From the NCBI GenBank assembly GCA_021786295.1, contig JAJYNO010000026.1, positions 62,001 to 126,000 of the forward strand: a DNA stretch of 64,000 bases, given 5' to 3'. This document shows, in pieces, positions 1 to 64,000 of the stretch. This DNA is from a bacterium (GTDB lineage: Bacteria > Elusimicrobiota > Elusimicrobia > Elusimicrobiales > UBA9959). A model generated the notes under the pieces. It worked only from the letters and a program-made list of their open reading frames with translations, was not told where the DNA came from and made no database searches. The position numbers and the translations under genes are program-made. Every line of letters starts with the position of its first letter. The first letter of the stretch is position 1.

Positions 1-231
1 GTGGCGGGTCAGGTTGTCGCGCATCAGCGCGTTGCAGACCTCGTACCCGTTGAGCTTGGGGAGCAGCAGGTCCAGCAGGATCAGGTCGGGCTTCTCGCGG
101 CGGGCCAGGGCCAGGCCGGCGACGCCGTCGGAGGCGTGCAGCACTGCATACCCTTCGGCGGCCAGCACCTCCTTAAGCACGCCCGAGGCGGACTTGCTGT
201 CCTCTATCAGCACTATCTTGCGCGGGGTCAT
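1..231 (-). CDS. Response regulator receiver domain protein (partial, C-terminus beyond left edge)
   Basis: Reverse-strand translation from ATG at 231: MTPRKIVLIEDSKSASGVLKEVLAAEGYAVLHASDGVAGLALARREKPDLILLDLLLPKLNGYEVC; conserved D and receiver fold pattern. Confidence 0.85.
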   Translation of the reverse strand, partial: MTPRKIVLIEDSKSASGVLKEVLAAEGYAVLHASDGVAGLALARREKPDLILLDLLLPKLNGYEVCNALMRDNLTRH

Positions 232-740
232 TTCCGGCCGCCGTCCCTGTAGGCGGCCATCAGACGCATGTAGTTCTGCTCCGACTTCAGCAGCCCGCCG
301 CATTCTTCGTCCGTCAGCTCCCGCCTGACCTTGGCCGGCATCCCCATCACCATGCTGCGCGGCGGTATCTTAGAACCCGGCGGCACGAGGGCGCCGGCGG
401 CGATTATGCAGTATTCCCCTATCTCGCTCGCCATGACCACCGCGCCCATCCCTATCAGGCAGTGCGCGCCGACGCGGGAGCCGTGCACCACGGCCGAATG
501 GCCGATAGTGACGCCCTCGCCGATGACCACGGGCGTGCCGCCGTCGGGATGGATGCAGGCCAGGTCCTGCACGTTGGTGCCGCGGCCTATCTCTATACTG
601 TCCACGTCGCCGCGCACGACAGCGCCCGGCCAGACCGAGACGTCGGCGGCCAGACGGACCCTGCCGATGACGCAGGCCGAAGGATGCACCCAGGCGCCGG
701 AGGCCAGCTCCGGGGCCGTTCCCATGAACTCCTCAATCAT
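228..740 (-). CDS. Gamma-carbonic-anhydrase-like hexapeptide-repeat protein (YrdA/PaaY family)
   Basis: Left-handed beta-helix hexapeptide repeats; His in CIHPDG, GHSAVVHG; 170 aa; overlaps next gene start. Confidence 0.85.
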   Translation of the reverse strand: MIEEFMGTAPELASGAWVHPSACVIGRVRLAADVSVWPGAVVRGDVDSIEIGRGTNVQDLACIHPDGGTPVVIGEGVTIGHSAVVHGSRVGAHCLIGMGAVVMASEIGEYCIIAAGALVPPGSKIPPRSMVMGMPAKVRRELTDEECGGLLKSEQNYMRLMAAYRDGGRK

Positions 741-1792
741 CTTGCCCTCCCGTGGCGGGAATGCTCTCCGGTGTACTTCGGCTCAGTGGCGCGAAGCCAC
801 CAGTAGACCAGGACGCTGGCGAAGGCCGGCAGCAGGTAATAAAGGAAGCGGAAGATGAGGCTGGCGGCCAGGGCCTGGGCCACCGGCACGCCCATTCCGG
901 AGAAAGCCGCCGTCATCGCGGCCTCCATAGCTCCCAGCCCGCCAGGCAGTATAGGGATCACGGTCATCACCATGCCGAACGCGAAACCGGCGACCAGCAT
1001 CGTAGCCCCCATGGAGACGCCGACGGCCTTGAAGGCGAAATAGAGGATAAGTATGTTGCTGAGCCAGTCCGCGAAGATGTAGCCGATCACCACAGGCAGC
1101 TCGAAGCGGCGGCTGTGTATCGTCCGGATGCCCTCGTCCAGCTGCCTCTCGAACTTGTCGAAGTTCTCGTGAGGGATCTCCTTCCTGGAAAAGAAATAAA
1201 TGACCTGGTTGACGGCCAGGAAAAGCCTGCGCCCCCAGGAAGTGCGCAGTTCGTGGTGGAAGAAGAGCAGGGTCAGCAGGAAGGCGAAGGTCAGCACCGC
1301 CCCCACTCCTATGACCGACTCCAGTATGCTATGGTGGAATTCCGGCGTCTGCAGGAACTGCAGGACGGCCCCCTGCACCACTATGACGGCCAGCGAAAGG
1401 TAGATCAGGACGGTTATGACCACCGAGGAGGTGACGCTGGCGCCGTAGGGGACCTTGCGCTTGCCCAGCAGGTGCGCCCGAGTAGCGAAGCCGCTGATGC
1501 CCGCGGAGGAGACGAAGTAGTTGACCGTGGTGGAGACGAAGGCCACCGAGAAGGTCTCGAGGAAGGGCAGTCTGTGGCCAAGTATGCGCAGGACCTCCCA
1601 CAGCGACAGCCCCATCAGGATGTAACTGGCGACGGAGAACAGCAGCGAGCACAGCAGGAAGAAAACGTCGGCGGACCTCAGAGTGTCCAGAAGGGAATCC
1701 AGGTTGGGATATACCAGCCAGGCCAGGATGGCCAGGGAGAGCAATATGGGGGCGTAGACCGCCAGTTTCTTGCCCACGGAGACCTTTTTCAT
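737..1792 (-). CDS. Lysylphosphatidylglycerol synthase TM region-like / UPF0104 flippase-like membrane protein
   Basis: Multi-TM 351 aa protein with PILPGGLGAMEAAM motif typical of the UPF0104 family. Confidence 0.75.
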   Translation of the reverse strand: MKKVSVGKKLAVYAPILLSLAILAWLVYPNLDSLLDTLRSADVFFLLCSLLFSVASYILMGLSLWEVLRILGHRLPFLETFSVAFVSTTVNYFVSSAGISGFATRAHLLGKRKVPYGASVTSSVVITVLIYLSLAVIVVQGAVLQFLQTPEFHHSILESVIGVGAVLTFAFLLTLLFFHHELRTSWGRRLFLAVNQVIYFFSRKEIPHENFDKFERQLDEGIRTIHSRRFELPVVIGYIFADWLSNILILYFAFKAVGVSMGATMLVAGFAFGMVMTVIPILPGGLGAMEAAMTAAFSGMGVPVAQALAASLIFRFLYYLLPAFASVLVYWWLRATEPKYTGEHSRHGRAR

Positions 1793-1858
1793 AAATTTGA
1801 TAAAATCAGTTTATATAATTATGGCCTTCCAGGGAAAGATGCGGGCCCGGAGAAATCC

Positions 1859-3443
1859 ATGACGGCGCATGAATTCGACTTTATAGTGGTAGGAAGCGGG
1901 GCGGCCGGACTGATGGCCGCACGCAAGCTGGCGGCGGCCGGACGGGTAGCCGTCGTGACCAAGCGGGACCCCGAGACCTCCAACAGCGATCTGGCGCAGG
2001 GCGGCATAGCAGCGGTCACCGCCCTCAACGACGATTTCAGCCTCCATATCGCCGACACTCTCCGCACGGGGGCAGGACTTTCAGACCCCCGGATAGTCAG
2101 GATGGTGATAACCGAAGGGCCTGAGCGGGTGCGCGAACTGGTGGACCTGGGCGCCGAATTCACGATGCGCAAGGGCAGTTTCGACCTGGGGCTGGAGGGC
2201 GGCCATTCCCGCCGCCGCGTGCTGCACGCCGCCGACGCGACCGGGCGCGAGATAGAGAGGGCCCTGCTGGCCGCCTGCAGGGCGGAACGCAATATCTCGT
2301 TCTTCCCGCATTTCTCGGCCGTGGACCTCATACTGGCCCGGCGCCCGAAGCGGGTCAGGCCGCAAAGGAACCTCTGTCTAGGCGTCTACGCGCTGGAGGA
2401 AGCCACCGGCAGGGTGCACAGCTTCCTGGCGCCCGTTACCGTGCTGGCCTCCGGAGGCGCCGGGAAGGTCTACCGCTACACGACCAACCCCGACGTCACC
2501 ACCGGGGACGGCATGGCCATGGCCTGGCGCGCCGGCCTGCCGCTGGTCAACATGGAGTTCGTGCAGTTCCACCCCACCTGTCTCTATCACCCGCAGGAAA
2601 AGTCGTTCCTGATCTCCGAGGCTCTGCGCGGCGAAGGAGGGATACTGCGCGGCCCGGACGGCAAGGCGTTCATGAAGAACTACTCCCGCTACCGGGAACT
2701 CGCGCCCCGGGACATCGTGGCCCGCGCGATAGACTCCGAGCTCAAGCGCACCGGCGCGGACTGCGTCTTCCTGGATATGACGCACCTGAAGGCCGCCTTC
2801 CTGAGGCGCCGCTTCCCCACCATCCACGCCAAATGTCTGTCGCTGGGCATCGACATGACCAAGGTCCCGATCCCGGTAGTGCCGGCGGCCCATTTCTTCT
2901 GCGGCGGCATAGGCACGGACGAAAACGGCCGCACGGATCTGCCCGGCCTCTACGCCATAGGGGAGGCGGCGCATACCGGGCTGCACGGAGCCAACCGCCT
3001 GGCCTCCAACTCGCTGCTGGAAGCCTGCGTCTTCGGCCACAGGGCGGCCGAGGCCATCAAGGCGGCGGGCAAGCCGGCCCGTTCCGCCGCGAAGCCTGCC
3101 CACTGGACCACCGGCAACGCGCGCCCTTCCGACGAGGCCGTCGTCATAAAGCACAACTGGGACGAGATCCGAACTCTGATGTGGAACTACGTCGGGATAG
3201 TGCGCAGCGACAAGCGCCTGGAGCGCGCCAGCGCCAGGGTAAGGATAATCTCCGAGGAGATAGTGAAATATTACTGGGACTTTCTGCCCACGCGCGACCT
3301 GCTGGAGCTGCGCAACATAGCCTGCCTGGCCGGCGTGATAATACGCTCCGCCCGTTCCAGGAAAGAGAGCAGGGGTCTGCATTACACCGTGGACTATCCA
3401 GCGGCCTCCGACAGTTTCAAGAAGCCGACCAAGGTTGACAGGT

Positions 3444-3451
<8 letters not shown>
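1859..3451 (+). CDS. nadB: L-aspartate oxidase
   Basis: In-frame ATG at 1859 inside ORF 752-3451; [68 protein letters not shown]. Confidence 0.93.
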
Positions 3452-6259
<2,808 letters not shown>

Positions 6260-6263
<4 letters not shown>

Positions 6264-7003
6264 CCTTTCCCCGGCGCTCGCCGGACGGGCGGCTCCGGCC
6301 GGAGGTCTCGATCGTCATCCCGTGCCTGGACGAAGCCGAGAACGCCGCCTGCTATCCGGAATCCCTTTTCCGCCCCCTCGAGGAGGCCCCTTTCGCCTGC
6401 GAGCTGCTCTTCTCGGACGGCGGCAGTTCCGACGGTACCCCCGCCGCGCTTGAGGAGGCGGCCGCAGGACGCCCGTGGGTGCGCGTCCTGCGCTCCGCCC
6501 GGCGGCTCGCTTTCGGGGCCTCCATAGCGAGGGCCCTGCCCTTCTGCTCCGGCGCCCACATAGCCCTGATGGAGGCCGACCTCTCCTTCTCCCCGGCCGA
6601 CCTGCCCCGTCTGCTCGCCGCGGCGGAGGCCGGCGGTTTCGACTGCGTCTGCGGCTCCCCTTTTCTGGGAAGTTTCGAGGGGCTTCCGCCGCTGCGCCGG
6701 CTGCTCACCGGCGCCGCCAACGGGCTGCTGCGGCTGCGCTTCGGGCCTTCGGTCACCTCGTATACCCAGATCTTCAAGCTCTACAAGGCGGACGTCCTCC
6801 GCTCGCTGGAGTTCGAAAGCACCGGCTTCGCTCTGGACGCCGAACTGCTGGCCAAGTGCCTGGCCCGCGGCGGGCGCGTGACGGAGGTCCCGGTCACGAT
6901 GCGGGCCAGGACCAGGGGCCGTTCAAAGCTGGACCTGGCGGGAGAGGTGCTCGGCTCCCTGCGCCTGCTGGCCAGGGGCGTCGCCCCGGGGGCCCGCCCA
7001 TGA
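6260..7003 (+). CDS. Family 2 glycosyltransferase
   Basis: GTG start overlapping uvrA stop; VSIVIPCLDEAENAACYPESL...LLFSDGGSSDGTPAALEEAAAGRPWVRVLRS. Confidence 0.85.
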
Positions 7004-8193
7004 GGCGCCCCGGCGTGCTGCTGGTCACCCCCCGTTTTCCCTTCCCCTCTATCAGCGGCGGGGAGAAGTGGGCCGCCTCCCTGGCCTCGGGCCTGGCGTC
7101 CTCCTACGACGTCTCCCTTTTCGCTTTCGCCGTGCCGGGGGCCGAGGCACATCAGACCGCGCTGGCCATGACCCTGGAGGGAAGGACCTTCGCGAAGGTC
7201 TACCTGCTGCCCAAGCCGGCGCGCCGCGAGGCCGAATCCCTCCCCCAGCTGCCGGGCGAATACTGGTCCTCTGCCGCCGCGGCCGCCCTGCGGGCCGCCG
7301 CCGCCGGGACCGGGGCGGAGCTGGTGCACATACTTTTCTCCGAGATGGCCGCCTACCAGGCCGCCATTCCCGCCGAACTGCCCGTGATCTACACGGAGAT
7401 AGATTCCAGTTATCTTTATCCCTGGAAATACTACCTGCGCGGGAGCGCCGGCCTTAAAGGCTTTCTGCAGGCAGGGGAGTTCCTGCGCTCAAGGGCCTAC
7501 GCCCGCCGCCACTACGGGCGCTTCAGGGCGGTGACCGCCATCACGGCCAGCGACGGCAGGGACATAGCCCGCTACCACACGGCCGCCTTCACCGCGGTCA
7601 CTCCCAACGCCGTGGTCCCGGAAGACTTCGCCCCAGTCCCCGGAGAGCAGCGCAGGCCGGGGAGCCTGCTCTTCGTCGGGCACTACCCGCACTACCCGAA
7701 CGAGGATGCGGCCCTGCGCCTGGCGCGCCGCATTTTCCCGCTTGTAAAGGCCGAAGTGCGCGGCGCCGCGCTGACGCTGGCCGGCTCCTCCCCCACGCCT
7801 CCGGTGGCGGCGCTGGCCGGGCCCGACGTCTCGGTGCCCGGCACCGTGGCGGACATCCGCCCCTTCCTGCGCCGCGCTTCGGTGTTCGCGGCTCCGGTAC
7901 GCTACGGCCTCGGCACGAAAGGCAAGATACTGGAGGCTTTCGCCGCCGGACTGCCGGTGGTGGCCTCGCGCGAGGCGGCCGCCGGGATCGAGCACGCCCG
8001 AGACGGGGAGCACCTGCTGTCGGCCTCCTCCGACTCGGATTTCGCGGCCAAGACGGCCGCCCTGCTGAAGGACTCGGCTCTGCGCGAAAGGCTGGCGGAA
8101 GCCGCCCTGCGGCTGGTCCGCAGGGAGTACTCCTTCTCCTCCGTGGTCTCGACGGTGTCGGCGCTCTACAGGAAGGTCCTCGATGCCGCCTGA
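7000..8193 (+). CDS. Glycosyltransferase, GT4-like (GT-B fold)
   Basis: ATG at 7000 overlapping previous stop; VLLVTPRFPFPSISGGEKWAASLASGL; C-terminal GTKGKILEAFAAGLPVVASREAAAGIEH. Confidence 0.85.
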   Translation: MRRPGVLLVTPRFPFPSISGGEKWAASLASGLASSYDVSLFAFAVPGAEAHQTALAMTLEGRTFAKVYLLPKPARREAESLPQLPGEYWSSAAAAALRAAAAGTGAELVHILFSEMAAYQAAIPAELPVIYTEIDSSYLYPWKYYLRGSAGLKGFLQAGEFLRSRAYARRHYGRFRAVTAITASDGRDIARYHTAAFTAVTPNAVVPEDFAPVPGEQRRPGSLLFVGHYPHYPNEDAALRLARRIFPLVKAEVRGAALTLAGSSPTPPVAALAGPDVSVPGTVADIRPFLRRASVFAAPVRYGLGTKGKILEAFAAGLPVVASREAAAGIEHARDGEHLLSASSDSDFAAKTAALLKDSALRERLAEAALRLVRREYSFSSVVSTVSALYRKVLDAA

Positions 8194-9052
8194 AGCCCTG
8201 CACGTGGAGCTGCTGCACTCCTGCCGGCTGCGCTGCAGGGCGTGCGACCACCGCCTGCTGGGCGGGGCCCGCCTGAAGCCGTCGGACCTGCTCCGGGTCT
8301 TCTCCATGCCGGAACTCAAGGGGCTCCGGCTGATCTCCTTCTCCGGAGGCGAGCCGCTGCTCTACCCGGGACTCGCGGCGGCCCTGAAGAGGGCCGCGGC
8401 CGCCTTTCCGGCCGCGCGCCTGGTGCTCCTCTCCTCTCTTTACGACACCTCCGGGACGCTGCGCCTGCTGCGCTCGCTGCCTGCGCCCCTGCTGGCGCGC
8501 CTGCACCTGGGTTCTTCGCTGGACGGCGGCCCGGAGCTGCACGACGCCATGAGGGGGCGCCCTGGAGCTTTCGCCGCCCTCAAGGCCTCGCTGGCCGCCG
8601 TCAAACGGGAATTCCCCGCTGTCTCCGCCGGGCTCACCTTCACCGCCACGCGGCTCAACGCGCCGGCCTTTTGCGAAGCCTGGGAACAGGCGCGCGCGCT
8701 GGGAGTACCGCTGCTCCCCCAGTTCCTGGTCCCCAATCTGAACACGGCAGGGCTGGAGCTGGACGCCCGCGCCCGGGGCCGGATGGCCGCCGGCCTCAGG
8801 CGCGTCCTGAGACGGCGTCCGGAAGGCGCGGCCGAACTGCGCCAGGCGCTGGATTTCCTCTCCGGGGGGCCGACCGGCCCGTGCGGAGCCGGCCTGACCT
8901 TCCTGATGCTCTCCCCGGAAGCCGAGTTCTACCTCTGCCCTTTCCACAAGGAGATACGGGCCCCGCTGGACAGGCCGGCCGCTCTGCGGCCGGCAGGCCC
9001 CGGCTACCGCTCCCGCCACTGCGCGGGCTGCTTCCTGCGCTGCGCCAGATAG
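8183..9052 (+). CDS. Radical SAM protein with extra C-terminal cysteines
   Basis: CRLRCRAC (CxxxCxxC), FSGGEPLLYPGL; C-terminal CGAG...CPFHK...CAGCFLRC suggests auxiliary cluster. Confidence 0.85.
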   Translation: MPPEALHVELLHSCRLRCRACDHRLLGGARLKPSDLLRVFSMPELKGLRLISFSGGEPLLYPGLAAALKRAAAAFPAARLVLLSSLYDTSGTLRLLRSLPAPLLARLHLGSSLDGGPELHDAMRGRPGAFAALKASLAAVKREFPAVSAGLTFTATRLNAPAFCEAWEQARALGVPLLPQFLVPNLNTAGLELDARARGRMAAGLRRVLRRRPEGAAELRQALDFLSGGPTGPCGAGLTFLMLSPEAEFYLCPFHKEIRAPLDRPAALRPAGPGYRSRHCAGCFLRCAR

Positions 9053-9071
9053 GCTTTGATATAATTATCCT

Positions 9072-9824
9072 GTGAGGACGGCTACCAGAAAACTCGTCGC
9101 GCTGGCCAGGGTGGAATGGAGGCTGCGCCAGCAGAGCACTTTTCTAGGCTTCCTGTGGACGCTGCTCAATCCGGCGCTGATGTTCGCCGTGCTCTACGGG
9201 CTGTTCGTGAAATGGCTCGGCCGGGCGCAGGAAGGCTACGCCGTCTTCCTGCTGATCGGCATAGTGGAGTGGAACTTCTTCGCCACGGCAAGCACCTACG
9301 CCCTTTCCAGCCTGCTGCGCCGCGGCGAGCTGCTCAAGAACTACCCGCTGGCCCTCGAGGTGCCGGTCCTGGCCTCGGTGCTGAGCGTCTATTTTTCGCA
9401 CCTTCTCGAACTGGCGGCCCTCGCCGGCCTGCTCGCCGTCTTCCTGTCCCCCCCTTCGTTCCCGTGGCTGTGGCTGCTGCCGCTGGACGCCGCCTACCTG
9501 CTGCTGACCGCCGGCGCCGGGCTTCTGCTGGCCGGGGCCTTCGTCTTCTTCTCGGACCTGGAGCGCATCTGGAACATACTGCTCACCGCGGGCTTCTTCC
9601 TGACCCCGGTCTTTTACCCGCTGGCCGTGATCGCCCCCGATAAGCGCAGGCTGCTCGCGCTGAACCCGCTCACTTCGATAATAGAGGCGGCCCGCGCGGC
9701 TTTTTCCGGCGCCCCCCCGGGGCCGGCCCGGCTGGCCGAAGCCTGGATCTGGGGCGCCGCCGTCCTCGCCGCCGGCTTCCTGTTTATCAGGCTCAAGCGC
9801 GGCCCGGTGGCCGACGGCCTATGA
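9072..9824 (+). CDS. ABC-2 type polysaccharide export permease (Wzm-like)
   Basis: GTG start; YRFLWTLLNPALMF-type region (TFLGFLWTLLNPALMFAVLYGLFVKWL), 6 TM pattern, TPVFYP motif. Confidence 0.85.
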   Translation: MRTATRKLVALARVEWRLRQQSTFLGFLWTLLNPALMFAVLYGLFVKWLGRAQEGYAVFLLIGIVEWNFFATASTYALSSLLRRGELLKNYPLALEVPVLASVLSVYFSHLLELAALAGLLAVFLSPPSFPWLWLLPLDAAYLLLTAGAGLLLAGAFVFFSDLERIWNILLTAGFFLTPVFYPLAVIAPDKRRLLALNPLTSIIEAARAAFSGAPPGPARLAEAWIWGAAVLAAGFLFIRLKRGPVADGL

Positions 9825-11404
9825 GCGGCCTTTCCGTCTCCGGCGTGGCCAAGGCCTACCGCGTGGAGCTTCCGCGCGAGGACGCGCTCTCCTCACTTGT
9901 GCGCTTCTTCAGCGGGCGCTCCCCCTCGCGCCCCTTCCTCGCGCTGGACGGGATCTCGTTCGAGCTCGCTCCCGGAAAGGCGCTGGCCCTGCGGGGCCAC
10001 AACGGCTCCGGCAAGACCACGCTGCTGAAGATACTGGCGGGCATAACGGCGCCGACCTCCGGCTCCGTCTCCTTCTCCGGCAGGCGGGCCTGCCTTCTGG
10101 GCTTCGCCTCGATCCTGCAGGACCGTCTCAGCGTAAAGGAGAACGCGCGGCTTTGCGCCGTCTTCTTCGAGCTCCCGGGGGACCCGGCGGAGAACGCGGA
10201 GAGGATAATGGCCGCGGCGGGGCTGGAGCAGCTGCGCAACGCGCGCGCGGGAGAGCTCTCGTCGGGGATGCGGCTGCGCCTGCCCTTCATGGCGGCCCTC
10301 TCGTCCGGGGCCGACCTCTTCCTGCTGGACGAGACCCTGGCCGTCGGAGACGCCGATTTCAAGCGCGAATGCCTGGCCAGGCTGGCCGGACTGAAGCGGG
10401 CCGGGGCAATGCTGGTGTTCGCCACCCACGACGACGCGCTGGCCCTGGCGCTGGCCGACGAGGCCCTGCTGCTGGAAGCCGGCAAGCCGCTTTACCTCGG
10501 GCCCGCGGGCGGCATGCCGGGCCCGGGCGCGGCGGAACCGGCCGAAGGAGCCCTCGCGCGGGCGCTAGACAGGTTCTCCTTCCTCTTCGCCGGGCTCCGC
10601 GCCGAGGGGTTCGCGCTGCGCGAAGCTCCGCCGGCCTCCGACGAGGACCTGCTGCTCGTCCACACGCCGGCCTGGCTGGCCAGGCTGAAAGCCAACGACC
10701 TGTCCCCCGAAGAAGAGCGCCTGCTGCAGCTCCCCTGCTCGCGCGAGCTCCTGCCGCGGGCCTGGCGCATGGCCGGCGGCACGCTGGCCGCGGCCAGCAG
10801 GGCCCTTGCCTCCGGGCTGGGCGTATATCCGCCCGGCGGAGGGCACCATGCCCTCCCTGACCGCGGGGCGGGCTTCTCCGCGGTCAACGACATCGCCATA
10901 GCCGCGCGCCGCCTGCTAAAGGACGGCCTCGTCCGGCGCCCGGCCGTGATAGACCTGGACGCCCACCAGGGCAACGGCACCGCCTTCATCTTCCCGTCCG
11001 GGGAGGTCGCCACCTTCTCCGCGCACCGGGCCGGCGGCCGCCCAGCGGGCAGGCAGAGCTCGACGCTGGACGTGGAGCTGCCCCCGGGGGCCGGCGACGC
11101 CGCCTATCTGGCCGCCGTGGAGAAAGGCCTCGTGGATTTTCTGGCCGTCTCCGCGCCCGACTTCGTTTTCGCGCTCTGCTCCGGGGACCCGTACGAGAAG
11201 GACCCGCTGGGCGGGCTGAAACTCTCCAGGGACGGCCTGCGGAAGCGCGACGAACTCCTGTTCCGCCTGCTGAAGGACGTGCCGGTCTGCCTCCTGCTCG
11301 GGGCCTCCTACTCCCCCCCGGAGGAAGCGGCTGAGATAGACCTGGCAGCCGTCAAGACGGCGTTCTCGGCCCGTCCTTCGGCCGAGCGCGTGATAGACGT
11401 CTGA
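9821..11404 (+). CDS. Wzt-like ABC ATPase fused to a C-terminal histone-deacetylase-like domain
   Basis: N-term Walker A GHNGSGKTTLLKILAG, signature LSSGMRLRL, Walker B DLFLLDETLAVGD; C-term GGGHHALPDRGAGFSAVNDIAIAARRLL...AVIDLDAHQGNGT...SGDPYEKDPLGGL; single uninterrupted ORF. Confidence 0.9.
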   Translation: MSGLSVSGVAKAYRVELPREDALSSLVRFFSGRSPSRPFLALDGISFELAPGKALALRGHNGSGKTTLLKILAGITAPTSGSVSFSGRRACLLGFASILQDRLSVKENARLCAVFFELPGDPAENAERIMAAAGLEQLRNARAGELSSGMRLRLPFMAALSSGADLFLLDETLAVGDADFKRECLARLAGLKRAGAMLVFATHDDALALALADEALLLEAGKPLYLGPAGGMPGPGAAEPAEGALARALDRFSFLFAGLRAEGFALREAPPASDEDLLLVHTPAWLARLKANDLSPEEERLLQLPCSRELLPRAWRMAGGTLAAASRALASGLGVYPPGGGHHALPDRGAGFSAVNDIAIAARRLLKDGLVRRPAVIDLDAHQGNGTAFIFPSGEVATFSAHRAGGRPAGRQSSTLDVELPPGAGDAAYLAAVEKGLVDFLAVSAPDFVFALCSGDPYEKDPLGGLKLSRDGLRKRDELLFRLLKDVPVCLLLGASYSPPEEAAEIDLAAVKTAFSARPSAERVIDV

Positions 11405-11443
11405 GGACCTTCCTCACCCGGCGCGCGGCCGCTCTCCCGGGCC

Positions 11444-12283
11444 TCAGCGCTGGAGCTCGTAGGAATAGAGGATGTAGAGCAGCGCCCGGCCCGCGAAAGC
11501 CGGAGCCATGAAGGATTCCGTGCCTGAGGCGCTTTTCAGCGCCGCCCGCGCCGCCCAGTAGGCGGCGGTCGGGCCGGTCAGGTCGCGGGTCAGACGGAGC
11601 CTCCAGCCGGAGCCGGCGGCCCCTTTCAGGTACTCCTCCCCGGAATGTATCCGCGTGACGTAGGCCTTATCCGCCAGCGCGGCGTACCTGCGCCCGAGTC
11701 GGTGCGCCGAATTGCGCGTCCAGGCTATCACCACCAGCCTGGCGCCGGGTCTTGCCACGCGGGCCGTTTCCAGGAAGAAAGCCGGCAGGTCGGGCACATG
11801 CTCGGTGGACTCGCAGGCCCAGACCAGGTCGAAGGAACCTCTCCCGAAGGGCAGGTCCAGCATGGAGGCCTTCGAAAAACGCACCCGTCCGGAGAGACCG
11901 CGCGCCCGGGCGGCGGACCTGGCGGCCGAGGCCTGATAGCCGGATAGCGTGACGCCGCGCACGGTCAGGCCCGGATGCCGTCCCGCCAGCAGCAGGCTGG
12001 ATCCGCCCCGGCCGCAGCCGGCGTCCAGCAGACTGGCGCCGGGGCGCGGCCTGCCCAGGTATCTGAAGCCCAATTTGGCCAGCGCCGTCTCGGAATCGTG
12101 TATCATCCTTTCCGCCCCTCCGGGGGAGGCCTTGGCGAGGCGCCGCAGGAAGGAGGCCCTGTCGGCCACCAGGCCGTTGTGGTGGTGTATTATCCCGTCC
12201 GGGGCCAGACGCCAGTTGAAGTCCCTGCGCTTGGAGTCGTAGAGGGCCGCCACCTTGGCCAGCCAGGGGTCCCCGGCCCTCAC
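11444..12283 (-). CDS. SAM-dependent methyltransferase resembling geranyl-diphosphate C-methyltransferases
   Basis: IIHHHNGL, LLDAGCGRGGSSLL, GVTLSGYQA, IHSGEEYL and DLTGPTAAYW resemble landmarks of GPP 2-C-methyltransferases. Confidence 0.75.
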   Translation of the reverse strand: MRAGDPWLAKVAALYDSKRRDFNWRLAPDGIIHHHNGLVADRASFLRRLAKASPGGAERMIHDSETALAKLGFRYLGRPRPGASLLDAGCGRGGSSLLLAGRHPGLTVRGVTLSGYQASAARSAARARGLSGRVRFSKASMLDLPFGRGSFDLVWACESTEHVPDLPAFFLETARVARPGARLVVIAWTRNSAHRLGRRYAALADKAYVTRIHSGEEYLKGAAGSGWRLRLTRDLTGPTAAYWAARAALKSASGTESFMAPAFAGRALLYILYSYELQR

Positions 12284-12807
12284 GCGGCCTCCTTCAGCGC
12301 GGCAGCGAAAGCGATGGCCAGGCGCCGCGCCGAGGCGGACGGGCGGAAACGCCCGCTCGGCCCGGCCCCCCGCCCCGCCAGCGCCATGGCGGCCGGCATA
12401 GCGGCCATCTCTCCCGAGAACGCGGCGTGCAGGGCCAGCGCGGCCCGGGCCGGCAGCCGCTGGCCGGAAAAGAGGAAGAAGCGGGAATAGTTCCCCAGAG
12501 CCATCGCGAAATTCAGGGTCATAGGCACGTCCATACCCGGCAGCGGTCCTGCCCCGCGCGCGTAAGCCAGGGCTATCTCCTGGGAGGCCTGCCAGAGGCG
12601 CAGCGACATGCCGAGGCGGCGGCGCAGCTGGGACGGGAGGGAGCGCGGGAGCTCTTTTTCAGCCGGGACCGCCCTGCGGCAGAGCCGCGAGGCCGGTCCG
12701 AAGAAGGCGGCGCGGGCGGCCCGCGGATCGCAGGAGAAAGGCAGGGAACCCAGGACGGCCCTGTGCCAGGCCGGCACCGAGCGCCTGACCGGGAAAAGGG
12801 CCCTCAT
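12280..12807 (-). CDS. Hypothetical helical protein
   Basis: 175 aa ORF with overlapping start/stop on both sides in a tight operon; Ala-rich helical. Confidence 0.6.
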   Translation of the reverse strand: MRALFPVRRSVPAWHRAVLGSLPFSCDPRAARAAFFGPASRLCRRAVPAEKELPRSLPSQLRRRLGMSLRLWQASQEIALAYARGAGPLPGMDVPMTLNFAMALGNYSRFFLFSGQRLPARAALALHAAFSGEMAAMPAAMALAGRGAGPSGRFRPSASARRLAIAFAAALKEAA

Positions 12808-13532
12808 CCGCCGAAGGCCTCCAGCACAGAGGCCAGCCGGGCGGCGCTCACCGGGCGGGAACGGTCGGAACCGAGGCAGACGGCGCCGCGCAGGCCGACT
12901 ATATCCGGCCCCAGCTCCCGCAGAGCCGGCAGCATCCTCACGCCGACGGAGCCGGCGAGGGCGGTCTTAAGGCCGGCGGCGCGGGCCAGGCGCAGGAAGC
13001 GCGCCAGTTCCGGGCGCGTCATGTTGTCGAAGAGGGAACGTCCGTCCTTCAGGGCCGTGTCCAGCATGACGGCGGCGGCTCCGGCCTTCTTGGCCGCGCG
13101 CACCAGGGGCCAGGGGGCCAGCCCGCCGAAACGGCGCCAGTCAGCGTAGCCGGCTATGACCGGCAGCGCGCGCGGGGCCGCCGAGCGTACGCCTTTCACC
13201 ACCGCGCGGGCCAGTTCGAAGGCGCGTTCCTCGGTCCTGACGCCGTAGAGCCCGGCCTTGACGTAATCGGCGCCTATCGAGGCCGCGGCGTAGGCGGCCA
13301 GCGCCGCGGTACCGGGCTTGAAGTCCAGGTCCCCGATCGCCGCGCTGAACTTTACGGGATAGCGGCGCAGCCGGCGCACCACCCCGGCCAGCACCCACGG
13401 GAAATTGGCCCCCAGCGATCCTTCCCCGACGTTCTTGAGGTCCAGGATATCGGCACCGCCGCGGGCCACTACCAGGGCCTCGCGCAGGTCCACGGGGCTG
13501 ACCAGGAGCTTAATTTTATTTGTCGCGTTCAT
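12804..13532 (-). CDS. mfnB: (5-formylfuran-3-yl)methyl phosphate synthase (MfnB / UPF0264) family
   Basis: KLLVSPVDLREALVVARGGADILDLKNVGEGSLGANFPWV; ADYVKAGLYG; AVMLDTALKDGRSLFDN, characteristic of MfnB/DUF556. Confidence 0.9.
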   Translation of the reverse strand: MNATNKIKLLVSPVDLREALVVARGGADILDLKNVGEGSLGANFPWVLAGVVRRLRRYPVKFSAAIGDLDFKPGTAALAAYAAASIGADYVKAGLYGVRTEERAFELARAVVKGVRSAAPRALPVIAGYADWRRFGGLAPWPLVRAAKKAGAAAVMLDTALKDGRSLFDNMTRPELARFLRLARAAGLKTALAGSVGVRMLPALRELGPDIVGLRGAVCLGSDRSRPVSAARLASVLEAFGG

Positions 13533-14571
13533 CGGCCATGTAATACGCCAGAGAGCGGAGCAGCGAAAGTTCCCGCCTGCGCAGGCGGCAGGAGCCCAGC
13601 TCGCTGAGCGCCCGGCGGCGGAACGCGCCTATCATGCGGCGGTTCTCCTCCAGCGCTCCGCTCCGGCGGACTATATCTATAACATTTTTAAGGGCGGCCG
13701 TGGAAATGGACGCGTCCCCCAGCGCCGCCCGCAGCGCCGCCCGCAGCGCCGGGGAGGAAAGGCGGATGGCGGTAAGGTAGAGATACGTGTACCGCCCCGA
13801 GGTTATATCGTCGGCCAGCGGCTTGCCCCAGGCTTCTGAACGCGGGAAGAGGTTCAGCTCGTCGCCGTGCAGGTGGTAGGCCATGCCGAGCCAGGAGCCC
13901 GCCGCCTCGAAGCGCGGCAGTTCCCGGCGGGCGCAGCCTCCCAGGAGCGCCCCTATCCTGAAGGGGCCGTTGAAGGAGAGGAAACGGATGCGGTCCCAGC
14001 TCATGGAGAGGTACTCCTCCGGCGACGGCTCCCTGCGCCCCGCCGTCCACCAGAGTTCCGCGGACTGGCCGTAACCGTAGGCGAATATCTCCGAGGAGAG
14101 AGAGCGGAGTATGTACTCCCGGCGCCAGTCCTCCAGCCGCAGGGACGGGGAAAGGAAAACGCGCCAGGCCCAGTTGTAGGACGCCTGATAGGCCAGGTAG
14201 GCGTTCTTCTCTCCGTACAGCCTGTGCGTCGCTGGCCCTCCGCGGCGGAGGCCGGAGCCGTCTATGATGTCGTCGAAACTTACCGTGGAGGCCTCCATCA
14301 GCTCGACGGCCCCGAGGACCTCCTCGTAAGCCGCAGGCGCCTTGCCGAAAGCCTCCAGCAGCAGGCGGGTTATCAGCGGGCGCAGCAGTTTCCCCGGGCG
14401 CTCGAGGTAGAGCCGCGCGGGCGCGTTGATCCGGCGGAGGAGGGAGGCGGAGGGACGGAGACCGGCCGCCCTGAGCCAGTCCGCGGGAAAGGCGCGGGGA
14501 AAGGCGGCGCGCGAGGCCCGCAGCAGCTGCGGCAGCGCCGCGGCGTAATAGGCCGCCAGTGCGGGGGACAT
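13516..14571 (-). CDS. Polyprenyl-diphosphate-synthase-like protein, non-canonical second Asp-rich motif
   Basis: In-frame ATG at 14571; ERPGKLLRPLIT, FDDIIDGSGLRRGGPATH (FARM), YHLHGDELNLFP in place of DDxxD. Confidence 0.8.
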   Translation of the reverse strand: MSPALAAYYAAALPQLLRASRAAFPRAFPADWLRAAGLRPSASLLRRINAPARLYLERPGKLLRPLITRLLLEAFGKAPAAYEEVLGAVELMEASTVSFDDIIDGSGLRRGGPATHRLYGEKNAYLAYQASYNWAWRVFLSPSLRLEDWRREYILRSLSSEIFAYGYGQSAELWWTAGRREPSPEEYLSMSWDRIRFLSFNGPFRIGALLGGCARRELPRFEAAGSWLGMAYHLHGDELNLFPRSEAWGKPLADDITSGRYTYLYLTAIRLSSPALRAALRAALGDASISTAALKNVIDIVRRSGALEENRRMIGAFRRRALSELGSCRLRRRELSLLRSLAYYMADERDK

Positions 14572-14609
14572 CCCGCCGCCCCGCCGGCGGAGACGGACGG
14601 GGCGGCTTC

Positions 14610-15641
14610 TCAAGACGTCCTCCCGGAGAGGCGGCGGACGAAAGCCCTGAGCGCCTCCCCGTAGCCGCCGCTCATGGCCGGAAGCAGGGCCCTGTCCAGC
14701 ACCGCCATGGCGGAGCCGGTCCTCGCAGCCGCGGCGGAACGGCAATATTCCGCGGCGCCGCTGGCGAGCATCACCTCCCGGGCGCGGGCCACGTCCGCTT
14801 CCGCGGGCGGGCTCCCGGGGGGCCGGGAATAAAGGCGGAGCAGGAAGGAGCGGTCCGCCGGAGAGGAGCGCCGCAGGGCGCGCCAGAGCAGCAGCGTGCG
14901 CTTGCCTTCCCGTATGTCGTTGCCAGGAGCCTTCCCGAAGCCGGTCCCGCCGTCGTTCTCCAGGTCAAGAACGTCGTCCATCAGCTGGAAAGCGGCGCCG
15001 AGGTGCCGGCCGAAAACGTCGATGGCCCCGAAGAGGTCGTAACGCCCGGCGAGAACGGCGGCCAGCCTGCACGGCCCCTCGGTTGTATAGGAGGAGGTCT
15101 TCATGTCCGCCAGGCGGAAATAGGCGCGCGGCGAGAATTCGCGCGGCGGCCTCCCCCGCCAGACCAGCTCCAGGTGCTGTCCCTGGAGCGCGCGCCTGAC
15201 GCCGGCATAGAACTCGCCGAATACCGGGCCGAACTCCCGCGGCCCGAGCAGACAGTTGGCGTAGAGCATCTCCGGTATGTAGGTGGCTGTGAGGTCCAGC
15301 GCGTTGATGGCTGCCTCCTCGCCGCACAGGCGGTGCAGCGCCGGGCCGCCGCGCCTCGTCTCGGCGTGGTCCATCAGGTCGTCGCGGCCGAGGCCCCAGT
15401 TCTCAAGAAGTTCGTAGGCCGCCGCAAGGCGGGAGGCCTTCCGGTAGCCCCCCCCCAGCCCGCCGGCGAACAGGCACAGCAGGACGGAGCGCAGCGCCTT
15501 GCCGCGGCGCCGCGGATAGGCGGTGATGCAGCCGCGCAGGCCGGGGGCCATGCCCGCCGTCTTTCTTTCAAGCCAACCGTCCAGGACCGCGAAGACGTCC
15601 CGGCGCACCTTCGCGGTATAGGCGTCAAGGTCTATCGGCAT
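14610..15641 (-). CDS. Polyprenyl diphosphate synthase (canonical motifs)
   Basis: RDDLMDHAETRRGGPALH (FARM) and QLMDDVLDLENDGGTGFGKAPGNDIREGKRTLLL (SARM). Confidence 0.88.
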   Translation of the reverse strand: MPIDLDAYTAKVRRDVFAVLDGWLERKTAGMAPGLRGCITAYPRRRGKALRSVLLCLFAGGLGGGYRKASRLAAAYELLENWGLGRDDLMDHAETRRGGPALHRLCGEEAAINALDLTATYIPEMLYANCLLGPREFGPVFGEFYAGVRRALQGQHLELVWRGRPPREFSPRAYFRLADMKTSSYTTEGPCRLAAVLAGRYDLFGAIDVFGRHLGAAFQLMDDVLDLENDGGTGFGKAPGNDIREGKRTLLLWRALRRSSPADRSFLLRLYSRPPGSPPAEADVARAREVMLASGAAEYCRSAAAARTGSAMAVLDRALLPAMSGGYGEALRAFVRRLSGRTS

Positions 15642-16245
15642 AAGCCTCCCTCAGGGTCGAGCCAAGAAAGCCGCGCGGAAGAAGAAGAACGGACTCGGCC
15701 CGGGAACCGCGCGCGGGACGGCCGGCGGCGAAGGCGAGCGCGGCCTCGCGGCAAGCCCGCGCCCCGCCCTCCCCCAGGCCCAGCTCCAGCGCGCGAAAGA
15801 AGAAAGCGGCCCGCAGGGCCCAGTTCCCAGGCGAATCTTCCCTCGCCCCGCCGGGGCGCCGCAAAGACCCGGAAACGGCCGCTCCGGCCTCAACGAAGAA
15901 CCCTTCCAGCGCCCGGCGGCGCTCCACCGCGAAGCAGCGCGCGGCCAGGCGCTCGGCCAGCGAGACGGCTGAAAGCAGCAGCAGGATATCGCCCCCGCGC
16001 AGGGCGGCCGCCCCCCGCCGCCGGCAGGCCTCCCTGGACCTAAGCCAGGGCTGCTGCGCCGCCGCGAGGGCGTCCGCGGAGGCCTGCAGCCGGGCCGGGA
16101 CGCGCGTCCCCGGCCAGAGCACCCCGGCCGCCCTGCCCGCCGGGGTGCTCGGAAGGAGGAGGCGCGCCCCTGGAGGCGGCCACGGCCTGCCAGGAGGCCC
16201 GGACAGGAGGGCCGCTGCGAGCCCGGCGCCTGGGACGCGCGTCAC
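15625..16245 (-). CDS. Hypothetical protein in isoprenoid operon
   Basis: 206 aa; ATGA overlap with upstream gene and overlap with downstream gene; GGDILLLLSAVSLAERLA segment. Confidence 0.55.
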   Translation of the reverse strand: MTRVPGAGLAAALLSGPPGRPWPPPGARLLLPSTPAGRAAGVLWPGTRVPARLQASADALAAAQQPWLRSREACRRRGAAALRGGDILLLLSAVSLAERLAARCFAVERRRALEGFFVEAGAAVSGSLRRPGGAREDSPGNWALRAAFFFRALELGLGEGGARACREAALAFAAGRPARGSRAESVLLLPRGFLGSTLREAYADRP

Positions 16246-17345
16246 TTCGTCCTCCTGGCCGAAAGATAGAGAGGCAGGCGCGAAAAAATTGCGCGCGAAG
16301 CCCGCGGCAGGCCAAGCCCCGCGACGATGTCCAGGGCGCGGGCGTTGAGGGACGCGATAGCGGCTTGCGTTTCCTGCACCGCGCCGCAGTCGCGGGCCGC
16401 TCTGACGGCGCGCCGCAAAGCGCCCGGGGAAGGCTTGCCCGACAGGACGGAGTCCGCCGCTCCGGGGTCGTCCCGTTCCAGGCGAGCCAGAGCCGCGGAG
16501 GTCAGGAAGGTGGCCTTGCCGGCCAAAAAGTCGTCGCCGGGGAGCTTTCCCCAGGAGGGATCTTCCGGAAAGAGGTTGAGGATGTCGCCGCGCAGATGGT
16601 AGGCCGCGCCCAGGGTCTCCCCCAAAGCGCAGAATTCTGCTTCCCGGGCGCGAGGAAGGCCAGCGCAGACGGCCGCCGCGCCGAGCGGGCCGGCGAAGGA
16701 AAGGATCGAGATCCTGTCGCGCACGTTATCGAGATAGGCGGCCATGGACACCGGGCCGCCGGCTTCGGTCAGGAGCGGTTCCGACAGATGGCCGCGGCAA
16801 GCCCTGAAATAGTAGGAGTTCATGAGCTCGTGAAGGCGCAGCCGCTGACTGGAGCCGAGGGGCAGCGCCGGGTGGTCCGGCACTCCGAGGCAGAGATGGA
16901 AGACGGTCATGGCGGCCGAGGCCGCGCGGGGACCGTAGACCAGCTGCGCCGCGCGGGCCCCGCGCCGGCAAGGGGAGGAGTCCAGGGCATCGTCGAGCAT
17001 CACGGTGGCGGACTCCATCACCTCGAGCGTCCACAACAGGGGCCGGAACGCTTCCGGGTCGCGCCCGGCCGCCTGCAGCGCCAGCATGGCCAGGTACGGG
17101 CGCAGCAGCTTGCCCGGCCTGTCCAGATAATAGCGCAGCACCGACCAGTCAGCCCGAGACAGCCCGGGCAGCCCGGGCCTCGCCAAAAGCTCCGGCACCG
17201 GGGAAACGGAATACTCTGCCAAAGCGCCCCGGATGACCGGGAGGCAGGCCCGGTAATGCCCGGCCAGCTCCGGGCCCATCTCGCCGGCCGCCGCCGGAGA
17301 TGGCTCCCCCCAGCCCGGACCGAAAGGCCTTGCGCGCCGGGCCAT
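16242..17345 (-). CDS. Polyprenyl-diphosphate-synthase-like protein, non-canonical second Asp-rich motif
   Basis: ATG at 17345; LDRPGKLLRPYLA, MLDDALDSSPCRRGARAAQ (FARM), YHLRGDILNLFPEDPSWGKLPGDDFLAGKATFL. Confidence 0.8.
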   Translation of the reverse strand: MARRARPFGPGWGEPSPAAAGEMGPELAGHYRACLPVIRGALAEYSVSPVPELLARPGLPGLSRADWSVLRYYLDRPGKLLRPYLAMLALQAAGRDPEAFRPLLWTLEVMESATVMLDDALDSSPCRRGARAAQLVYGPRAASAAMTVFHLCLGVPDHPALPLGSSQRLRLHELMNSYYFRACRGHLSEPLLTEAGGPVSMAAYLDNVRDRISILSFAGPLGAAAVCAGLPRAREAEFCALGETLGAAYHLRGDILNLFPEDPSWGKLPGDDFLAGKATFLTSAALARLERDDPGAADSVLSGKPSPGALRRAVRAARDCGAVQETQAAIASLNARALDIVAGLGLPRASRAIFSRLPLYLSARRTK

Positions 17346-18169
17346 CAGGATGCCAGCCTGCCCGCCAGCCCGCACAGCAGCATCAGGTTGGCGGAGAGAA
17401 GATAAAGTTCGAAGAACCAGCGAGGAGGGCGGAAGGCGGCGGCCGCCGCGGCGGCCATCGTCCAGAGGGTCCAGGCCGAATCAGCCCTCTCCCCGAGGAC
17501 GAGATGCCGGAGCAGGACCGGCGCCAGCAGCAAGGCCAGCGCCGCGGCCGTCGCCTTAAGACCGAGAAGCACCGGCACGCTGCGCACGCCGGCTTCGGCG
17601 TCCCCGCCGTAATCGCGCATGTCAAGTATCACGCTAAGAGCCAGGATGAACGGGATGAGCGCCCATGTCGCGCGGACCAGGGCGGCCGCGGCCGTCCACG
17701 AGAAGGCGTGGTGAAGCAGGAACGGGGCAAGAACGCCGACGCCCCAGAACGCGGCCAGGTTCACCAGGGTCTTGAGCGCCGGCACCCTCTTTATGAGAGT
17801 CACGCCGTCGACCGGGACCGCGTACAGCGGCACGAAGACCACGGAAAGGGCCAGGAGCGGGCGGAAGGGAGTATGCAGCAGGATATAGAGCGAGTCGGCC
17901 AACAGCAGCGCGGCGAAGAAGGCCGGCGGGGCTGGTGAGACCCTCAGCTCCACGGCCGGCACGTTGACGGCATCCTCCCTCTGGGAGAACCGGCGGTCCA
18001 GCAGATAGGCCAGCTGGATCATGACGGCCAGCGCGGCGCCCGCCGCGATGCCGGCGGCTTTCAGCCCGCCCATGGCCGAGGCCATGTTGAGGAAAAGCAG
18101 GAAAGCCGCCAGCGGGAGCTGGACCCGGAACGCGGAAACGAACCCGTAGACGGCGGAGAAGGCCCTCAT
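17345..18169 (-). CDS. UbiA-family prenyltransferase
   Basis: Multi-TM; LLDRRFSQREDAVNVP and DMRDYGGDAEAGVRSVPVLLG motifs; ATG at 18169 overlaps previous stop. Confidence 0.78.
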   Translation of the reverse strand: MRAFSAVYGFVSAFRVQLPLAAFLLFLNMASAMGGLKAAGIAAGAALAVMIQLAYLLDRRFSQREDAVNVPAVELRVSPAPPAFFAALLLADSLYILLHTPFRPLLALSVVFVPLYAVPVDGVTLIKRVPALKTLVNLAAFWGVGVLAPFLLHHAFSWTAAAALVRATWALIPFILALSVILDMRDYGGDAEAGVRSVPVLLGLKATAAALALLLAPVLLRHLVLGERADSAWTLWTMAAAAAAAFRPPRWFFELYLLSANLMLLCGLAGRLAS

Positions 18170-19179
18170 ATGAAGAAACGCGGTTTCTGCCCCCACACTA
18201 TAGTCTCCGGCTGCACCACCATGGCGGCCTGGACTCCGGAAAAAACGGCCGCCAGGTCGGAGACGCCTACGCCGCGGCGCAAAACGAAGAAAGGGGCCGC
18301 CAGCAAGGCCTCAAAGGGGCTCAGCCGCCTGAGCCTTCCCAGATATCGTCCGCGCCATCTGCGGCTCAGCTCCTGCGCGGCGGAAAAGAACGCCGGAGAA
18401 TGGAAACGCCTGCCGCGCCCGGAGGACACAGCGAAGAACCATTTATCCTTCCCGCTGGAGGAGGAGGGAAGGGCGGCGCAAAGGCGGAAGCCTGGCACCG
18501 CCCCCGCTAGGGCCGACAGCACGGCCCCGGCCCCGCACTCAGACTCCAGCAGCGCGGCCCGCTCCGGGCCTGAAACGCTCTCGGGAGTCTTGAAGGCCAC
18601 GAAAAGGACCAGGTCGGCGAGGTCTGGCCTGGACAGGGCCCAGGAGTAGACCGCAGGCGCCCCCCCGAGGTTGCGCCTGGATACGGTCATGTTGAAATAG
18701 CAGGAGCCTATCCCCGCGTCGCGCACCATCCTCCCGAGGCGCTCTCGCAGGGAATTCAGCTCGGCCTCGCCGGCCCCTTTCCAGCCCTCCCGGTCCTGCA
18801 TGGAGTCCACGTGAAGACAGACCCCGGCCAGGCCCGCGGACTTGAGGGCCTTCAGGAGCGCCGGGGCCAGCAGGGAACCGTTTGTGTTTACGAAGGGGCG
18901 TAGCCCGGCCCGGGCCGCGTGCCGGACCGCGTCCACGATGCTCGGGTAGCACAGCGGATCGCCTCCCGCAAAAGCCAGGACGTCCGTGCGCACCCCCGAC
19001 GCCACCGAGTCTATCTCGGCCAGAACCTCCGGCAAAGGCCTGTGCTTTCCCGGGAAATTGGAGGAAAAGCAGCCGGGGCAGTGCATGTTGCACTCCTTCG
19101 TGGGCTCAAGCCAGGTGATTATAGTGTCGGCCAGGGTCCAAGGCAGCCGGTATGGCCGCTGCTCAGCGGATAAGGTCAT
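18166..19179 (-). CDS. Radical SAM protein
   Basis: TKECNMHCPGCF (CxxxCxxC), AFAGGDPLCYPSI, FVNTNGSLL. Confidence 0.88.
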   Translation of the reverse strand: MTLSAEQRPYRLPWTLADTIITWLEPTKECNMHCPGCFSSNFPGKHRPLPEVLAEIDSVASGVRTDVLAFAGGDPLCYPSIVDAVRHAARAGLRPFVNTNGSLLAPALLKALKSAGLAGVCLHVDSMQDREGWKGAGEAELNSLRERLGRMVRDAGIGSCYFNMTVSRRNLGGAPAVYSWALSRPDLADLVLFVAFKTPESVSGPERAALLESECGAGAVLSALAGAVPGFRLCAALPSSSSGKDKWFFAVSSGRGRRFHSPAFFSAAQELSRRWRGRYLGRLRRLSPFEALLAAPFFVLRRGVGVSDLAAVFSGVQAAMVVQPETIVWGQKPRFFI

Positions 19180-19283
19180 CTATTCCCCGTACCCCGCGGA
19201 AGAACGCACCCCTCCTCCGGCCGGGGGCCGGTCTTTTTCCTGGAACGGAGAGGTCTCGCGGGCTGCATCGGTAGCGCTTTCCC

Positions 19284-19307
19284 TTAAATGCCATTATATT
19301 AAATGCC
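19284..19307 (-). promoter_or_regulatory. Putative operator/promoter of the isoprenoid operon: 9-nt direct repeats flanking TATAAT
   Basis: Minus strand reads GGCATTTAA-TATAAT-GGCATTTAA. Confidence 0.5.
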
Positions 19308-19354
19308 CCGCAGCCGGGGCGAAGCGCCGGCCGCCTGGCCGCGGCGGAATACGT

Positions 19355-20119
19355 TCAGGCGCGGCCAGGCAAGAGCAGCGTACCGGGCCCGGAACGCCCG
19401 GCGAGAAAGGAAGCGAGTCCCTCCGGGCGCCGGCCGTCGAGGACGAGGGCCCTGCCTCCCCCCCGCAATATCGCCAGCAGTTCGGCCGCCTTCCCGCGCA
19501 TCCCCCCGCTAACGTCGCCCGGCTCCCCGGGACAGGCCCGGGAGAAGGCCTCCAAGCCCGGCTCGTCCAGCTCCGGCAGCACCGCGCCCGCGGCGTCCAG
19601 CAGGCCCGGCGCGTCGGTGAAGAATACCGCCAGACGCGGCCGCAGCAGCCCGCAGAGCGCCGAGGCCAGCGCGTCGCTGGAGACCACTACGCCTCCTCCG
19701 GCCCCGTCCGGGAAGATGCCGCTGGAGACCACCGGCACGCGCCCCGACGCCAGCGGGGCCGCGATGACGGACGGGTCCGCGGGCACGGGGCGCCCCCCGC
19801 TCAGCGAAAAATGTTCAGGCCCCGGCACGCTGCAGACCTCCAGCCCGGCCGAGCGCAGTTCCCGGAGAAAGGCGAGATGAAGACGCCGCAGCGAGGCGTT
19901 GATGGCGTCTATGGGCGCCCCGCCCGGAGGGATCCTGCCGGAGAGGTAACCGTAGCGAAGGGCCGGCGGCTTGCCGAAGGAGCCGGTGCCGTGGACCAGC
20001 GCGAAAGGCTCGGCCAGTTCGGCCAGCGAGGCCGCCAGGCGCGAGACGGCCGCCCGGTCGAAGACCGGAGACTCCCCTTTGCGCGTTATCACGCTGCCTC
20101 CGGCCTTTATCACCAGCAT
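19355..20119 (-). CDS. Isopentenyl-phosphate-kinase-like amino-acid-kinase-fold protein
   Basis: MLVIKAGGSVITRKG, LVHGTGSFGKPPALRYGY, GDVSGGMRGKAAELLAI...ALVLDG; alternative ATG at 20125. Confidence 0.8.
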   Translation of the reverse strand: MLVIKAGGSVITRKGESPVFDRAAVSRLAASLAELAEPFALVHGTGSFGKPPALRYGYLSGRIPPGGAPIDAINASLRRLHLAFLRELRSAGLEVCSVPGPEHFSLSGGRPVPADPSVIAAPLASGRVPVVSSGIFPDGAGGGVVVSSDALASALCGLLRPRLAVFFTDAPGLLDAAGAVLPELDEPGLEAFSRACPGEPGDVSGGMRGKAAELLAILRGGGRALVLDGRRPEGLASFLAGRSGPGTLLLPGRA

Positions 20120-20127
20120 CGGCATAT

Positions 20128-20133
20128 ATTATA
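20128..20133 (-). promoter_or_regulatory. Putative -10 box (TATAAT), 8 nt before ATG at 20119
   Basis: AT-rich island in GC-rich context, spacing matches other units in the window. Confidence 0.4.
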
Positions 20134-20137
20134 AAAT
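20132..20137 (+). promoter_or_regulatory. Putative -10 box (TAAAAT), 6 nt before ATG at 20144
   Basis: Spacing consistent with leaderless start. Confidence 0.4.
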
Positions 20138-20143
20138 TTAGCC

Positions 20144-21082
20144 ATGAGTTCCGGAGCCAAGGACGGGAAGGGCGCGCCTGGGCCGGGAAAGCCGTCCCCG
20201 CGCGCGCTGTTGGAACTGGCCGCGCTGAAGGCCAGACTCCTGAAGCTGCCGGAAGGCGCCCCCGGCACGCTCTATATCGCGCTCACCTCCCGCTGCGATC
20301 TCTCCTGCCGTCACTGCAAATACCGCTCCTCGCCGCCGGGCCCGGACATGCCGTTCGGGGAACTGAGGCGCCTGCTGGAGAACGCCGCCTCCTCCGGCAT
20401 ACCCCGCGCGGCCTTTTTCGGAGGAGAACCGCTGCTCTACCCGCGCCTGGAGCAAGCCGTAAGGCTGGCCTCGGGGCTCGGGCTTTTCACGCAGCTGGAC
20501 ACCAACGGCCAGACTCTGGACGCCGGGCGGGCCGGGGAACTTGCGTCCGCCGGGCTCTCCCTGGCCACTATCAGCCTGCACTCAGCCGAGGAGGCCGGGC
20601 ACGACGCCCTGGGCGGGCCAGGCTCGTTCCGCAAGGCCGTTGCGGCGGTCTCGGCGGCCCTGCGCGCCGGCCTCTTCGTCCACGTCTCCTCCTGTTTCTT
20701 CTCGGCCGGGCTTTCCTCCGGGGAACCGGGCCGCTTGGCGGCCTTCGCCCGCGGCCTGGGCGCCCACGGCGTCAGGGCGCTGCTCTACTCCCCGCCTGAG
20801 GGCGGTTCCGCGCGGCTGCCGCGCCGGCTGTCCAGGACCCTGGCCAAGGCCGCCCCGGACGGCTTCTCGCGCGGCTGCGTACGCCCCGGACGGCGGGCCT
20901 GCGCCGCGGCCGCCGGGGAGATTCTTTTCACGGACGCGGAATTGAACGTGAAGAGCTGCCCTTACGCGGTCCGGCCGCTGGGAAAGGCAACGGCCGGGCT
21001 GAGCCGCTTCTTCGGCGGCGAGCGCGCTCCTGCCGGGCTCTTCCCATGCCATTCCCCGGGCCGGTCCCTCCGTCGCCGCTGA
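20144..21082 (+). CDS. Radical SAM protein
   Basis: LTSRCDLSCRHCKYRSS (CxxxCxxC), FFGGEPLLYPRL. Confidence 0.87.
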   Translation: MSSGAKDGKGAPGPGKPSPRALLELAALKARLLKLPEGAPGTLYIALTSRCDLSCRHCKYRSSPPGPDMPFGELRRLLENAASSGIPRAAFFGGEPLLYPRLEQAVRLASGLGLFTQLDTNGQTLDAGRAGELASAGLSLATISLHSAEEAGHDALGGPGSFRKAVAAVSAALRAGLFVHVSSCFFSAGLSSGEPGRLAAFARGLGAHGVRALLYSPPEGGSARLPRRLSRTLAKAAPDGFSRGCVRPGRRACAAAAGEILFTDAELNVKSCPYAVRPLGKATAGLSRFFGGERAPAGLFPCHSPGRSLRRR

Positions 21083-21100
21083 CGCGGGCCCTAATTTTGC

Positions 21101-21106
21101 TAGAAT
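21101..21106 (+). promoter_or_regulatory. Putative -10 box (TAGAAT), 6 nt before ATG at 21113
   Basis: ctaattttgcTAGAATagtccgATG. Confidence 0.4.
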
Positions 21107-21112
21107 AGTCCG

Positions 21113-21397
21113 ATGGGAGAGGCCCGGAAGAACAAAGCCATATCCGAATCCGTCAGCTGGCGCAAGACCGGGGAAGAGGCCGTCCTCCTGGACCTGGAAA
21201 CCTCGGAGTATTACTCCCTTAACGACACCGGCACGTTCATCTGGGAGCGCTTCGCCGCCGGCAGGCCGCTCTCCTCGATAAGCGAAGAGCTGGCCGCCGA
21301 GTACGGCGTATCCGCCGGGCAGGCCGCGCGCGACGCCGAGGCCTTCCTCAAGGACCTCGCCGCCCTGAAGATCCTGAACGAGGGGGACGTGAAATGA
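21113..21397 (+). CDS. PqqD-family peptide-binding (RRE) protein
   Basis: 94 aa; VSWRKTGEEAVLLDLETSEYYSLNDTGTFIWERFA typical PqqD. Confidence 0.87.
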   Translation: MGEARKNKAISESVSWRKTGEEAVLLDLETSEYYSLNDTGTFIWERFAAGRPLSSISEELAAEYGVSAGQAARDAEAFLKDLAALKILNEGDVK

Positions 21398-21498
21398 AAC
21401 GCCAGAAGAACAGCCAGCCCAAACAGAAAAAATACCGCAAGCCGCAGGTAAAATCGCACGGCAAGATAAGTGAAGTCGCCTCGGCGTTCAAGCCCTAA
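21394..21498 (+). CDS. Small basic peptide, candidate RiPP precursor or leader-like peptide (34 aa)
   Basis: ATG overlapping the pqqD-like stop; MKRQKNSQPKQKKYRKPQVKSHGKISEVASAFKP; contains YxxPxVxxxG; absent from the ORF track because it is short. Confidence 0.55.
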   Translation: MKRQKNSQPKQKKYRKPQVKSHGKISEVASAFKP

Positions 21499-22453
21499 GC
21501 GGAAAACCGCTTTTCTTTTCCCCGGCTCCGGGGCGCAATACCCCGGGATGGGCCGCGCGCTGCGGGACGCCTTCCCCCCGATAGAACGGCAGCTCTCCAG
21601 AATCGACCGCGCCGCGCTGCGACCCCTTTCCGCCGCGATGGACGGACCGGCCGGTCTCCTTTTCCCGGAAAAGACGCACCCCGACCCGGCCGTATCCATG
21701 GAAGTAGTGATGGAGCTCTCGCTGGCCGTGGCCTTGTCCCTTACCGAAGCCGGCGCCCGTCCCGGCGCGGCCGCCGGGCGCAGCATGGGCGAATACAGCG
21801 CCGCCGCCTTCGCCGGGGTATTGGCGGCGCGCGACTGCCTCGAGCTGGTCAGCTTCGTGACGCTGAGGGGACAGGAGGACTGCCTGGCGCAGCCGAGCGT
21901 TCTCGCGACGGTTTACGGCCTTACCAGGCGCGAGCTCGCGGCGGCGGCCGAAAAGGTCGCCGCGGCCGGCGAGCCCTGCGAAGTGACCGTCTTCTACGAC
22001 AAGGCCCGCCTCGGCGTGGCCGGCCTGCGCGCAAGCGCCCTGCCGCTGCTGAAGGAGGCCCTCTCCCCGCTGCGCCACCGCCTGAGCCTTTCGCGGGAAC
22101 CCGGCGCGTTCCACACGAGCCTTTTCGACAGGCTGGCCTCCAGGGCGGCAGCGAGATTCGGGGAGACGCCCTTCTCCGCCCCGGCCATACCGCTCTACAT
22201 GAACGCCGACGCGCGCAGGGCGGCCTCCGGGCGGGCCGTAAGGGAAAAACTGGCCGCGGCGCTGAACAGTCCCGTACTCTGGCAGGAGACCATAGCGCGC
22301 ATGCTGGCCGACGGGGTCCGCACCTTCGTGGAAATCGCGCCCGGCGCGATGCTGACCGAGTTCGTCTGCGAACTGCCGCCAGACGCCGAGGTCCTGCGCA
22401 CGGACACTCCCGAAAGCTACAGCAGGACCCTGCGGAGGCTGGCCGGGAAATGA
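21470..22453 (+). CDS. Stand-alone malonyl-CoA:ACP transacylase/PKS AT-type acyltransferase
   Basis: GTG start; TAFLFPGSGAQYPGMGRAL, AGRSMGEYSAAAFAGVL, GAFHTSLF. Confidence 0.85.
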   Translation: MKSPRRSSPKRKTAFLFPGSGAQYPGMGRALRDAFPPIERQLSRIDRAALRPLSAAMDGPAGLLFPEKTHPDPAVSMEVVMELSLAVALSLTEAGARPGAAAGRSMGEYSAAAFAGVLAARDCLELVSFVTLRGQEDCLAQPSVLATVYGLTRRELAAAAEKVAAAGEPCEVTVFYDKARLGVAGLRASALPLLKEALSPLRHRLSLSREPGAFHTSLFDRLASRAAARFGETPFSAPAIPLYMNADARRAASGRAVREKLAAALNSPVLWQETIARMLADGVRTFVEIAPGAMLTEFVCELPPDAEVLRTDTPESYSRTLRRLAGK

Positions 22454-23469
22454 CGCCGTCGGAAGAGCTTCACTTCGACCTCTGCGGCTGCAGGGTGCTG
22501 TTCTCCTGCGGGGACCCGCTCCTGTCCTTCGCCGTGGCCGGGAGCCTGTCCGCCTTCTCGGCCCCGCCCGGACATGCGGACGTCAGCATATCCGCCGAGC
22601 TCGGCGCGGTCTCCGAAGCGGGCCTCCCTCCGCCGCTCTTCTCCACGCGGCGCTGGAAAGTGCTCAAGGCCCCGCCCGGCAGGCGCCTGGTCTGGTACCC
22701 GGAAGGGGCCGTCTGCGAGTACGATTTCAGGACGCGCAGCGGACGGCTGCGCTCCGCCGACCGCGCTCTGCTGGAGGAACTCTCCTATCTGCTGATACTG
22801 TCGCGGGCCGGTGAGGAACTGGACCTGGCCGGGCTGCACCGGCTGCACGCCGGCGCGCTGGGCCACGCCGGGCGGGCGCTGCTCTTCTGCGGCCCGCGCG
22901 GCGCGGGTAAGACCACGCTGCTGCTGGAACTGCTCAAGGACCCCGCTTTCTCGCTGCTTTCCGACGACACGCCGCTGGTGGGAGGGGACGGGGCCGTGCT
23001 GCCTTTCCCGGCCCGCGTCGGGCTGGCGCCCGACAGCCCCCATCTCCCCGGCTTCGGCGGCCTGCGCCGCCTGGAGCGCCGCCATTATCCGCCCAAGCGC
23101 CTGCTGGACACCGTCAAGGCTGGCTTCAGGCTGTCGGGCCCGCTGCCGTCCGGGGCTCTTTTCCTGCTCAGGCGCTCGGAACGGGCGCGGATACGCCGCG
23201 CCTCCGTTCCCGCCGCCGCGGCGGAACTGGCCGTCTCGCTGGCCGTCGGCTGGGGCGTGCCGCAGCTGGCCGAATACTTCCTGCGAGGGGAACCGGCGGA
23301 CCTGCTGCGCAAGGGCGGGATACTTGGTTCCAGGCTCCGGGCCGCGGCCCGGCTGCTCCGGCGCTCCGGCCGCTATATCTTCGAACTTTCCCCCGACCAC
23401 GCCAGGAACGCCGAGGAACTCAGGGCCTTCCTTGGCAGCGGCAGCGCGCAGGGCGCGCGCGGGCGCTGA
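22450..23469 (+). CDS. HPr-kinase-related P-loop protein
   Basis: LLFCGPRGAGKTTLLLELL and FSLLSDDTPLVGGDGAVLPFPARVGL. Confidence 0.82.
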   Translation: MTPSEELHFDLCGCRVLFSCGDPLLSFAVAGSLSAFSAPPGHADVSISAELGAVSEAGLPPPLFSTRRWKVLKAPPGRRLVWYPEGAVCEYDFRTRSGRLRSADRALLEELSYLLILSRAGEELDLAGLHRLHAGALGHAGRALLFCGPRGAGKTTLLLELLKDPAFSLLSDDTPLVGGDGAVLPFPARVGLAPDSPHLPGFGGLRRLERRHYPPKRLLDTVKAGFRLSGPLPSGALFLLRRSERARIRRASVPAAAAELAVSLAVGWGVPQLAEYFLRGEPADLLRKGGILGSRLRAAARLLRRSGRYIFELSPDHARNAEELRAFLGSGSAQGARGR

Positions 23470-24427
23470 ACAGCTCCGACAGCTCTTCCAAAGCTCCGAA
23501 TATCCAGCCCGCGCCGTAAGCCGCGTGCAGCAGCGGGTAGAGACAGAACACGAGCGGCGCGTCCGCGCCCGAGAAGGACGCGGAGACAGCGCAGACCGAA
23601 AGATAGAGAAGCCCGAGCGCGCCGGCCGCGTCCGGCTCCGCCGCGGCCAGCGCGAGCCCCGCCGCGAGGGCCGCCGGCGGCAGCAGCGTGAAGGCGCAGA
23701 AGCCGCCGCGGGCCTGGACCGTTATCTGCCCCCTCCCCCGCCCGGAGGAAAAGACCTGCCGGGCGAAAGCCCCCGCGGAGGTCCGGCGGCGGTGCACCAG
23801 ATTGAGGTCCCCGCTCAGCAGCATGCGCGCCCCGGCCGCGGCCATTCTGCCCAGCAGCAGGTTCTCCTCGGCGCTGCTCAGATGTCCCTCGAAGGACAGG
23901 CCGCGCGCGGCCAGGAAATCCCTGTCCAGCGTCAGATTGCAGAGCACGAACTTCTCGGGCCCCGCCTCGAAGGTCCCGGAGACCGGGGCGAAGCGGGGCG
24001 TGAACGGCCCGCTTCCCAGCCGCGAGCGCAGCAGCCGGTAGACCGCGCGCTCGAAGCGGCCGGCCCCGGAGTGAAGTTCCTGGCCGCCGCCGAAAACGGA
24101 AAAGCCGCCGCCGGCCTCTATCAGCGCCCGCAGCCGCCTGAAATACCCTGGCGGCAGGACGGTGTCGTCGTCCAGGAAACAGAGCCAGCGCCCGGAAGCC
24201 AGGCTGACCAGCGCGTTGCGGGCCTCCCCGCGGCAGGAGCGCGGCAGCTGGACGGCGCGCGCCCCCGGGAACTTCTCCGGCACGCCGGCGGAGACAGGAT
24301 CGGTCCCGTCGATCCCCACCAGCACTTCGCCGGGCGCGCCTGCGGCCCGCAGGCTCTCCAGGCATTTGGCCAGCAGCTCGGGTCTGCCGCGCGTAAGTAT
24401 GATGACGCTGATCTCAGCGCCCGGCAT
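23420..24427 (-). CDS. Family 2 glycosyltransferase
   Basis: ISVIILTRGRPELLAKCLESLRAAG...WLCFLDDDTVLPPGYF; tail-to-tail overlap with HprK-like gene. Confidence 0.83.
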   Translation of the reverse strand: MPGAEISVIILTRGRPELLAKCLESLRAAGAPGEVLVGIDGTDPVSAGVPEKFPGARAVQLPRSCRGEARNALVSLASGRWLCFLDDDTVLPPGYFRRLRALIEAGGGFSVFGGGQELHSGAGRFERAVYRLLRSRLGSGPFTPRFAPVSGTFEAGPEKFVLCNLTLDRDFLAARGLSFEGHLSSAEENLLLGRMAAAGARMLLSGDLNLVHRRRTSAGAFARQVFSSGRGRGQITVQARGGFCAFTLLPPAALAAGLALAAAEPDAAGALGLLYLSVCAVSASFSGADAPLVFCLYPLLHAAYGAGWIFGALEELSELFSARARPARCRCQGRP

Positions 24428-27400
24428 CGTCGAGCCTCCCGGCCGCCGCGGCGGCCTGGACCGCCGTGAACAGGTAATTTTCCCGGCTATAGCCGCCTTT
24501 CAGGAAGGCGTCCCAGCGCGGAGAAGCAGCGCCGAAAACCCCGCGGAACCGCTCCGCCAGCTCGGCGGGGCGGGAGAACGGGACCGCCTCCCCGGTCTCC
24601 AGCAGCAGGCGCAGGCCGGCGGCCCGCGTGAAGAAATAATGCGGCGGCATGGTCCCCCAGAGAGAGCGCCAGGAGGCCGAGAAATGCCGGGCCGCCAGCG
24701 CGGCGCCGCTCTTCAGCTCCTCCGCCGGAAGCGCCGGCGGGATGTCCACTCCGGAAGAATAGATCCCCCCGTCCTCCGGCCGCGCCCCGCAGCCGGCGCA
24801 ACGCAGGTCCAGCGTCAGCGACGGATTGTTGAGATACGGCAGGCCGCACAGGGCCGCGAAGGAGGAGCGTGTCAGCAGCAGCGGGGCCGCCGAGAAATAG
24901 GGGAACGAGCCGCGGGCCTTCAGGAAAGCTTCGGCGGCGCGCAGGAAGGAGTCCCTGTCGGCGGCCGCCCAGTCCGGCAGCACGACGCAGACCCGGTAGA
25001 GCGGGTCCAGGACGACCCCTACCCGGCCGCCGGCTCCGGCCGCCAGCTCCGCGCGGGCGGCTTCGAAGGCGTGCGTGTTGAAAAAACCTGAGGCGGGCGG
25101 CGGCGCGGGACTGCCGCCGGAGAAAGGCGGGCAGGCGGCGTGCAGCGCGGCGAAAGCGGCGAAGGCCGAGGCGGACGGCTCCGGGTAGGAGGCCGGGCCC
25201 GCGCCGAGGCCCAGCGAGGCCGCATAGGCGGACCGGCTCTCCCTGGCCGGTGAACCCAGGTCCGTGCAGCGCCTGACGTCTATCATGCTCTTGGCGCAGT
25301 TCCGGCGGCGGAAGGCCGGCGGCAGGCCGGGGGAGAGGAAATGCCCCAGCAGCAGAGTATAGGCGTAGAAGGCCTCGGTCAGGTCGGCCCGGGCAGAGCG
25401 CGCCGGAGGCGGCGCCACGAGCCGCGCGCCGCCGAGCAGGCGGGAAGCCCTCCCGAACTCCGCCCCCTTCAGGCCCCAGCAGCGCATGAAGGAGAAGAAC
25501 TCCGGCGCCGGCGACTGCAGCGCCTCTCCGGTGAACGGGAACAGCGCGCGGAAGAAGCGCAGCTTCCGGCGCAGCGAGACGAAAAGCTCCCAATCCGCCT
25601 CGGGAGGCCCGGCCGGGAACAGCAGCGCCAGGTCCATATCGCTCAGCCCCGGGACCCAGCCGCCGGAAACCATGCCGCGGTACAGGTAGACCGAGCCGTC
25701 CGGGCCCGGGCGGAGCAGAAGCCCCGCGGCGCCTGCGGCGGCCAGGTAGATCGCTCGATAAAGGCCCTTGAAGACCGGCAGCCCGGAGGTGGCGGCCGCG
25801 AAGCGGAACAGGGCGGAGCGCAGCGCGGACCGGGACGGACGCCTGCGCGGCGCCTCCCAGGGCAGACCCTCGAAAGACACGCCGGAACAGCGCAGCCTTG
25901 CGCCGTCCCCGGCGGCCAGGCCGGGATAGGGGGAGCCGGAAAGGACGCAGCCGCGCAGGAAGGCGCTCCCCCCCGAGATCCGGACCCCGCCGCGGGAGCC
26001 GCCCAGCACCTTCAGGCCGCGGGCGCGCAGCCTGGAGCCGCGCAGTTCAGCCCCGTATTCCTCGCCGCGCAGCGTCAGGTCCTCGGCGTCTATCCGGGCC
26101 GGGGAGGAGGAGGACAGCCCTCCTTTGCCGGAGGCCCTCACGGAAAGCAGCCTGACTCGCCGCGCCGAAAGTTTCAATCCGGCCCCGGCGCCAGCCGCCA
26201 GAGAGCAGCCGGCCAGGTAGACCGAAGCCCCCGCCGCGGCGCGCAGCGCGTCCGAGGCCGAGCAGAACCGCGAGCTGAGCGCTCTCAGCGCGGCTCCGCC
26301 GTCGGCCGAGACCGCAGGCCCGGCCACGCCTTCCACCTTGAGCCCGTCCAGAGCCGCCGAGGAGCTGCCCGAGAGCGCCAGCGCCGGAAGCCCGCCGGAA
26401 GAACGGAGGACGGAGGAAGCGGCCCGCAGGGAAGAGCGGCCGCCGGCGGCGACGACCGGGCCGCCTGAACTTTCCGCGCTCAGCCCGGTCACCGCCGCCG
26501 AGGAACTGCCCGAGAGCGCCAGCGCCGGCGGCTCGCCGGAGGAGCGGCAGGAGGAGAGGAGCAGCGAAGCGCGGCCAGCCAGCTCCGCGGACGGGCCCGA
26601 GTTGCCGGAAAGGTCCGATCTCTCCGCGCGCAGGCCCGCTCCGCCGGCCGCGTAAAGCCCGGCGCCGCAGTTCCGCACGGAACAGCCGTCCAGCGAGGCG
26701 GACGCGGCGCCTTCGGCATAGAGGGCCGGCCCGCGCAAACCGGAGAACTCGCACTTTCCCGCCCGCAGCAGGGAGCTGCCCGCCGCCATTATCCCGGCGG
26801 CGCAGCCGGAGACGGAAACCCCGAGGAGCCCGGCCGAGGCGTCGCCCCAGAGCTCGGCCGCCGGGCCGGAAGAGCCGGAAACGGAACCGCCCCGGAAAAG
26901 GACGACGGCCTCTCCGGAGACCAGCAGGGCCGGCCCCCTGCCTGCCGAAAAAGAGCAGGCCTCCAGCGAGGCCGAGGAGCGCCCGTAGAACTCGGCGCCG
27001 CGCTCGGCCGAGCCCACCGCGCAGGAGCGCGCGTCCACCCGACCACGGTCCCGGGCCGACAGCGCGCAGCCGGAAACCGCCCGCAGCGCGCAGTTGGACA
27101 GCTCCAGCGAGCCGTCGCCCAGCGCGTGGAGCCCAGCGAAGGCGGGGCCGGAGAAGGAGACGCCGGCCCCCGGCTTTCCGGCGGCCTTCAGTGAACCGTA
27201 GACCAGCAGCTTGGCCCCCCCGCTCTCCAGGGAAAGCGTCCCGCCGCCGGCCGAGGCGCGCAGGACCGGGAAGAACCACGGTTCGCGGCGCTCGAAAGAG
27301 ACCTCTGCGCCGGGGAGGACCGTCACGGTGACCCCGCGCTCTATGGCAAGATAGTCCGCCACCGTCACCCGGCCGCTCCAGGTCTCGTCGGAGGAGATAC

Positions 27401-27968
27401 GGCCGCTCTTCAGCGGCCCGGCTGGGGCGGGGCCGGAGGCCGGCAGCCGGGCGGGAATGGCAGCCAGCGCGGAGAGGGCGGGATAGACGCTTCCCTCCCA
27501 GGCCAGCCAGAGCGGGTCCAGCAGCTGGCCCGCCCGGCCTGGCAGCAGGAGCCAGAGCAGGCGGAACGCCGACGAAGCGGCGGCCACCGAAAGATAGAGC
27601 AGTTTTGCGGCCGCGGCGGAATAGACGGCCAGGAATAAGCCGCGCGGCCCTCCGCGCGGCAGCCGCCGCCTCGTCCCGGCGCGGTCGAAGGCCGTGACCA
27701 GCCCCGCGGGCTGAAAGGCCGAGGGCGGCCAGTCCGGCAGCAGGTTGGCGTCCCCCTTGCAGAGAAAAAAACGCCGTCCCAGGAACGAAGCGTTCAGCAG
27801 CACGCGGTGCACGACGTAGCCTCCGGGGAGGCCGTTACGCCATTTGACCAGCAGCGCCACGTCCCCGGCCCGCAGTTCTCCCGGCGCGCAGCCGCGCACG
27901 CGCGCGGCGTCGCCCGGCTCCAGCAGGAAGCGCATGGAATGCCCCAGAACGGGGTAGGTCTTCTCCAA
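24414..27968 (-). CDS. 1184-aa fusion: N-terminal S26/SipW-like peptidase module, right-handed beta-helix region, C-terminal nucleotidyltransferase-like module
   Basis: N-term VLGHSMRFLLEPGD...GGYVVHRVLL...CKGDANLLPD; middle about 20 degenerate Ser/Gly/Ala rungs; C-term YLYRGMVSGGWVPGLSDMDLALLFP. Confidence 0.75.
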   Translation of the reverse strand: MEKTYPVLGHSMRFLLEPGDAARVRGCAPGELRAGDVALLVKWRNGLPGGYVVHRVLLNASFLGRRFFLCKGDANLLPDWPPSAFQPAGLVTAFDRAGTRRRLPRGGPRGLFLAVYSAAAAKLLYLSVAAASSAFRLLWLLLPGRAGQLLDPLWLAWEGSVYPALSALAAIPARLPASGPAPAGPLKSGRISSDETWSGRVTVADYLAIERGVTVTVLPGAEVSFERREPWFFPVLRASAGGGTLSLESGGAKLLVYGSLKAAGKPGAGVSFSGPAFAGLHALGDGSLELSNCALRAVSGCALSARDRGRVDARSCAVGSAERGAEFYGRSSASLEACSFSAGRGPALLVSGEAVVLFRGGSVSGSSGPAAELWGDASAGLLGVSVSGCAAGIMAAGSSLLRAGKCEFSGLRGPALYAEGAASASLDGCSVRNCGAGLYAAGGAGLRAERSDLSGNSGPSAELAGRASLLLSSCRSSGEPPALALSGSSSAAVTGLSAESSGGPVVAAGGRSSLRAASSVLRSSGGLPALALSGSSSAALDGLKVEGVAGPAVSADGGAALRALSSRFCSASDALRAAAGASVYLAGCSLAAGAGAGLKLSARRVRLLSVRASGKGGLSSSSPARIDAEDLTLRGEEYGAELRGSRLRARGLKVLGGSRGGVRISGGSAFLRGCVLSGSPYPGLAAGDGARLRCSGVSFEGLPWEAPRRRPSRSALRSALFRFAAATSGLPVFKGLYRAIYLAAAGAAGLLLRPGPDGSVYLYRGMVSGGWVPGLSDMDLALLFPAGPPEADWELFVSLRRKLRFFRALFPFTGEALQSPAPEFFSFMRCWGLKGAEFGRASRLLGGARLVAPPPARSARADLTEAFYAYTLLLGHFLSPGLPPAFRRRNCAKSMIDVRRCTDLGSPARESRSAYAASLGLGAGPASYPEPSASAFAAFAALHAACPPFSGGSPAPPPASGFFNTHAFEAARAELAAGAGGRVGVVLDPLYRVCVVLPDWAAADRDSFLRAAEAFLKARGSFPYFSAAPLLLTRSSFAALCGLPYLNNPSLTLDLRCAGCGARPEDGGIYSSGVDIPPALPAEELKSGAALAARHFSASWRSLWGTMPPHYFFTRAAGLRLLLETGEAVPFSRPAELAERFRGVFGAASPRWDAFLKGGYSRENYLFTAVQAAAAAGRLDDAGR

Positions 27969-27988
27969 AAGGCTCTCCTTGCCCCGCC

Positions 27989-28789
27989 TCAGGCGGCCTT
28001 CAGGCTCCGCGGATCGCTCTCAAGGTACGGGTCCAGCTCGTCCAGGAACTCCAGCGCCTTGCGGCACCACTTGTCCACGAAGACCTCGCGGTTCTTGACC
28101 GCGCAGGAATGGAAATGCTCGTGCCCGTCGAAGCTGGCGTGGTGGCGGTGCCAGACGAAGACTTCCTTGGCGACCTTGAGCTTCCAGCCGGCCTGCCGCA
28201 GGCGCAGAGAATAGTCGAAGTCCTCGAAGCAGCCGGTGCCGAAGCGCTCGTCGAGCAGGCCCACGCTCTCGTAGGCCCGGCGGCGCAGCATGAGACAGAA
28301 GCCTACAAGGCGGTGCACCTCGAAACTCTCGTCCCGGAACCTGAGCCGCATGGCCTGGGAGAAGGCGGCCAGGGACTTCCGGTCCTTTTCCACCTCGGGG
28401 GCCAGAACCACGCGCTGCACGCCGACCGTGCGGTTGGTCAGCGGGCCGCAGGCCCCGGCAGCGGGGTCGGCGTCCAGGCAGGCGGCCAGCCCCCGCAGAC
28501 CGCCGTCGAAGAAGGCCACGTCGCTGTTCACCACAGCTATATACTCCCCGGTAGCGGCCCTGAGGCCCCGGTTGACGGCCCTGGCGAAGCCCAGGTTGGA
28601 GGCGTTGCGCAGGCGCACCGCGCCGCGCCGGCCGGCCACATAGCGCCGCGTTTCCGGACGCGAGCCGTTATCGACCAGTATGAGCTCGTAAAGCCCGGCA
28701 GCCGTGCGCTCCAGGCTCTCCAGGCAGGACCTGAGGTCCGGGAGGGCGTTGTAAACAGGAATGACCACGCTTATTTTCTTGTCTGGCAT
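27989..28789 (-). CDS. Family 2 glycosyltransferase (rhamnosyltransferase-like)
   Basis: ISVVIPVYNALPDLRSCLESLERTAAGLYELILVDNGSRPET...AVVNSDVAFF. Confidence 0.85.
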   Translation of the reverse strand: MPDKKISVVIPVYNALPDLRSCLESLERTAAGLYELILVDNGSRPETRRYVAGRRGAVRLRNASNLGFARAVNRGLRAATGEYIAVVNSDVAFFDGGLRGLAACLDADPAAGACGPLTNRTVGVQRVVLAPEVEKDRKSLAAFSQAMRLRFRDESFEVHRLVGFCLMLRRRAYESVGLLDERFGTGCFEDFDYSLRLRQAGWKLKVAKEVFVWHRHHASFDGHEHFHSCAVKNREVFVDKWCRKALEFLDELDPYLESDPRSLKAA

Positions 28790-28835
28790 AAAGAGGTCCC
28801 CGCCCGGCCCAGGCGGGGCGGCGGAGGAAATATTA

Positions 28836-28841
28836 TAGAAT
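28836..28841 (+). promoter_or_regulatory. Putative -10 box (TAGAAT), 7 nt before ATG at 28849
   Basis: TATTATAGAATtttacccATG. Confidence 0.4.
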
Positions 28842-28848
28842 TTTACCC

Positions 28849-30618
28849 ATGACCCCGGCGCCCGGACAGCGCAGCCATATCCTTTTCGCCATCCTGGCCT
28901 TCGCCGCCGGCCTGGCCGCCCAGCTCCCGGCCGTGACCGACAGGCTGCTGTGGGACGACGCGCAGTTCGTCGCGAGCAACCCCTTCGTCTCCGACTGCGG
29001 CAACCTCGCCAGGGCCCTGGACCCCGTCTATCTCTTCAAGGTCCTCCCGGTGCGCATGAGCGCCAGGCCGGTGGTGAACGTCTCGCTGCTGGCCGACGCC
29101 TGCTCGGGGGCCGGGCCGCGCGGCATGCGGGTCACGAACGCCCTGCTGCACGCCTGCGGGGCGGCCATGCTGTTCGCCCTGCTGCTGGTCCTCTGCGGCT
29201 CTCCGCCGGCGGCCTTGTTCGGCGCGCTGGTCTTCGCCCTGCACCCGGCGGTCTCGGAAGCCGTACAGATAGTAGCGTTCCGCTCCCACCTGCTCGGTTT
29301 CTTTTTCTTCAGCGGGGCGCTGGCGCTGGCCGTTCTGGCCGGGCGCGGGGCCGGCCTCTCGGTCTCGCTGGCGGGCGCGGCGTGCTATTTCCTCGCCGTC
29401 CTGAGCGTGGAGACGGCCGCGGTACTGCCCCTCTCGGCGGCCCTGGCCGTCTGGTTCGACTCGGGAAAGGCAGGCCTCAGGCGCGCCGTCCCGCTCTTCA
29501 CGGCCCTGGCCCTGCTGGGCGCCTTCTACCTGTGGTTCAGGGTCCCGCGTTCCGGTTACGAGCTGCCCGGCTCCAGGCCCGGAGTCTCCGCCCCGTCCGC
29601 GCTCTACCCGGCCGCCCTTCTCCCCCCCCCATCCTCGCCGCCGGCGGCCGGGCGGGGCTGGAGCGAACTGCCGCCCTGGCGCGCCGTCTACGCCAGCGGC
29701 AGCGCCAATCTCTACACGATGTCGGCGGTGATGCTGGGCTACCTGCGCGAGTTGGTCCTGCCCCTGGGCCTGAAAGCGGACTACGCGCCGAAGGTAATAA
29801 CCGACTGGCGGCGCGGTCTGCCGGCGCTGGCGGTCTGCCTGGCGGTACTGGCGGCCGGGCTGGTACTTTTTTTCCGGCGGCGGCTCTCCGGACTGGGACT
29901 GATGCTGACGCTGACCGCCCTGCTGCCGGCCCTGGACCTAGTGCACATCTACAATCTTCGGGCGGACCGCTACCTTTATCTGCCGCTGGCCGGTTTCGCG
30001 CTGCTGGCCGCGGCCGCTTTCAGGCGGGCGGAAAGTCTGACCGGGCCACGCAGGACGGCGGTCCTGGCCGCCGGGGCCGTCTGGCTGGCCGGCCTCGGCG
30101 CGCTCACCGTCTCGCGCTGGCCGCAGTTCGCCGACGACCGCGCGCTCTTTTCGGAGGCGGCCGCCGGAGGCTCGCCGAGGGCGCACGCCAACCTGGCCGG
30201 CACGCTGCTGCGCGGGGGCGACTGCGACGGAGCGGTAAAGGAATCGGCGGAGGCGGCGAGACTGGACCCGGGGGACCCTTTCCTGCGGCTGAGGCTGGCA
30301 TACGCGCTGGCCTGGTGCGGCCGCGGCAGGGAGGCCCTGGCCGCCATAGCCAGCGCTCCCGAAACCCCGGACACGGTCTTCCTGCGCGGCCTGGCCTGTA
30401 TGGAGAGCGACCCGGAAAGGGCCGTGGGGCTGATAAGCGCCGCGCTCGAAAAGGAGCCGGGGCGCGCGGATATGCGGCTGGCGCTGGGCCTGGCCCTGGG
30501 CAGGGCGCCGGCCGGGCTAGACCCCGCCTCGGCGGCCGGGTTCGCCGCGGAGCTCGACGCCTTCAAGAAAGGCGGCCTGCGCGGCGCGACGGTCAGTGCT
30601 TCAGGCCGAAGTTGGTGA
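28849..30618 (+). CDS. Multi-TM protein with C-terminal TPR-like region (TMTC/glycosyltransferase-like)
   Basis: LLWDDAQFVASNPFV, ALHPAVSEAVQIVAFRSHLLGFFFF, LRADRYLYLPLAGF; C-terminal TPR-like helices. Confidence 0.75.
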   Translation: MTPAPGQRSHILFAILAFAAGLAAQLPAVTDRLLWDDAQFVASNPFVSDCGNLARALDPVYLFKVLPVRMSARPVVNVSLLADACSGAGPRGMRVTNALLHACGAAMLFALLLVLCGSPPAALFGALVFALHPAVSEAVQIVAFRSHLLGFFFFSGALALAVLAGRGAGLSVSLAGAACYFLAVLSVETAAVLPLSAALAVWFDSGKAGLRRAVPLFTALALLGAFYLWFRVPRSGYELPGSRPGVSAPSALYPAALLPPPSSPPAAGRGWSELPPWRAVYASGSANLYTMSAVMLGYLRELVLPLGLKADYAPKVITDWRRGLPALAVCLAVLAAGLVLFFRRRLSGLGLMLTLTALLPALDLVHIYNLRADRYLYLPLAGFALLAAAAFRRAESLTGPRRTAVLAAGAVWLAGLGALTVSRWPQFADDRALFSEAAAGGSPRAHANLAGTLLRGGDCDGAVKESAEAARLDPGDPFLRLRLAYALAWCGRGREALAAIASAPETPDTVFLRGLACMESDPERAVGLISAALEKEPGRADMRLALGLALGRAPAGLDPASAAGFAAELDAFKKGGLRGATVSASGRSW

Positions 30619-31483
30619 ACTGGAAAGAGGAGAGCTGCATAGGCTTGAACTGGAAGGCGTCGTCGGGGGTCCCCTCCGTCCCGGCGGCGGTCTCCTTGTC
30701 CGAAAAGCTCTGCAGCCAGGCGGTCCATTTGCGGCTGAAATCCGCCCCCTCCCGGGTGCGGTAATAGGACCAGAGCGCGTCGTTGACGCTCTCTCCGTCC
30801 CTTACAGCCTCGCAGAAAGCCTTGAACTGCAGCCGCTTGTGCGGCTGGTACAGGTACTTGACGGTCCCGAAGGCCTGCAGGTACCAGTCGGCTATCTGCG
30901 CGTCCGAATGCAGGTCGTCCGTGCGGGTGTCGAAGAAACGGTTGAATGGGATGCGTCGGTCCGGTGAGAAATAAGGCAGGGCCCTGGTCCACGGTCCGCC
31001 GTCCGGATAGACCGACTCCTCCATGTTGACGGCCAGTCCCTCGTTGAGCCACTGCGGCGGGTATTTCAGCTTCTCGGCGAAGTAGCTTTCGAAGTACAGA
31101 TGCGTCAGTTCGTGGGCTATCACGGCCTTCAGTTTCATCATGTCCCCGGTGTCGTAGACGACGATGGTCTTCTTCTGGACGAAGGCCAGCCCCTTGGACC
31201 AGGGCGGAGGGTGGAACTCTCCACGCAGGTAGTCCTTGGCGGAGGAATAGATGTAGATGTTGCTGCGCTCGCGCACCATCCATGGGGCGAACATCGCCAG
31301 GTTGAGCCGCATGGAGGAGTACATCCGCTCCATCTCCAGGGAGATGGAGGTGGGAGACCAGGAGGACTCGTACATTATCCTGAAATGCGGGGAGGTGAGC
31401 ACATGCCAGCGCAAGGGAGCCCGGGGCGGAGGCGCGGCGGTGGCCGGCGCCGCCAGCGCCAGCAGCAGCAGGGCGTGGATCAT
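30593..31483 (-). CDS. Peptidase MA-like metallopeptidase, secreted
   Basis: Signal peptide; VIAHELTHLYFESYFAEKLKYPPQWLNEGLAVNMEE (HExxH...E). Confidence 0.8.
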   Translation of the reverse strand: MIHALLLLALAAPATAAPPPRAPLRWHVLTSPHFRIMYESSWSPTSISLEMERMYSSMRLNLAMFAPWMVRERSNIYIYSSAKDYLRGEFHPPPWSKGLAFVQKKTIVVYDTGDMMKLKAVIAHELTHLYFESYFAEKLKYPPQWLNEGLAVNMEESVYPDGGPWTRALPYFSPDRRIPFNRFFDTRTDDLHSDAQIADWYLQAFGTVKYLYQPHKRLQFKAFCEAVRDGESVNDALWSYYRTREGADFSRKWTAWLQSFSDKETAAGTEGTPDDAFQFKPMQLSSFQFTNFGLKH

Positions 31484-31496
31484 AGTTGCCGGAGCG

Positions 31497-31838
31497 TCAA
31501 GGGTCCTCGTTGGTAGTTATGCTGACTGGGAAGGAGCCATAGGGGTCTATGCCTGTGCGGCTATACTGGACGGTGACTCCGTCCGGGTAGATATAGATAT
31601 AGCCCGTGGAGGGGATGGAGGCCAGGGTCGGATAGGCTCCGGTCGGACTCCAGGCCAGCATGGTATAACCCATAATGGAGTGCGCGTGCGTAACGGAGGC
31701 CGCTGAGCGGTAATCGCGCGAGGCCAGCAGATAGCGGGCCATGACCCACTTCATGACCATCACGGCTATCATCGAAAGTATGATGGCCATGACCAGCGTC
31801 TGGAGCATTATCATGCCTTCGCGGCGCGCCGCTTTCAT
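31497..31838 (-). CDS. Small pilus/secretion-associated membrane protein (PilX/minor pilin-like)
   Basis: N-terminal hydrophobic helix; located within pilus cluster. Confidence 0.5.
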   Translation of the reverse strand: MKAARREGMIMLQTLVMAIILSMIAVMVMKWVMARYLLASRDYRSAASVTHAHSIMGYTMLAWSPTGAYPTLASIPSTGYIYIYPDGVTVQYSRTGIDPYGSFPVSITTNEDP

Positions 31839-31894
31839 ATCAATAGTCTAGCAGAGAAATGCGCCGCCAGCAAGGCGGCGGACGGGAAGGCGGC

Positions 31895-32578
31895 TCACGG
31901 GGTGTAGGGGACCTGCCCCTGCAGCAGGGTGTTCATCGAGAAGTCGACGTCGTGCTGCGCCCTGCCGAAACTGTGCGCGGAGGCCTGCCAGAAGGAGCGC
32001 AGCGAGACCCGCACCGCGCCGGGAGCGGCGGCCCCGTCCGACGGCACGCGGGAGAAGATGTAGCCGGAGGAAGGGACCACGTACTGCATCAGCTTGGTGG
32101 CGCCCGGGGTGCCGCCGCAGTTGGGCACCGCGTAATACAGGTTCGGGTTGAAGATGGCCGGCGCGGTCTTGCCGCAGGCGGTGGCCGCGGAGCTGCCGCC
32201 GATGTTGCCGCTGTAGTAGTAAAGGCTCTGGTATCCGGGAGTGGAGGCGTCGCCGCCAAGACAGAACAGGTACCAGGTGGACGGCAGGGCCGGGTTTATA
32301 GGGTAGCAGCCGGTGAGCTGGTCCACGTTGGAGGCGAACTTCAGCACGGTGTCGCGGGCGTTCCTGGCGGGGTAGTCGATGCGGGTGGCCGTGGGGAGGG
32401 TGTTCTGCAGCGCCTTCATCGCCACCACCACTCCGGTCTTTATGACGTCGCTGCGGTAGTTCTGGAAGAAGTGCCGCTGGCTCGTGGAATAGATGGTGGC
32501 GAGGGAGGCGATCATGTAGCTGAAGATGAGGACGGCCACCATCACCTCGATTAGTGTAAAAGCGCCTCTTGTCTTCAT
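31895..32578 (-). CDS. Type IV pilin-like protein with prepilin signal
   Basis: In-frame ATG at 32578: MKTRGAFTLIEVMVAVLIFSYM. Confidence 0.82.
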   Translation of the reverse strand: MKTRGAFTLIEVMVAVLIFSYMIASLATIYSTSQRHFFQNYRSDVIKTGVVVAMKALQNTLPTATRIDYPARNARDTVLKFASNVDQLTGCYPINPALPSTWYLFCLGGDASTPGYQSLYYYSGNIGGSSAATACGKTAPAIFNPNLYYAVPNCGGTPGATKLMQYVVPSSGYIFSRVPSDGAAAPGAVRVSLRSFWQASAHSFGRAQHDVDFSMNTLLQGQVPYTP

Positions 32579-32580
32579 GA

Positions 32581-33081
32581 TCAGTCCGTATAGCTCAGCT
32601 TGAACGTGACCATCTTGCAGGCCGTGGGATACTCCGGCGGCGGGCCGACCGGAAAGCCGCCGCAGGGCTGGTTCTGCACCGTGTAGGTGAAGCTGGCCTG
32701 GTGGGAGGGGTCCGGGCTCAGGATATTGGAGGGGTCGGAGGAATTGTAGGGGTCGTAGGCCACCAGCGAAGAGATGTCGTGGGTCACCCCGGCGCGGAGC
32801 GCCCAGACATGGGAGGAGTCCGCCGTCCAGAGGCCGTTGTTCGGGGAGCCCGGGATGCCGTTCACCATGTTCGGATTGGTCGGGTCCACGCTGACGTAGG
32901 CCTGCAGCGCCTGCTGGGCGTACTTGATGGCCATGGCAGCCGCGTCGCGCTTGTCCGCCTTGGCGCTGGAGACGAAGCTCGAGAGCATGACCGAGAACAC
33001 CGCCGTGCTGGTCATGGCGGCCACCATCGTGGCCATCGAGACCTCGATCAGCGTCTGGCCAGGTCTTCCGCGCATTCTCAT
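32581..33081 (-). CDS. Type IV pilin-like (minor pilin) protein
   Basis: MRMRGRPGQTLIEVSMATMVAAMTSTAVF. Confidence 0.75.
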   Translation of the reverse strand: MRMRGRPGQTLIEVSMATMVAAMTSTAVFSVMLSSFVSSAKADKRDAAAMAIKYAQQALQAYVSVDPTNPNMVNGIPGSPNNGLWTADSSHVWALRAGVTHDISSLVAYDPYNSSDPSNILSPDPSHQASFTYTVQNQPCGGFPVGPPPEYPTACKMVTFKLSYTD

Positions 33082-33087
33082 AAATCA

Positions 33088-33552
33088 CTAGAACTGGGGA
33101 CAGGAGGGAGCCCCGTTCAGATTGAAGCAGGCGCCGGCCGAGTCGAAATTATAGCCCCAGTTGGCGTAGACGCCGTTACCGTTGTTCCTGCGCGTGCAGG
33201 CGGTATTGCCTCCCCCGCAGCTGAGCCCCACTGAGAAGATATAGGCCGAGGAGTCCCAGTCCTGCGGCGCCACGTAATTGCAGCGGACCAGGCGGCAGGC
33301 CGTGTAGTCCGAGGTGCTGCAGGTGCCGGAGTTGCAGCCGTTGGACATGCTCCCAGAAAGGTTGACCCCGGGATAGTCCAGCTCGAACATCCGGTAGGAG
33401 TTGGAGAGCATATGGCCGATGGCTATCGAGTCGGTGGCCTTGGAGGTCTCGACCGTCTTCTTGTAGTACGGCATCCCTATGGAGGCGAGTATGCCGATGA
33501 TCAGCACCACCACCATCATCTCTATCAGCGTAAAAGCAGGACGTCCTTTCAT
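33088..33552 (-). CDS. Type IV major-pilin-like protein, Cys-rich
   Basis: MKGRPAFTLIEMMVVVLIIGILASIGMPYYKK; 8 Cys in mature part. Confidence 0.85.
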   Translation of the reverse strand: MKGRPAFTLIEMMVVVLIIGILASIGMPYYKKTVETSKATDSIAIGHMLSNSYRMFELDYPGVNLSGSMSNGCNSGTCSTSDYTACRLVRCNYVAPQDWDSSAYIFSVGLSCGGGNTACTRRNNGNGVYANWGYNFDSAGACFNLNGAPSCPQF

Positions 33553-33565
33553 TCTCCCCCCCGCG

Positions 33566-34792
33566 TCAGCCGCCGCCGCCGATCTGCGACAGTTTGAAGA
33601 TCGGCATGAAGATGCTCATCACGATGACCGCGACTATCCCGCCGACGCCGACGACCAGTATCGGGTCGATCAGCGCCGAGAAGCGGCGCAGCCACTGGTC
33701 TATCTGCTCCTGGTAGTACTTGGAAAGCACCCCGATGATGTCCGGCAGCTTGCCGGACTCCTCGCCCATCCACATCATCTCGGTGACCATCGGCGGGAAC
33801 ATGGCGGTCTTCTTGAAGGACTCCGAGATCGAACGGCCGCTGGCGATATCGTTCTTCGCCTGCTTCAGCGCGTTCTGGAAGATCAGGTTCTTCTTGAAGG
33901 CCCCCTCCAGCACCGATACGGCGTTCAGGATGCTGACGCCGGAGCGGATCAGCGTGGACATCGTCGTCAGCATGCGCTCGGTCTGCATCGCCCGGATCAG
34001 GCCGCCGAAAAGGGGCATATTGAACTGAGCGTGGTTCCAGGTCAGGCGGCCGGCCGGAGTGGCGACATAGGCCCGGATGGCGAAAACGGAGCCTATGGCC
34101 ACCACCAGCATCAGCACGAAATATTTCGTGACCACGGCCGAGAAGGCGACTATGACGCGGGTAAGAACGGGCAGCTGCAGGTGGAAGTCGCGGAAGATGC
34201 CGGCGAAGACCGGCACGATGTAGACGATGAAATAGGTCAGCACGCCCATCGACATCGTGAACAGCACGGCCGGATAGGAGACCGCGGTGATGATCTTGGA
34301 TTTAACGGCCTCCTGCGACTCGCTGTAGGCCGTGATCTGGCGCAGCACGGCCGGCAGCTGGCCCGAGACCTCTCCCGCCTGAACCAGCGAGATCCAGATC
34401 TCGTCGAAGACCTTCGGATGCTTCTCCAGGGCCTTATGGAAGGCGCCGCCGGCCGAGACCTCCTTGGTCACCGAGGAAAGGACGGCCCCCAGCGCCTTGT
34501 TCTCGGCGTGCTCGGACAGGAGCGAGAGCGCGCGGACCAGCGGGATGCCGCCGCCTATCAGCGTGGACATCTGCTCCCCGAAGAAGACCATCTCGCGGCC
34601 GGAGATCTTGCCCCCGCCCTTCTTCTTCAGGCTCAGCAGGCCCTTGGACTTGGTGTCCTCCGCCTGGATCGAAAGTATGAAGAGGCCCTTGGTCTGCAGC
34701 GCCTGTACCGCGCCGTCCTCGTCCTCGGCGTCGACCGCCCCGGTGGTCACCGTGCCCTGAGCGTCCTGTACGGTATAGATGAACCTGCCCAT
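33566..34792 (-). CDS. pilC: Type II secretion/type IV pilus inner membrane platform protein (GspF/PilC)
   Basis: FFGEQMSTLIGGGIPLVRALSLL...SALIDPILVVGVGGIVAVIVMSIFMPIF. Confidence 0.92.
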   Translation of the reverse strand: MGRFIYTVQDAQGTVTTGAVDAEDEDGAVQALQTKGLFILSIQAEDTKSKGLLSLKKKGGGKISGREMVFFGEQMSTLIGGGIPLVRALSLLSEHAENKALGAVLSSVTKEVSAGGAFHKALEKHPKVFDEIWISLVQAGEVSGQLPAVLRQITAYSESQEAVKSKIITAVSYPAVLFTMSMGVLTYFIVYIVPVFAGIFRDFHLQLPVLTRVIVAFSAVVTKYFVLMLVVAIGSVFAIRAYVATPAGRLTWNHAQFNMPLFGGLIRAMQTERMLTTMSTLIRSGVSILNAVSVLEGAFKKNLIFQNALKQAKNDIASGRSISESFKKTAMFPPMVTEMMWMGEESGKLPDIIGVLSKYYQEQIDQWLRRFSALIDPILVVGVGGIVAVIVMSIFMPIFKLSQIGGGG

Positions 34793-34836
34793 ATATATAG
34801 AAGTCTAACAGAAAGCGGGGATAGGCGCAATCCCCC

Positions 34837-36585
34837 CTACTTCTCGGTCATCGTGATGGACGTCATGTCGTCCACGGACGTGACCCCGGCCAGCACCTTG
34901 CGCCAGCCGCTGGCCCTCAGGTCCCAGGCTCCGCTCTTGGAGACGGCCTCGCGCAGCTTTGGGATATCGGCGTCCTTCGAGATGATGCGCTTCATCTCCT
35001 CGGTTATGAAGTAGACCTCGTAAATGGCCTTGCGGCCCTTGTAGCCCATGTTGCCGCACTTGGGACAGCCGCGGGCCTTGTAGAAGGTCAGGCGCGTCAG
35101 GTCAGGCAGCGGGTCGAGAATGGACTCCTTGGCGAACATGTCCAGCTCCGCCTGCGGAGGCCTGTAGGGGACCTTGCAGTCCGGGCACAGCACGCGGACG
35201 AGGCGCTGGGCCGCCACCAGCAGCAGCGTGCTGGCCAGCAGGTAGGGCTCGATCTCCATGTCGATCAGGCGGGGAATGGCCTCCAGCGCGCTGTTGGTGT
35301 GCAGCGTCGAGAGCACCAGGTGGCCGGTCATGGCGGCCTTCAGACAGGACTCGGCCGTCTCGTTGTCGCGCGTTTCGCCGACGAGGATCACGTCCGGGTC
35401 CTGGCGCAGGAAGGAGCGGAGGCCGCTGGCGAAGGTCAGGCCTATCTGCGGCTTGATCTGCACCTGGCTGATGCCCTCCATCTTGACCTCGACGGGGTCC
35501 TCCAGCGTCATGATGTTTATCTCGGGGGACTTTATCGTGTTCAGCACGGCGTTGAGCGTCGTAGTCTTGCCGGAGCCGGTCGGGCCGGTCAGCAGGATAA
35601 GGCCGTGCGGGGACTGGGCCGCCTTCAGGAAGTCCTCCTTCTGGCGCGGCTCGAAGCCGATCTTGTCCACGTTGAACTCGACGTTGCCCTTGTCGAGCAG
35701 ACGCATGACCAGTTTTTCGCCGAAGACCGTCGGGCAGATGCTGACGCGGGTCTCGATGTTGCGGTTCTGGTAGCGTATCGTGAAGCTGCCGTCCTGCGGC
35801 AGCCGGCGCTCGGAGATGTCGAGCTTGGAGAGGATCTTCACGCGCGAGATGATGGCGTCGAACAGTTCGGACTGCGGCGCGCTCCTCTCGTAGAGCGAGC
35901 CGTCTATGCGGAAGCGCAGGGCGACCTTCTCGTCGTACTTCTCCAGGTGGATGTCCGAGGTCCGCTCTGCTATGGCCTGCTTTATCATCGCGTTGACGAG
36001 CTTTATGGACTGCGCGCCCTTGGAATCGCCTATGATGATCTTGTCCAGGTCCAGTTTGCCGTCGGCGGTCATCACGTCGGCGTCGGAGCCGCCCTCGCCG
36101 CCCTCGCCGCCGCCCTTGTCCAGCACCTTGTCTATCAGGCTGCCCTGGCCGGCGTAGAAGACGTCTATGACCTTCAGGATCTGCGCCTTCGTGGAGACGA
36201 ACGGCGTGATCTCCATGCCGGAGACCAGTTTCAGGTTGTCCAGCAGCAGGATGTTGGCCGGGTCCGTCATCGCGGTGGCCAGCGTATTGTTCTCTATGAA
36301 CAGCGGAACCACGGCGTTCTCGCGGGCGAACTTCTCCGGGATCAGTTTCTCAAGCCCCTGCGTCTTCTCCGGGATCAGGATCTGGTTCTCGCGCGAGGCG
36401 TACGGAATGCCCATCTGCTTGCCCAGCGCCTGCGCCACCTGCTCCTCGGTGGCGTAGTGCAGCTTGACCAGGGCCTCGCCTATCAGGCAGGGCTGCTGCT
36501 GCTGGAACTTAAGGGCTTTCTGGAGCTGTTCTTCGGTGATCCATTTAGCCTGGATCATTATCTCGCCGAGGAGTTTCTGTGCCAT
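34837..36585 (-). CDS. pilB: Type IV pilus assembly/type II secretion ATPase (PilB/GspE)
   Basis: LLTGPTGSGKTTTLNAVLNTIKSPEINIMTLEDPVE; CPDCKVPYRPP...GCPKCGNMGYKGR. Confidence 0.95.
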   Translation of the reverse strand: MAQKLLGEIMIQAKWITEEQLQKALKFQQQQPCLIGEALVKLHYATEEQVAQALGKQMGIPYASRENQILIPEKTQGLEKLIPEKFARENAVVPLFIENNTLATAMTDPANILLLDNLKLVSGMEITPFVSTKAQILKVIDVFYAGQGSLIDKVLDKGGGEGGEGGSDADVMTADGKLDLDKIIIGDSKGAQSIKLVNAMIKQAIAERTSDIHLEKYDEKVALRFRIDGSLYERSAPQSELFDAIISRVKILSKLDISERRLPQDGSFTIRYQNRNIETRVSICPTVFGEKLVMRLLDKGNVEFNVDKIGFEPRQKEDFLKAAQSPHGLILLTGPTGSGKTTTLNAVLNTIKSPEINIMTLEDPVEVKMEGISQVQIKPQIGLTFASGLRSFLRQDPDVILVGETRDNETAESCLKAAMTGHLVLSTLHTNSALEAIPRLIDMEIEPYLLASTLLLVAAQRLVRVLCPDCKVPYRPPQAELDMFAKESILDPLPDLTRLTFYKARGCPKCGNMGYKGRKAIYEVYFITEEMKRIISKDADIPKLREAVSKSGAWDLRASGWRKVLAGVTSVDDMTSITMTEK

Positions 36586-36640
36586 AGTTATTCGCCGGCC
36601 GAGAGGGCCGCTTCCGGACCGAGCCCCGGTCCCGGCGGAA

Positions 36641-38425
36641 CTAGTCCACCAGGATCGTCGGGGTTATGAAGATCACCAGGTCGGTGTTCGTGCGATTCTC
36701 GCTGACGCTGGTGAACAGCCACCCGATTATCGGTATGTAACCGAGCAGCGGGACCTTGCGGATCGTCTTGTTCTCCGTGGAGGAGAGCATGCCGCCGATG
36801 ACCACGGTCTGGCCGTTCTTGACCCGCACCATCGTTGAGGCGCCGCGGCTGACCGGGTCGTAGACCGTCTGCCCGTTGACGGTAACCGCCGAGGCCACCG
36901 CGTTGGAGTAGGCGGGCTGGACCGACATCGTTATGTAGCCGTCCTTGTTGACCTGCGGGGTGACCTTGAGCGTCAGGCCGATGCGGCGGCGCTCGACCCC
37001 GGTGGAACTGCTGCCGACCGAGCCGCCAGCGGAGGAGAGCGTGCTGGTGGTGCCCATCGCGGCGTCCTGCGAGATGGCTATCACCGCGGTCTTGTTGTTC
37101 ATCGCCACGATCTTGGGCTTGCCCAGGTACCGGGCCTCGCCGCGGGAGACCAGGGCGCGGAACACGGCCTGGAGCTGCGCGAGGCTGAAGATGCCGTAGT
37201 AGACGCCCTTAGAGCTCTGCTGGCCGGTGGAAAAGATAGGGTTTATGCTGGAGGCGCCGCCGCCGCTGCTGCTGCTGCTGCCGCTGCTGCCGCCGGAGGA
37301 ACTGGCGCTCCCTATGTCGGTGGTGTCGGGGAAGAACTGCTTCCACGAATTGCCGGAAAAGAAGCCGGGGCGCAGGCCGTAGTCGGTCAGGCGGGCCGGA
37401 CCGGCGAAGTAGGCCATCTCGCCGCGCGAGCCGCCCCACTCTATGCCCAGCTCGTTGGTGCGGTCCGTGTTGATCTCCACTATCTGGGCCTCGATCAGTA
37501 TCTGCGGGGCCTTCTTGTCCAGCTCGGAGATGATCTGCTCCACCTGCGGGAAGACCTCAGGCACGTCGGTGATTATCAGCGTGTTGGTGCGCGGGTCCGT
37601 GGCCAGCGTGCCGTATTTTTTTGTCAGCACGCTGCGGATTATCTTGATGATCGGGATGGAACTGTCGGAGCCGGAATTGGAGTTGGAACCGGACTGCTGG
37701 CCGCCGCCGGAACTGCCGGGCATGGAGCCGCCGCCCTGCTGCGACATGTCGTTGCCGGAGGAGACGTCCTGCGAGGTGATGGCCGCTATGTCCTGGCTAA
37801 GGGAGTCGAGCGGGATCAGCGGGATATAGTTCAGAGTGTAGATCTTGGTTATCAGGTTGGGCGCGTTGGCCGAACGCTTCTGCACGACGTAGGTATTGCT
37901 CTTGCCGATGCGCTGGTAGGTGAGCCCCTTGACGCGCAGCAGCAGTTCAAGCGCCTCGCGGACCGTGGTCTTCCGCAGGAAGACCGTCACGGTCTTCTTC
38001 TCGAGGCCCTCGGTTATTATGAAGTTCACCTTGGACTGCGCGGAGATGACGTCCAGGAAGGTGGAAAGCGGGGCCTCCTTGAGGCGTATCGGACCGATCT
38101 TGCGGTCGAGCGGGGAGGTGTTCTCGGAGTCCTCGTACATCGGAGGCTCCTGAGGGGTCCCCCCGCCGACCTGCACGGAGCTTATCGGCGTCCCGGGGGT
38201 CTGGGCCTGCGGCATGGTAGAGGGCGGGGCCGCGTCGGAGGAGGAGCCGCTGTCGAGTATAGGGCCGCCTTCGTCGCCGCCGGAAGGGCCCTGGAGGTCC
38301 TGGGCGAAGCTCCTGTCGGATGACGACTGGGAGGAGGATCCGGTCTGCGCGAAGAGCGGGACTGCCTGGAAGAGCAGCGGTTCGGCCGCAAGGGCCAGCG
38401 AGAGTAGGATGCGAATGCTTTTCAT
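36641..38425 (-). CDS. pilQ: Secretin (PilQ/GspD family)
   Basis: ATG at 38425 with signal peptide; secretin-TonB short N-terminal-like domain, VTPQVNKDGYITM, VVIGGMLSSTENK. Confidence 0.92.
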   Translation of the reverse strand: MKSIRILLSLALAAEPLLFQAVPLFAQTGSSSQSSSDRSFAQDLQGPSGGDEGGPILDSGSSSDAAPPSTMPQAQTPGTPISSVQVGGGTPQEPPMYEDSENTSPLDRKIGPIRLKEAPLSTFLDVISAQSKVNFIITEGLEKKTVTVFLRKTTVREALELLLRVKGLTYQRIGKSNTYVVQKRSANAPNLITKIYTLNYIPLIPLDSLSQDIAAITSQDVSSGNDMSQQGGGSMPGSSGGGQQSGSNSNSGSDSSIPIIKIIRSVLTKKYGTLATDPRTNTLIITDVPEVFPQVEQIISELDKKAPQILIEAQIVEINTDRTNELGIEWGGSRGEMAYFAGPARLTDYGLRPGFFSGNSWKQFFPDTTDIGSASSSGGSSGSSSSSGGGASSINPIFSTGQQSSKGVYYGIFSLAQLQAVFRALVSRGEARYLGKPKIVAMNNKTAVIAISQDAAMGTTSTLSSAGGSVGSSSTGVERRRIGLTLKVTPQVNKDGYITMSVQPAYSNAVASAVTVNGQTVYDPVSRGASTMVRVKNGQTVVIGGMLSSTENKTIRKVPLLGYIPIIGWLFTSVSENRTNTDLVIFITPTILVD

Positions 38426-38484
38426 AACTCCTCCGTTCAGGGTCCTCTTATTATACGTTAACCGGCGCCGGCAAGCCAGCCCGG

Positions 38485-39270
38485 TCACCTCATGACCTTG
38501 CGGAACCTTTTGCCCCTGTACTCGCAGAGCACGTAGTCAGGCCCCACCTTCAGGATCTTTATGCCGCGCACAGTCTGGCCGGCCCTGTACATATCGCCGT
38601 TGATGATCGCGGCCGTGCCGACTATGCCCTGCAGCGAGATCAGGGTCTCCGGCCCCGGCGGCCGGCGGCGTATCTCCGCCAGGCGCTGCTGCCTCTCCTC
38701 CTGAAGACGCTGGTACTCCTGTTCCCGGATCTTGCGGTAATCATCAGGCGTGAGGGTAGGGTCCCTAGTGCTCTTCGGGTCGTAATAAGAAACCGGCTGC
38801 GGCGCGGTTGAAATCCTCACCGGCAGGGAATCGGCCCCGGACCCCTGCGGAGCGGGGGCGGGAGCCGGCCTGGACGCCGGGCCGGGCGACGCCGCCGGCC
38901 TGGCGTCCGGAACCGCCTTGGCCGCCGGAGGGACGGCTGCGGCCGGCCCGGGGGACGGCTGCACGGCGGGAGAGGGAGCCTGGGAAGCGGGCGCGGCCTT
39001 GAACGCCGGCTCCGCCGGGGCGGCGGCGGTCTGGCTGGAGACGGCGGCGGCAGCGGCCGGAACGTTCCCGGCCGGCTGCGGCGCGGCGGAGGGCGGAGCG
39101 GCCGCGGCGGGGGCCGACGCCGGGAAGACGTCCGTGGTCACCGGTCCGCGGGTAATCTCCGTGGAGGCCTGCTGCCGGCTCTTGCTCCACCAGTTGTAGA
39201 AAAGGAAGGACGGCACCGCCAGGACCGCGGCCAGGAGGAGCCAGCCAAGAATGGAAGAGAAGCTCTTCAT
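38485..39270 (-). CDS. Pilus assembly protein (PilP/GspC-like)
   Basis: ATG at 39270; single TM, Pro/Ala linker, C-terminal LQGIVGTAAIINGDMYRAGQTVRGIKILKVGPDYVLCEYRGKRF. Confidence 0.75.
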   Translation of the reverse strand: MKSFSSILGWLLLAAVLAVPSFLFYNWWSKSRQQASTEITRGPVTTDVFPASAPAAAAPPSAAPQPAGNVPAAAAAVSSQTAAAPAEPAFKAAPASQAPSPAVQPSPGPAAAVPPAAKAVPDARPAASPGPASRPAPAPAPQGSGADSLPVRISTAPQPVSYYDPKSTRDPTLTPDDYRKIREQEYQRLQEERQQRLAEIRRRPPGPETLISLQGIVGTAAIINGDMYRAGQTVRGIKILKVGPDYVLCEYRGKRFRKVMR

Positions 39271-39881
39271 CTCGCCCCCGCCGCGCCAGAGCCGGCTGAT
39301 TTGGGAAAAACCGTCGCGATCGTGAACGACACCTTCACCGTCCCGGGCCTGGAATCGTCCCGGTTTATGCTGAGATCGGTCAGGTGCACGAAAATAGGGG
39401 AATTCTCCATGTCCGCCAGCCATTTGCCGAACTGGGCGTAGGTCGTGGTGGCGGAGACCGGCCTGGAGGCCACTACATAGGCGCCGACCTCTGTCTCGTT
39501 CTGCGCGCCCTGGGAATCGATGGACACCCCGACTTTCCTGGCGCTGTCGTTTATCAGGTAGCTGAGCCAGTCCGCCTTGTCCTTGAGGAGCGGCAGCTTC
39601 CGCTGCATGGCCATCAGCCGCGTTTTAGCGTCGTTATAGTCGTCGGCGTACAGCGCCACGGCCTTCATCCCCTCTATGCGGCGCTGGGTGCGGCTCAGGG
39701 TTGAGGAGAGCGGGCTGTAGACCCCGGCGTAAAGCACCAGCAGGGAGGGCACGGCTATCATCAGCGGTTTCTTGAAAGGGGTTATGCCCTTCTCCCCGTA
39801 GATTATGAGGATATCTGACACCATGTCCCTGAAGTAGGACCTGATCTTTTCCGCGGCATCGGCCGCCGTTATGGAAGCCAT
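39267..39881 (-). CDS. pilO: Pilus assembly protein PilO-like
   Basis: Position between PilMN-like and PilP-like genes; single TM + coiled coil + VSATTTYAQFGKWLADMENSPIFVHLTDLSI. Confidence 0.78.
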   Translation of the reverse strand: MASITAADAAEKIRSYFRDMVSDILIIYGEKGITPFKKPLMIAVPSLLVLYAGVYSPLSSTLSRTQRRIEGMKAVALYADDYNDAKTRLMAMQRKLPLLKDKADWLSYLINDSARKVGVSIDSQGAQNETEVGAYVVASRPVSATTTYAQFGKWLADMENSPIFVHLTDLSINRDDSRPGTVKVSFTIATVFPKSAGSGAAGAR

Positions 39882-39884
39882 ATC

Positions 39885-41450
39885 CTATTTCCTCTTATAG
39901 CTGCAGACGATAGTGAACCCGCTGGTGTCCATGGGCTGGGCCGAGGCGCCGCCGCCGATATTGCCGGTGTTGACGCTTTCGCCCATCGTGTTGTCCATGG
40001 TGCCGAAGGGAGGAGAGTATATCTTGAACTCCTTGGACTTCTTGAGCGCGTCCATGAAAGCGTTCACGAGATGTATCTTGGCCTGCCCGCTCAGGAAGGT
40101 CCCCCCGGAGATGGTGAACTGTTTTTCCGGGGCCTGCCCCTGGGAGACGGAGAACGGGCTGGAATAGCTGATGACCGTCACCCAGAGGTCCTGCGGGATG
40201 TTGTCCGCTATGGCCTGGAGCTTGGGAGCCACAGGGTCATTATCGGAGACAAGGTCCTTGAGCAGGTCCGCGTTGTTCTGCATGGCGACCAGTCTGGTAT
40301 GGACCATTTCCGCGTCGGAGTCGGAGAGCTCCGGCGCGACCATGAGCTTGCTGCGCAGGGAGGCGGCCGTAGAGGAGGCCATGTAAAGCCGCACCTGGGC
40401 CATGATGGAAAGCAGCAGCAGCATGCCGCCCAGCAGGAAGGTAACCACCCAGACGTAGGTCTGGACCTTCTTCTCCAGCGTGGCAGCCGTGCTGAGGCCG
40501 GATATGTCGGGAAGCGCAGGGCCCGGGGCCCGCCCGCGCAGGGCGGCGGCGCAGGAGAGCAGCGAGGCGGAGTCGTTATCCTTCAGCCCGCAGAGCGCGG
40601 AGGCGTTCCAGGCGGAGACCTTGATCGGCTCGGCCTCCTTGGCGGCCAGGTTCTGCCAGACCTCGAGCCCGTCGCCGCTGAGCATTATCTCCTTGTATTC
40701 CTTTCCTCCGACGTAGCGGTCCACGAACTGCACCGCGCCCTTGATATCCAGGCGTTTCCGCTCGCTCATCGCGCCGCCGGAGTCGGATTCCGTCTCCCGG
40801 TAGAGCACCGGGGCGCCGGAGTGGGAGAAGAGCATCGCGCTGGAGTTGCCGCTGAAATGCACGTAGCCCCTTGCGTCGTGGTCCTTCTGGTCGAGCAGGC
40901 CGAAAAGGCGCTCCATCGAAAGCGGGGAGGTCTCGACGCCAGCCAGAGCAAGCCCCGCCGATTTCAGGGTCTCGGAGATGAACTCCACGCTCTTGCGCTG
41001 CGTGAGGCCGAACAGCACGCCCAGCTTTTTGCCGCCTTCCGCCGGCAAGGCCTTGAAATCGTAAACGACCTCCTCGAAGGAGACAGGGATGTATTTCTTG
41101 GACTCCAGCGGGATGGACTTGTTCCAGAACCTGCGGTCCACGGCCGGCATCACGAAATAGCGCAGTATCGCGAACTGCGGGGACAGAGTGACCACGGCGG
41201 AGGAGGTCTCCCATTTCACCTTCTTCACGGCCTGCGCGAAAGGCGCGACCCACGGAGCCTTCTCGCTGAAGAACTCGTGGTTCAGGGAGAGCGGGCGCAG
41301 CATGCCCTCCTTCACGGGGAACCCCGTGGGGAACTTTATCAGGTGCTCGGGCTCCGGCTTGGAATCCTTACCGAGCTTGACCTGGGAAATGCAGATCTCC
41401 TTCGGGGAGATATAAATGCCCAGGTTGTTGCGCCCCTCCGGTTTAGACAT
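39885..41450 (-). CDS. PilM-PilN-like fusion (GspL-like architecture)
   Basis: Actin-like PilM N-terminus (LGIYISPKEICISQVKL) and C-terminal TM + PilN-like region in one 521 aa ORF. Confidence 0.72.
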   Translation of the reverse strand: MSKPEGRNNLGIYISPKEICISQVKLGKDSKPEPEHLIKFPTGFPVKEGMLRPLSLNHEFFSEKAPWVAPFAQAVKKVKWETSSAVVTLSPQFAILRYFVMPAVDRRFWNKSIPLESKKYIPVSFEEVVYDFKALPAEGGKKLGVLFGLTQRKSVEFISETLKSAGLALAGVETSPLSMERLFGLLDQKDHDARGYVHFSGNSSAMLFSHSGAPVLYRETESDSGGAMSERKRLDIKGAVQFVDRYVGGKEYKEIMLSGDGLEVWQNLAAKEAEPIKVSAWNASALCGLKDNDSASLLSCAAALRGRAPGPALPDISGLSTAATLEKKVQTYVWVVTFLLGGMLLLLSIMAQVRLYMASSTAASLRSKLMVAPELSDSDAEMVHTRLVAMQNNADLLKDLVSDNDPVAPKLQAIADNIPQDLWVTVISYSSPFSVSQGQAPEKQFTISGGTFLSGQAKIHLVNAFMDALKKSKEFKIYSPPFGTMDNTMGESVNTGNIGGGASAQPMDTSGFTIVCSYKRK

Positions 41451-41494
41451 AAATATTTATTTTACAATAATAGGCCGTCAGTTGCGACAGAGCG

Positions 41495-43288
41495 TCACTG
41501 TCCCACGGCCAGTTTTATATCCACCATCGGCTTCGTGGCCTCGGTGACCTTCGACGAAAGCTGCATACGGGAGCGGTCTATCTTGTATTTCTCGGCGAGC
41601 CTGTCCGCGACCTTGTTCACGCGGCTCTGAGCCACCGCGGCGGCGTCGGCCTCCCCGGAATAGGCGAAGCCGGTAAGCTGAATTCTGGCCATCGGGTAAT
41701 ATCCCATGGTCTCGGCTACCTGCTCCAGCCTCTTCTCGCTGGCGCTGGTCAGGGCGTTCCGGTCGGTGAAGAATATCCTGTAGCTCACCTGCCCGGACAT
41801 TTGGCCAGGCTTCTCCGCGGCGGGATCCTCCCCCGCGGCGGGCGCTGGCGACGCACGCTTGGGCTTGCGGACGGCGGAAGGACGGAACTTTCTTGGCGGA
41901 TATTTCTTGTGGATCTTGCCGCGCTTCAACAGCTTGCCCGAAGTCCCCCCTCTCTTACCGCCTTTGGCCAGGGACCTGCTCTTCAGGCCCGTCGCCGCCA
42001 CGCTCTCCTTCTGCGCCGGCTGACGGGCCGCAGCTGCGCGCATAGCCGCCTCCTCCTGAGGCGTCGGACGGACCAGCAGCCAGCGGCTGAGGCTCGTCGC
42101 CTGCCCCTGCGGATCGGCCGCGGTCACGGTGAACATATAGCGTCCCGAAGGATAGGCGGGACCGAAGAACTTCCTGCGGCCGTTCCAGTAGCTCTGGTTG
42201 TACATAGGCCCCGAGCCGGAGACCTCCTGCAGCAGCAGCCGGCTGCCGTCCGCGCGGATCTCGAATATCTGGAACTTCCAAGTCGGAGTGCCTGCCGGCG
42301 ACTGGAAGACGGAGAATTCGACTATGGACCCTTCGTTCTTATAGACCGAGATGGCCGTCGGATAGACGCCGAGAGACACCCGCGGGCCTTTGGTCGTCAT
42401 GTCGGCGCTGTCTTCCAGGCGGGGGTGCTTGTCGTAATTGAATAATATGATGATACCGCTTATGTTCGTCAGTTCCGAGGGATATTGCACATCGGAGCCG
42501 GTCAGATTGACGTTAAGACGGGCTTTCGAGATGCCGCGGGACTCCAAGTAGGAGTCGATGGCGAGCGCCTTGCGGATGCTCTGTATCTTCATCTCCCCTT
42601 CCGTGGCCCCGTCGGGAAGTATCATGATATTGGCCTTGCCCAGGGTGAACAGCAGGCCGGAGAGCATCGAGAGCATGTTCTCCGAGCCGGGACGGAAACT
42701 CGTGTCCCCGGAGAAGAAGTAAGCGGGGTCCAGCGTCAGGGCTACAGGCATTCCGTCCGAGCCCATATATACCTGCACGGGCCGCGAGCGTCCCAGCGCA
42801 AGCAGCAGGTCGCGGCGCATGGCGGAGATCCTCTCCGCGATCCTCGCGGTGGCCCGCTCGCGCTGCGCCGCGTCGTCGTCGCCCGGCTGGGGCTGTCCTT
42901 CGTCCCCGGATGCGGCGGCGGCTGGGTAGCCGAGCGGCGCCGCTTTCTGGGTCTCTACCGCAGGAGCGGCGACCTCGCTCAGGGCCGTAGGCTCCGCGCC
43001 CCTGTCCTTCACGCTGGGCACACCGCTGTTCATGCGGAGCGTTATCTTGGAAATATATTCGTTGGCCAGCGCCTTCTCGGAAGGACTCCCCTTCACGAGG
43101 ATGTCCATGAACCTGTCCATAGCCTCCGAATCCTGGCCGTTGTTATAGAGCCGTATGGCCTGCTCCATGGCGCGGCTGGAAGCCCCGGCGGACTGGGCGC
43201 AGAGGTCATTCGGCAGCCTGCCGGAAACCGCGAAAAGCAGGACCAGAGCTGACGAAAAAGCGATCTTCAGAACTGCATTGGTTTTCAT
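41495..43288 (-). CDS. OmpA-family C-terminal domain protein
   Basis: Signal peptide; C-terminal RIFFTDRNALTSASEKRLEQVAETM...AVAQSRVNKVADRLAEKYKID. Confidence 0.72.
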   Translation of the reverse strand: MKTNAVLKIAFSSALVLLFAVSGRLPNDLCAQSAGASSRAMEQAIRLYNNGQDSEAMDRFMDILVKGSPSEKALANEYISKITLRMNSGVPSVKDRGAEPTALSEVAAPAVETQKAAPLGYPAAAASGDEGQPQPGDDDAAQRERATARIAERISAMRRDLLLALGRSRPVQVYMGSDGMPVALTLDPAYFFSGDTSFRPGSENMLSMLSGLLFTLGKANIMILPDGATEGEMKIQSIRKALAIDSYLESRGISKARLNVNLTGSDVQYPSELTNISGIIILFNYDKHPRLEDSADMTTKGPRVSLGVYPTAISVYKNEGSIVEFSVFQSPAGTPTWKFQIFEIRADGSRLLLQEVSGSGPMYNQSYWNGRRKFFGPAYPSGRYMFTVTAADPQGQATSLSRWLLVRPTPQEEAAMRAAAARQPAQKESVAATGLKSRSLAKGGKRGGTSGKLLKRGKIHKKYPPRKFRPSAVRKPKRASPAPAAGEDPAAEKPGQMSGQVSYRIFFTDRNALTSASEKRLEQVAETMGYYPMARIQLTGFAYSGEADAAAVAQSRVNKVADRLAEKYKIDRSRMQLSSKVTEATKPMVDIKLAVGQ

Positions 43289-43365
43289 GACGCGATCCAT
43301 GCGGAACGTTCTTCTTGCGTTATATTTAAACTTTTTCTGTTTGCCTAATTATTGCAGGATTGTTA

Positions 43366-43391
43366 CAAAAAAGAGCCCCCCTCCGGGGGTA
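43366..43391 (-). terminator. Rho-independent terminator downstream of 43423-46026
   Basis: Minus strand CCCCCGGAGGGGG-GCTCTTTTTTG. Confidence 0.65.
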
Positions 43392-43422
43392 CTCCGGCGG
43401 GAGAGGCTGAGCGGAGCGCGCC

Positions 43423-46026
43423 CTAGCGCAGGGCCTTGAGCCGCTCGCGGACGGCGGCGTTGCCCGGCTCCTGCTGCAGGAAGCGCTCCCACTGCTCCCG
43501 CGCCAGGTCGTTGCGCCCCTCTTTCTCGTAGATGACGGCCAGACCGTACCTGGCCTGGTTGTCGGAGTCGTTCTCGGCGAGCAGCGCCTGCAGGTCGGCC
43601 TTCGCCTCGTCCAGCTTTCCGGCTCGGAAATAGAGCTTGGCCCTGAGCAGACGCGCCTTGGCCGAGGCCGGGGCTTCGGCGACGAGCACGTCCGCCCGCG
43701 CCAGCTCCGCCTTGGAAGGGGCGGAGGTCTCTACGCTCCCGGAAAGGCTCCTGTAGGAGCGCAGCCATTCCAGCGCCGCGTCGTCCTTTATCCCGAGCTG
43801 GCGGGAGACGCCAAAAAGGTTCTCGTCCAGCGCCGGGTTGTCGGGATCGGCGTGAACGCCGTCTATATACGCCTCCCGCGCCCTTTTATATTCCTTCAGC
43901 ACCGTGTAGAAATAGCCCTCGGCATTCCAGAGTTCTGCGTCCTGCGGGAAGATGGAGACCGCTTCAGGCAGGTCCTTCAGGGCGGCCGCTGCGGCCGCGG
44001 CCTTGTCGGGCATGCCCAGATATATCTCGGCCAGGGCGTGCCAGGTCATCGGGTTGAGCGGGTTTATAAAGGAGGAGAGCTGCAGGTCCTTCAGAGCCTC
44101 GTCCGTGCGGCCCAGACGCTTAAGGACTATCGCCCGGTTGAAGAAGATCTCGTCGTAACCCGGGTTGGCGCGCAGCGCCTGCGTGTACGCCCATACCCCT
44201 TTCTCCAGGTCCCCCGCGCGCACGTAGGCGTTGCCGTACTCGTAATCGCAGTTCACCTCGTGCGGGTCGGCCTTCCAGGCCGCGGTCAGGGAATCTATGG
44301 CCGCGGTGATGGGGCCCGTGCGCGCCTCCCTGAAGCCGCGGAAGAAATAGAACTCGCGGGCCATCTGGCGCTCCCAGACCCGGGCGCCCAGGGCGCAGAA
44401 CGCTATGAGAGCCCAGGCCGCCGCGGCGCCGGCCGCCGGGCGGCGCCAGGGGGCGCGCTGACGCGCGCCGGAGGTCCTGAGCGCCAGCGCCCCCGCCAGC
44501 CACCAGAACGCCAGGGCCGGCACGGCGAAATGTATAGAGACGTTGATCGTATTGTCGGCCAGCGCGCCGGCCAGTCCGGCCGCCAGCGGCACCGCCGAGT
44601 AACGGGCCTCCTCTCCGGCCGAACGGTAGAAACGCAGGAAACCGGCGAACAGGGCTGTCAGGAACCAGAGGTACGCGCCCAACCCGAGTATCCCGGACTG
44701 GGAGAACTGTTCAAGCACTTCGTCGTGCGCGTTATTGGCGTGCGTGCGCAGTCCGCGTATCGCCGGATAGTTCACCAGCAGGCGGCCCTGGAAAAAAGGG
44801 TAGAAGAGCTCGAACTGCCCCCAGCCGTTGCCGAGCAGCGGGTTCTGCAGCCCCATCTGCCAGGCGCTGGCCCAGATCAGAAGGCGCTGGTGGAACGAGG
44901 CGTAGACGCGACCGTGGTCTCCGGAGAGGCTAACGGCAGAAGGGCTCTTTATCCCGGAGGCGGCCTCCTCAACGCGTTCCGCCAGGCCCGAGCTGAACGG
45001 CTTCAGGTTGTCCGAAGGCCAGAAGACCACGAACAACAGCAGCGCGGCCAGCAGCGGATAAAGGAACCGGCCGTTGGCCTTCAGCTGGGCGCGTTGGGAG
45101 CCGAAGACAAAAAGGAAAGAGACCGCGACGGCCGCGCCCAGCCACGACGAGCGCGTCAGGCTGGCCATCAGCATCCCGGTCAGGGAAAAAAGCGCGAACG
45201 AGTAGAAAACCCTCTTAACGGCGGTGTCGGCCTTCATCAGCAGCGAGAGGGTGAAGGGCAGGAACATCACCGCGTAGGTGGAGACGAAATTCGGGTTGCC
45301 GAAAGTGGAGACGGAGCGGTTGCCGTAAGGATTAAGCAGCTTGCCCCAGACCAGTTCCAGATGGAAGTACTGCAGTATGCCGTAGAGGGAGGCCAGAACG
45401 CCAGCGGACAGGCCCAGGTGCAGTATGTCCTCCTGGCGGCAGCGGCGCACCAGCAGCCAGGCGGCCGTGATCCCGGTGACCCAGACAAGGAAGCCGTAAG
45501 GGTCGAAGAAGCGGTCGAAGAAGGCGTCCCCTACCGCGGGGCCCTTCAGCCAGGGGAACAGGATCCACAGCGAGCCCCAGCCCAGTATGAAGAACAGCCA
45601 TTTGCCGGCCGACACCGGCGCCTCCTCCCCGGCGTACGGCACGGAGAGGGACAGGTAGAAGACGGCCAGGCAGTTCACGAGGAAGAAAAGGCCGGCCTTG
45701 AAGCCTTCGGAGGCCATCGCCGGATGGAAGAACGGAGCGTGCCCGAACCAGGACCAGACGAAGGACACCACGTACACCAGCGCCAGGACGCCGAGCGGCC
45801 TGGAGAGGTGCGTCGAGGGCATCAGCCAGCGGCCGCGCCTGACGGAATAGAACAGGAAAAGAGCCGCCGCGCCCAGCACAGCGGCGTTGAGCAGCGCGAT
45901 CTGGAAATAATAAGGGTTGCGGGTAAGCCCGGTGAAGAAGATCAGCGGCGACACCAGAAAGGCCGCAGTAAGCAGCAGCGCGAGAGGTCCGCGGGGAACA
46001 GGAAGGCCGTTGCCGGTTTCAGCCAT
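43423..46026 (-). CDS. O-antigen ligase/Wzy-C family protein with C-terminal TPR
   Basis: Multi-TM; LLGNGWGQFELFYPFFQGRLL, HANNAHDEVLEQFSQSGILGLGAYLW; TPRs after residue about 560. Confidence 0.85.
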   Translation of the reverse strand: MAETGNGLPVPRGPLALLLTAAFLVSPLIFFTGLTRNPYYFQIALLNAAVLGAAALFLFYSVRRGRWLMPSTHLSRPLGVLALVYVVSFVWSWFGHAPFFHPAMASEGFKAGLFFLVNCLAVFYLSLSVPYAGEEAPVSAGKWLFFILGWGSLWILFPWLKGPAVGDAFFDRFFDPYGFLVWVTGITAAWLLVRRCRQEDILHLGLSAGVLASLYGILQYFHLELVWGKLLNPYGNRSVSTFGNPNFVSTYAVMFLPFTLSLLMKADTAVKRVFYSFALFSLTGMLMASLTRSSWLGAAVAVSFLFVFGSQRAQLKANGRFLYPLLAALLLFVVFWPSDNLKPFSSGLAERVEEAASGIKSPSAVSLSGDHGRVYASFHQRLLIWASAWQMGLQNPLLGNGWGQFELFYPFFQGRLLVNYPAIRGLRTHANNAHDEVLEQFSQSGILGLGAYLWFLTALFAGFLRFYRSAGEEARYSAVPLAAGLAGALADNTINVSIHFAVPALAFWWLAGALALRTSGARQRAPWRRPAAGAAAAWALIAFCALGARVWERQMAREFYFFRGFREARTGPITAAIDSLTAAWKADPHEVNCDYEYGNAYVRAGDLEKGVWAYTQALRANPGYDEIFFNRAIVLKRLGRTDEALKDLQLSSFINPLNPMTWHALAEIYLGMPDKAAAAAAALKDLPEAVSIFPQDAELWNAEGYFYTVLKEYKRAREAYIDGVHADPDNPALDENLFGVSRQLGIKDDAALEWLRSYRSLSGSVETSAPSKAELARADVLVAEAPASAKARLLRAKLYFRAGKLDEAKADLQALLAENDSDNQARYGLAVIYEKEGRNDLAREQWERFLQQEPGNAAVRERLKALR

Positions 46027-46038
46027 CGCCAGGGCCTG

Positions 46039-48489
46039 TCAGCGAGGCGCGCCCGCCGAGGACCGGCCACCGCCCACCACGCTCTTTATCTCCGAGCTGC
46101 TCACGCTCTTCGCGCGGCCGGCCTTTATCCTGGCCTCTACGATGGCCAGGTTGTGCTTGGCCTGAGCATAGTTGGGGTCGAGCTTAAGGGCCAGGTAGTA
46201 GTTCCTGGCCGCCTCGTCGAACTCCCCCAGCGCGTACTGCACGTTGGCCAGGAGGGTATAGCCTTCCGGCGTGCCGTGGTTATGATTGGGGACGAAGCAC
46301 TTCCACGCGTCCACGTTATGCAGGTACTCGGTCTCGGCCGCCTTGTAGTCGCCGCGCAGGATGTCTATCTGCGCCTTACGGTAATAGGTAGGCGCGTAGA
46401 CCGGGTCGAGATTCTCGTAGAGGTTGAAGCGGGCCATCGCCTTGTCCAGGTACTCGTTGGCCTTCTTCATGTCTCCCTTCTGCACGTAGTAGTCGTGCAT
46501 CTTAAGGTAAAGGGTGCCCACCTGGAAATGCATCTGCACGTAGTTCGGCGCTATGCTGCGCACGTACTCGTAGGCGGCCATCGCGCGCTCGAAGTCGTCG
46601 CGGGGAACGTCGTTCTTATCCCCCCATTCCGGGTGGTAGGACTTCTCCATGTTGAAGCGGTCGTTGAAGACGTTACCCGTGAAGTAGTACGGCATGATGA
46701 AGTACTTGTCCAGCTCGTTCACCTTGCGGTAGTAGGTGATAGCGTCCTCCCACTTGCCCTGCTTGGAGAAGAAGATCGCCATGTTATGGTAGACGTCGCC
46801 CCTGAACCAGCCCCAGAAATAGTACATTGGCAGCAGCGTCAGCAGGATGACCCCCGGAACAGTGACGGAGACACCGCGCAGCATCACGCCGCCGAAAGCG
46901 TAGACCGCGTAGCCCACGCAGGCCAGCATGATGGCCCAGGAAACGTACCACTGCAGTATCTCACCGCCCGCGACGTAGTTCCGGATCGGGCCCTGGAGGT
47001 CGGAGAACTCGCCCAGCACGAGATAGGCCGTGTAAAGGACGGCCGCTATGCCGGCCGCTCTGGCGATCCAGACCGCCAGCATGTAGAACCCGCCTTTCTC
47101 CGGCGCGGCGGCTTCAGATCCCTTCTTCTGCTCAGGCTCGTCGCAGTGCAGCTCCCAGAGCGCGTGCCCCCGCGAAATACTGACTATCACGCCGGGCAGC
47201 AGGCCGAAGAAGATCCCCGAGGAGACGAAGCGCATGCTGACGTCCGTGAAGTTGTGCGCCAGCATGGCCAGGAGCGACGTGAGGTAACCCAGCAGGTCGT
47301 AGGCCACTGGCGGCGGCCTGGAACCTTTCAGGTTGGAGGTGAGGACGCTCAAGCCGCGCAGGCCGACAACGGTGACGAACGCGATTATCCAGATGTAGAG
47401 ACCGAAGCCGATAACGCCGTTGTCCATCCACTCCTCGAGGTGCTCGTCCTCGGCGTGGTCCGTCTCGGTGTTGTGCTTTCCCTCTATGTGGAAGATGGCA
47501 GGTCTGCGATAGGCCGGATAGATTATCTTGAAACTGCCGACTCCCACGCCCACCAGCGGGTGCGTCTCTATCATCTCCCACGTGGACAGCCAGGTATTGA
47601 CGCGGAAGCTGTAAGAAGCGGGATTCCCGAACTTGTAGATGATGAATACGGCCGCCACGGGGATGACGGAGGCCAGTCCCAGGAAAGCGGCCTTGCTTAT
47701 CTTCAGCTTCTCGCGCAGGAAGAAATAGCCGTAGAACAGGACGAAAAGGAAGGAGGAAACCCCGAAGCCGAGGAAGGCGCCCTTCGTCTGGGTGCCGTAG
47801 AGGCACAGCAGGGACATCAGGACCAGCGGCAGCAGCAGCACGGACCTCTTCTTAAGGTACTGGGCCACTATCAGCGGCAGTATCAGCACGATGAAGTTCC
47901 CGAAGAAATTGGGATTGCCGTAAGTAGAAAAGACGCGAGGGCCGAAGGCCCCGCGCCAGACGAACGGGTCGATGCCCAGCCCCGGCCCGGGAGGGAAGAA
48001 CCTCGTGTCGAAGAACTGGATCACCCCGTAGGTCATCGATATATAGGCCGTCAGCATCAGTATCTTCGTCAGGCGGTCTACGGCCTCGGAGGTGAACTCG
48101 CGTATCACTATCAGGGTCACCGACATGTATAGGATATAACGGACGAAATCGTCCACGCTGGGGCCCTTGTAAGGCACATGCGTGAACGAAACGATCACGT
48201 AGAGGAGATAGGCGAAGAACGGGGCCAGGAAGACGAAGTCCTGCTTATGGAAGGCCCGGCGTCCCTCCAGTATCAGCAGCGAGACCCACAGCCCCAGCAG
48301 GCCTATGCCGCCCATCTGCAGCAGGGTTATCTTGACCTGCGCGGAATCGTAGGTGCGCAGGTAGAAGGTGTCGGAGACCAGCAGATAAAGGATCGGCAGC
48401 CACCACCAGATGACCTTCCTGGCGAAGCTTACCCCAGGTGCTGCTGTCACATCGTCGTCCGCGGCCGGGAGATTGTATTTTTTTGCCAT
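46039..48489 (-). CDS. O-antigen ligase/Wzy-C family protein with C-terminal TPR (second copy)
   Basis: PLVGVGVGSFKIIYPAYR, ETDHAEDEHLEEWMDNGVIGFGLYIW; TPR tail. Confidence 0.85.
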   Translation of the reverse strand: MAKKYNLPAADDDVTAAPGVSFARKVIWWWLPILYLLVSDTFYLRTYDSAQVKITLLQMGGIGLLGLWVSLLILEGRRAFHKQDFVFLAPFFAYLLYVIVSFTHVPYKGPSVDDFVRYILYMSVTLIVIREFTSEAVDRLTKILMLTAYISMTYGVIQFFDTRFFPPGPGLGIDPFVWRGAFGPRVFSTYGNPNFFGNFIVLILPLIVAQYLKKRSVLLLPLVLMSLLCLYGTQTKGAFLGFGVSSFLFVLFYGYFFLREKLKISKAAFLGLASVIPVAAVFIIYKFGNPASYSFRVNTWLSTWEMIETHPLVGVGVGSFKIIYPAYRRPAIFHIEGKHNTETDHAEDEHLEEWMDNGVIGFGLYIWIIAFVTVVGLRGLSVLTSNLKGSRPPPVAYDLLGYLTSLLAMLAHNFTDVSMRFVSSGIFFGLLPGVIVSISRGHALWELHCDEPEQKKGSEAAAPEKGGFYMLAVWIARAAGIAAVLYTAYLVLGEFSDLQGPIRNYVAGGEILQWYVSWAIMLACVGYAVYAFGGVMLRGVSVTVPGVILLTLLPMYYFWGWFRGDVYHNMAIFFSKQGKWEDAITYYRKVNELDKYFIMPYYFTGNVFNDRFNMEKSYHPEWGDKNDVPRDDFERAMAAYEYVRSIAPNYVQMHFQVGTLYLKMHDYYVQKGDMKKANEYLDKAMARFNLYENLDPVYAPTYYRKAQIDILRGDYKAAETEYLHNVDAWKCFVPNHNHGTPEGYTLLANVQYALGEFDEAARNYYLALKLDPNYAQAKHNLAIVEARIKAGRAKSVSSSEIKSVVGGGRSSAGAPR

Positions 48490-48630
48490 GATCTCTGATG
48501 CAGGAAAAGACCGGCGCGGGCTGGCCCAGGGAAGAACTGCCTGGGCCGGGCCGGCACAGCCGCCCCCCGCGGCCCTTTACGCGCGCCCCGGACGCGCCGG
48601 GCCCGGAAAAGCGCGTCCGAAAAGATCTCA

Positions 48631-48701
48631 GCCGAGGATGGGACTCGAACCCACAACCTGTCGCTTACGAAGCGAATGCTCTACCGTTGAGCTACCTCGG
48701 C
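48631..48701 (-). tRNA. tRNA-Thr (anticodon CGT)
   Basis: Reverse complement GCCGAGGTAGCTCAACGGTAGAGCATTCGCTTCGTAAGCGACAGGTTGTGGGTTCGAGTCCCATCCTCGGC folds as cloverleaf; CCA not encoded. Confidence 0.93.
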
Positions 48702-48807
48702 AACGGATGTAAATTATATAGTAATTTTGCCGGAAATTCAAAATTCAGCAGGAGAACGCCCCCGCCAGCCGTCAGGCGGGGACGGAAAAGGACGACGCCC
48801 GCGCCCC

Positions 48808-48951
48808 CTATTTCTTGCAGTCGGTGCCGCTGCGCGAAAGGTTGCAGGACGGTTCCTGCTGGGCCTTTACGGCCACCTTCGAGCGGACCGCGGCGCAGGC
48901 CCCCAGCAGGCACAGCAGCGCCGCCAGCAGGCAGAATTTAGCCGATCTCAT
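48808..48951 (-). CDS. Small putative lipoprotein (47 aa)
   Basis: MRSAKFCLLAALLCLLGACAAVRSK: lipobox LGAC. Confidence 0.55.
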   Translation of the reverse strand: MRSAKFCLLAALLCLLGACAAVRSKVAVKAQQEPSCNLSRSGTDCKK

Positions 48952-49073
48952 ATCCCCCCCTCCCCTCACCCGAGTATAGCACATAAAAGGCAGGCAAGAC
49001 GCGGCCGGGGCGAGCGGGACAGGCGGGCTTTTTTGTATAGTATGGGGCGGAAAAGCGCTACAAGGAGCCGAAA

Positions 49074-50618
49074 GTGAACACCCCACCAGCAGAGCCTGCC
49101 GCGGACCCGATGGCCGCCGAATCCCTGCCGGAACTGCCGCGCCAGCAGACCAATCCCTCCCGCTGGAACGGCGCGGGCTGGGCCGCCTTCGCGGCGCACC
49201 TGCGCTCCCGAGGGATAGAGATCTCCGAAAAGAGGCCGGCCCTGGCCGTCTACGCCACGGACAGCGGCGGGCTGGCCTGCGGCATGCCTCACGGCGTGGC
49301 GCTGGCCCGCAGCACGGAACAGGTGTCCGAGATCATGAAGGCCGCGCAAAAGTACCGGGTACCGGTCACCGTCAAGGGCGGCGGGCTCACCACCGAGGGA
49401 GAGACCGTCGCCTACGGAGGGCTGCTGCTGGACATGCGGGGCATGAGCGAAGTGCTCTCGATAGACAAAGCGGCCCTGACGGTGCGGACCCAGGCCGGCA
49501 TCTACTGGCATTCGCTGGCCGAGGCGCTGAGACGCGAAGGCCTGGACTATCTCTCCGCCCCCCTCAACATGACCTCCTCCGTCGGCGGCACTCTGCAGGT
49601 GGGCGGCATCGACGTCAATTCCCCGCGCCTCGGCTGCAGCGCCGACCAGGCCGTGAGCCTGAAGGTAGTGACCCCGACCGGGGAGATAAAGGAATGCTCC
49701 GAGACCGAGGACCCGGAGCTCTTCGAGCGGGTGCTGCTGGGCTACGGGCAGTTCGGGATCGTAACCGAGGCCGTAATGAGGGTGCGCCGGTTCACTCCGA
49801 TAACGATGCGCTATTTCTATTATTCCTCCATAGTCGAAGCGATGGAGGACCTGAAGATGCTCGTACGCGGAGACGCGGCGGACTACTGCGGGATCCTGAC
49901 CATAATGGACAAGGCCGTGAACCTGCTGGTGGCCTTCGACTCCGACGAGAGGGAGCGGGCCTTCTTCCGGACCTGGCGCAAAGAGCTGCGGGGCCACGGC
50001 GAGGCGGGCTTCGCGCTGCGCATGGCCGTCCACTACGCCCTGCGCCCCTGGAAGCTCCCGGAGGCGCTCTACCTGCTCTCGCGCAAGAACGCGATGCAGC
50101 CAGAGTTCTTCCCCTCCCACCACATGGAGAAAGGGAAGATAGTGGACCGCACCGTCGTCTTCAGCAACGCCGTCTGGAAGTTCTGGGGCGGCAGGAGAAT
50201 GGTGATCCCGGACCTGGCCACCAGCGAGGAGAAGTTCGTGGAGGCCATAGTGCGCGGCAACGAGGTCTGCAGGAAGTACTTCAAGTACTACACTCTCTAC
50301 TGCGTGGCTATAAAGCTCAGGGACGGCCTGCCCCGCTACGAGCTGTCCTGCATACCACCCGACGCGCGGGGCTACGCCTACGGCTGCGAGTTCGAACCTA
50401 TGCTGGGCGGCGCGGAGTACAGCCGCGACTACCTGCAGAGCTTCAAGAACGAGATCTACGACATCGGCGCGGAGATGAAGACCAGTTATTACCGCTTCGG
50501 CGGGGTAATGAAGGGCTACATACGCCGCGCCTTCGGCGACGAACTGGTGGACAGGCACCTGGCGCTCAAGCGGGAGGCCGATCCGGCCATGGTGCTCAAC
50601 CCCGACGTTATCTTCTGA
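49074..50618 (+). CDS. FAD-binding oxidase/dehydrogenase (GlcD/FAD_binding_4 type)
   Basis: PHGVALARSTEQVSEIMKAAQKYRVPVTVKGGGLTTEGETVAYGGLLLDMRGM; GTG start with upstream AGGAG. Confidence 0.85.
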   Translation: MNTPPAEPAADPMAAESLPELPRQQTNPSRWNGAGWAAFAAHLRSRGIEISEKRPALAVYATDSGGLACGMPHGVALARSTEQVSEIMKAAQKYRVPVTVKGGGLTTEGETVAYGGLLLDMRGMSEVLSIDKAALTVRTQAGIYWHSLAEALRREGLDYLSAPLNMTSSVGGTLQVGGIDVNSPRLGCSADQAVSLKVVTPTGEIKECSETEDPELFERVLLGYGQFGIVTEAVMRVRRFTPITMRYFYYSSIVEAMEDLKMLVRGDAADYCGILTIMDKAVNLLVAFDSDERERAFFRTWRKELRGHGEAGFALRMAVHYALRPWKLPEALYLLSRKNAMQPEFFPSHHMEKGKIVDRTVVFSNAVWKFWGGRRMVIPDLATSEEKFVEAIVRGNEVCRKYFKYYTLYCVAIKLRDGLPRYELSCIPPDARGYAYGCEFEPMLGGAEYSRDYLQSFKNEIYDIGAEMKTSYYRFGGVMKGYIRRAFGDELVDRHLALKREADPAMVLNPDVIF

Positions 50619-50626
50619 GGAGAAAA

Positions 50627-51550
50627 ATGGACCAGGATATAACCGCCGTAACAGGCTTCGGGAACTGCACCGGCTGCGCGGTCTGCCTGCTTACCTGTCC
50701 GGTCTGGCGCAGGACCCACGACGTGCTGATGACCAACTGCGGCCGTACCCGCGCCCTGCAGGCCGGCGCCGCTCCGGAGGACCTGGAGGCGTCCGCCGAG
50801 GCCTGCCTGTTCTGCGGCGCCTGCGCCGCCGTCTGCCCGTCCGGGGTCGACACCCTGTCGCTGACGGCGGCCCTGCGCGCGGCGCTGCCCCAGAAGCGCA
50901 TGACCGCCGGACGCCGCCGCTCCCCGGCTTCCTTTACCTATGCCGGCAGGACGGTCCTCCTGCCGGGTCCTGACCTGCGGGCCGACGCGCTGCTGCTGGA
51001 GAAGCTTGCTTCGCTGCTGGACGCGGCCGTCCCACCCTGCGACGAACTGTCTGACCTGGCAGCCGACCTTGACGCGGGCCTGCGGGCCGACCCGGAGCGC
51101 CTGCGCGCGGTTACGGCGGCCGCGGGCGAGGCCTCGGGTCTCGTGGCGGCGGAAGGTTTCGCGCTCAGGCACCTTAGGAAGTGGTTCCCCGCCCTCCCCT
51201 CGAAAGGGCTGGGAGAGGCGCTGCTGGGGCGCTGCCGCGGCGGGCTGAGACCCGGCGACCTCTACGTGGTGGACGCGCGCGCGTTCAATTCCGACCGCGG
51301 GCGGCTCATAAGGCTCTACGACGCGCTCCGGCAGGAGACCGGCTGCGCTCTGAGCACCAGTCTGCAGCGCGCGGCCATTCCCGCCGGCCCGGCCCGCGGG
51401 ACGCCCCGCTCCGCCGACAGCGAGACCCAGGCGCGCTGGGTGCTGGGACGCTTCCGGCCCCGGCGCGTCGTGGTGGAATCCCCGTCGGAACTGGGACTCT
51501 ACGGCTCGGTAGCCGAAGTCCCGGTGCTCCACCTGGGAGAGCTGGCGTGA
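50627..51550 (+). CDS. 4Fe-4S ferredoxin-type (GlpC/HdrC-like) protein
   Basis: NCTGCAVCLLTCPVWRR...ACLFCGACAAVCPSGVD, two 4Fe-4S motifs. Confidence 0.82.
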   Translation: MDQDITAVTGFGNCTGCAVCLLTCPVWRRTHDVLMTNCGRTRALQAGAAPEDLEASAEACLFCGACAAVCPSGVDTLSLTAALRAALPQKRMTAGRRRSPASFTYAGRTVLLPGPDLRADALLLEKLASLLDAAVPPCDELSDLAADLDAGLRADPERLRAVTAAAGEASGLVAAEGFALRHLRKWFPALPSKGLGEALLGRCRGGLRPGDLYVVDARAFNSDRGRLIRLYDALRQETGCALSTSLQRAAIPAGPARGTPRSADSETQARWVLGRFRPRRVVVESPSELGLYGSVAEVPVLHLGELA

Positions 51551-52761
51551 GCGGGATAAAGACCGACGTGGTGATAGTAGGATCCGGTCCTTCCGGCGCG
51601 GCAGCGGCCAAGCGGCTCACCGACGCGGGCTACGAGGCGGTCATGCTGGAGCGCAAGGCGATGCCCCGTCACAAACCGTGCAGCGGCATCCTCTCCCCGC
51701 GCGGCCACCGCTTCCTGATCGAGAACTTCGGGCCGCTGCCAGAAGAGACCCTGCACAAGCCGCGCTACTGCCGCGGCGTCACGTTCCACTTCCCGCGCGG
51801 CGGCGAGCTGCCGATGGACTTCGACGGCGGCCCCACCCCGCACATGCACCGGAAGTTCTGCGACGCCTGGGCCGTCAAGCGCAGCGGGGCCGTACTGCAC
51901 GCCTCGACGGAGTTCCTCTCGCTGGAGGACGATGGCAGGCGCGTGCGCGTCCGCGCGAGCAGGAACGGCGAGCCGGTCACGTACGACGCGCGCTACGTGA
52001 TAGGCGCGGACGGTCCCCGCCTGGCGGTGACGAGATCCCTCTACCCGGAGTACGCCAAGAGCATCCCGTGGTTCGTCGTCGGACAGAAGTTCCACGCGAT
52101 AAAGGACTGCCCGCTGGACGAGGAATACTTCCATTTCTGGTTCGACCCGCAGCTCGGCCACTACACCTGGAGCCACGCCCGGGACGGCAGGCAGATAGTG
52201 GGCGTGGGCTTCAGGAGCGGCGAAGTCTTCGACGCGAAGCACGCCCGGGTGGTGGAGCACCTGGAGCGCCGCCACGGGGTCAGGCTGGGTCCGGGCGAGG
52301 ACACGGAGATAGTTACCGCCAATTTCGGCCCGTCGCTGATAAACCGCTACGTCTTCGGCCGCGGGAACACGCTGATAACCGGGCAGGCGGCAGGCTTCTT
52401 CAACATGATAGCCGAGGGCATGAGCTGCGCTCTGCATTCCGGCGCCATAGCCGGCGAAGCCGCGGTGCAGGCGTTCCGCTACGGCTCCGACGTGCAGAAG
52501 CTATACCGGGAGATGATCCAGTCGGAGGTCCGCCGCACGTCCGACCAGTGGAACCCGTTCAAGATCCTGTTCGGCCGCCCGCACGAGGCCGATTTCCGCG
52601 GCGCTCTTGCCAGGCTCCCGGCGGGACGCCGCCGCCTCATCTGGGGCGACATCTGGAGTTTCGTAAAACTGTACTCCCCCCTGAACTGGGGCAGGCAGAT
52701 GTTCTGGCAGGGGGTACTGCGCCAGCTCACGGGCCGCTATTCCCCCTCGCGCTGGCTTTAG
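51547..52761 (+). CDS. Geranylgeranyl-reductase-family FAD flavoprotein
   Basis: GTG start; DVVIVGSGPSGAAAAKRLTDAGYEAVMLERKAMPRHKPCSG; YVIGADGPRLAVTR; LITGQAAGFFNMIAEGMSCALHSG. Confidence 0.82.
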   Translation: MSGIKTDVVIVGSGPSGAAAAKRLTDAGYEAVMLERKAMPRHKPCSGILSPRGHRFLIENFGPLPEETLHKPRYCRGVTFHFPRGGELPMDFDGGPTPHMHRKFCDAWAVKRSGAVLHASTEFLSLEDDGRRVRVRASRNGEPVTYDARYVIGADGPRLAVTRSLYPEYAKSIPWFVVGQKFHAIKDCPLDEEYFHFWFDPQLGHYTWSHARDGRQIVGVGFRSGEVFDAKHARVVEHLERRHGVRLGPGEDTEIVTANFGPSLINRYVFGRGNTLITGQAAGFFNMIAEGMSCALHSGAIAGEAAVQAFRYGSDVQKLYREMIQSEVRRTSDQWNPFKILFGRPHEADFRGALARLPAGRRRLIWGDIWSFVKLYSPLNWGRQMFWQGVLRQLTGRYSPSRWL

Positions 52762-52831
52762 CCAGTCTGGACCGGGAGCGGACCTAATTAGTAACATTTC
52801 CGCGTCGTTCAACTTCCATCTGGGGAGGATT

Positions 52832-54304
52832 ATGAGTTCATTGTTCAGAAAAAAATCGCTGGACGCGCTGCTCGCGCAGGCCTCGGAGAAGGAGCACTCG
52901 CTGAAGCGCAGCCTGAGCGCCATGAACCTGACGCTGCTCGGCATAGGCGGCATCATAGGCGCCGGCATCTTCGTCCTGACCGGCCAGGCGGCCGCGCAGT
53001 ACGCCGGGCCGGGCATCGTCATCTCGTTCCTGATCTCGGCCGCCGGCTGCGCCTTCGCCGGGCTATGCTACGCCGAGTTCGCCTCCATGATCCCGATAGC
53101 GGGCTCCGCCTACACCTACTCCTACGCCACCATCGGCGAGTTGCTGGCCTGGATAATAGGCTGGGACCTGATACTTGAGTACCTCTTCGGAGCGGCCACG
53201 GTCTCCGTGGGCTGGAGCGGCTACGTGACGAGCTTCCTGAATGACTTCGGCGTCCGCCTCCCCGCCGCGCTCTCGAGCGCGCCTCTGGCCTACACCAACG
53301 CCGGCTGGTCCGCCACCGGCGCCATCATCAACCTCCCTGCCGTGCTGATAATCGCGGCGGTCACCGGGCTGCTGGTGGTGGGCATCCGCGAGTCCGCCAC
53401 CGTCAACGACCTCATAGTCCTCGTGAAGGTCGCGGTCGTGATAATGTTCATCGCCTTCGGCGTTTCCTACGTCAATTCGGCCAACTGGCATCCGTTCATC
53501 CCGCCGAACACCGGGACGTTCGGCCAGTTCGGCTGGAGCGGCATAGCGCGAGGGGCCGGCGTCATCTTCTTCGCCTATATCGGCTTCGATGCGGTCAGCA
53601 CGGCCGCGCAGGAGGCGAAGAACCCGCAGCGCGACATGCCCATAGGCATCCTGACCTCGCTGGTCATCTGCACGGTACTCTATATCATGGTCTCCCTGGT
53701 GCTGACCGGCATAGTCAAGTACAACCGCCTGCTGGTGCCGGACCCGATAGCCGTCGGGGTCGACGCCGCCGGGCCAGCGCTCTTCTGGCTGCGCAAGTTC
53801 ATTAAAGTAGGCGCCATCGCCGGGCTCTCCTCCGTGATGCTGGTGCTGCTGCTGGGCCAGCCGCGCATCTTCTACTCCATGGCCATGGACGGCCTGCTGC
53901 CGCCGGTCTTCTCCAAGGTGCATCACAAGTTCCGCACGCCCTATATCACGACGATGGCAACCGGAGCCGTGGCGGCCCTGCTGGGCGGACTTTTCCCGAT
54001 AGGCGCCCTCGGGGAGATGGTCTCCATCGGAACGCTGCTCGCCTTCGCTATAGTCTGCGTCAGCATAATTGTCCTGCGCCGCACGCACCCCGGGCTCAAA
54101 AGGCCTTTCCGTACGCCGCTGGTCCCGCTGGTCCCCGCGCTGGGCGCGGTCATCTCCCTGGCCCAGATGGTCTTCCTGCCGCCGGCCACCTGGATACGCC
54201 TTGTGCTCTGGATGGCCATAGGCATGGGCATATATTTCTTCTACGGCAGGCACAACAGCCGCCTGGCCGCTGTCCCGGCGGAAGCGGGGGCGGACCGGAC
54301 GTAG
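52832..54304 (+). CDS. APC-family (cationic) amino acid permease
   Basis: LTLLGIGGIIGAGIFVLTGQAAAQYAGPGIVISFLIS; 12+ TM. Confidence 0.92.
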   Translation: MSSLFRKKSLDALLAQASEKEHSLKRSLSAMNLTLLGIGGIIGAGIFVLTGQAAAQYAGPGIVISFLISAAGCAFAGLCYAEFASMIPIAGSAYTYSYATIGELLAWIIGWDLILEYLFGAATVSVGWSGYVTSFLNDFGVRLPAALSSAPLAYTNAGWSATGAIINLPAVLIIAAVTGLLVVGIRESATVNDLIVLVKVAVVIMFIAFGVSYVNSANWHPFIPPNTGTFGQFGWSGIARGAGVIFFAYIGFDAVSTAAQEAKNPQRDMPIGILTSLVICTVLYIMVSLVLTGIVKYNRLLVPDPIAVGVDAAGPALFWLRKFIKVGAIAGLSSVMLVLLLGQPRIFYSMAMDGLLPPVFSKVHHKFRTPYITTMATGAVAALLGGLFPIGALGEMVSIGTLLAFAIVCVSIIVLRRTHPGLKRPFRTPLVPLVPALGAVISLAQMVFLPPATWIRLVLWMAIGMGIYFFYGRHNSRLAAVPAEAGADRT

Positions 54305-54322
54305 GGGGTTCGCCGGGGACGG

Positions 54323-54360
54323 CAAAAAGGCCGCGGGCTTTAAGCCCGCGGCCTTTTTAT
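54323..54360. terminator. Bidirectional Rho-independent terminator
   Basis: AAAAAGGCCGCGGGCTTTAAGCCCGCGGCCTTTTT between convergent genes. Confidence 0.9.
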
Positions 54361-54376
54361 CGCGCTCCGGTCCCGC

Positions 54377-55360
54377 TTACTTGCGGGCTGCAGAGAGCAT
54401 GGAGTACAGTTTGTCCGTCGCCCCCCTGATGCCGGCCGTCACGTCGGCCACCATCTTCGGGTCCCAGTCCTTCCTCTCGGCGCGCAGGAAGCTGGTCTTG
54501 TCCACGCGGTTGTCGAAGCGGCCTACGGGCAGATGGAACTTCCGTCCGTTCGACGTCACGGTTATCGTGCCCGGCACCTCCGAGGTCTTCTCGAGGTAGT
54601 CCATGTCGTCGCAGCCGTAGTCCCCCAGCATCACGTCCATCGGGACGCCGTGGTGCAGGATGGAACCCGGGTCGTTCGGGTTAGCGCGGGCGCTGTTCTT
54701 GCGGCGGCTCTCCTCCGGGGTCACCCAGACGTACAGGATCACGGCGCGCTTGAGTATCTCCGGGTCCAGCTGGCCCAGCGAGTACTGGTAGCCTAGCGGG
54801 TCCTTCAGCGGGAACGCCGATTTGTCCGGGCCGCCGCGGGCGGCCTCTATGACTATGGTCCTGCCCTCGAAAGAGGCGGGGTAGGCGGCGTGCTTCTCGT
54901 CCAGCAGGTCGCGCGCCTCTTTCTCCAGAGCGGCGGCCACCTTTCCGCGGGTCCCCTTGTCCAGGCCGGAGAGGCGCGGAGCGATGCCGGCCTTCTCGCC
55001 GGCCTTGTCCACGCGGGTCATCAGCAGCTCGGCGGCGGAGGCCGGCTTGACCACGTTGCGGCCCATCAGGTCGCGGTAATCCTCGTTGAGCAGATGGATC
55101 AGCGTGCCCCAGTCCTTCGTGTTGATGAACGGCTTATCTCCGGACTTGAAGAACAGGCGGGTCTTGCCCAGCTTCTCCAGCTCGTCGTCGGCGCGGCGCA
55201 TCATGTGGACGTAGGGAAAGTCGTCCAGCTGCAGGTTGGGGCCTATATGGAATTCCTTCTTCAGCCGCTCCGGCTCGATGTTGGCCAGAAAGCGCCTGAC
55301 CTCGGACTTGCCGGAAGCCGGAAGCGCGAGAAGCAGCACTATGTCGAAAGTTTCGCTCAT
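54377..55360 (-). CDS. Uncharacterised P-loop NTPase/kinase-like protein
   Basis: LLLALPASGKSEVRRFL Walker A; 327 aa. Confidence 0.65.
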   Translation of the reverse strand: MSETFDIVLLLALPASGKSEVRRFLANIEPERLKKEFHIGPNLQLDDFPYVHMMRRADDELEKLGKTRLFFKSGDKPFINTKDWGTLIHLLNEDYRDLMGRNVVKPASAAELLMTRVDKAGEKAGIAPRLSGLDKGTRGKVAAALEKEARDLLDEKHAAYPASFEGRTIVIEAARGGPDKSAFPLKDPLGYQYSLGQLDPEILKRAVILYVWVTPEESRRKNSARANPNDPGSILHHGVPMDVMLGDYGCDDMDYLEKTSEVPGTITVTSNGRKFHLPVGRFDNRVDKTSFLRAERKDWDPKMVADVTAGIRGATDKLYSMLSAARK

Positions 55361-55456
55361 GTTTCCTCCTTGCGGTAGCTGCTTAGATTGTAAACAATAT
55401 CACCTGGCGATTCAAGGAAAAAGGCCCCTGTCCTCGTTATCCGCGGCCGCATTTTA

Positions 55457-55462
55457 TATAAT
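55457..55462 (+). promoter_or_regulatory. Putative -10 box (TATAAT), 7 nt before ATG at 55470
   Basis: atttTATATAATtcacagcATG. Confidence 0.4.
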
Positions 55463-55469
55463 TCACAGC

Positions 55470-56390
55470 ATGTCCCCAGAAACGACGATGTGGGCCGTCT
55501 TCGCCGTCACCGCGGCGGCGCTCTTTGCCGCCGACATAAAACTCTCCGCCGGCCGCGCCCACGAGATCACGCGCAAGGAGGCCCTGGCCCTATGCGGCTT
55601 CTGGGTGGCCGTGGCGGCCCTCTTCGGCTTCCTGACCGGCCACATGCTAGGGTTCGAGCGGATGGCCGAGTTCTTCACGGCCTACGTCATCGAGTACTCG
55701 CTCTCGATGGACAACATGTTCGTTTTCCTGCTGATCTTCGCCTACTTCGGGATCCCGCGCAAGTACCAGCCCAAGATACTCACATGGGGCATACTAGGGG
55801 CCGTCGCGATGCGCCTCGTGCTCATCTTCACCGGCGTTAAACTGATAAGCACCTTCCACTGGATCATTTACGTCTTCGGCGCCGTGCTGGTCTTCACAGC
55901 CGCCAGGATGTACTTCCAGAAGGAGGAGCAGATGGACCCGGGAGAGAACCCGGCGCTCAAGCTGCTGTCGCGTTTCCTGCCCATAGACCGGGAGAACGCC
56001 TCGGGGGACTTCTTCGTCAGGAAGGAACGACTGTACGCCACGGCCCTGCTGGCCACGCTGGTCGTGGTGGAGACCTCCGACCTGATCTTCGCGGTGGACT
56101 CGATCCCCGCCGTGCTGGCGGTCTCGCGCGACAGGTTCATAGTCTATTCCTCCAACGTCTTCGCCGTGGTCGGGCTGCGCTCGCTCTATTTCCTGCTGGC
56201 TTCGGTGATGGACATGTTCCGCTTCCTCAAGGCCGGCATCTCGCTGATACTGCTGTACGTAGGGATAAAGATGCTGGCCTCCGCCTGGGTGACGGTGCCG
56301 GCCATGGTCTCGCTGGCCGTGGTGCTGGGCATACTGGCGGCCTCGATGCTGCTTTCCGTGCTCATAAAACCGCGTCATCCCGCCGGCTGA
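55470..56390 (+). CDS. TerC-family integral membrane protein
   Basis: AYVIEYSLSMDNMFVFLLIFAYFGIP, ETSDLIFAVDSIPAVLAVSRDRFIVYSSNVFAVVGLRSLYF. Confidence 0.93.
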   Translation: MSPETTMWAVFAVTAAALFAADIKLSAGRAHEITRKEALALCGFWVAVAALFGFLTGHMLGFERMAEFFTAYVIEYSLSMDNMFVFLLIFAYFGIPRKYQPKILTWGILGAVAMRLVLIFTGVKLISTFHWIIYVFGAVLVFTAARMYFQKEEQMDPGENPALKLLSRFLPIDRENASGDFFVRKERLYATALLATLVVVETSDLIFAVDSIPAVLAVSRDRFIVYSSNVFAVVGLRSLYFLLASVMDMFRFLKAGISLILLYVGIKMLASAWVTVPAMVSLAVVLGILAASMLLSVLIKPRHPAG

Positions 56391-56408
56391 GCCGGCGCGG
56401 GGATTGAC

Positions 56409-56442
56409 GAAAAAAGCCCCGGCCTGCCGGCCGGGGCTTTTC
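56409..56442. terminator. Rho-independent terminator
   Basis: AAAAAAGCCCCGGCCTGCCGGCCGGGGCTTTT. Confidence 0.88.
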
Positions 56443-56461
56443 CTGCCGCTGGCAGCGGAGC

Positions 56462-57244
56462 TTACTTCTTGTCGGAGTCCTTGTTCCCGGAGGCCGGCTT
56501 GGCCTCTGCCGCGCCGACGGTCTTGACCTCTATCTTGGGGGCCTCGGCCGCGGGATTCTCCTTGAGGATGTCCAGCAGACGCACCTCGAACACCAGCGTC
56601 GAACCGCCGGGGATGGTCGGGGGCGCGCCCTGGTCTCCGTAGGCCGTGTCGGAAGGGCAGACCAGCTTGGCGCTGCCGCCGACCTTTATCTTCTGCACGC
56701 CCTCGGTCCAGCACGGGATGACGCCGGAAAGCGGGAACTCGGCCGGGGTGCCGCGCTTGATGGAGGAATCGAACACCTTGCCGTTGGGGAAGGTGCCCTC
56801 GTAGTCCACCTTCACCATGTCGGTGGCCTTCGGGTAGGCGCCGGTCCCTTCCTTCTCCGGGATCAGGATGATGCCCTTGTCGAGCGTGACGGCGCCTTTC
56901 TCCTTGGCCATCCTGGCCAGGAAGGGCTTGTCGGCCTCCTTCTGCTTCCGGACGGCGGCCTCCTGCTTCTTGGCGAGCAGGTCGTTGAGCTTCTCGCCGT
57001 AGGTCTTAGAGTCCAGTTTCGGCCCCCTGCCCTCCAGCGACTCGGAGAAGCCGCGTATCACATACCTGGCCTCCGCCGGGGAGAAGTTGAACTGCTTCAG
57101 CCTGGAGCTCACCGCCTGGCCCAGGAAATAAAGCGTCTTCTGGTCCTCGGTCATGCCGGCGCTCTTGGCCTTGGCTGGTCCGGCCGCCGAAGCGGTGCCA
57201 GCCAGCAGACAGGCGAGCGCGCCCAATGCGAATTTATTGATCAT
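56462..57244 (-). CDS. FKBP-type peptidyl-prolyl cis-trans isomerase
   Basis: DMVKVDYEGTFPNGKVFDSSIKRGTPAEFPLSGVIPCWTEGVQKIKVGGSAKLVCPSDTAYGDQGAPPTIPGGSTLVFEVRLL. Confidence 0.95.
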   Translation of the reverse strand: MINKFALGALACLLAGTASAAGPAKAKSAGMTEDQKTLYFLGQAVSSRLKQFNFSPAEARYVIRGFSESLEGRGPKLDSKTYGEKLNDLLAKKQEAAVRKQKEADKPFLARMAKEKGAVTLDKGIILIPEKEGTGAYPKATDMVKVDYEGTFPNGKVFDSSIKRGTPAEFPLSGVIPCWTEGVQKIKVGGSAKLVCPSDTAYGDQGAPPTIPGGSTLVFEVRLLDILKENPAAEAPKIEVKTVGAAEAKPASGNKDSDKK

Positions 57245-57284
57245 TTATAGTCCTCCTGAAATATCCTCCGATATCTTACAAATT

Positions 57285-57932
57285 TTAGAGGCGTTCCGTG
57301 CGGCCTATCGCGTGGGACCGGAGGGCGGCCTTTATGGCCGCCGCGGACGCCTTTACCAGCAGGTCCAGCGGCAGCGACGGGACGGCCCTGCCGGATGTTT
57401 CCCGCAGCGCCATTTCCGTGGCCAGCGGAAGGTGAAGGAAGGCGTAGCTGGTGGCCAGTCCCTTCCGGGCTATCGCATGCAAAGACTCGTACATCAGGTG
57501 GTTGCAGACGTAGGCCCCGGCGAAATTGCTGACATGGGCAGGCGCGCCTGCGCGGCGCGCCGCGGCCGCCAGCCGCACCGGGTCCGCGCCGACCTCGTAG
57601 GCGGCGGGGCCGCCTTTCCGTACCGGCTCCCCCGCCGGTCTCTGCCCGGAGTTGTCCTTTATCCCGTAGTCCTTTATGTTCAGCGCGAAGCGTTCCACGC
57701 GCAGCCCGCCCTCCCCGGCGGCCAGCCCCAGCGAGACCATGACGTCCGGCCTGTGCCTCTCTATCAGCCCCGGCGCCAGGCGGCCGACCGCCTCGCCGCT
57801 GACCGGGAGTCGGCGCCGGAGCAGCCGCCAGCCCGGGAAGGCCCCTGGCCGCAGCCTGTTCATCACCAGCAGGGCCGGGTTTTCCTTAAAGCCGCCGAAA
57901 GGTTCGAAAGCTGTTATCAGCAGTTCTTTCAT
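57285..57932 (-). CDS. pcp: Pyroglutamyl-peptidase I
   Basis: LLITAFEPFGGFKENPA; FAGAYVCNHLMYESLH. Confidence 0.92.
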   Translation of the reverse strand: MKELLITAFEPFGGFKENPALLVMNRLRPGAFPGWRLLRRRLPVSGEAVGRLAPGLIERHRPDVMVSLGLAAGEGGLRVERFALNIKDYGIKDNSGQRPAGEPVRKGGPAAYEVGADPVRLAAAARRAGAPAHVSNFAGAYVCNHLMYESLHAIARKGLATSYAFLHLPLATEMALRETSGRAVPSLPLDLLVKASAAAIKAALRSHAIGRTERL

Positions 57933-57938
57933 GCGTAT

Positions 57939-57944
57939 ATTATA
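57939..57944 (-). promoter_or_regulatory. Putative -10 box (TATAAT), 6 nt before ATG at 57932
   Basis: Minus strand cgTATAATatacgcATG. Confidence 0.4.
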
Positions 57945-57980
57945 CGATTCTCCGGCCAGGCGGCGCCCGTAAAACGCGAA

Positions 57981-58000
57981 CCCCGGGCTTTCGCCCGGGG
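57981..58000 (-). terminator. Hairpin downstream of tRNA-Met
   Basis: Minus strand CCCCGGGCGAAAGCCCGGGG followed by TTCGCGTTTT. Confidence 0.6.
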
Positions 58001-58050
58001 CTGGTCCTGATATTTCTAATCTCAGGTTCGGATCTTCGTAGAGCTTTAAA

Positions 58051-58127
58051 TGGTTGCGGGGGTTGGATTTGAACCAACGACCTCAAGGTTATGGGCCTTG
58101 CGAGCTACCAGGCTGCTCTACCCCGCA
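58051..58127 (-). tRNA. tRNA-Met (CAT), initiator-type by D-arm
   Basis: Reverse complement TGCGGGGTAGAGCAGCCTGGTAGCTCGCAAGGCCCATAACCTTGAGGTCGTTGGTTCAAATCCAACCCCCGCAACCA; CCA encoded. Confidence 0.9.
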
Positions 58128-58186
58128 GAAATATTATAGCACAACGCGGAGATTAACGCAACAGCCTGGAACAAATAAACCCTGCG

Positions 58187-59359
58187 CTACTTCTGTATCT
58201 CCAGCGTGTCCACGACCTCCCCGGACTTGTCGTAGACGGTCATCTTCAGGTCCCTGTCCCTGACGGCGAAGAGGGCGAAGGTGTACTCAGGCAGGAATTT
58301 AGCGGACCAGGGCTCGGTGCGCTGCTCCACGCCTAGCGACATCCCCCCTCCGCCCAGCGTCACGTAGGTGATGCCGGCCACCTGGTCGGGCGCCCCGTCC
58401 TTCAGCGGCACCGTGCGCTCGTAGTCCCGGTCCCGGCCCTGCAGCACCAGATCCACGCCGTACTTCTGGAAGAGCGGCTCCAGAGTCTTTATCTCGTCCT
58501 CGCGCGGCTCGGAGCCGGTGGAGTAGAGCGGTTCGTTCAGCACGACGAACTTCCACGCCTTGTCCCTGGCGCGCGAAAGCACGAATTCCAGCCACTTGTA
58601 CTGCTTCAGCCCTGGCCGCAGGGCCGGGGCGTACCTGGCGCCGGCGAAGGAGTTGGCGTCCAGCACGACGAAGCGGGCGTTGCCTATGTCGAAATAGTAG
58701 TAATGCGGATAGAGGCCGGTATACGGCACGCTGTGGAACGGCAGGTAGTTGTAGCGCAGGAATTCCCGGCCGGCGGGCTTGTCGTAGCCGGGGCCGTAGT
58801 CGGACAGACCCAGCGTCGGAAAGAACGGGACGCGCGCCAGCATGGAGGAATAGGGCGCGAAGAACTCGTCGTCGGCCTCGGAGTCCCTCCCGGAGGACAG
58901 CATGTCCCCGGTGTGCAGCACGAAGTCCGGCGTGAACTTGTCCATCTGCGCCGCCAGGTCCCGCTGGTCCTGCGAGCCGGAGCCGGACCCTCCGAAGGCC
59001 AGGAAGCTGAAGTCAGGCTTGTCCTCGTCGGGGAAGGTCACGAAGGTCCCCTGGTAGGCCTGGTAGTCGCAGGTGCTCTGCTCCACAGGCAGGTAGATGC
59101 GGTAGCAGTGCGTGGTATCCGGCAGCAGGCCGTAGAGCTGCACGCGGTGCTCGATGCCGGGCCCCGCCGGCGTGAGGAAGCGCTCGCAGTCAGGGGCCGC
59201 GCCGTAGGAGAGCCAGGCCACGGTGTCGATATCGGTGCGGAAGCGCACCGTGACGTCGGAGGCGCCCATGCTCTCCAGATAGGGGCCGCGCGACAGAGCG
59301 GCGGCCTGGGCGCGCCCGGCCAGGAGCAGCAGCGGCAGCAGCAGCGCGGCGGTCCTCAT
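58187..59359 (-). CDS. Purple-acid-phosphatase/metallophosphoesterase-fold secreted protein, metal ligands largely substituted
   Basis: PDTTHCYRI fibronectin-like N-terminal part; PDFVLHTGDMLSSG; DLVLQGRDRDYERTVPLKDG in place of GHxHxYER. Confidence 0.8.
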   Translation of the reverse strand: MRTAALLLPLLLLAGRAQAAALSRGPYLESMGASDVTVRFRTDIDTVAWLSYGAAPDCERFLTPAGPGIEHRVQLYGLLPDTTHCYRIYLPVEQSTCDYQAYQGTFVTFPDEDKPDFSFLAFGGSGSGSQDQRDLAAQMDKFTPDFVLHTGDMLSSGRDSEADDEFFAPYSSMLARVPFFPTLGLSDYGPGYDKPAGREFLRYNYLPFHSVPYTGLYPHYYYFDIGNARFVVLDANSFAGARYAPALRPGLKQYKWLEFVLSRARDKAWKFVVLNEPLYSTGSEPREDEIKTLEPLFQKYGVDLVLQGRDRDYERTVPLKDGAPDQVAGITYVTLGGGGMSLGVEQRTEPWSAKFLPEYTFALFAVRDRDLKMTVYDKSGEVVDTLEIQK

Positions 59360-61101
59360 TCGCCGTCCGCCCCGCAGAAGAGCGGCGTCACCTTGAACTT
59401 GACCGCGTCTATCACGCCGCGGTCGGTTATCCTGAGCTCCGGGATAGGCGGCAGCGTCAGGAAGGCCATCGCCATGAAGGGGTCGCTGAGCCCGGAGCCC
59501 AGCATCCGGGCGGTCTCGGAGAGGCGCTTGAGCTTCTCGCGCACGAACTCCGAACTGCGGTCCGACATCAGGCCCGCCACCGGCAGCGGCAGGGCCTCGA
59601 GCACCTGGCCGTTCAGCGCGGCCACTATGCCGCCCTGCATCTTGACCACCTGCACCGCGGCGGTGTACATGTCGCCGTCATGCGTTCCTATGACGACGAT
59701 GTTATGCGAGTCGTGGGAGACGGAGGAGGCTATAGCGCCCTTCTTCAGGCCGAATCCCCTCACCAGGCCCTTGGCTATGCGGCCGGAGGCCATGTGGCGC
59801 TCTATCACGGCTATCTTAAGGATGTCGCGCTCCGTGTCGGAGGAGACGTAACCGCCGTCCTGCTTGACCGGCTCCACCGTCATCCTCGTCACTATCTGGT
59901 CCGGGACCACGTTGATGACGCGCGCGTACTTTCCCTCCGCCTTCAGCGCGAAATCCTCGTGCTCTATCCACTTTACGTTGACCGTGCCGCGGGCCTTGCC
60001 CTCGTAATCCTTTATCGCTCCGGGCACGATCTTCCGGTCGGAGGCTACCAGTCTGCCGTTCTTGAACACCTTGGTGATCTTAAGGCCTTTAAGGTCCTGC
60101 AGTATGACGAGGTCCGCCTGGTAGCCTGGGGCTATCGCGCCCAGGTTCTTGAGGCCGAAATATTCGGCCGTGTTGATAGTTGCCATCTGGATGGCGCGGA
60201 TCGGGTCGACCCCGAGCTTTATCGCCGTGCGGACCAGGTAGTCGATGTGGCCCTGCTTCTCTATGTCCTCGAGGTGGCGGTCGTCGGTGACGAAGATGAA
60301 CTTGCGCGAGTTCTCGGAGTTGACGAGCGGCAGCAGGCCGCGCAGGTTCTTGGCGGCCGTGCCTTCGCGGATCATGATGTACATGCCGGCGCGCAGCTTC
60401 TCGCGGGCCTCGTCCACGTCCGTGCACTCGTGGTCGCTGGTGATGCCGGCCGAGACGTAGGCGTAGAGCTGCTTGCCCTTGAGCATCGGCGCGTGGCCGT
60501 CTATCACCTTGCTGCCGGCTATGGCGATCTTCTCCAGCACGCCGCGGTCCCGGAAGATGACGCCGGGATAGTTCATCATCTCGCCTATGCCCAGCACGCG
60601 CTCGTCGTTGAGCAGCAGCGACAGGTCGTGCGCGTCCAGCTCGGCGCCCGCCGTTTCCAGGTGCGTGGCCGGCACGCAGGAGGGCAGCATCACGTAGACG
60701 CCCAGCACCGCGTTGAGACTGGAGGACATCATGTAGCGGATGCCGTCGAGGCCGAGCACGTTGGCTATCTCGTGCGGGTCTATGACCACGGAGGTGGTGC
60801 CGCAAGGCAGCACGGTGCGGGCGAACTCCGGCACCTTCACCATCGAGCTCTCGATGTGGACGTGGCCGTCTATGAAGCCAGGGGCCACGTAGGCGCCCTT
60901 CAGGTCCATGGTCTGTTTGGCCTTGTAGTCGCCGAAGCCGACCACCTTGCCGCCGTGCACGGCCACGTGCGTGCGGTGTATGTCGCCGGAGAAGGTGTTG
61001 ATCACGCGGGCGTTCTTCAGGAGCAGGTCCACGCGCTTGGCCCCGCCGGAGATCTCTATCGTGCTGCGCAGCTTGTTAAGGCTGGAATCGGCTTCCATCA
61101 T
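59356..61101 (-). CDS. ade: Adenine deaminase
   Basis: APGFIDGHVHIESSMVKVPEFARTVLPCGTTSVVIDPHEIANVLG; FVTDDRH. Confidence 0.95.
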   Translation of the reverse strand: MMEADSSLNKLRSTIEISGGAKRVDLLLKNARVINTFSGDIHRTHVAVHGGKVVGFGDYKAKQTMDLKGAYVAPGFIDGHVHIESSMVKVPEFARTVLPCGTTSVVIDPHEIANVLGLDGIRYMMSSSLNAVLGVYVMLPSCVPATHLETAGAELDAHDLSLLLNDERVLGIGEMMNYPGVIFRDRGVLEKIAIAGSKVIDGHAPMLKGKQLYAYVSAGITSDHECTDVDEAREKLRAGMYIMIREGTAAKNLRGLLPLVNSENSRKFIFVTDDRHLEDIEKQGHIDYLVRTAIKLGVDPIRAIQMATINTAEYFGLKNLGAIAPGYQADLVILQDLKGLKITKVFKNGRLVASDRKIVPGAIKDYEGKARGTVNVKWIEHEDFALKAEGKYARVINVVPDQIVTRMTVEPVKQDGGYVSSDTERDILKIAVIERHMASGRIAKGLVRGFGLKKGAIASSVSHDSHNIVVIGTHDGDMYTAAVQVVKMQGGIVAALNGQVLEALPLPVAGLMSDRSSEFVREKLKRLSETARMLGSGLSDPFMAMAFLTLPPIPELRITDRGVIDAVKFKVTPLFCGADGE

Positions 61102-61223
61102 AGTTATCGCACCTCTCGTTCGCGGATAATATAATTCTACATATTACCGGCGCCCTCCGCAAAACGGGAGGCGCGCGGCGTTTTTTTTGTATCATTTCAT
61201 GGTTCCGGCGGCGGGGCAGCACG

Positions 61224-64000
61224 ATGAGAACGCGTTCATCCTCCAGATCATGGTCCTTCGCGGCGGCGGCTACGCTGCTGCTGGTAGCGCTGCTCTGCGT
61301 CCTGCTCTACACCAACATACTCGGCTGGACCAGGACGGAGGTGCGGCTGGCGAACGCCCGAGCCGCCGTCGCCGCGGCGGAAAGCCTCTATTCCGACGCG
61401 CTGGCCGCGGAATCCGGCGTGCGCACCTACCTGGCCACAGGACGCGCCGGCTCGCTGGCGGACTTCGAGAAAGATACTGCCGCGATGGCCCGGGACATCT
61501 CCTTTCTGCGCCGGTTCGCCGCGCGGAGGCCGGTCTACCGGGGCAGCGTCGACAGGCTCGGGGAACTCGCCGGGGAGCGGCTCGCCGCTTTCAGGGCCTC
61601 GATACAGGCCCGCAGGGCCGGTCCCCTCCCGGCAGGGCGGCTGGCGGCGCTGACCCGGCGCGGGGACGCGCTGACCTCGCGGCTGCGCGACGAGGTCAGC
61701 GGCATCCTGGAGACGCTCCGCTCGAACCAGGGCCTGATGCGCCTGGAGCTGAACTCCGGGCGCGTGCAGAGCGTCCGCCTGCTGGCCATGATCTTCTCCG
61801 TGCTCCTCGTCTTCCTGCTCGCGGCTTTTTACGCCTTCCTGCGCGGGGAAGGCATGAGGCGCAGCGCCGAACTGGAACTCGCGGACCTGAACGCCAGGCT
61901 GCAGAGCGTGCTGGACTCCGCCACCCAGCTCTCGATGATCGCCACCGACCTTTCCGGCAGGATAACGCTCTTCAACTCAGGAGCGGAGAGGATGCTGGGC
62001 TACTCCGCGGCCGAGGTGGTGGGCAGGGCCACGCCGGAGCTCGTACACCTGAAAGAGGAGATCGAGACCAGGGGCAGGGAGCTCTCCGCCTCGCTGGGGC
62101 GGGAGGTCAGGGGCTTCGACGTCTTCGTGGAACTGGCGCGCGCCGGAGGACACGAGAGGCGCGAGTGGACCTACGTCCGCAAGGACGGCGCGAAGGTCCC
62201 GGTGGAGCTGGTGGTCACAGGCGTCAAGGACCATTCAGGCCGGATGACCGGTTTCCTCGGGCTGGCCACGGATATCAGCTCCCGCAAGGAGTCCCAGCTT
62301 CAAATGAGCAAGCTCTCCACCGCGGTGAAGTCCAGCCCCACGTCGATAGTCATCACCGGCAGGGACGGGGCTATCGAGTACGTCAACCCGAAATTCCTGG
62401 AGCTTACGGGCTACGCGGAGAGCGAGCTCATCGGCCAGAACCCGCGCCTTATAGCCTCCGGCAGGACCCCCAGGAGCGTCTACAAAGAGCTCTGGGACAC
62501 GCTGCTCTCCGGCCGGGACTGGCACGGCGAACTGCTGAACCGCAAGAAGAACGGGGAGCTTTTCTGGGAACACGCGGCCATCTCGCCCGTAAAGGACCCG
62601 GCAGGGAATATAACCAATTTCGTCGCGGTGAAGGTGGACATCACCGACCGCAGGCTGGCCCAGGAGGAGATGGAAAAAGCTCGCGACGCGGCGGTGGAGC
62701 TGGCCGGGCTGAAGTCGGAGTTCCTCGCCAACATGAGCCACGAGATCCGCACCCCGATGAACGCGATCATCGGCATGACGGGACTGCTGCTGGGCACGGA
62801 GCTCTCTCCCCGTCAGCGCGAATACGCCGGCACCATAAGCTCAGCCGGAGAATCGCTGCTGGACATAATCAACGACATACTGGACTTCTCGAAGATAGAG
62901 TCCGGCAGGCTGCAGCTGGAGACGGCAGAATTCGGTCTGCGCGAGACAGTGGAAAGCACGCTGGACCTGCTCGCCCAGCGCGCCCAGGCCAAAGGCCTGG
63001 AACTGGCGTCTTTCGTCGAGGAGGCGGTGCCGGACTCGCTGCGCGGCGATCCGGGCCGCTTGCGGCAGATACTGGTCAACCTGGTCGGCAACGCGGTAAA
63101 GTTCACCGATAAAGGCGAGGTACTGGCGACCGTTTCCTCCGCCGGAGCCTCGGCGGACGGGGTGACGCTGCTTTTTTCGGTGAGGGATACCGGTATAGGC
63201 ATAGCGCCGGGAGCGGGCAGGAACCTCTTCCAGGCCTTCACCCAGGCAGACGCCTCCACCACCCGCAAATACGGCGGCACGGGACTCGGCCTGTCGATCT
63301 GCAAGAAGCTGACGGAGATGATGGGCGGCGAGATAGGCTTCTCCAGCGAGCCTGGAAAAGGCTCGGAGTTCTGGTTCAGGCTGCCGTTCGGCAGGGCCGC
63401 CGGGCAGGCGGACAGCGGGACGCGCAGCGCCCTCGAAGGCCTGCGCGTCCTGGTGGTGGACGACAGCGGGGCCAGCCGGCGGATAGTGGAACATTATCTC
63501 GGCGCCTGGAAAATGGCCCCCTCCGGCGAGGCCTCCGGCGAAGCGGCCCTTGCCGCCCTGCGCGGCGCGGTCGCCGAAGGCCGCCCCTTCCGCCTGGCCG
63601 TGGTGGACATGGTGATGCCGGGCGTGGACGGAGCCGCGCTGGCCCGGAAGATAAAAGAGGACCCATCGGCCGGAGGTCCGGGAATAGTCCTGCTTGCCCC
63701 GCTGGGACTGGATCTTTCCGGCGAAGAACTGGACGCGGGCGGGATCTCAGCCTGCATACACAAGCCGGTGAAAAACGCCCTGCTCCGCGGCGCCCTCGAA
63801 GCCGCGCTGAAAGGGGCCAGCGGCGAGGAGAGAGGAGCGGAGCAGCCTAAGGACGCGGCGGCCCGCAAATATTTCAGGGTGCTGGTGGCCGAGGACAATA
63901 CCGTAAACCAGAAGGTGGCGCTGAACCAGTTGGAGCGCCTCGGCTACGAGGCGGACGTGGCGGCCAACGGGCTGGAGGCGGTGGAGGCGGTCAGGACCCG
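61224..64000 (+). CDS. Hybrid sensor histidine kinase with PAS domains and at least two receiver domains (partial, runs past right edge)
   Basis: LKSEFLANMSHEIRTPMNAIIGMTGLLL; GRLRQILVNLVGNAVKFTDKGEV; TRKYGGTGLGLSICKKL; VLVVDDSGAS...VVDMVMPG; VLVAEDNTVNQKVA; absent from ORF track because no stop within window. Confidence 0.95.
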   Translation, partial: MRTRSSSRSWSFAAAATLLLVALLCVLLYTNILGWTRTEVRLANARAAVAAAESLYSDALAAESGVRTYLATGRAGSLADFEKDTAAMARDISFLRRFAARRPVYRGSVDRLGELAGERLAAFRASIQARRAGPLPAGRLAALTRRGDALTSRLRDEVSGILETLRSNQGLMRLELNSGRVQSVRLLAMIFSVLLVFLLAAFYAFLRGEGMRRSAELELADLNARLQSVLDSATQLSMIATDLSGRITLFNSGAERMLGYSAAEVVGRATPELVHLKEEIETRGRELSASLGREVRGFDVFVELARAGGHERREWTYVRKDGAKVPVELVVTGVKDHSGRMTGFLGLATDISSRKESQLQMSKLSTAVKSSPTSIVITGRDGAIEYVNPKFLELTGYAESELIGQNPRLIASGRTPRSVYKELWDTLLSGRDWHGELLNRKKNGELFWEHAAISPVKDPAGNITNFVAVKVDITDRRLAQEEMEKARDAAVELAGLKSEFLANMSHEIRTPMNAIIGMTGLLLGTELSPRQREYAGTISSAGESLLDIINDILDFSKIESGRLQLETAEFGLRETVESTLDLLAQRAQAKGLELASFVEEAVPDSLRGDPGRLRQILVNLVGNAVKFTDKGEVLATVSSAGASADGVTLLFSVRDTGIGIAPGAGRNLFQAFTQADASTTRKYGGTGLGLSICKKLTEMMGGEIGFSSEPGKGSEFWFRLPFGRAAGQADSGTRSALEGLRVLVVDDSGASRRIVEHYLGAWKMAPSGEASGEAALAALRGAVAEGRPFRLAVVDMVMPGVDGAALARKIKEDPSAGGPGIVLLAPLGLDLSGEELDAGGISACIHKPVKNALLRGALEAALKGASGEERGAEQPKDAAARKYFRVLVAEDNTVNQKVALNQLERLGYEADVAANGLEAVEAVRT

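Follow-up and report, generated by a model that had tools for sequence, protein, structure and literature searches.

A gene module linking an MfnB-type furan synthase to isoprenoid enzymes in a genus of Elusimicrobiota

Introduction

Why does a gene for MfnB, an enzyme of methanofuran synthesis, lie among prenyl-chain genes in a bacterium of the phylum Elusimicrobiota? The established role of MfnB is the synthesis of the methanofuran or methylofuran cofactor for C1 metabolism (PMC8141765, PMC11365854), and in the searchable papers and family annotations the enzyme appears solely as the ring-making step of that synthesis. Searches of the open-access literature gave nothing on UPF0264 together with prenyl genes, and nothing on this locus; the component families are known, and the gene combination, like MfnB outside C1 cofactor synthesis, did not appear there.

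The locus was found in a stretch of 64,000 nucleotides, hereafter the window. It would place MfnB and a kinase of its own within the isoprenoid synthesis of bacteria that show no trace of methanofuran metabolism. If this is true, central sugars supply a furan unit that joins the set of isoprenoid starters or acceptors, and the operon marks a class of biosynthetic loci in uncultured Elusimicrobiota that has yet to be described. In known furanoterpenes, the ring usually arises by oxidation of the chain.

Gene order and coding evidence

The operon occupies positions 11444-20125 on the minus strand and consists of ten genes, most of which overlap. According to Pfam and NCBIfam matches, their order from upstream to downstream is an isopentenyl phosphate kinase (IPK)-family kinase, a radical SAM protein, a UbiA-family membrane prenyltransferase, the polyprenyl synthase (PPS) homologue PPS1, protein U2, PPS2, PPS3, MfnB, protein U1, and a GPP-methyltransferase-like enzyme (MT). 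Overlaps of 4-17 bp are present at six of the nine junctions. With the likelier starts of PPS3 (near 14571) and PPS1 (near 17279), short gaps of 38 bp and 65 bp separate PPS3 from PPS2 and PPS1 from UbiA, respectively, and the radical SAM and kinase genes are spaced by 175 bp. The genes, positions, order and strand given by an earlier sequence-only reading of this DNA were all confirmed.

The reading frames are backed by codon-position composition, and the MfnB protein is conserved in nine other genomes (52-95% identity) with neighbours identical in kind. Hence, the operon is not a chance pattern of open reading frames. The host assembly has 2.3 Mb and is 79% complete. Given that contigs from genus-mates carry the operon (Elusimicrobia bacteria GWC2_64_44, GWA2_62_23 and GWB2_63_16, plus MAGs of other sites), the locus is no artefact of chimeric assembly in a single sample.

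The operon is flanked on both sides by plus-strand genes with Pfam matches. Flank A (6260-11404) encodes two glycosyltransferases, a radical SAM protein, an ABC-2 permease, and an ABC ATPase fused to a histone-deacetylase-fold domain. Flank B (20144-23469) encodes a radical SAM protein, PqqD, a FabD-like acyltransferase and a kinase-like P-loop protein, after which come a glycosyltransferase and a beta-helix protein.

MfnB and the methanofuran pathway

The predicted (5-formylfuran-3-yl)methyl phosphate synthase, MfnB (12804-13532), scores 240 bits against PF04476 (2.8e-71), for which the cut-off is 22.4, and aligns with the MJ1099 structure 4rc1 at 2.6e-61 with the full core matched. The residues equivalent to D25, K27, K85, D151 and K155 are invariant in the ten cluster copies; all five belong to the active site of MfnB. 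Lys155 has been named catalytic (PMC11365854). As far as can be judged from sequence, the MfnB assignment is well supported.

In the MfnB tree, which has long branches for genomes G122, G169 and G102, the cluster copies form one clade, separate from archaeal MfnB, on a branch of about 1.1 changes per site. Such a branch, along with a kinase that is an IPK relative, would fit a repurposing of MfnB to another aldol-type product, in which case no furan is formed and the module leads to an ordinary methylated isoprenoid lipid. With all five checked active-site residues unchanged and the methanogen enzyme matched over the full core, we consider this explanation improbable.

MfnB could also keep its established role and supply methanofuran or methylofuran for C1 metabolism, its place among prenyl genes being incidental. 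This is very unlikely: Ftr (PF01913) was found in none of 336 phylum genomes by a search whose control was positive in two methanogens, and the one strong, full-length match to the MfnE model NF040622 in the phylum lies in G122, with no match among the genus members listed, the window's genome included. In addition, no MfnC-, MfnD- or MfnF-like gene was detected in the operon with Pfam, and just 12 of 341 phylum genomes have MfnB, ten of them within this type of cluster. The sequence-only reading had held that a complete methanofuran pathway in the genome would make the linkage incidental; no methanofuran pathway was found.

Distribution and co-inheritance

The twelve phylum genomes with MfnB comprise nine from the window's genus, two from the same family (G102 and G122) and one from the same class (G169). 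The cluster type described here holds all nine genus copies and that of G102; that is, the operon recurs in nine genomes of one genus, and a diverged version exists in a second. MfnB without PPS genes, an arrangement that the sequence-only reading would have counted against the linkage, was found in only two relatives, G122 and G169, and in the latter it has no related neighbours. The best 80 matches in a scan of named genomes were all from Elusimicrobiota or archaea.

When profile searches were applied to the 32 genus genomes, MfnB, U1, MT and the PPS3 subfamily were found in exactly the same nine, the PPS3 subfamily call resting on a score gap (at least 567 bits, versus at most 49 bits in the MfnB-less genus genomes). 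These genome-wide checks are family searches. The U1 profile had no match in 327 other phylum genomes. The kinase is present in eight of the nine genus genomes with MfnB, the exception being the fragmentary G144, and in three (G130, G148 and G126) it lies about 15 kb away, on the opposite side of the same locus. It is also present in G139, where MfnB was undetected and the locus breaks off with the contig, within the flanking radical SAM gene and just short of the expected core. Fisher tests yielded p near 4e-8, for the co-occurrence of MfnB, U1, MT and PPS3, and 7e-6, values obtained on genomes of one genus, which are not independent.

The flanks on both sides also exist in genus members lacking MfnB, as do the glycosyltransferase and beta-helix protein beyond flank B. 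In the sister loci of G136, G138, G152 and G147, some of which end at contig ends, UbiA and the glycosyltransferase/export and radical SAM flanks are kept and the MfnB-PPS-MT core is replaced. The replacement is a carbon-nitrogen hydrolase with either a PLP aminotransferase-fold enzyme or a B12 radical SAM protein, or else a B12 radical SAM protein beside a probable FAD oxidoreductase (identified by eye). Because sister loci keep UbiA and the flanks without the core, UbiA belongs to the constant part of the locus, while PPS, kinase, U1 and MT follow MfnB. It is well supported that the MfnB-PPS-MT core is a swappable, inherited module.

The kinase and a parallel gene set

The AA_kinase/IPK-like kinase (19355-20125; PF00696, 6.2e-20) matches IPK structures at 1e-23 and scores 93 bits on the IPK family model NF040647, under its cut-off of 120. 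Archaeal IPKs have the motif GSFGH, whose His is the active-site residue; in nine of nine cluster kinases the motif is GSFGK or GSYGK, with Lys in that position. The genus genomes carry IspH, a marker of the MEP pathway, in 28 of 32 cases, and HMG-CoA reductase, the mevalonate marker, in none of the 32. Isopentenyl diphosphate would thus come from the MEP route, with an ordinary IPK unneeded. Given this and the exchanged His, an ordinary IPK role in isoprenoid supply is unlikely. Membership in the MfnE family was also rejected and MfnE kept as a functional analogy, since the cluster kinase profile found three archaeal IPK-like proteins (68-119 bits) and did not retrieve the likely MfnE candidates, which are weakly matching AA kinases.

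An independent parallel is provided by G122, from another genus of the same family. Its diverged MfnB gene has three same-strand neighbours downstream, coding for an MfnE-like kinase, UbiA and a HisA/HisF-related protein, and is preceded by a radical SAM gene; this cluster has no PPS. The kinase matches NF040622 at 5.5e-37, below the cut-off. One of the genes with a part in methylofuran synthesis in methylotrophs, orf17, is also HisA-like (PMC8141765). MfnB, a phosphate kinase and UbiA therefore occur together in two gene sets whose kinases belong to different families, which is the best argument for the cluster kinase acting on the MfnB product. We lean towards the cluster kinase making a furan diphosphate, yet its IPK-family membership would also fit phosphorylation of a prenyl phosphate.

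Prenyl synthases, methyltransferase and UbiA

PPS2 (14610-15641; PF00348, 1.4e-42) presents both Asp-rich motifs in canonical form, DDLMD and DDVLD (the latter within FQLMDDVLD), and its second motif is the only canonical one among the operon's PPS proteins. The equivalents in PPS3 (13516 to about 14571; PF00348, 3.8e-34) and PPS1 (16242 to about 17279; PF00348, 8.5e-29) are YHLHGDELN and YHLRGDILN, neither of which is DDxxD. In every genome, PPS1 and PPS3 keep the first motif DDxxD and the GKxxR site, with YHLxGDxLN as the second motif. The synthases with the altered motif could be inactive or regulatory. PPS3 adjoins MfnB in all ten clusters, and relatives of PPS1 are confined to those of G140, G144 and G102.

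The two proteins of no known family, U1 (12280-12807), which is all-helical, and U2 (15625-16245), have no Pfam or NCBIfam match, and a sequence-profile search for degenerate PPS gave no signal for either. U2 has diverged relatives in G140, G144 and G102, and its structure model is unusable (pLDDT 41). For U1, the AlphaFold model reached a pLDDT of 80, and its first 24 Foldseek matches are trans-prenyl diphosphate synthases, with TM-scores to the query of 0.45-0.60 and E-values of 0.15 or higher. As a lead only, U1 is possibly a non-catalytic partner resembling prenyl synthases.

MT (11444-12283) scores 136 bits (2.4e-39) on NF041943, the GPP 2-C-methyltransferase model, below the equivalog cut-off of 400, and can be aligned with GPP methyltransferase 4f84 from one end to the other (1.5e-33). 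It appears to be a distant, full-length relative of GPP 2-C-methyltransferase. The operon's radical SAM protein (18166-19179; PF04055, 2.4e-15), with a CxxxCxxC motif, has orthologues in only some clusters.

UbiA (17345-18169) is barely above the PF01040 cut-off, with 35.8 bits (6.8e-9) against 34.2. Its second motif, DxRDxxGD, is kept, whereas the first is altered from NxxxDxxxD to DxxxSxxxD. This alteration is found in the genus's MfnB-bearing loci, the motif being canonical in the MfnB-less loci and in G102. Hence, the activity of UbiA is uncertain.

UbiA enzymes classically prenylate aromatic rings, and the furan may accordingly be an acceptor. Under this explanation, PPS1-3 make an ordinary, possibly methylated, polyprenyl diphosphate, UbiA prenylates the furan ring or a side group as it does with aromatic quinone precursors, and the kinase has a prenyl phosphate as its substrate or modifies the furan phosphate. 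The canonical PPS2 is consistent with it, as is G122, where MfnB, an MfnE-like kinase and UbiA are linked without PPS. Yet MfnB is tracked by the PPS genes and not by UbiA, which the MfnB-less sister loci retain, so that furan is not its obligatory acceptor; nor would a simple ring prenylation need several PPS paralogues or a dedicated kinase. We regard an acceptor role as possible but somewhat doubtful.

Proposed pathway

A module of this kind, in genomes where no methanofuran pathway was found, suggests a lipid with a furan group that has yet to be described. It is quite probable that the furan becomes part of an isoprenoid-bearing molecule, either by priming or as an acceptor. About half of our confidence goes to the fuller proposal, in which the operon, inherited as one module, supplies a surface-lipid or glycoconjugate locus with an isoprenoid diphosphate that contains furan.

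First, in a step supported by homology and the conserved catalytic residues, MfnB would convert two molecules of glyceraldehyde-3-phosphate into (5-formylfuran-3-yl)methyl phosphate. The chemistry after MfnB is inferred. The IPK-family kinase would add a second phosphate, the job of MfnE in methanofuran synthesis, to give a furfuryl-type diphosphate. The PPS enzymes may then join this allylic-like furan diphosphate, prenyl diphosphates, or both with isopentenyl diphosphate. PPS3 would be the likeliest to take the furan substrate, considering its altered second Asp-rich motif and its fixed place beside MfnB, with PPS2 as an ordinary chain elongator and U1 perhaps as a non-catalytic partner. Judging from its family, the GPP methyltransferase-like enzyme would C-methylate the prenyl diphosphate. 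Finally, UbiA would move the chain to an acceptor that the constant flanks provide, the product would leave through the ABC-2 system, and the radical SAM enzymes would serve as variable tailoring. The ABC-2/ATPase pair and the glycosyltransferases suggest that this product is an exported glycoconjugate.

The most specific form of this proposal, which we put forward tentatively, is that furfuryl diphosphate, made by a repurposed IPK, replaces dimethylallyl diphosphate as the starter of PPS3, perhaps with U1, yielding a C-methylated polyprenyl chain with a furan cap, which UbiA would load onto the exported conjugate. A different division of labour has PPS, MT and UbiA building the lipid anchor, in methylated form, while the separately made furan diphosphate goes onto another part such as a glycan or peptide, by means of a radical SAM or flanking enzyme, and the two meet only in the final conjugate. 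Methanofuran synthesis offers a precedent, as there MfnF joins the furan diphosphate to a non-isoprenoid partner, a phenol (PMC8141765), and the flanks contain glycosyltransferase, radical SAM and PqqD genes. These flanking genes, however, are equally present without MfnB, the operon has no MfnF-like gene, and the invariable adjacency of PPS3 and MfnB also counts against separate synthesis, which we judge unlikely.

The sequence-only reading is supported in part. Its linkage of MfnB to isoprenoid genes instead of methanofuran is strongly supported by the co-occurrence over 32 genus genomes, the lack of Ftr in the phylum and the whole-module replacement in sister loci. Its view that the furan phosphate is activated, still an inferred step, gains support from the co-occurrence of the kinase and the G122 parallel. 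The later steps that it proposed, namely prenylation, maturation by radical SAM chemistry and a quinone-like product, are conjectural. The radical SAM genes of the core are not constant, being different or absent in some genomes, so that tailoring is the most they would contribute.

Comparison with known systems

With methanofuran/methylofuran biosynthesis, the operon shares the ring-forming enzyme, active site conserved, and a phosphate kinase of the amino acid kinase superfamily beside it. It differs in having an IPK-type kinase instead of MfnE and linkage to PPS, UbiA and a GPP methyltransferase-like enzyme, and in lacking MfnC, MfnD and MfnF within the operon and Ftr throughout the phylum sample. 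The cluster kinase resembles archaeal isopentenyl phosphate kinase in fold and overall sequence family, but has the His-to-Lys exchange, resides in MEP-pathway hosts and has a distribution that tracks MfnB.

As in the UbiA systems of quinone, archaeal ether lipid and decaprenylphosphoryl-ribose synthesis, a UbiA-family protein with DxRDxxGD lies beside chain-length synthases. Unlike in those systems, the first Asp motif is altered in the genus's MfnB-bearing loci, quinone-ring and glycerol-phosphate genes are absent from the operon, and there is linkage to glycosyltransferases and ABC export.

Clusters for C-methylated terpenoids of the 2-methylisoborneol type likewise combine a GPP methyltransferase-like enzyme with prenyl synthases, yet the present operon has a furan synthase and neither a terpene cyclase nor an encapsulin, and its methyltransferase is far under the family cut-off. 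The best NCBIfam model for both PPS2 and PPS3 is the family 2 encapsulin cargo polyprenyl transferase.

Variants of the furan cluster

The furan cluster varies in composition among its carriers. In five genomes the cluster includes or adjoins the gene for a radical SAM protein, B12-binding and 473-474 aa long (L018 6071-7492, with relatives at loci L016, L017, L020 and L021), which is absent from the window version. The cluster of a second genus of the same family (genome G102, locus L014) is without U1, one of the operon proteins of no known family, and its PPS3 gene is separated from a U2-like gene by a glycosyltransferase (10342-11061), identified by eye as dolichol-phosphate-mannose-synthase-like.

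A related genus (genome G122) has an MfnB cluster separate from the window type, in which MfnB, an MfnE-like kinase, UbiA and a HisA/HisF-related gene lie on one strand (L022 7928-12105), with a radical SAM/SPASM gene upstream and a mannosyltransferase-like gene downstream. Given that no Ftr, the formyltransferase using methanofuran, was found in the phylum (336 genomes searched), the furan product of this cluster is likewise unexplained. In another family of the same class (G169), a highly diverged MfnB homologue (L023 10080-10871) neighbours a DUF6119 gene and a helicase, and no prenyl genes were seen at the locus.

Genes adjoining the cluster

At the same locus in MfnB-less relatives (L067, L068, L069 and L070), different cassettes adjoin UbiA, variously containing a carbon-nitrogen hydrolase, a PLP enzyme, a B12 radical SAM protein and a probable FAD oxidoreductase. 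Judging by these exchanged cassettes, it is as if the UbiA locus were one platform, with differing products made on top.

A conserved cassette lies at window 20144-27968, comprising radical SAM, PqqD, FabD-like, kinase-like P-loop, glycosyltransferase and 1184-aa beta-helix proteins.

In the operon's flank, one protein (window 9821-11404) combines an ABC transporter ATPase with a histone-deacetylase-fold domain, a fusion that is unusual among polysaccharide-type exporters. The fusion and an ABC-2 permease are kept together in 13 genomes of the genus.
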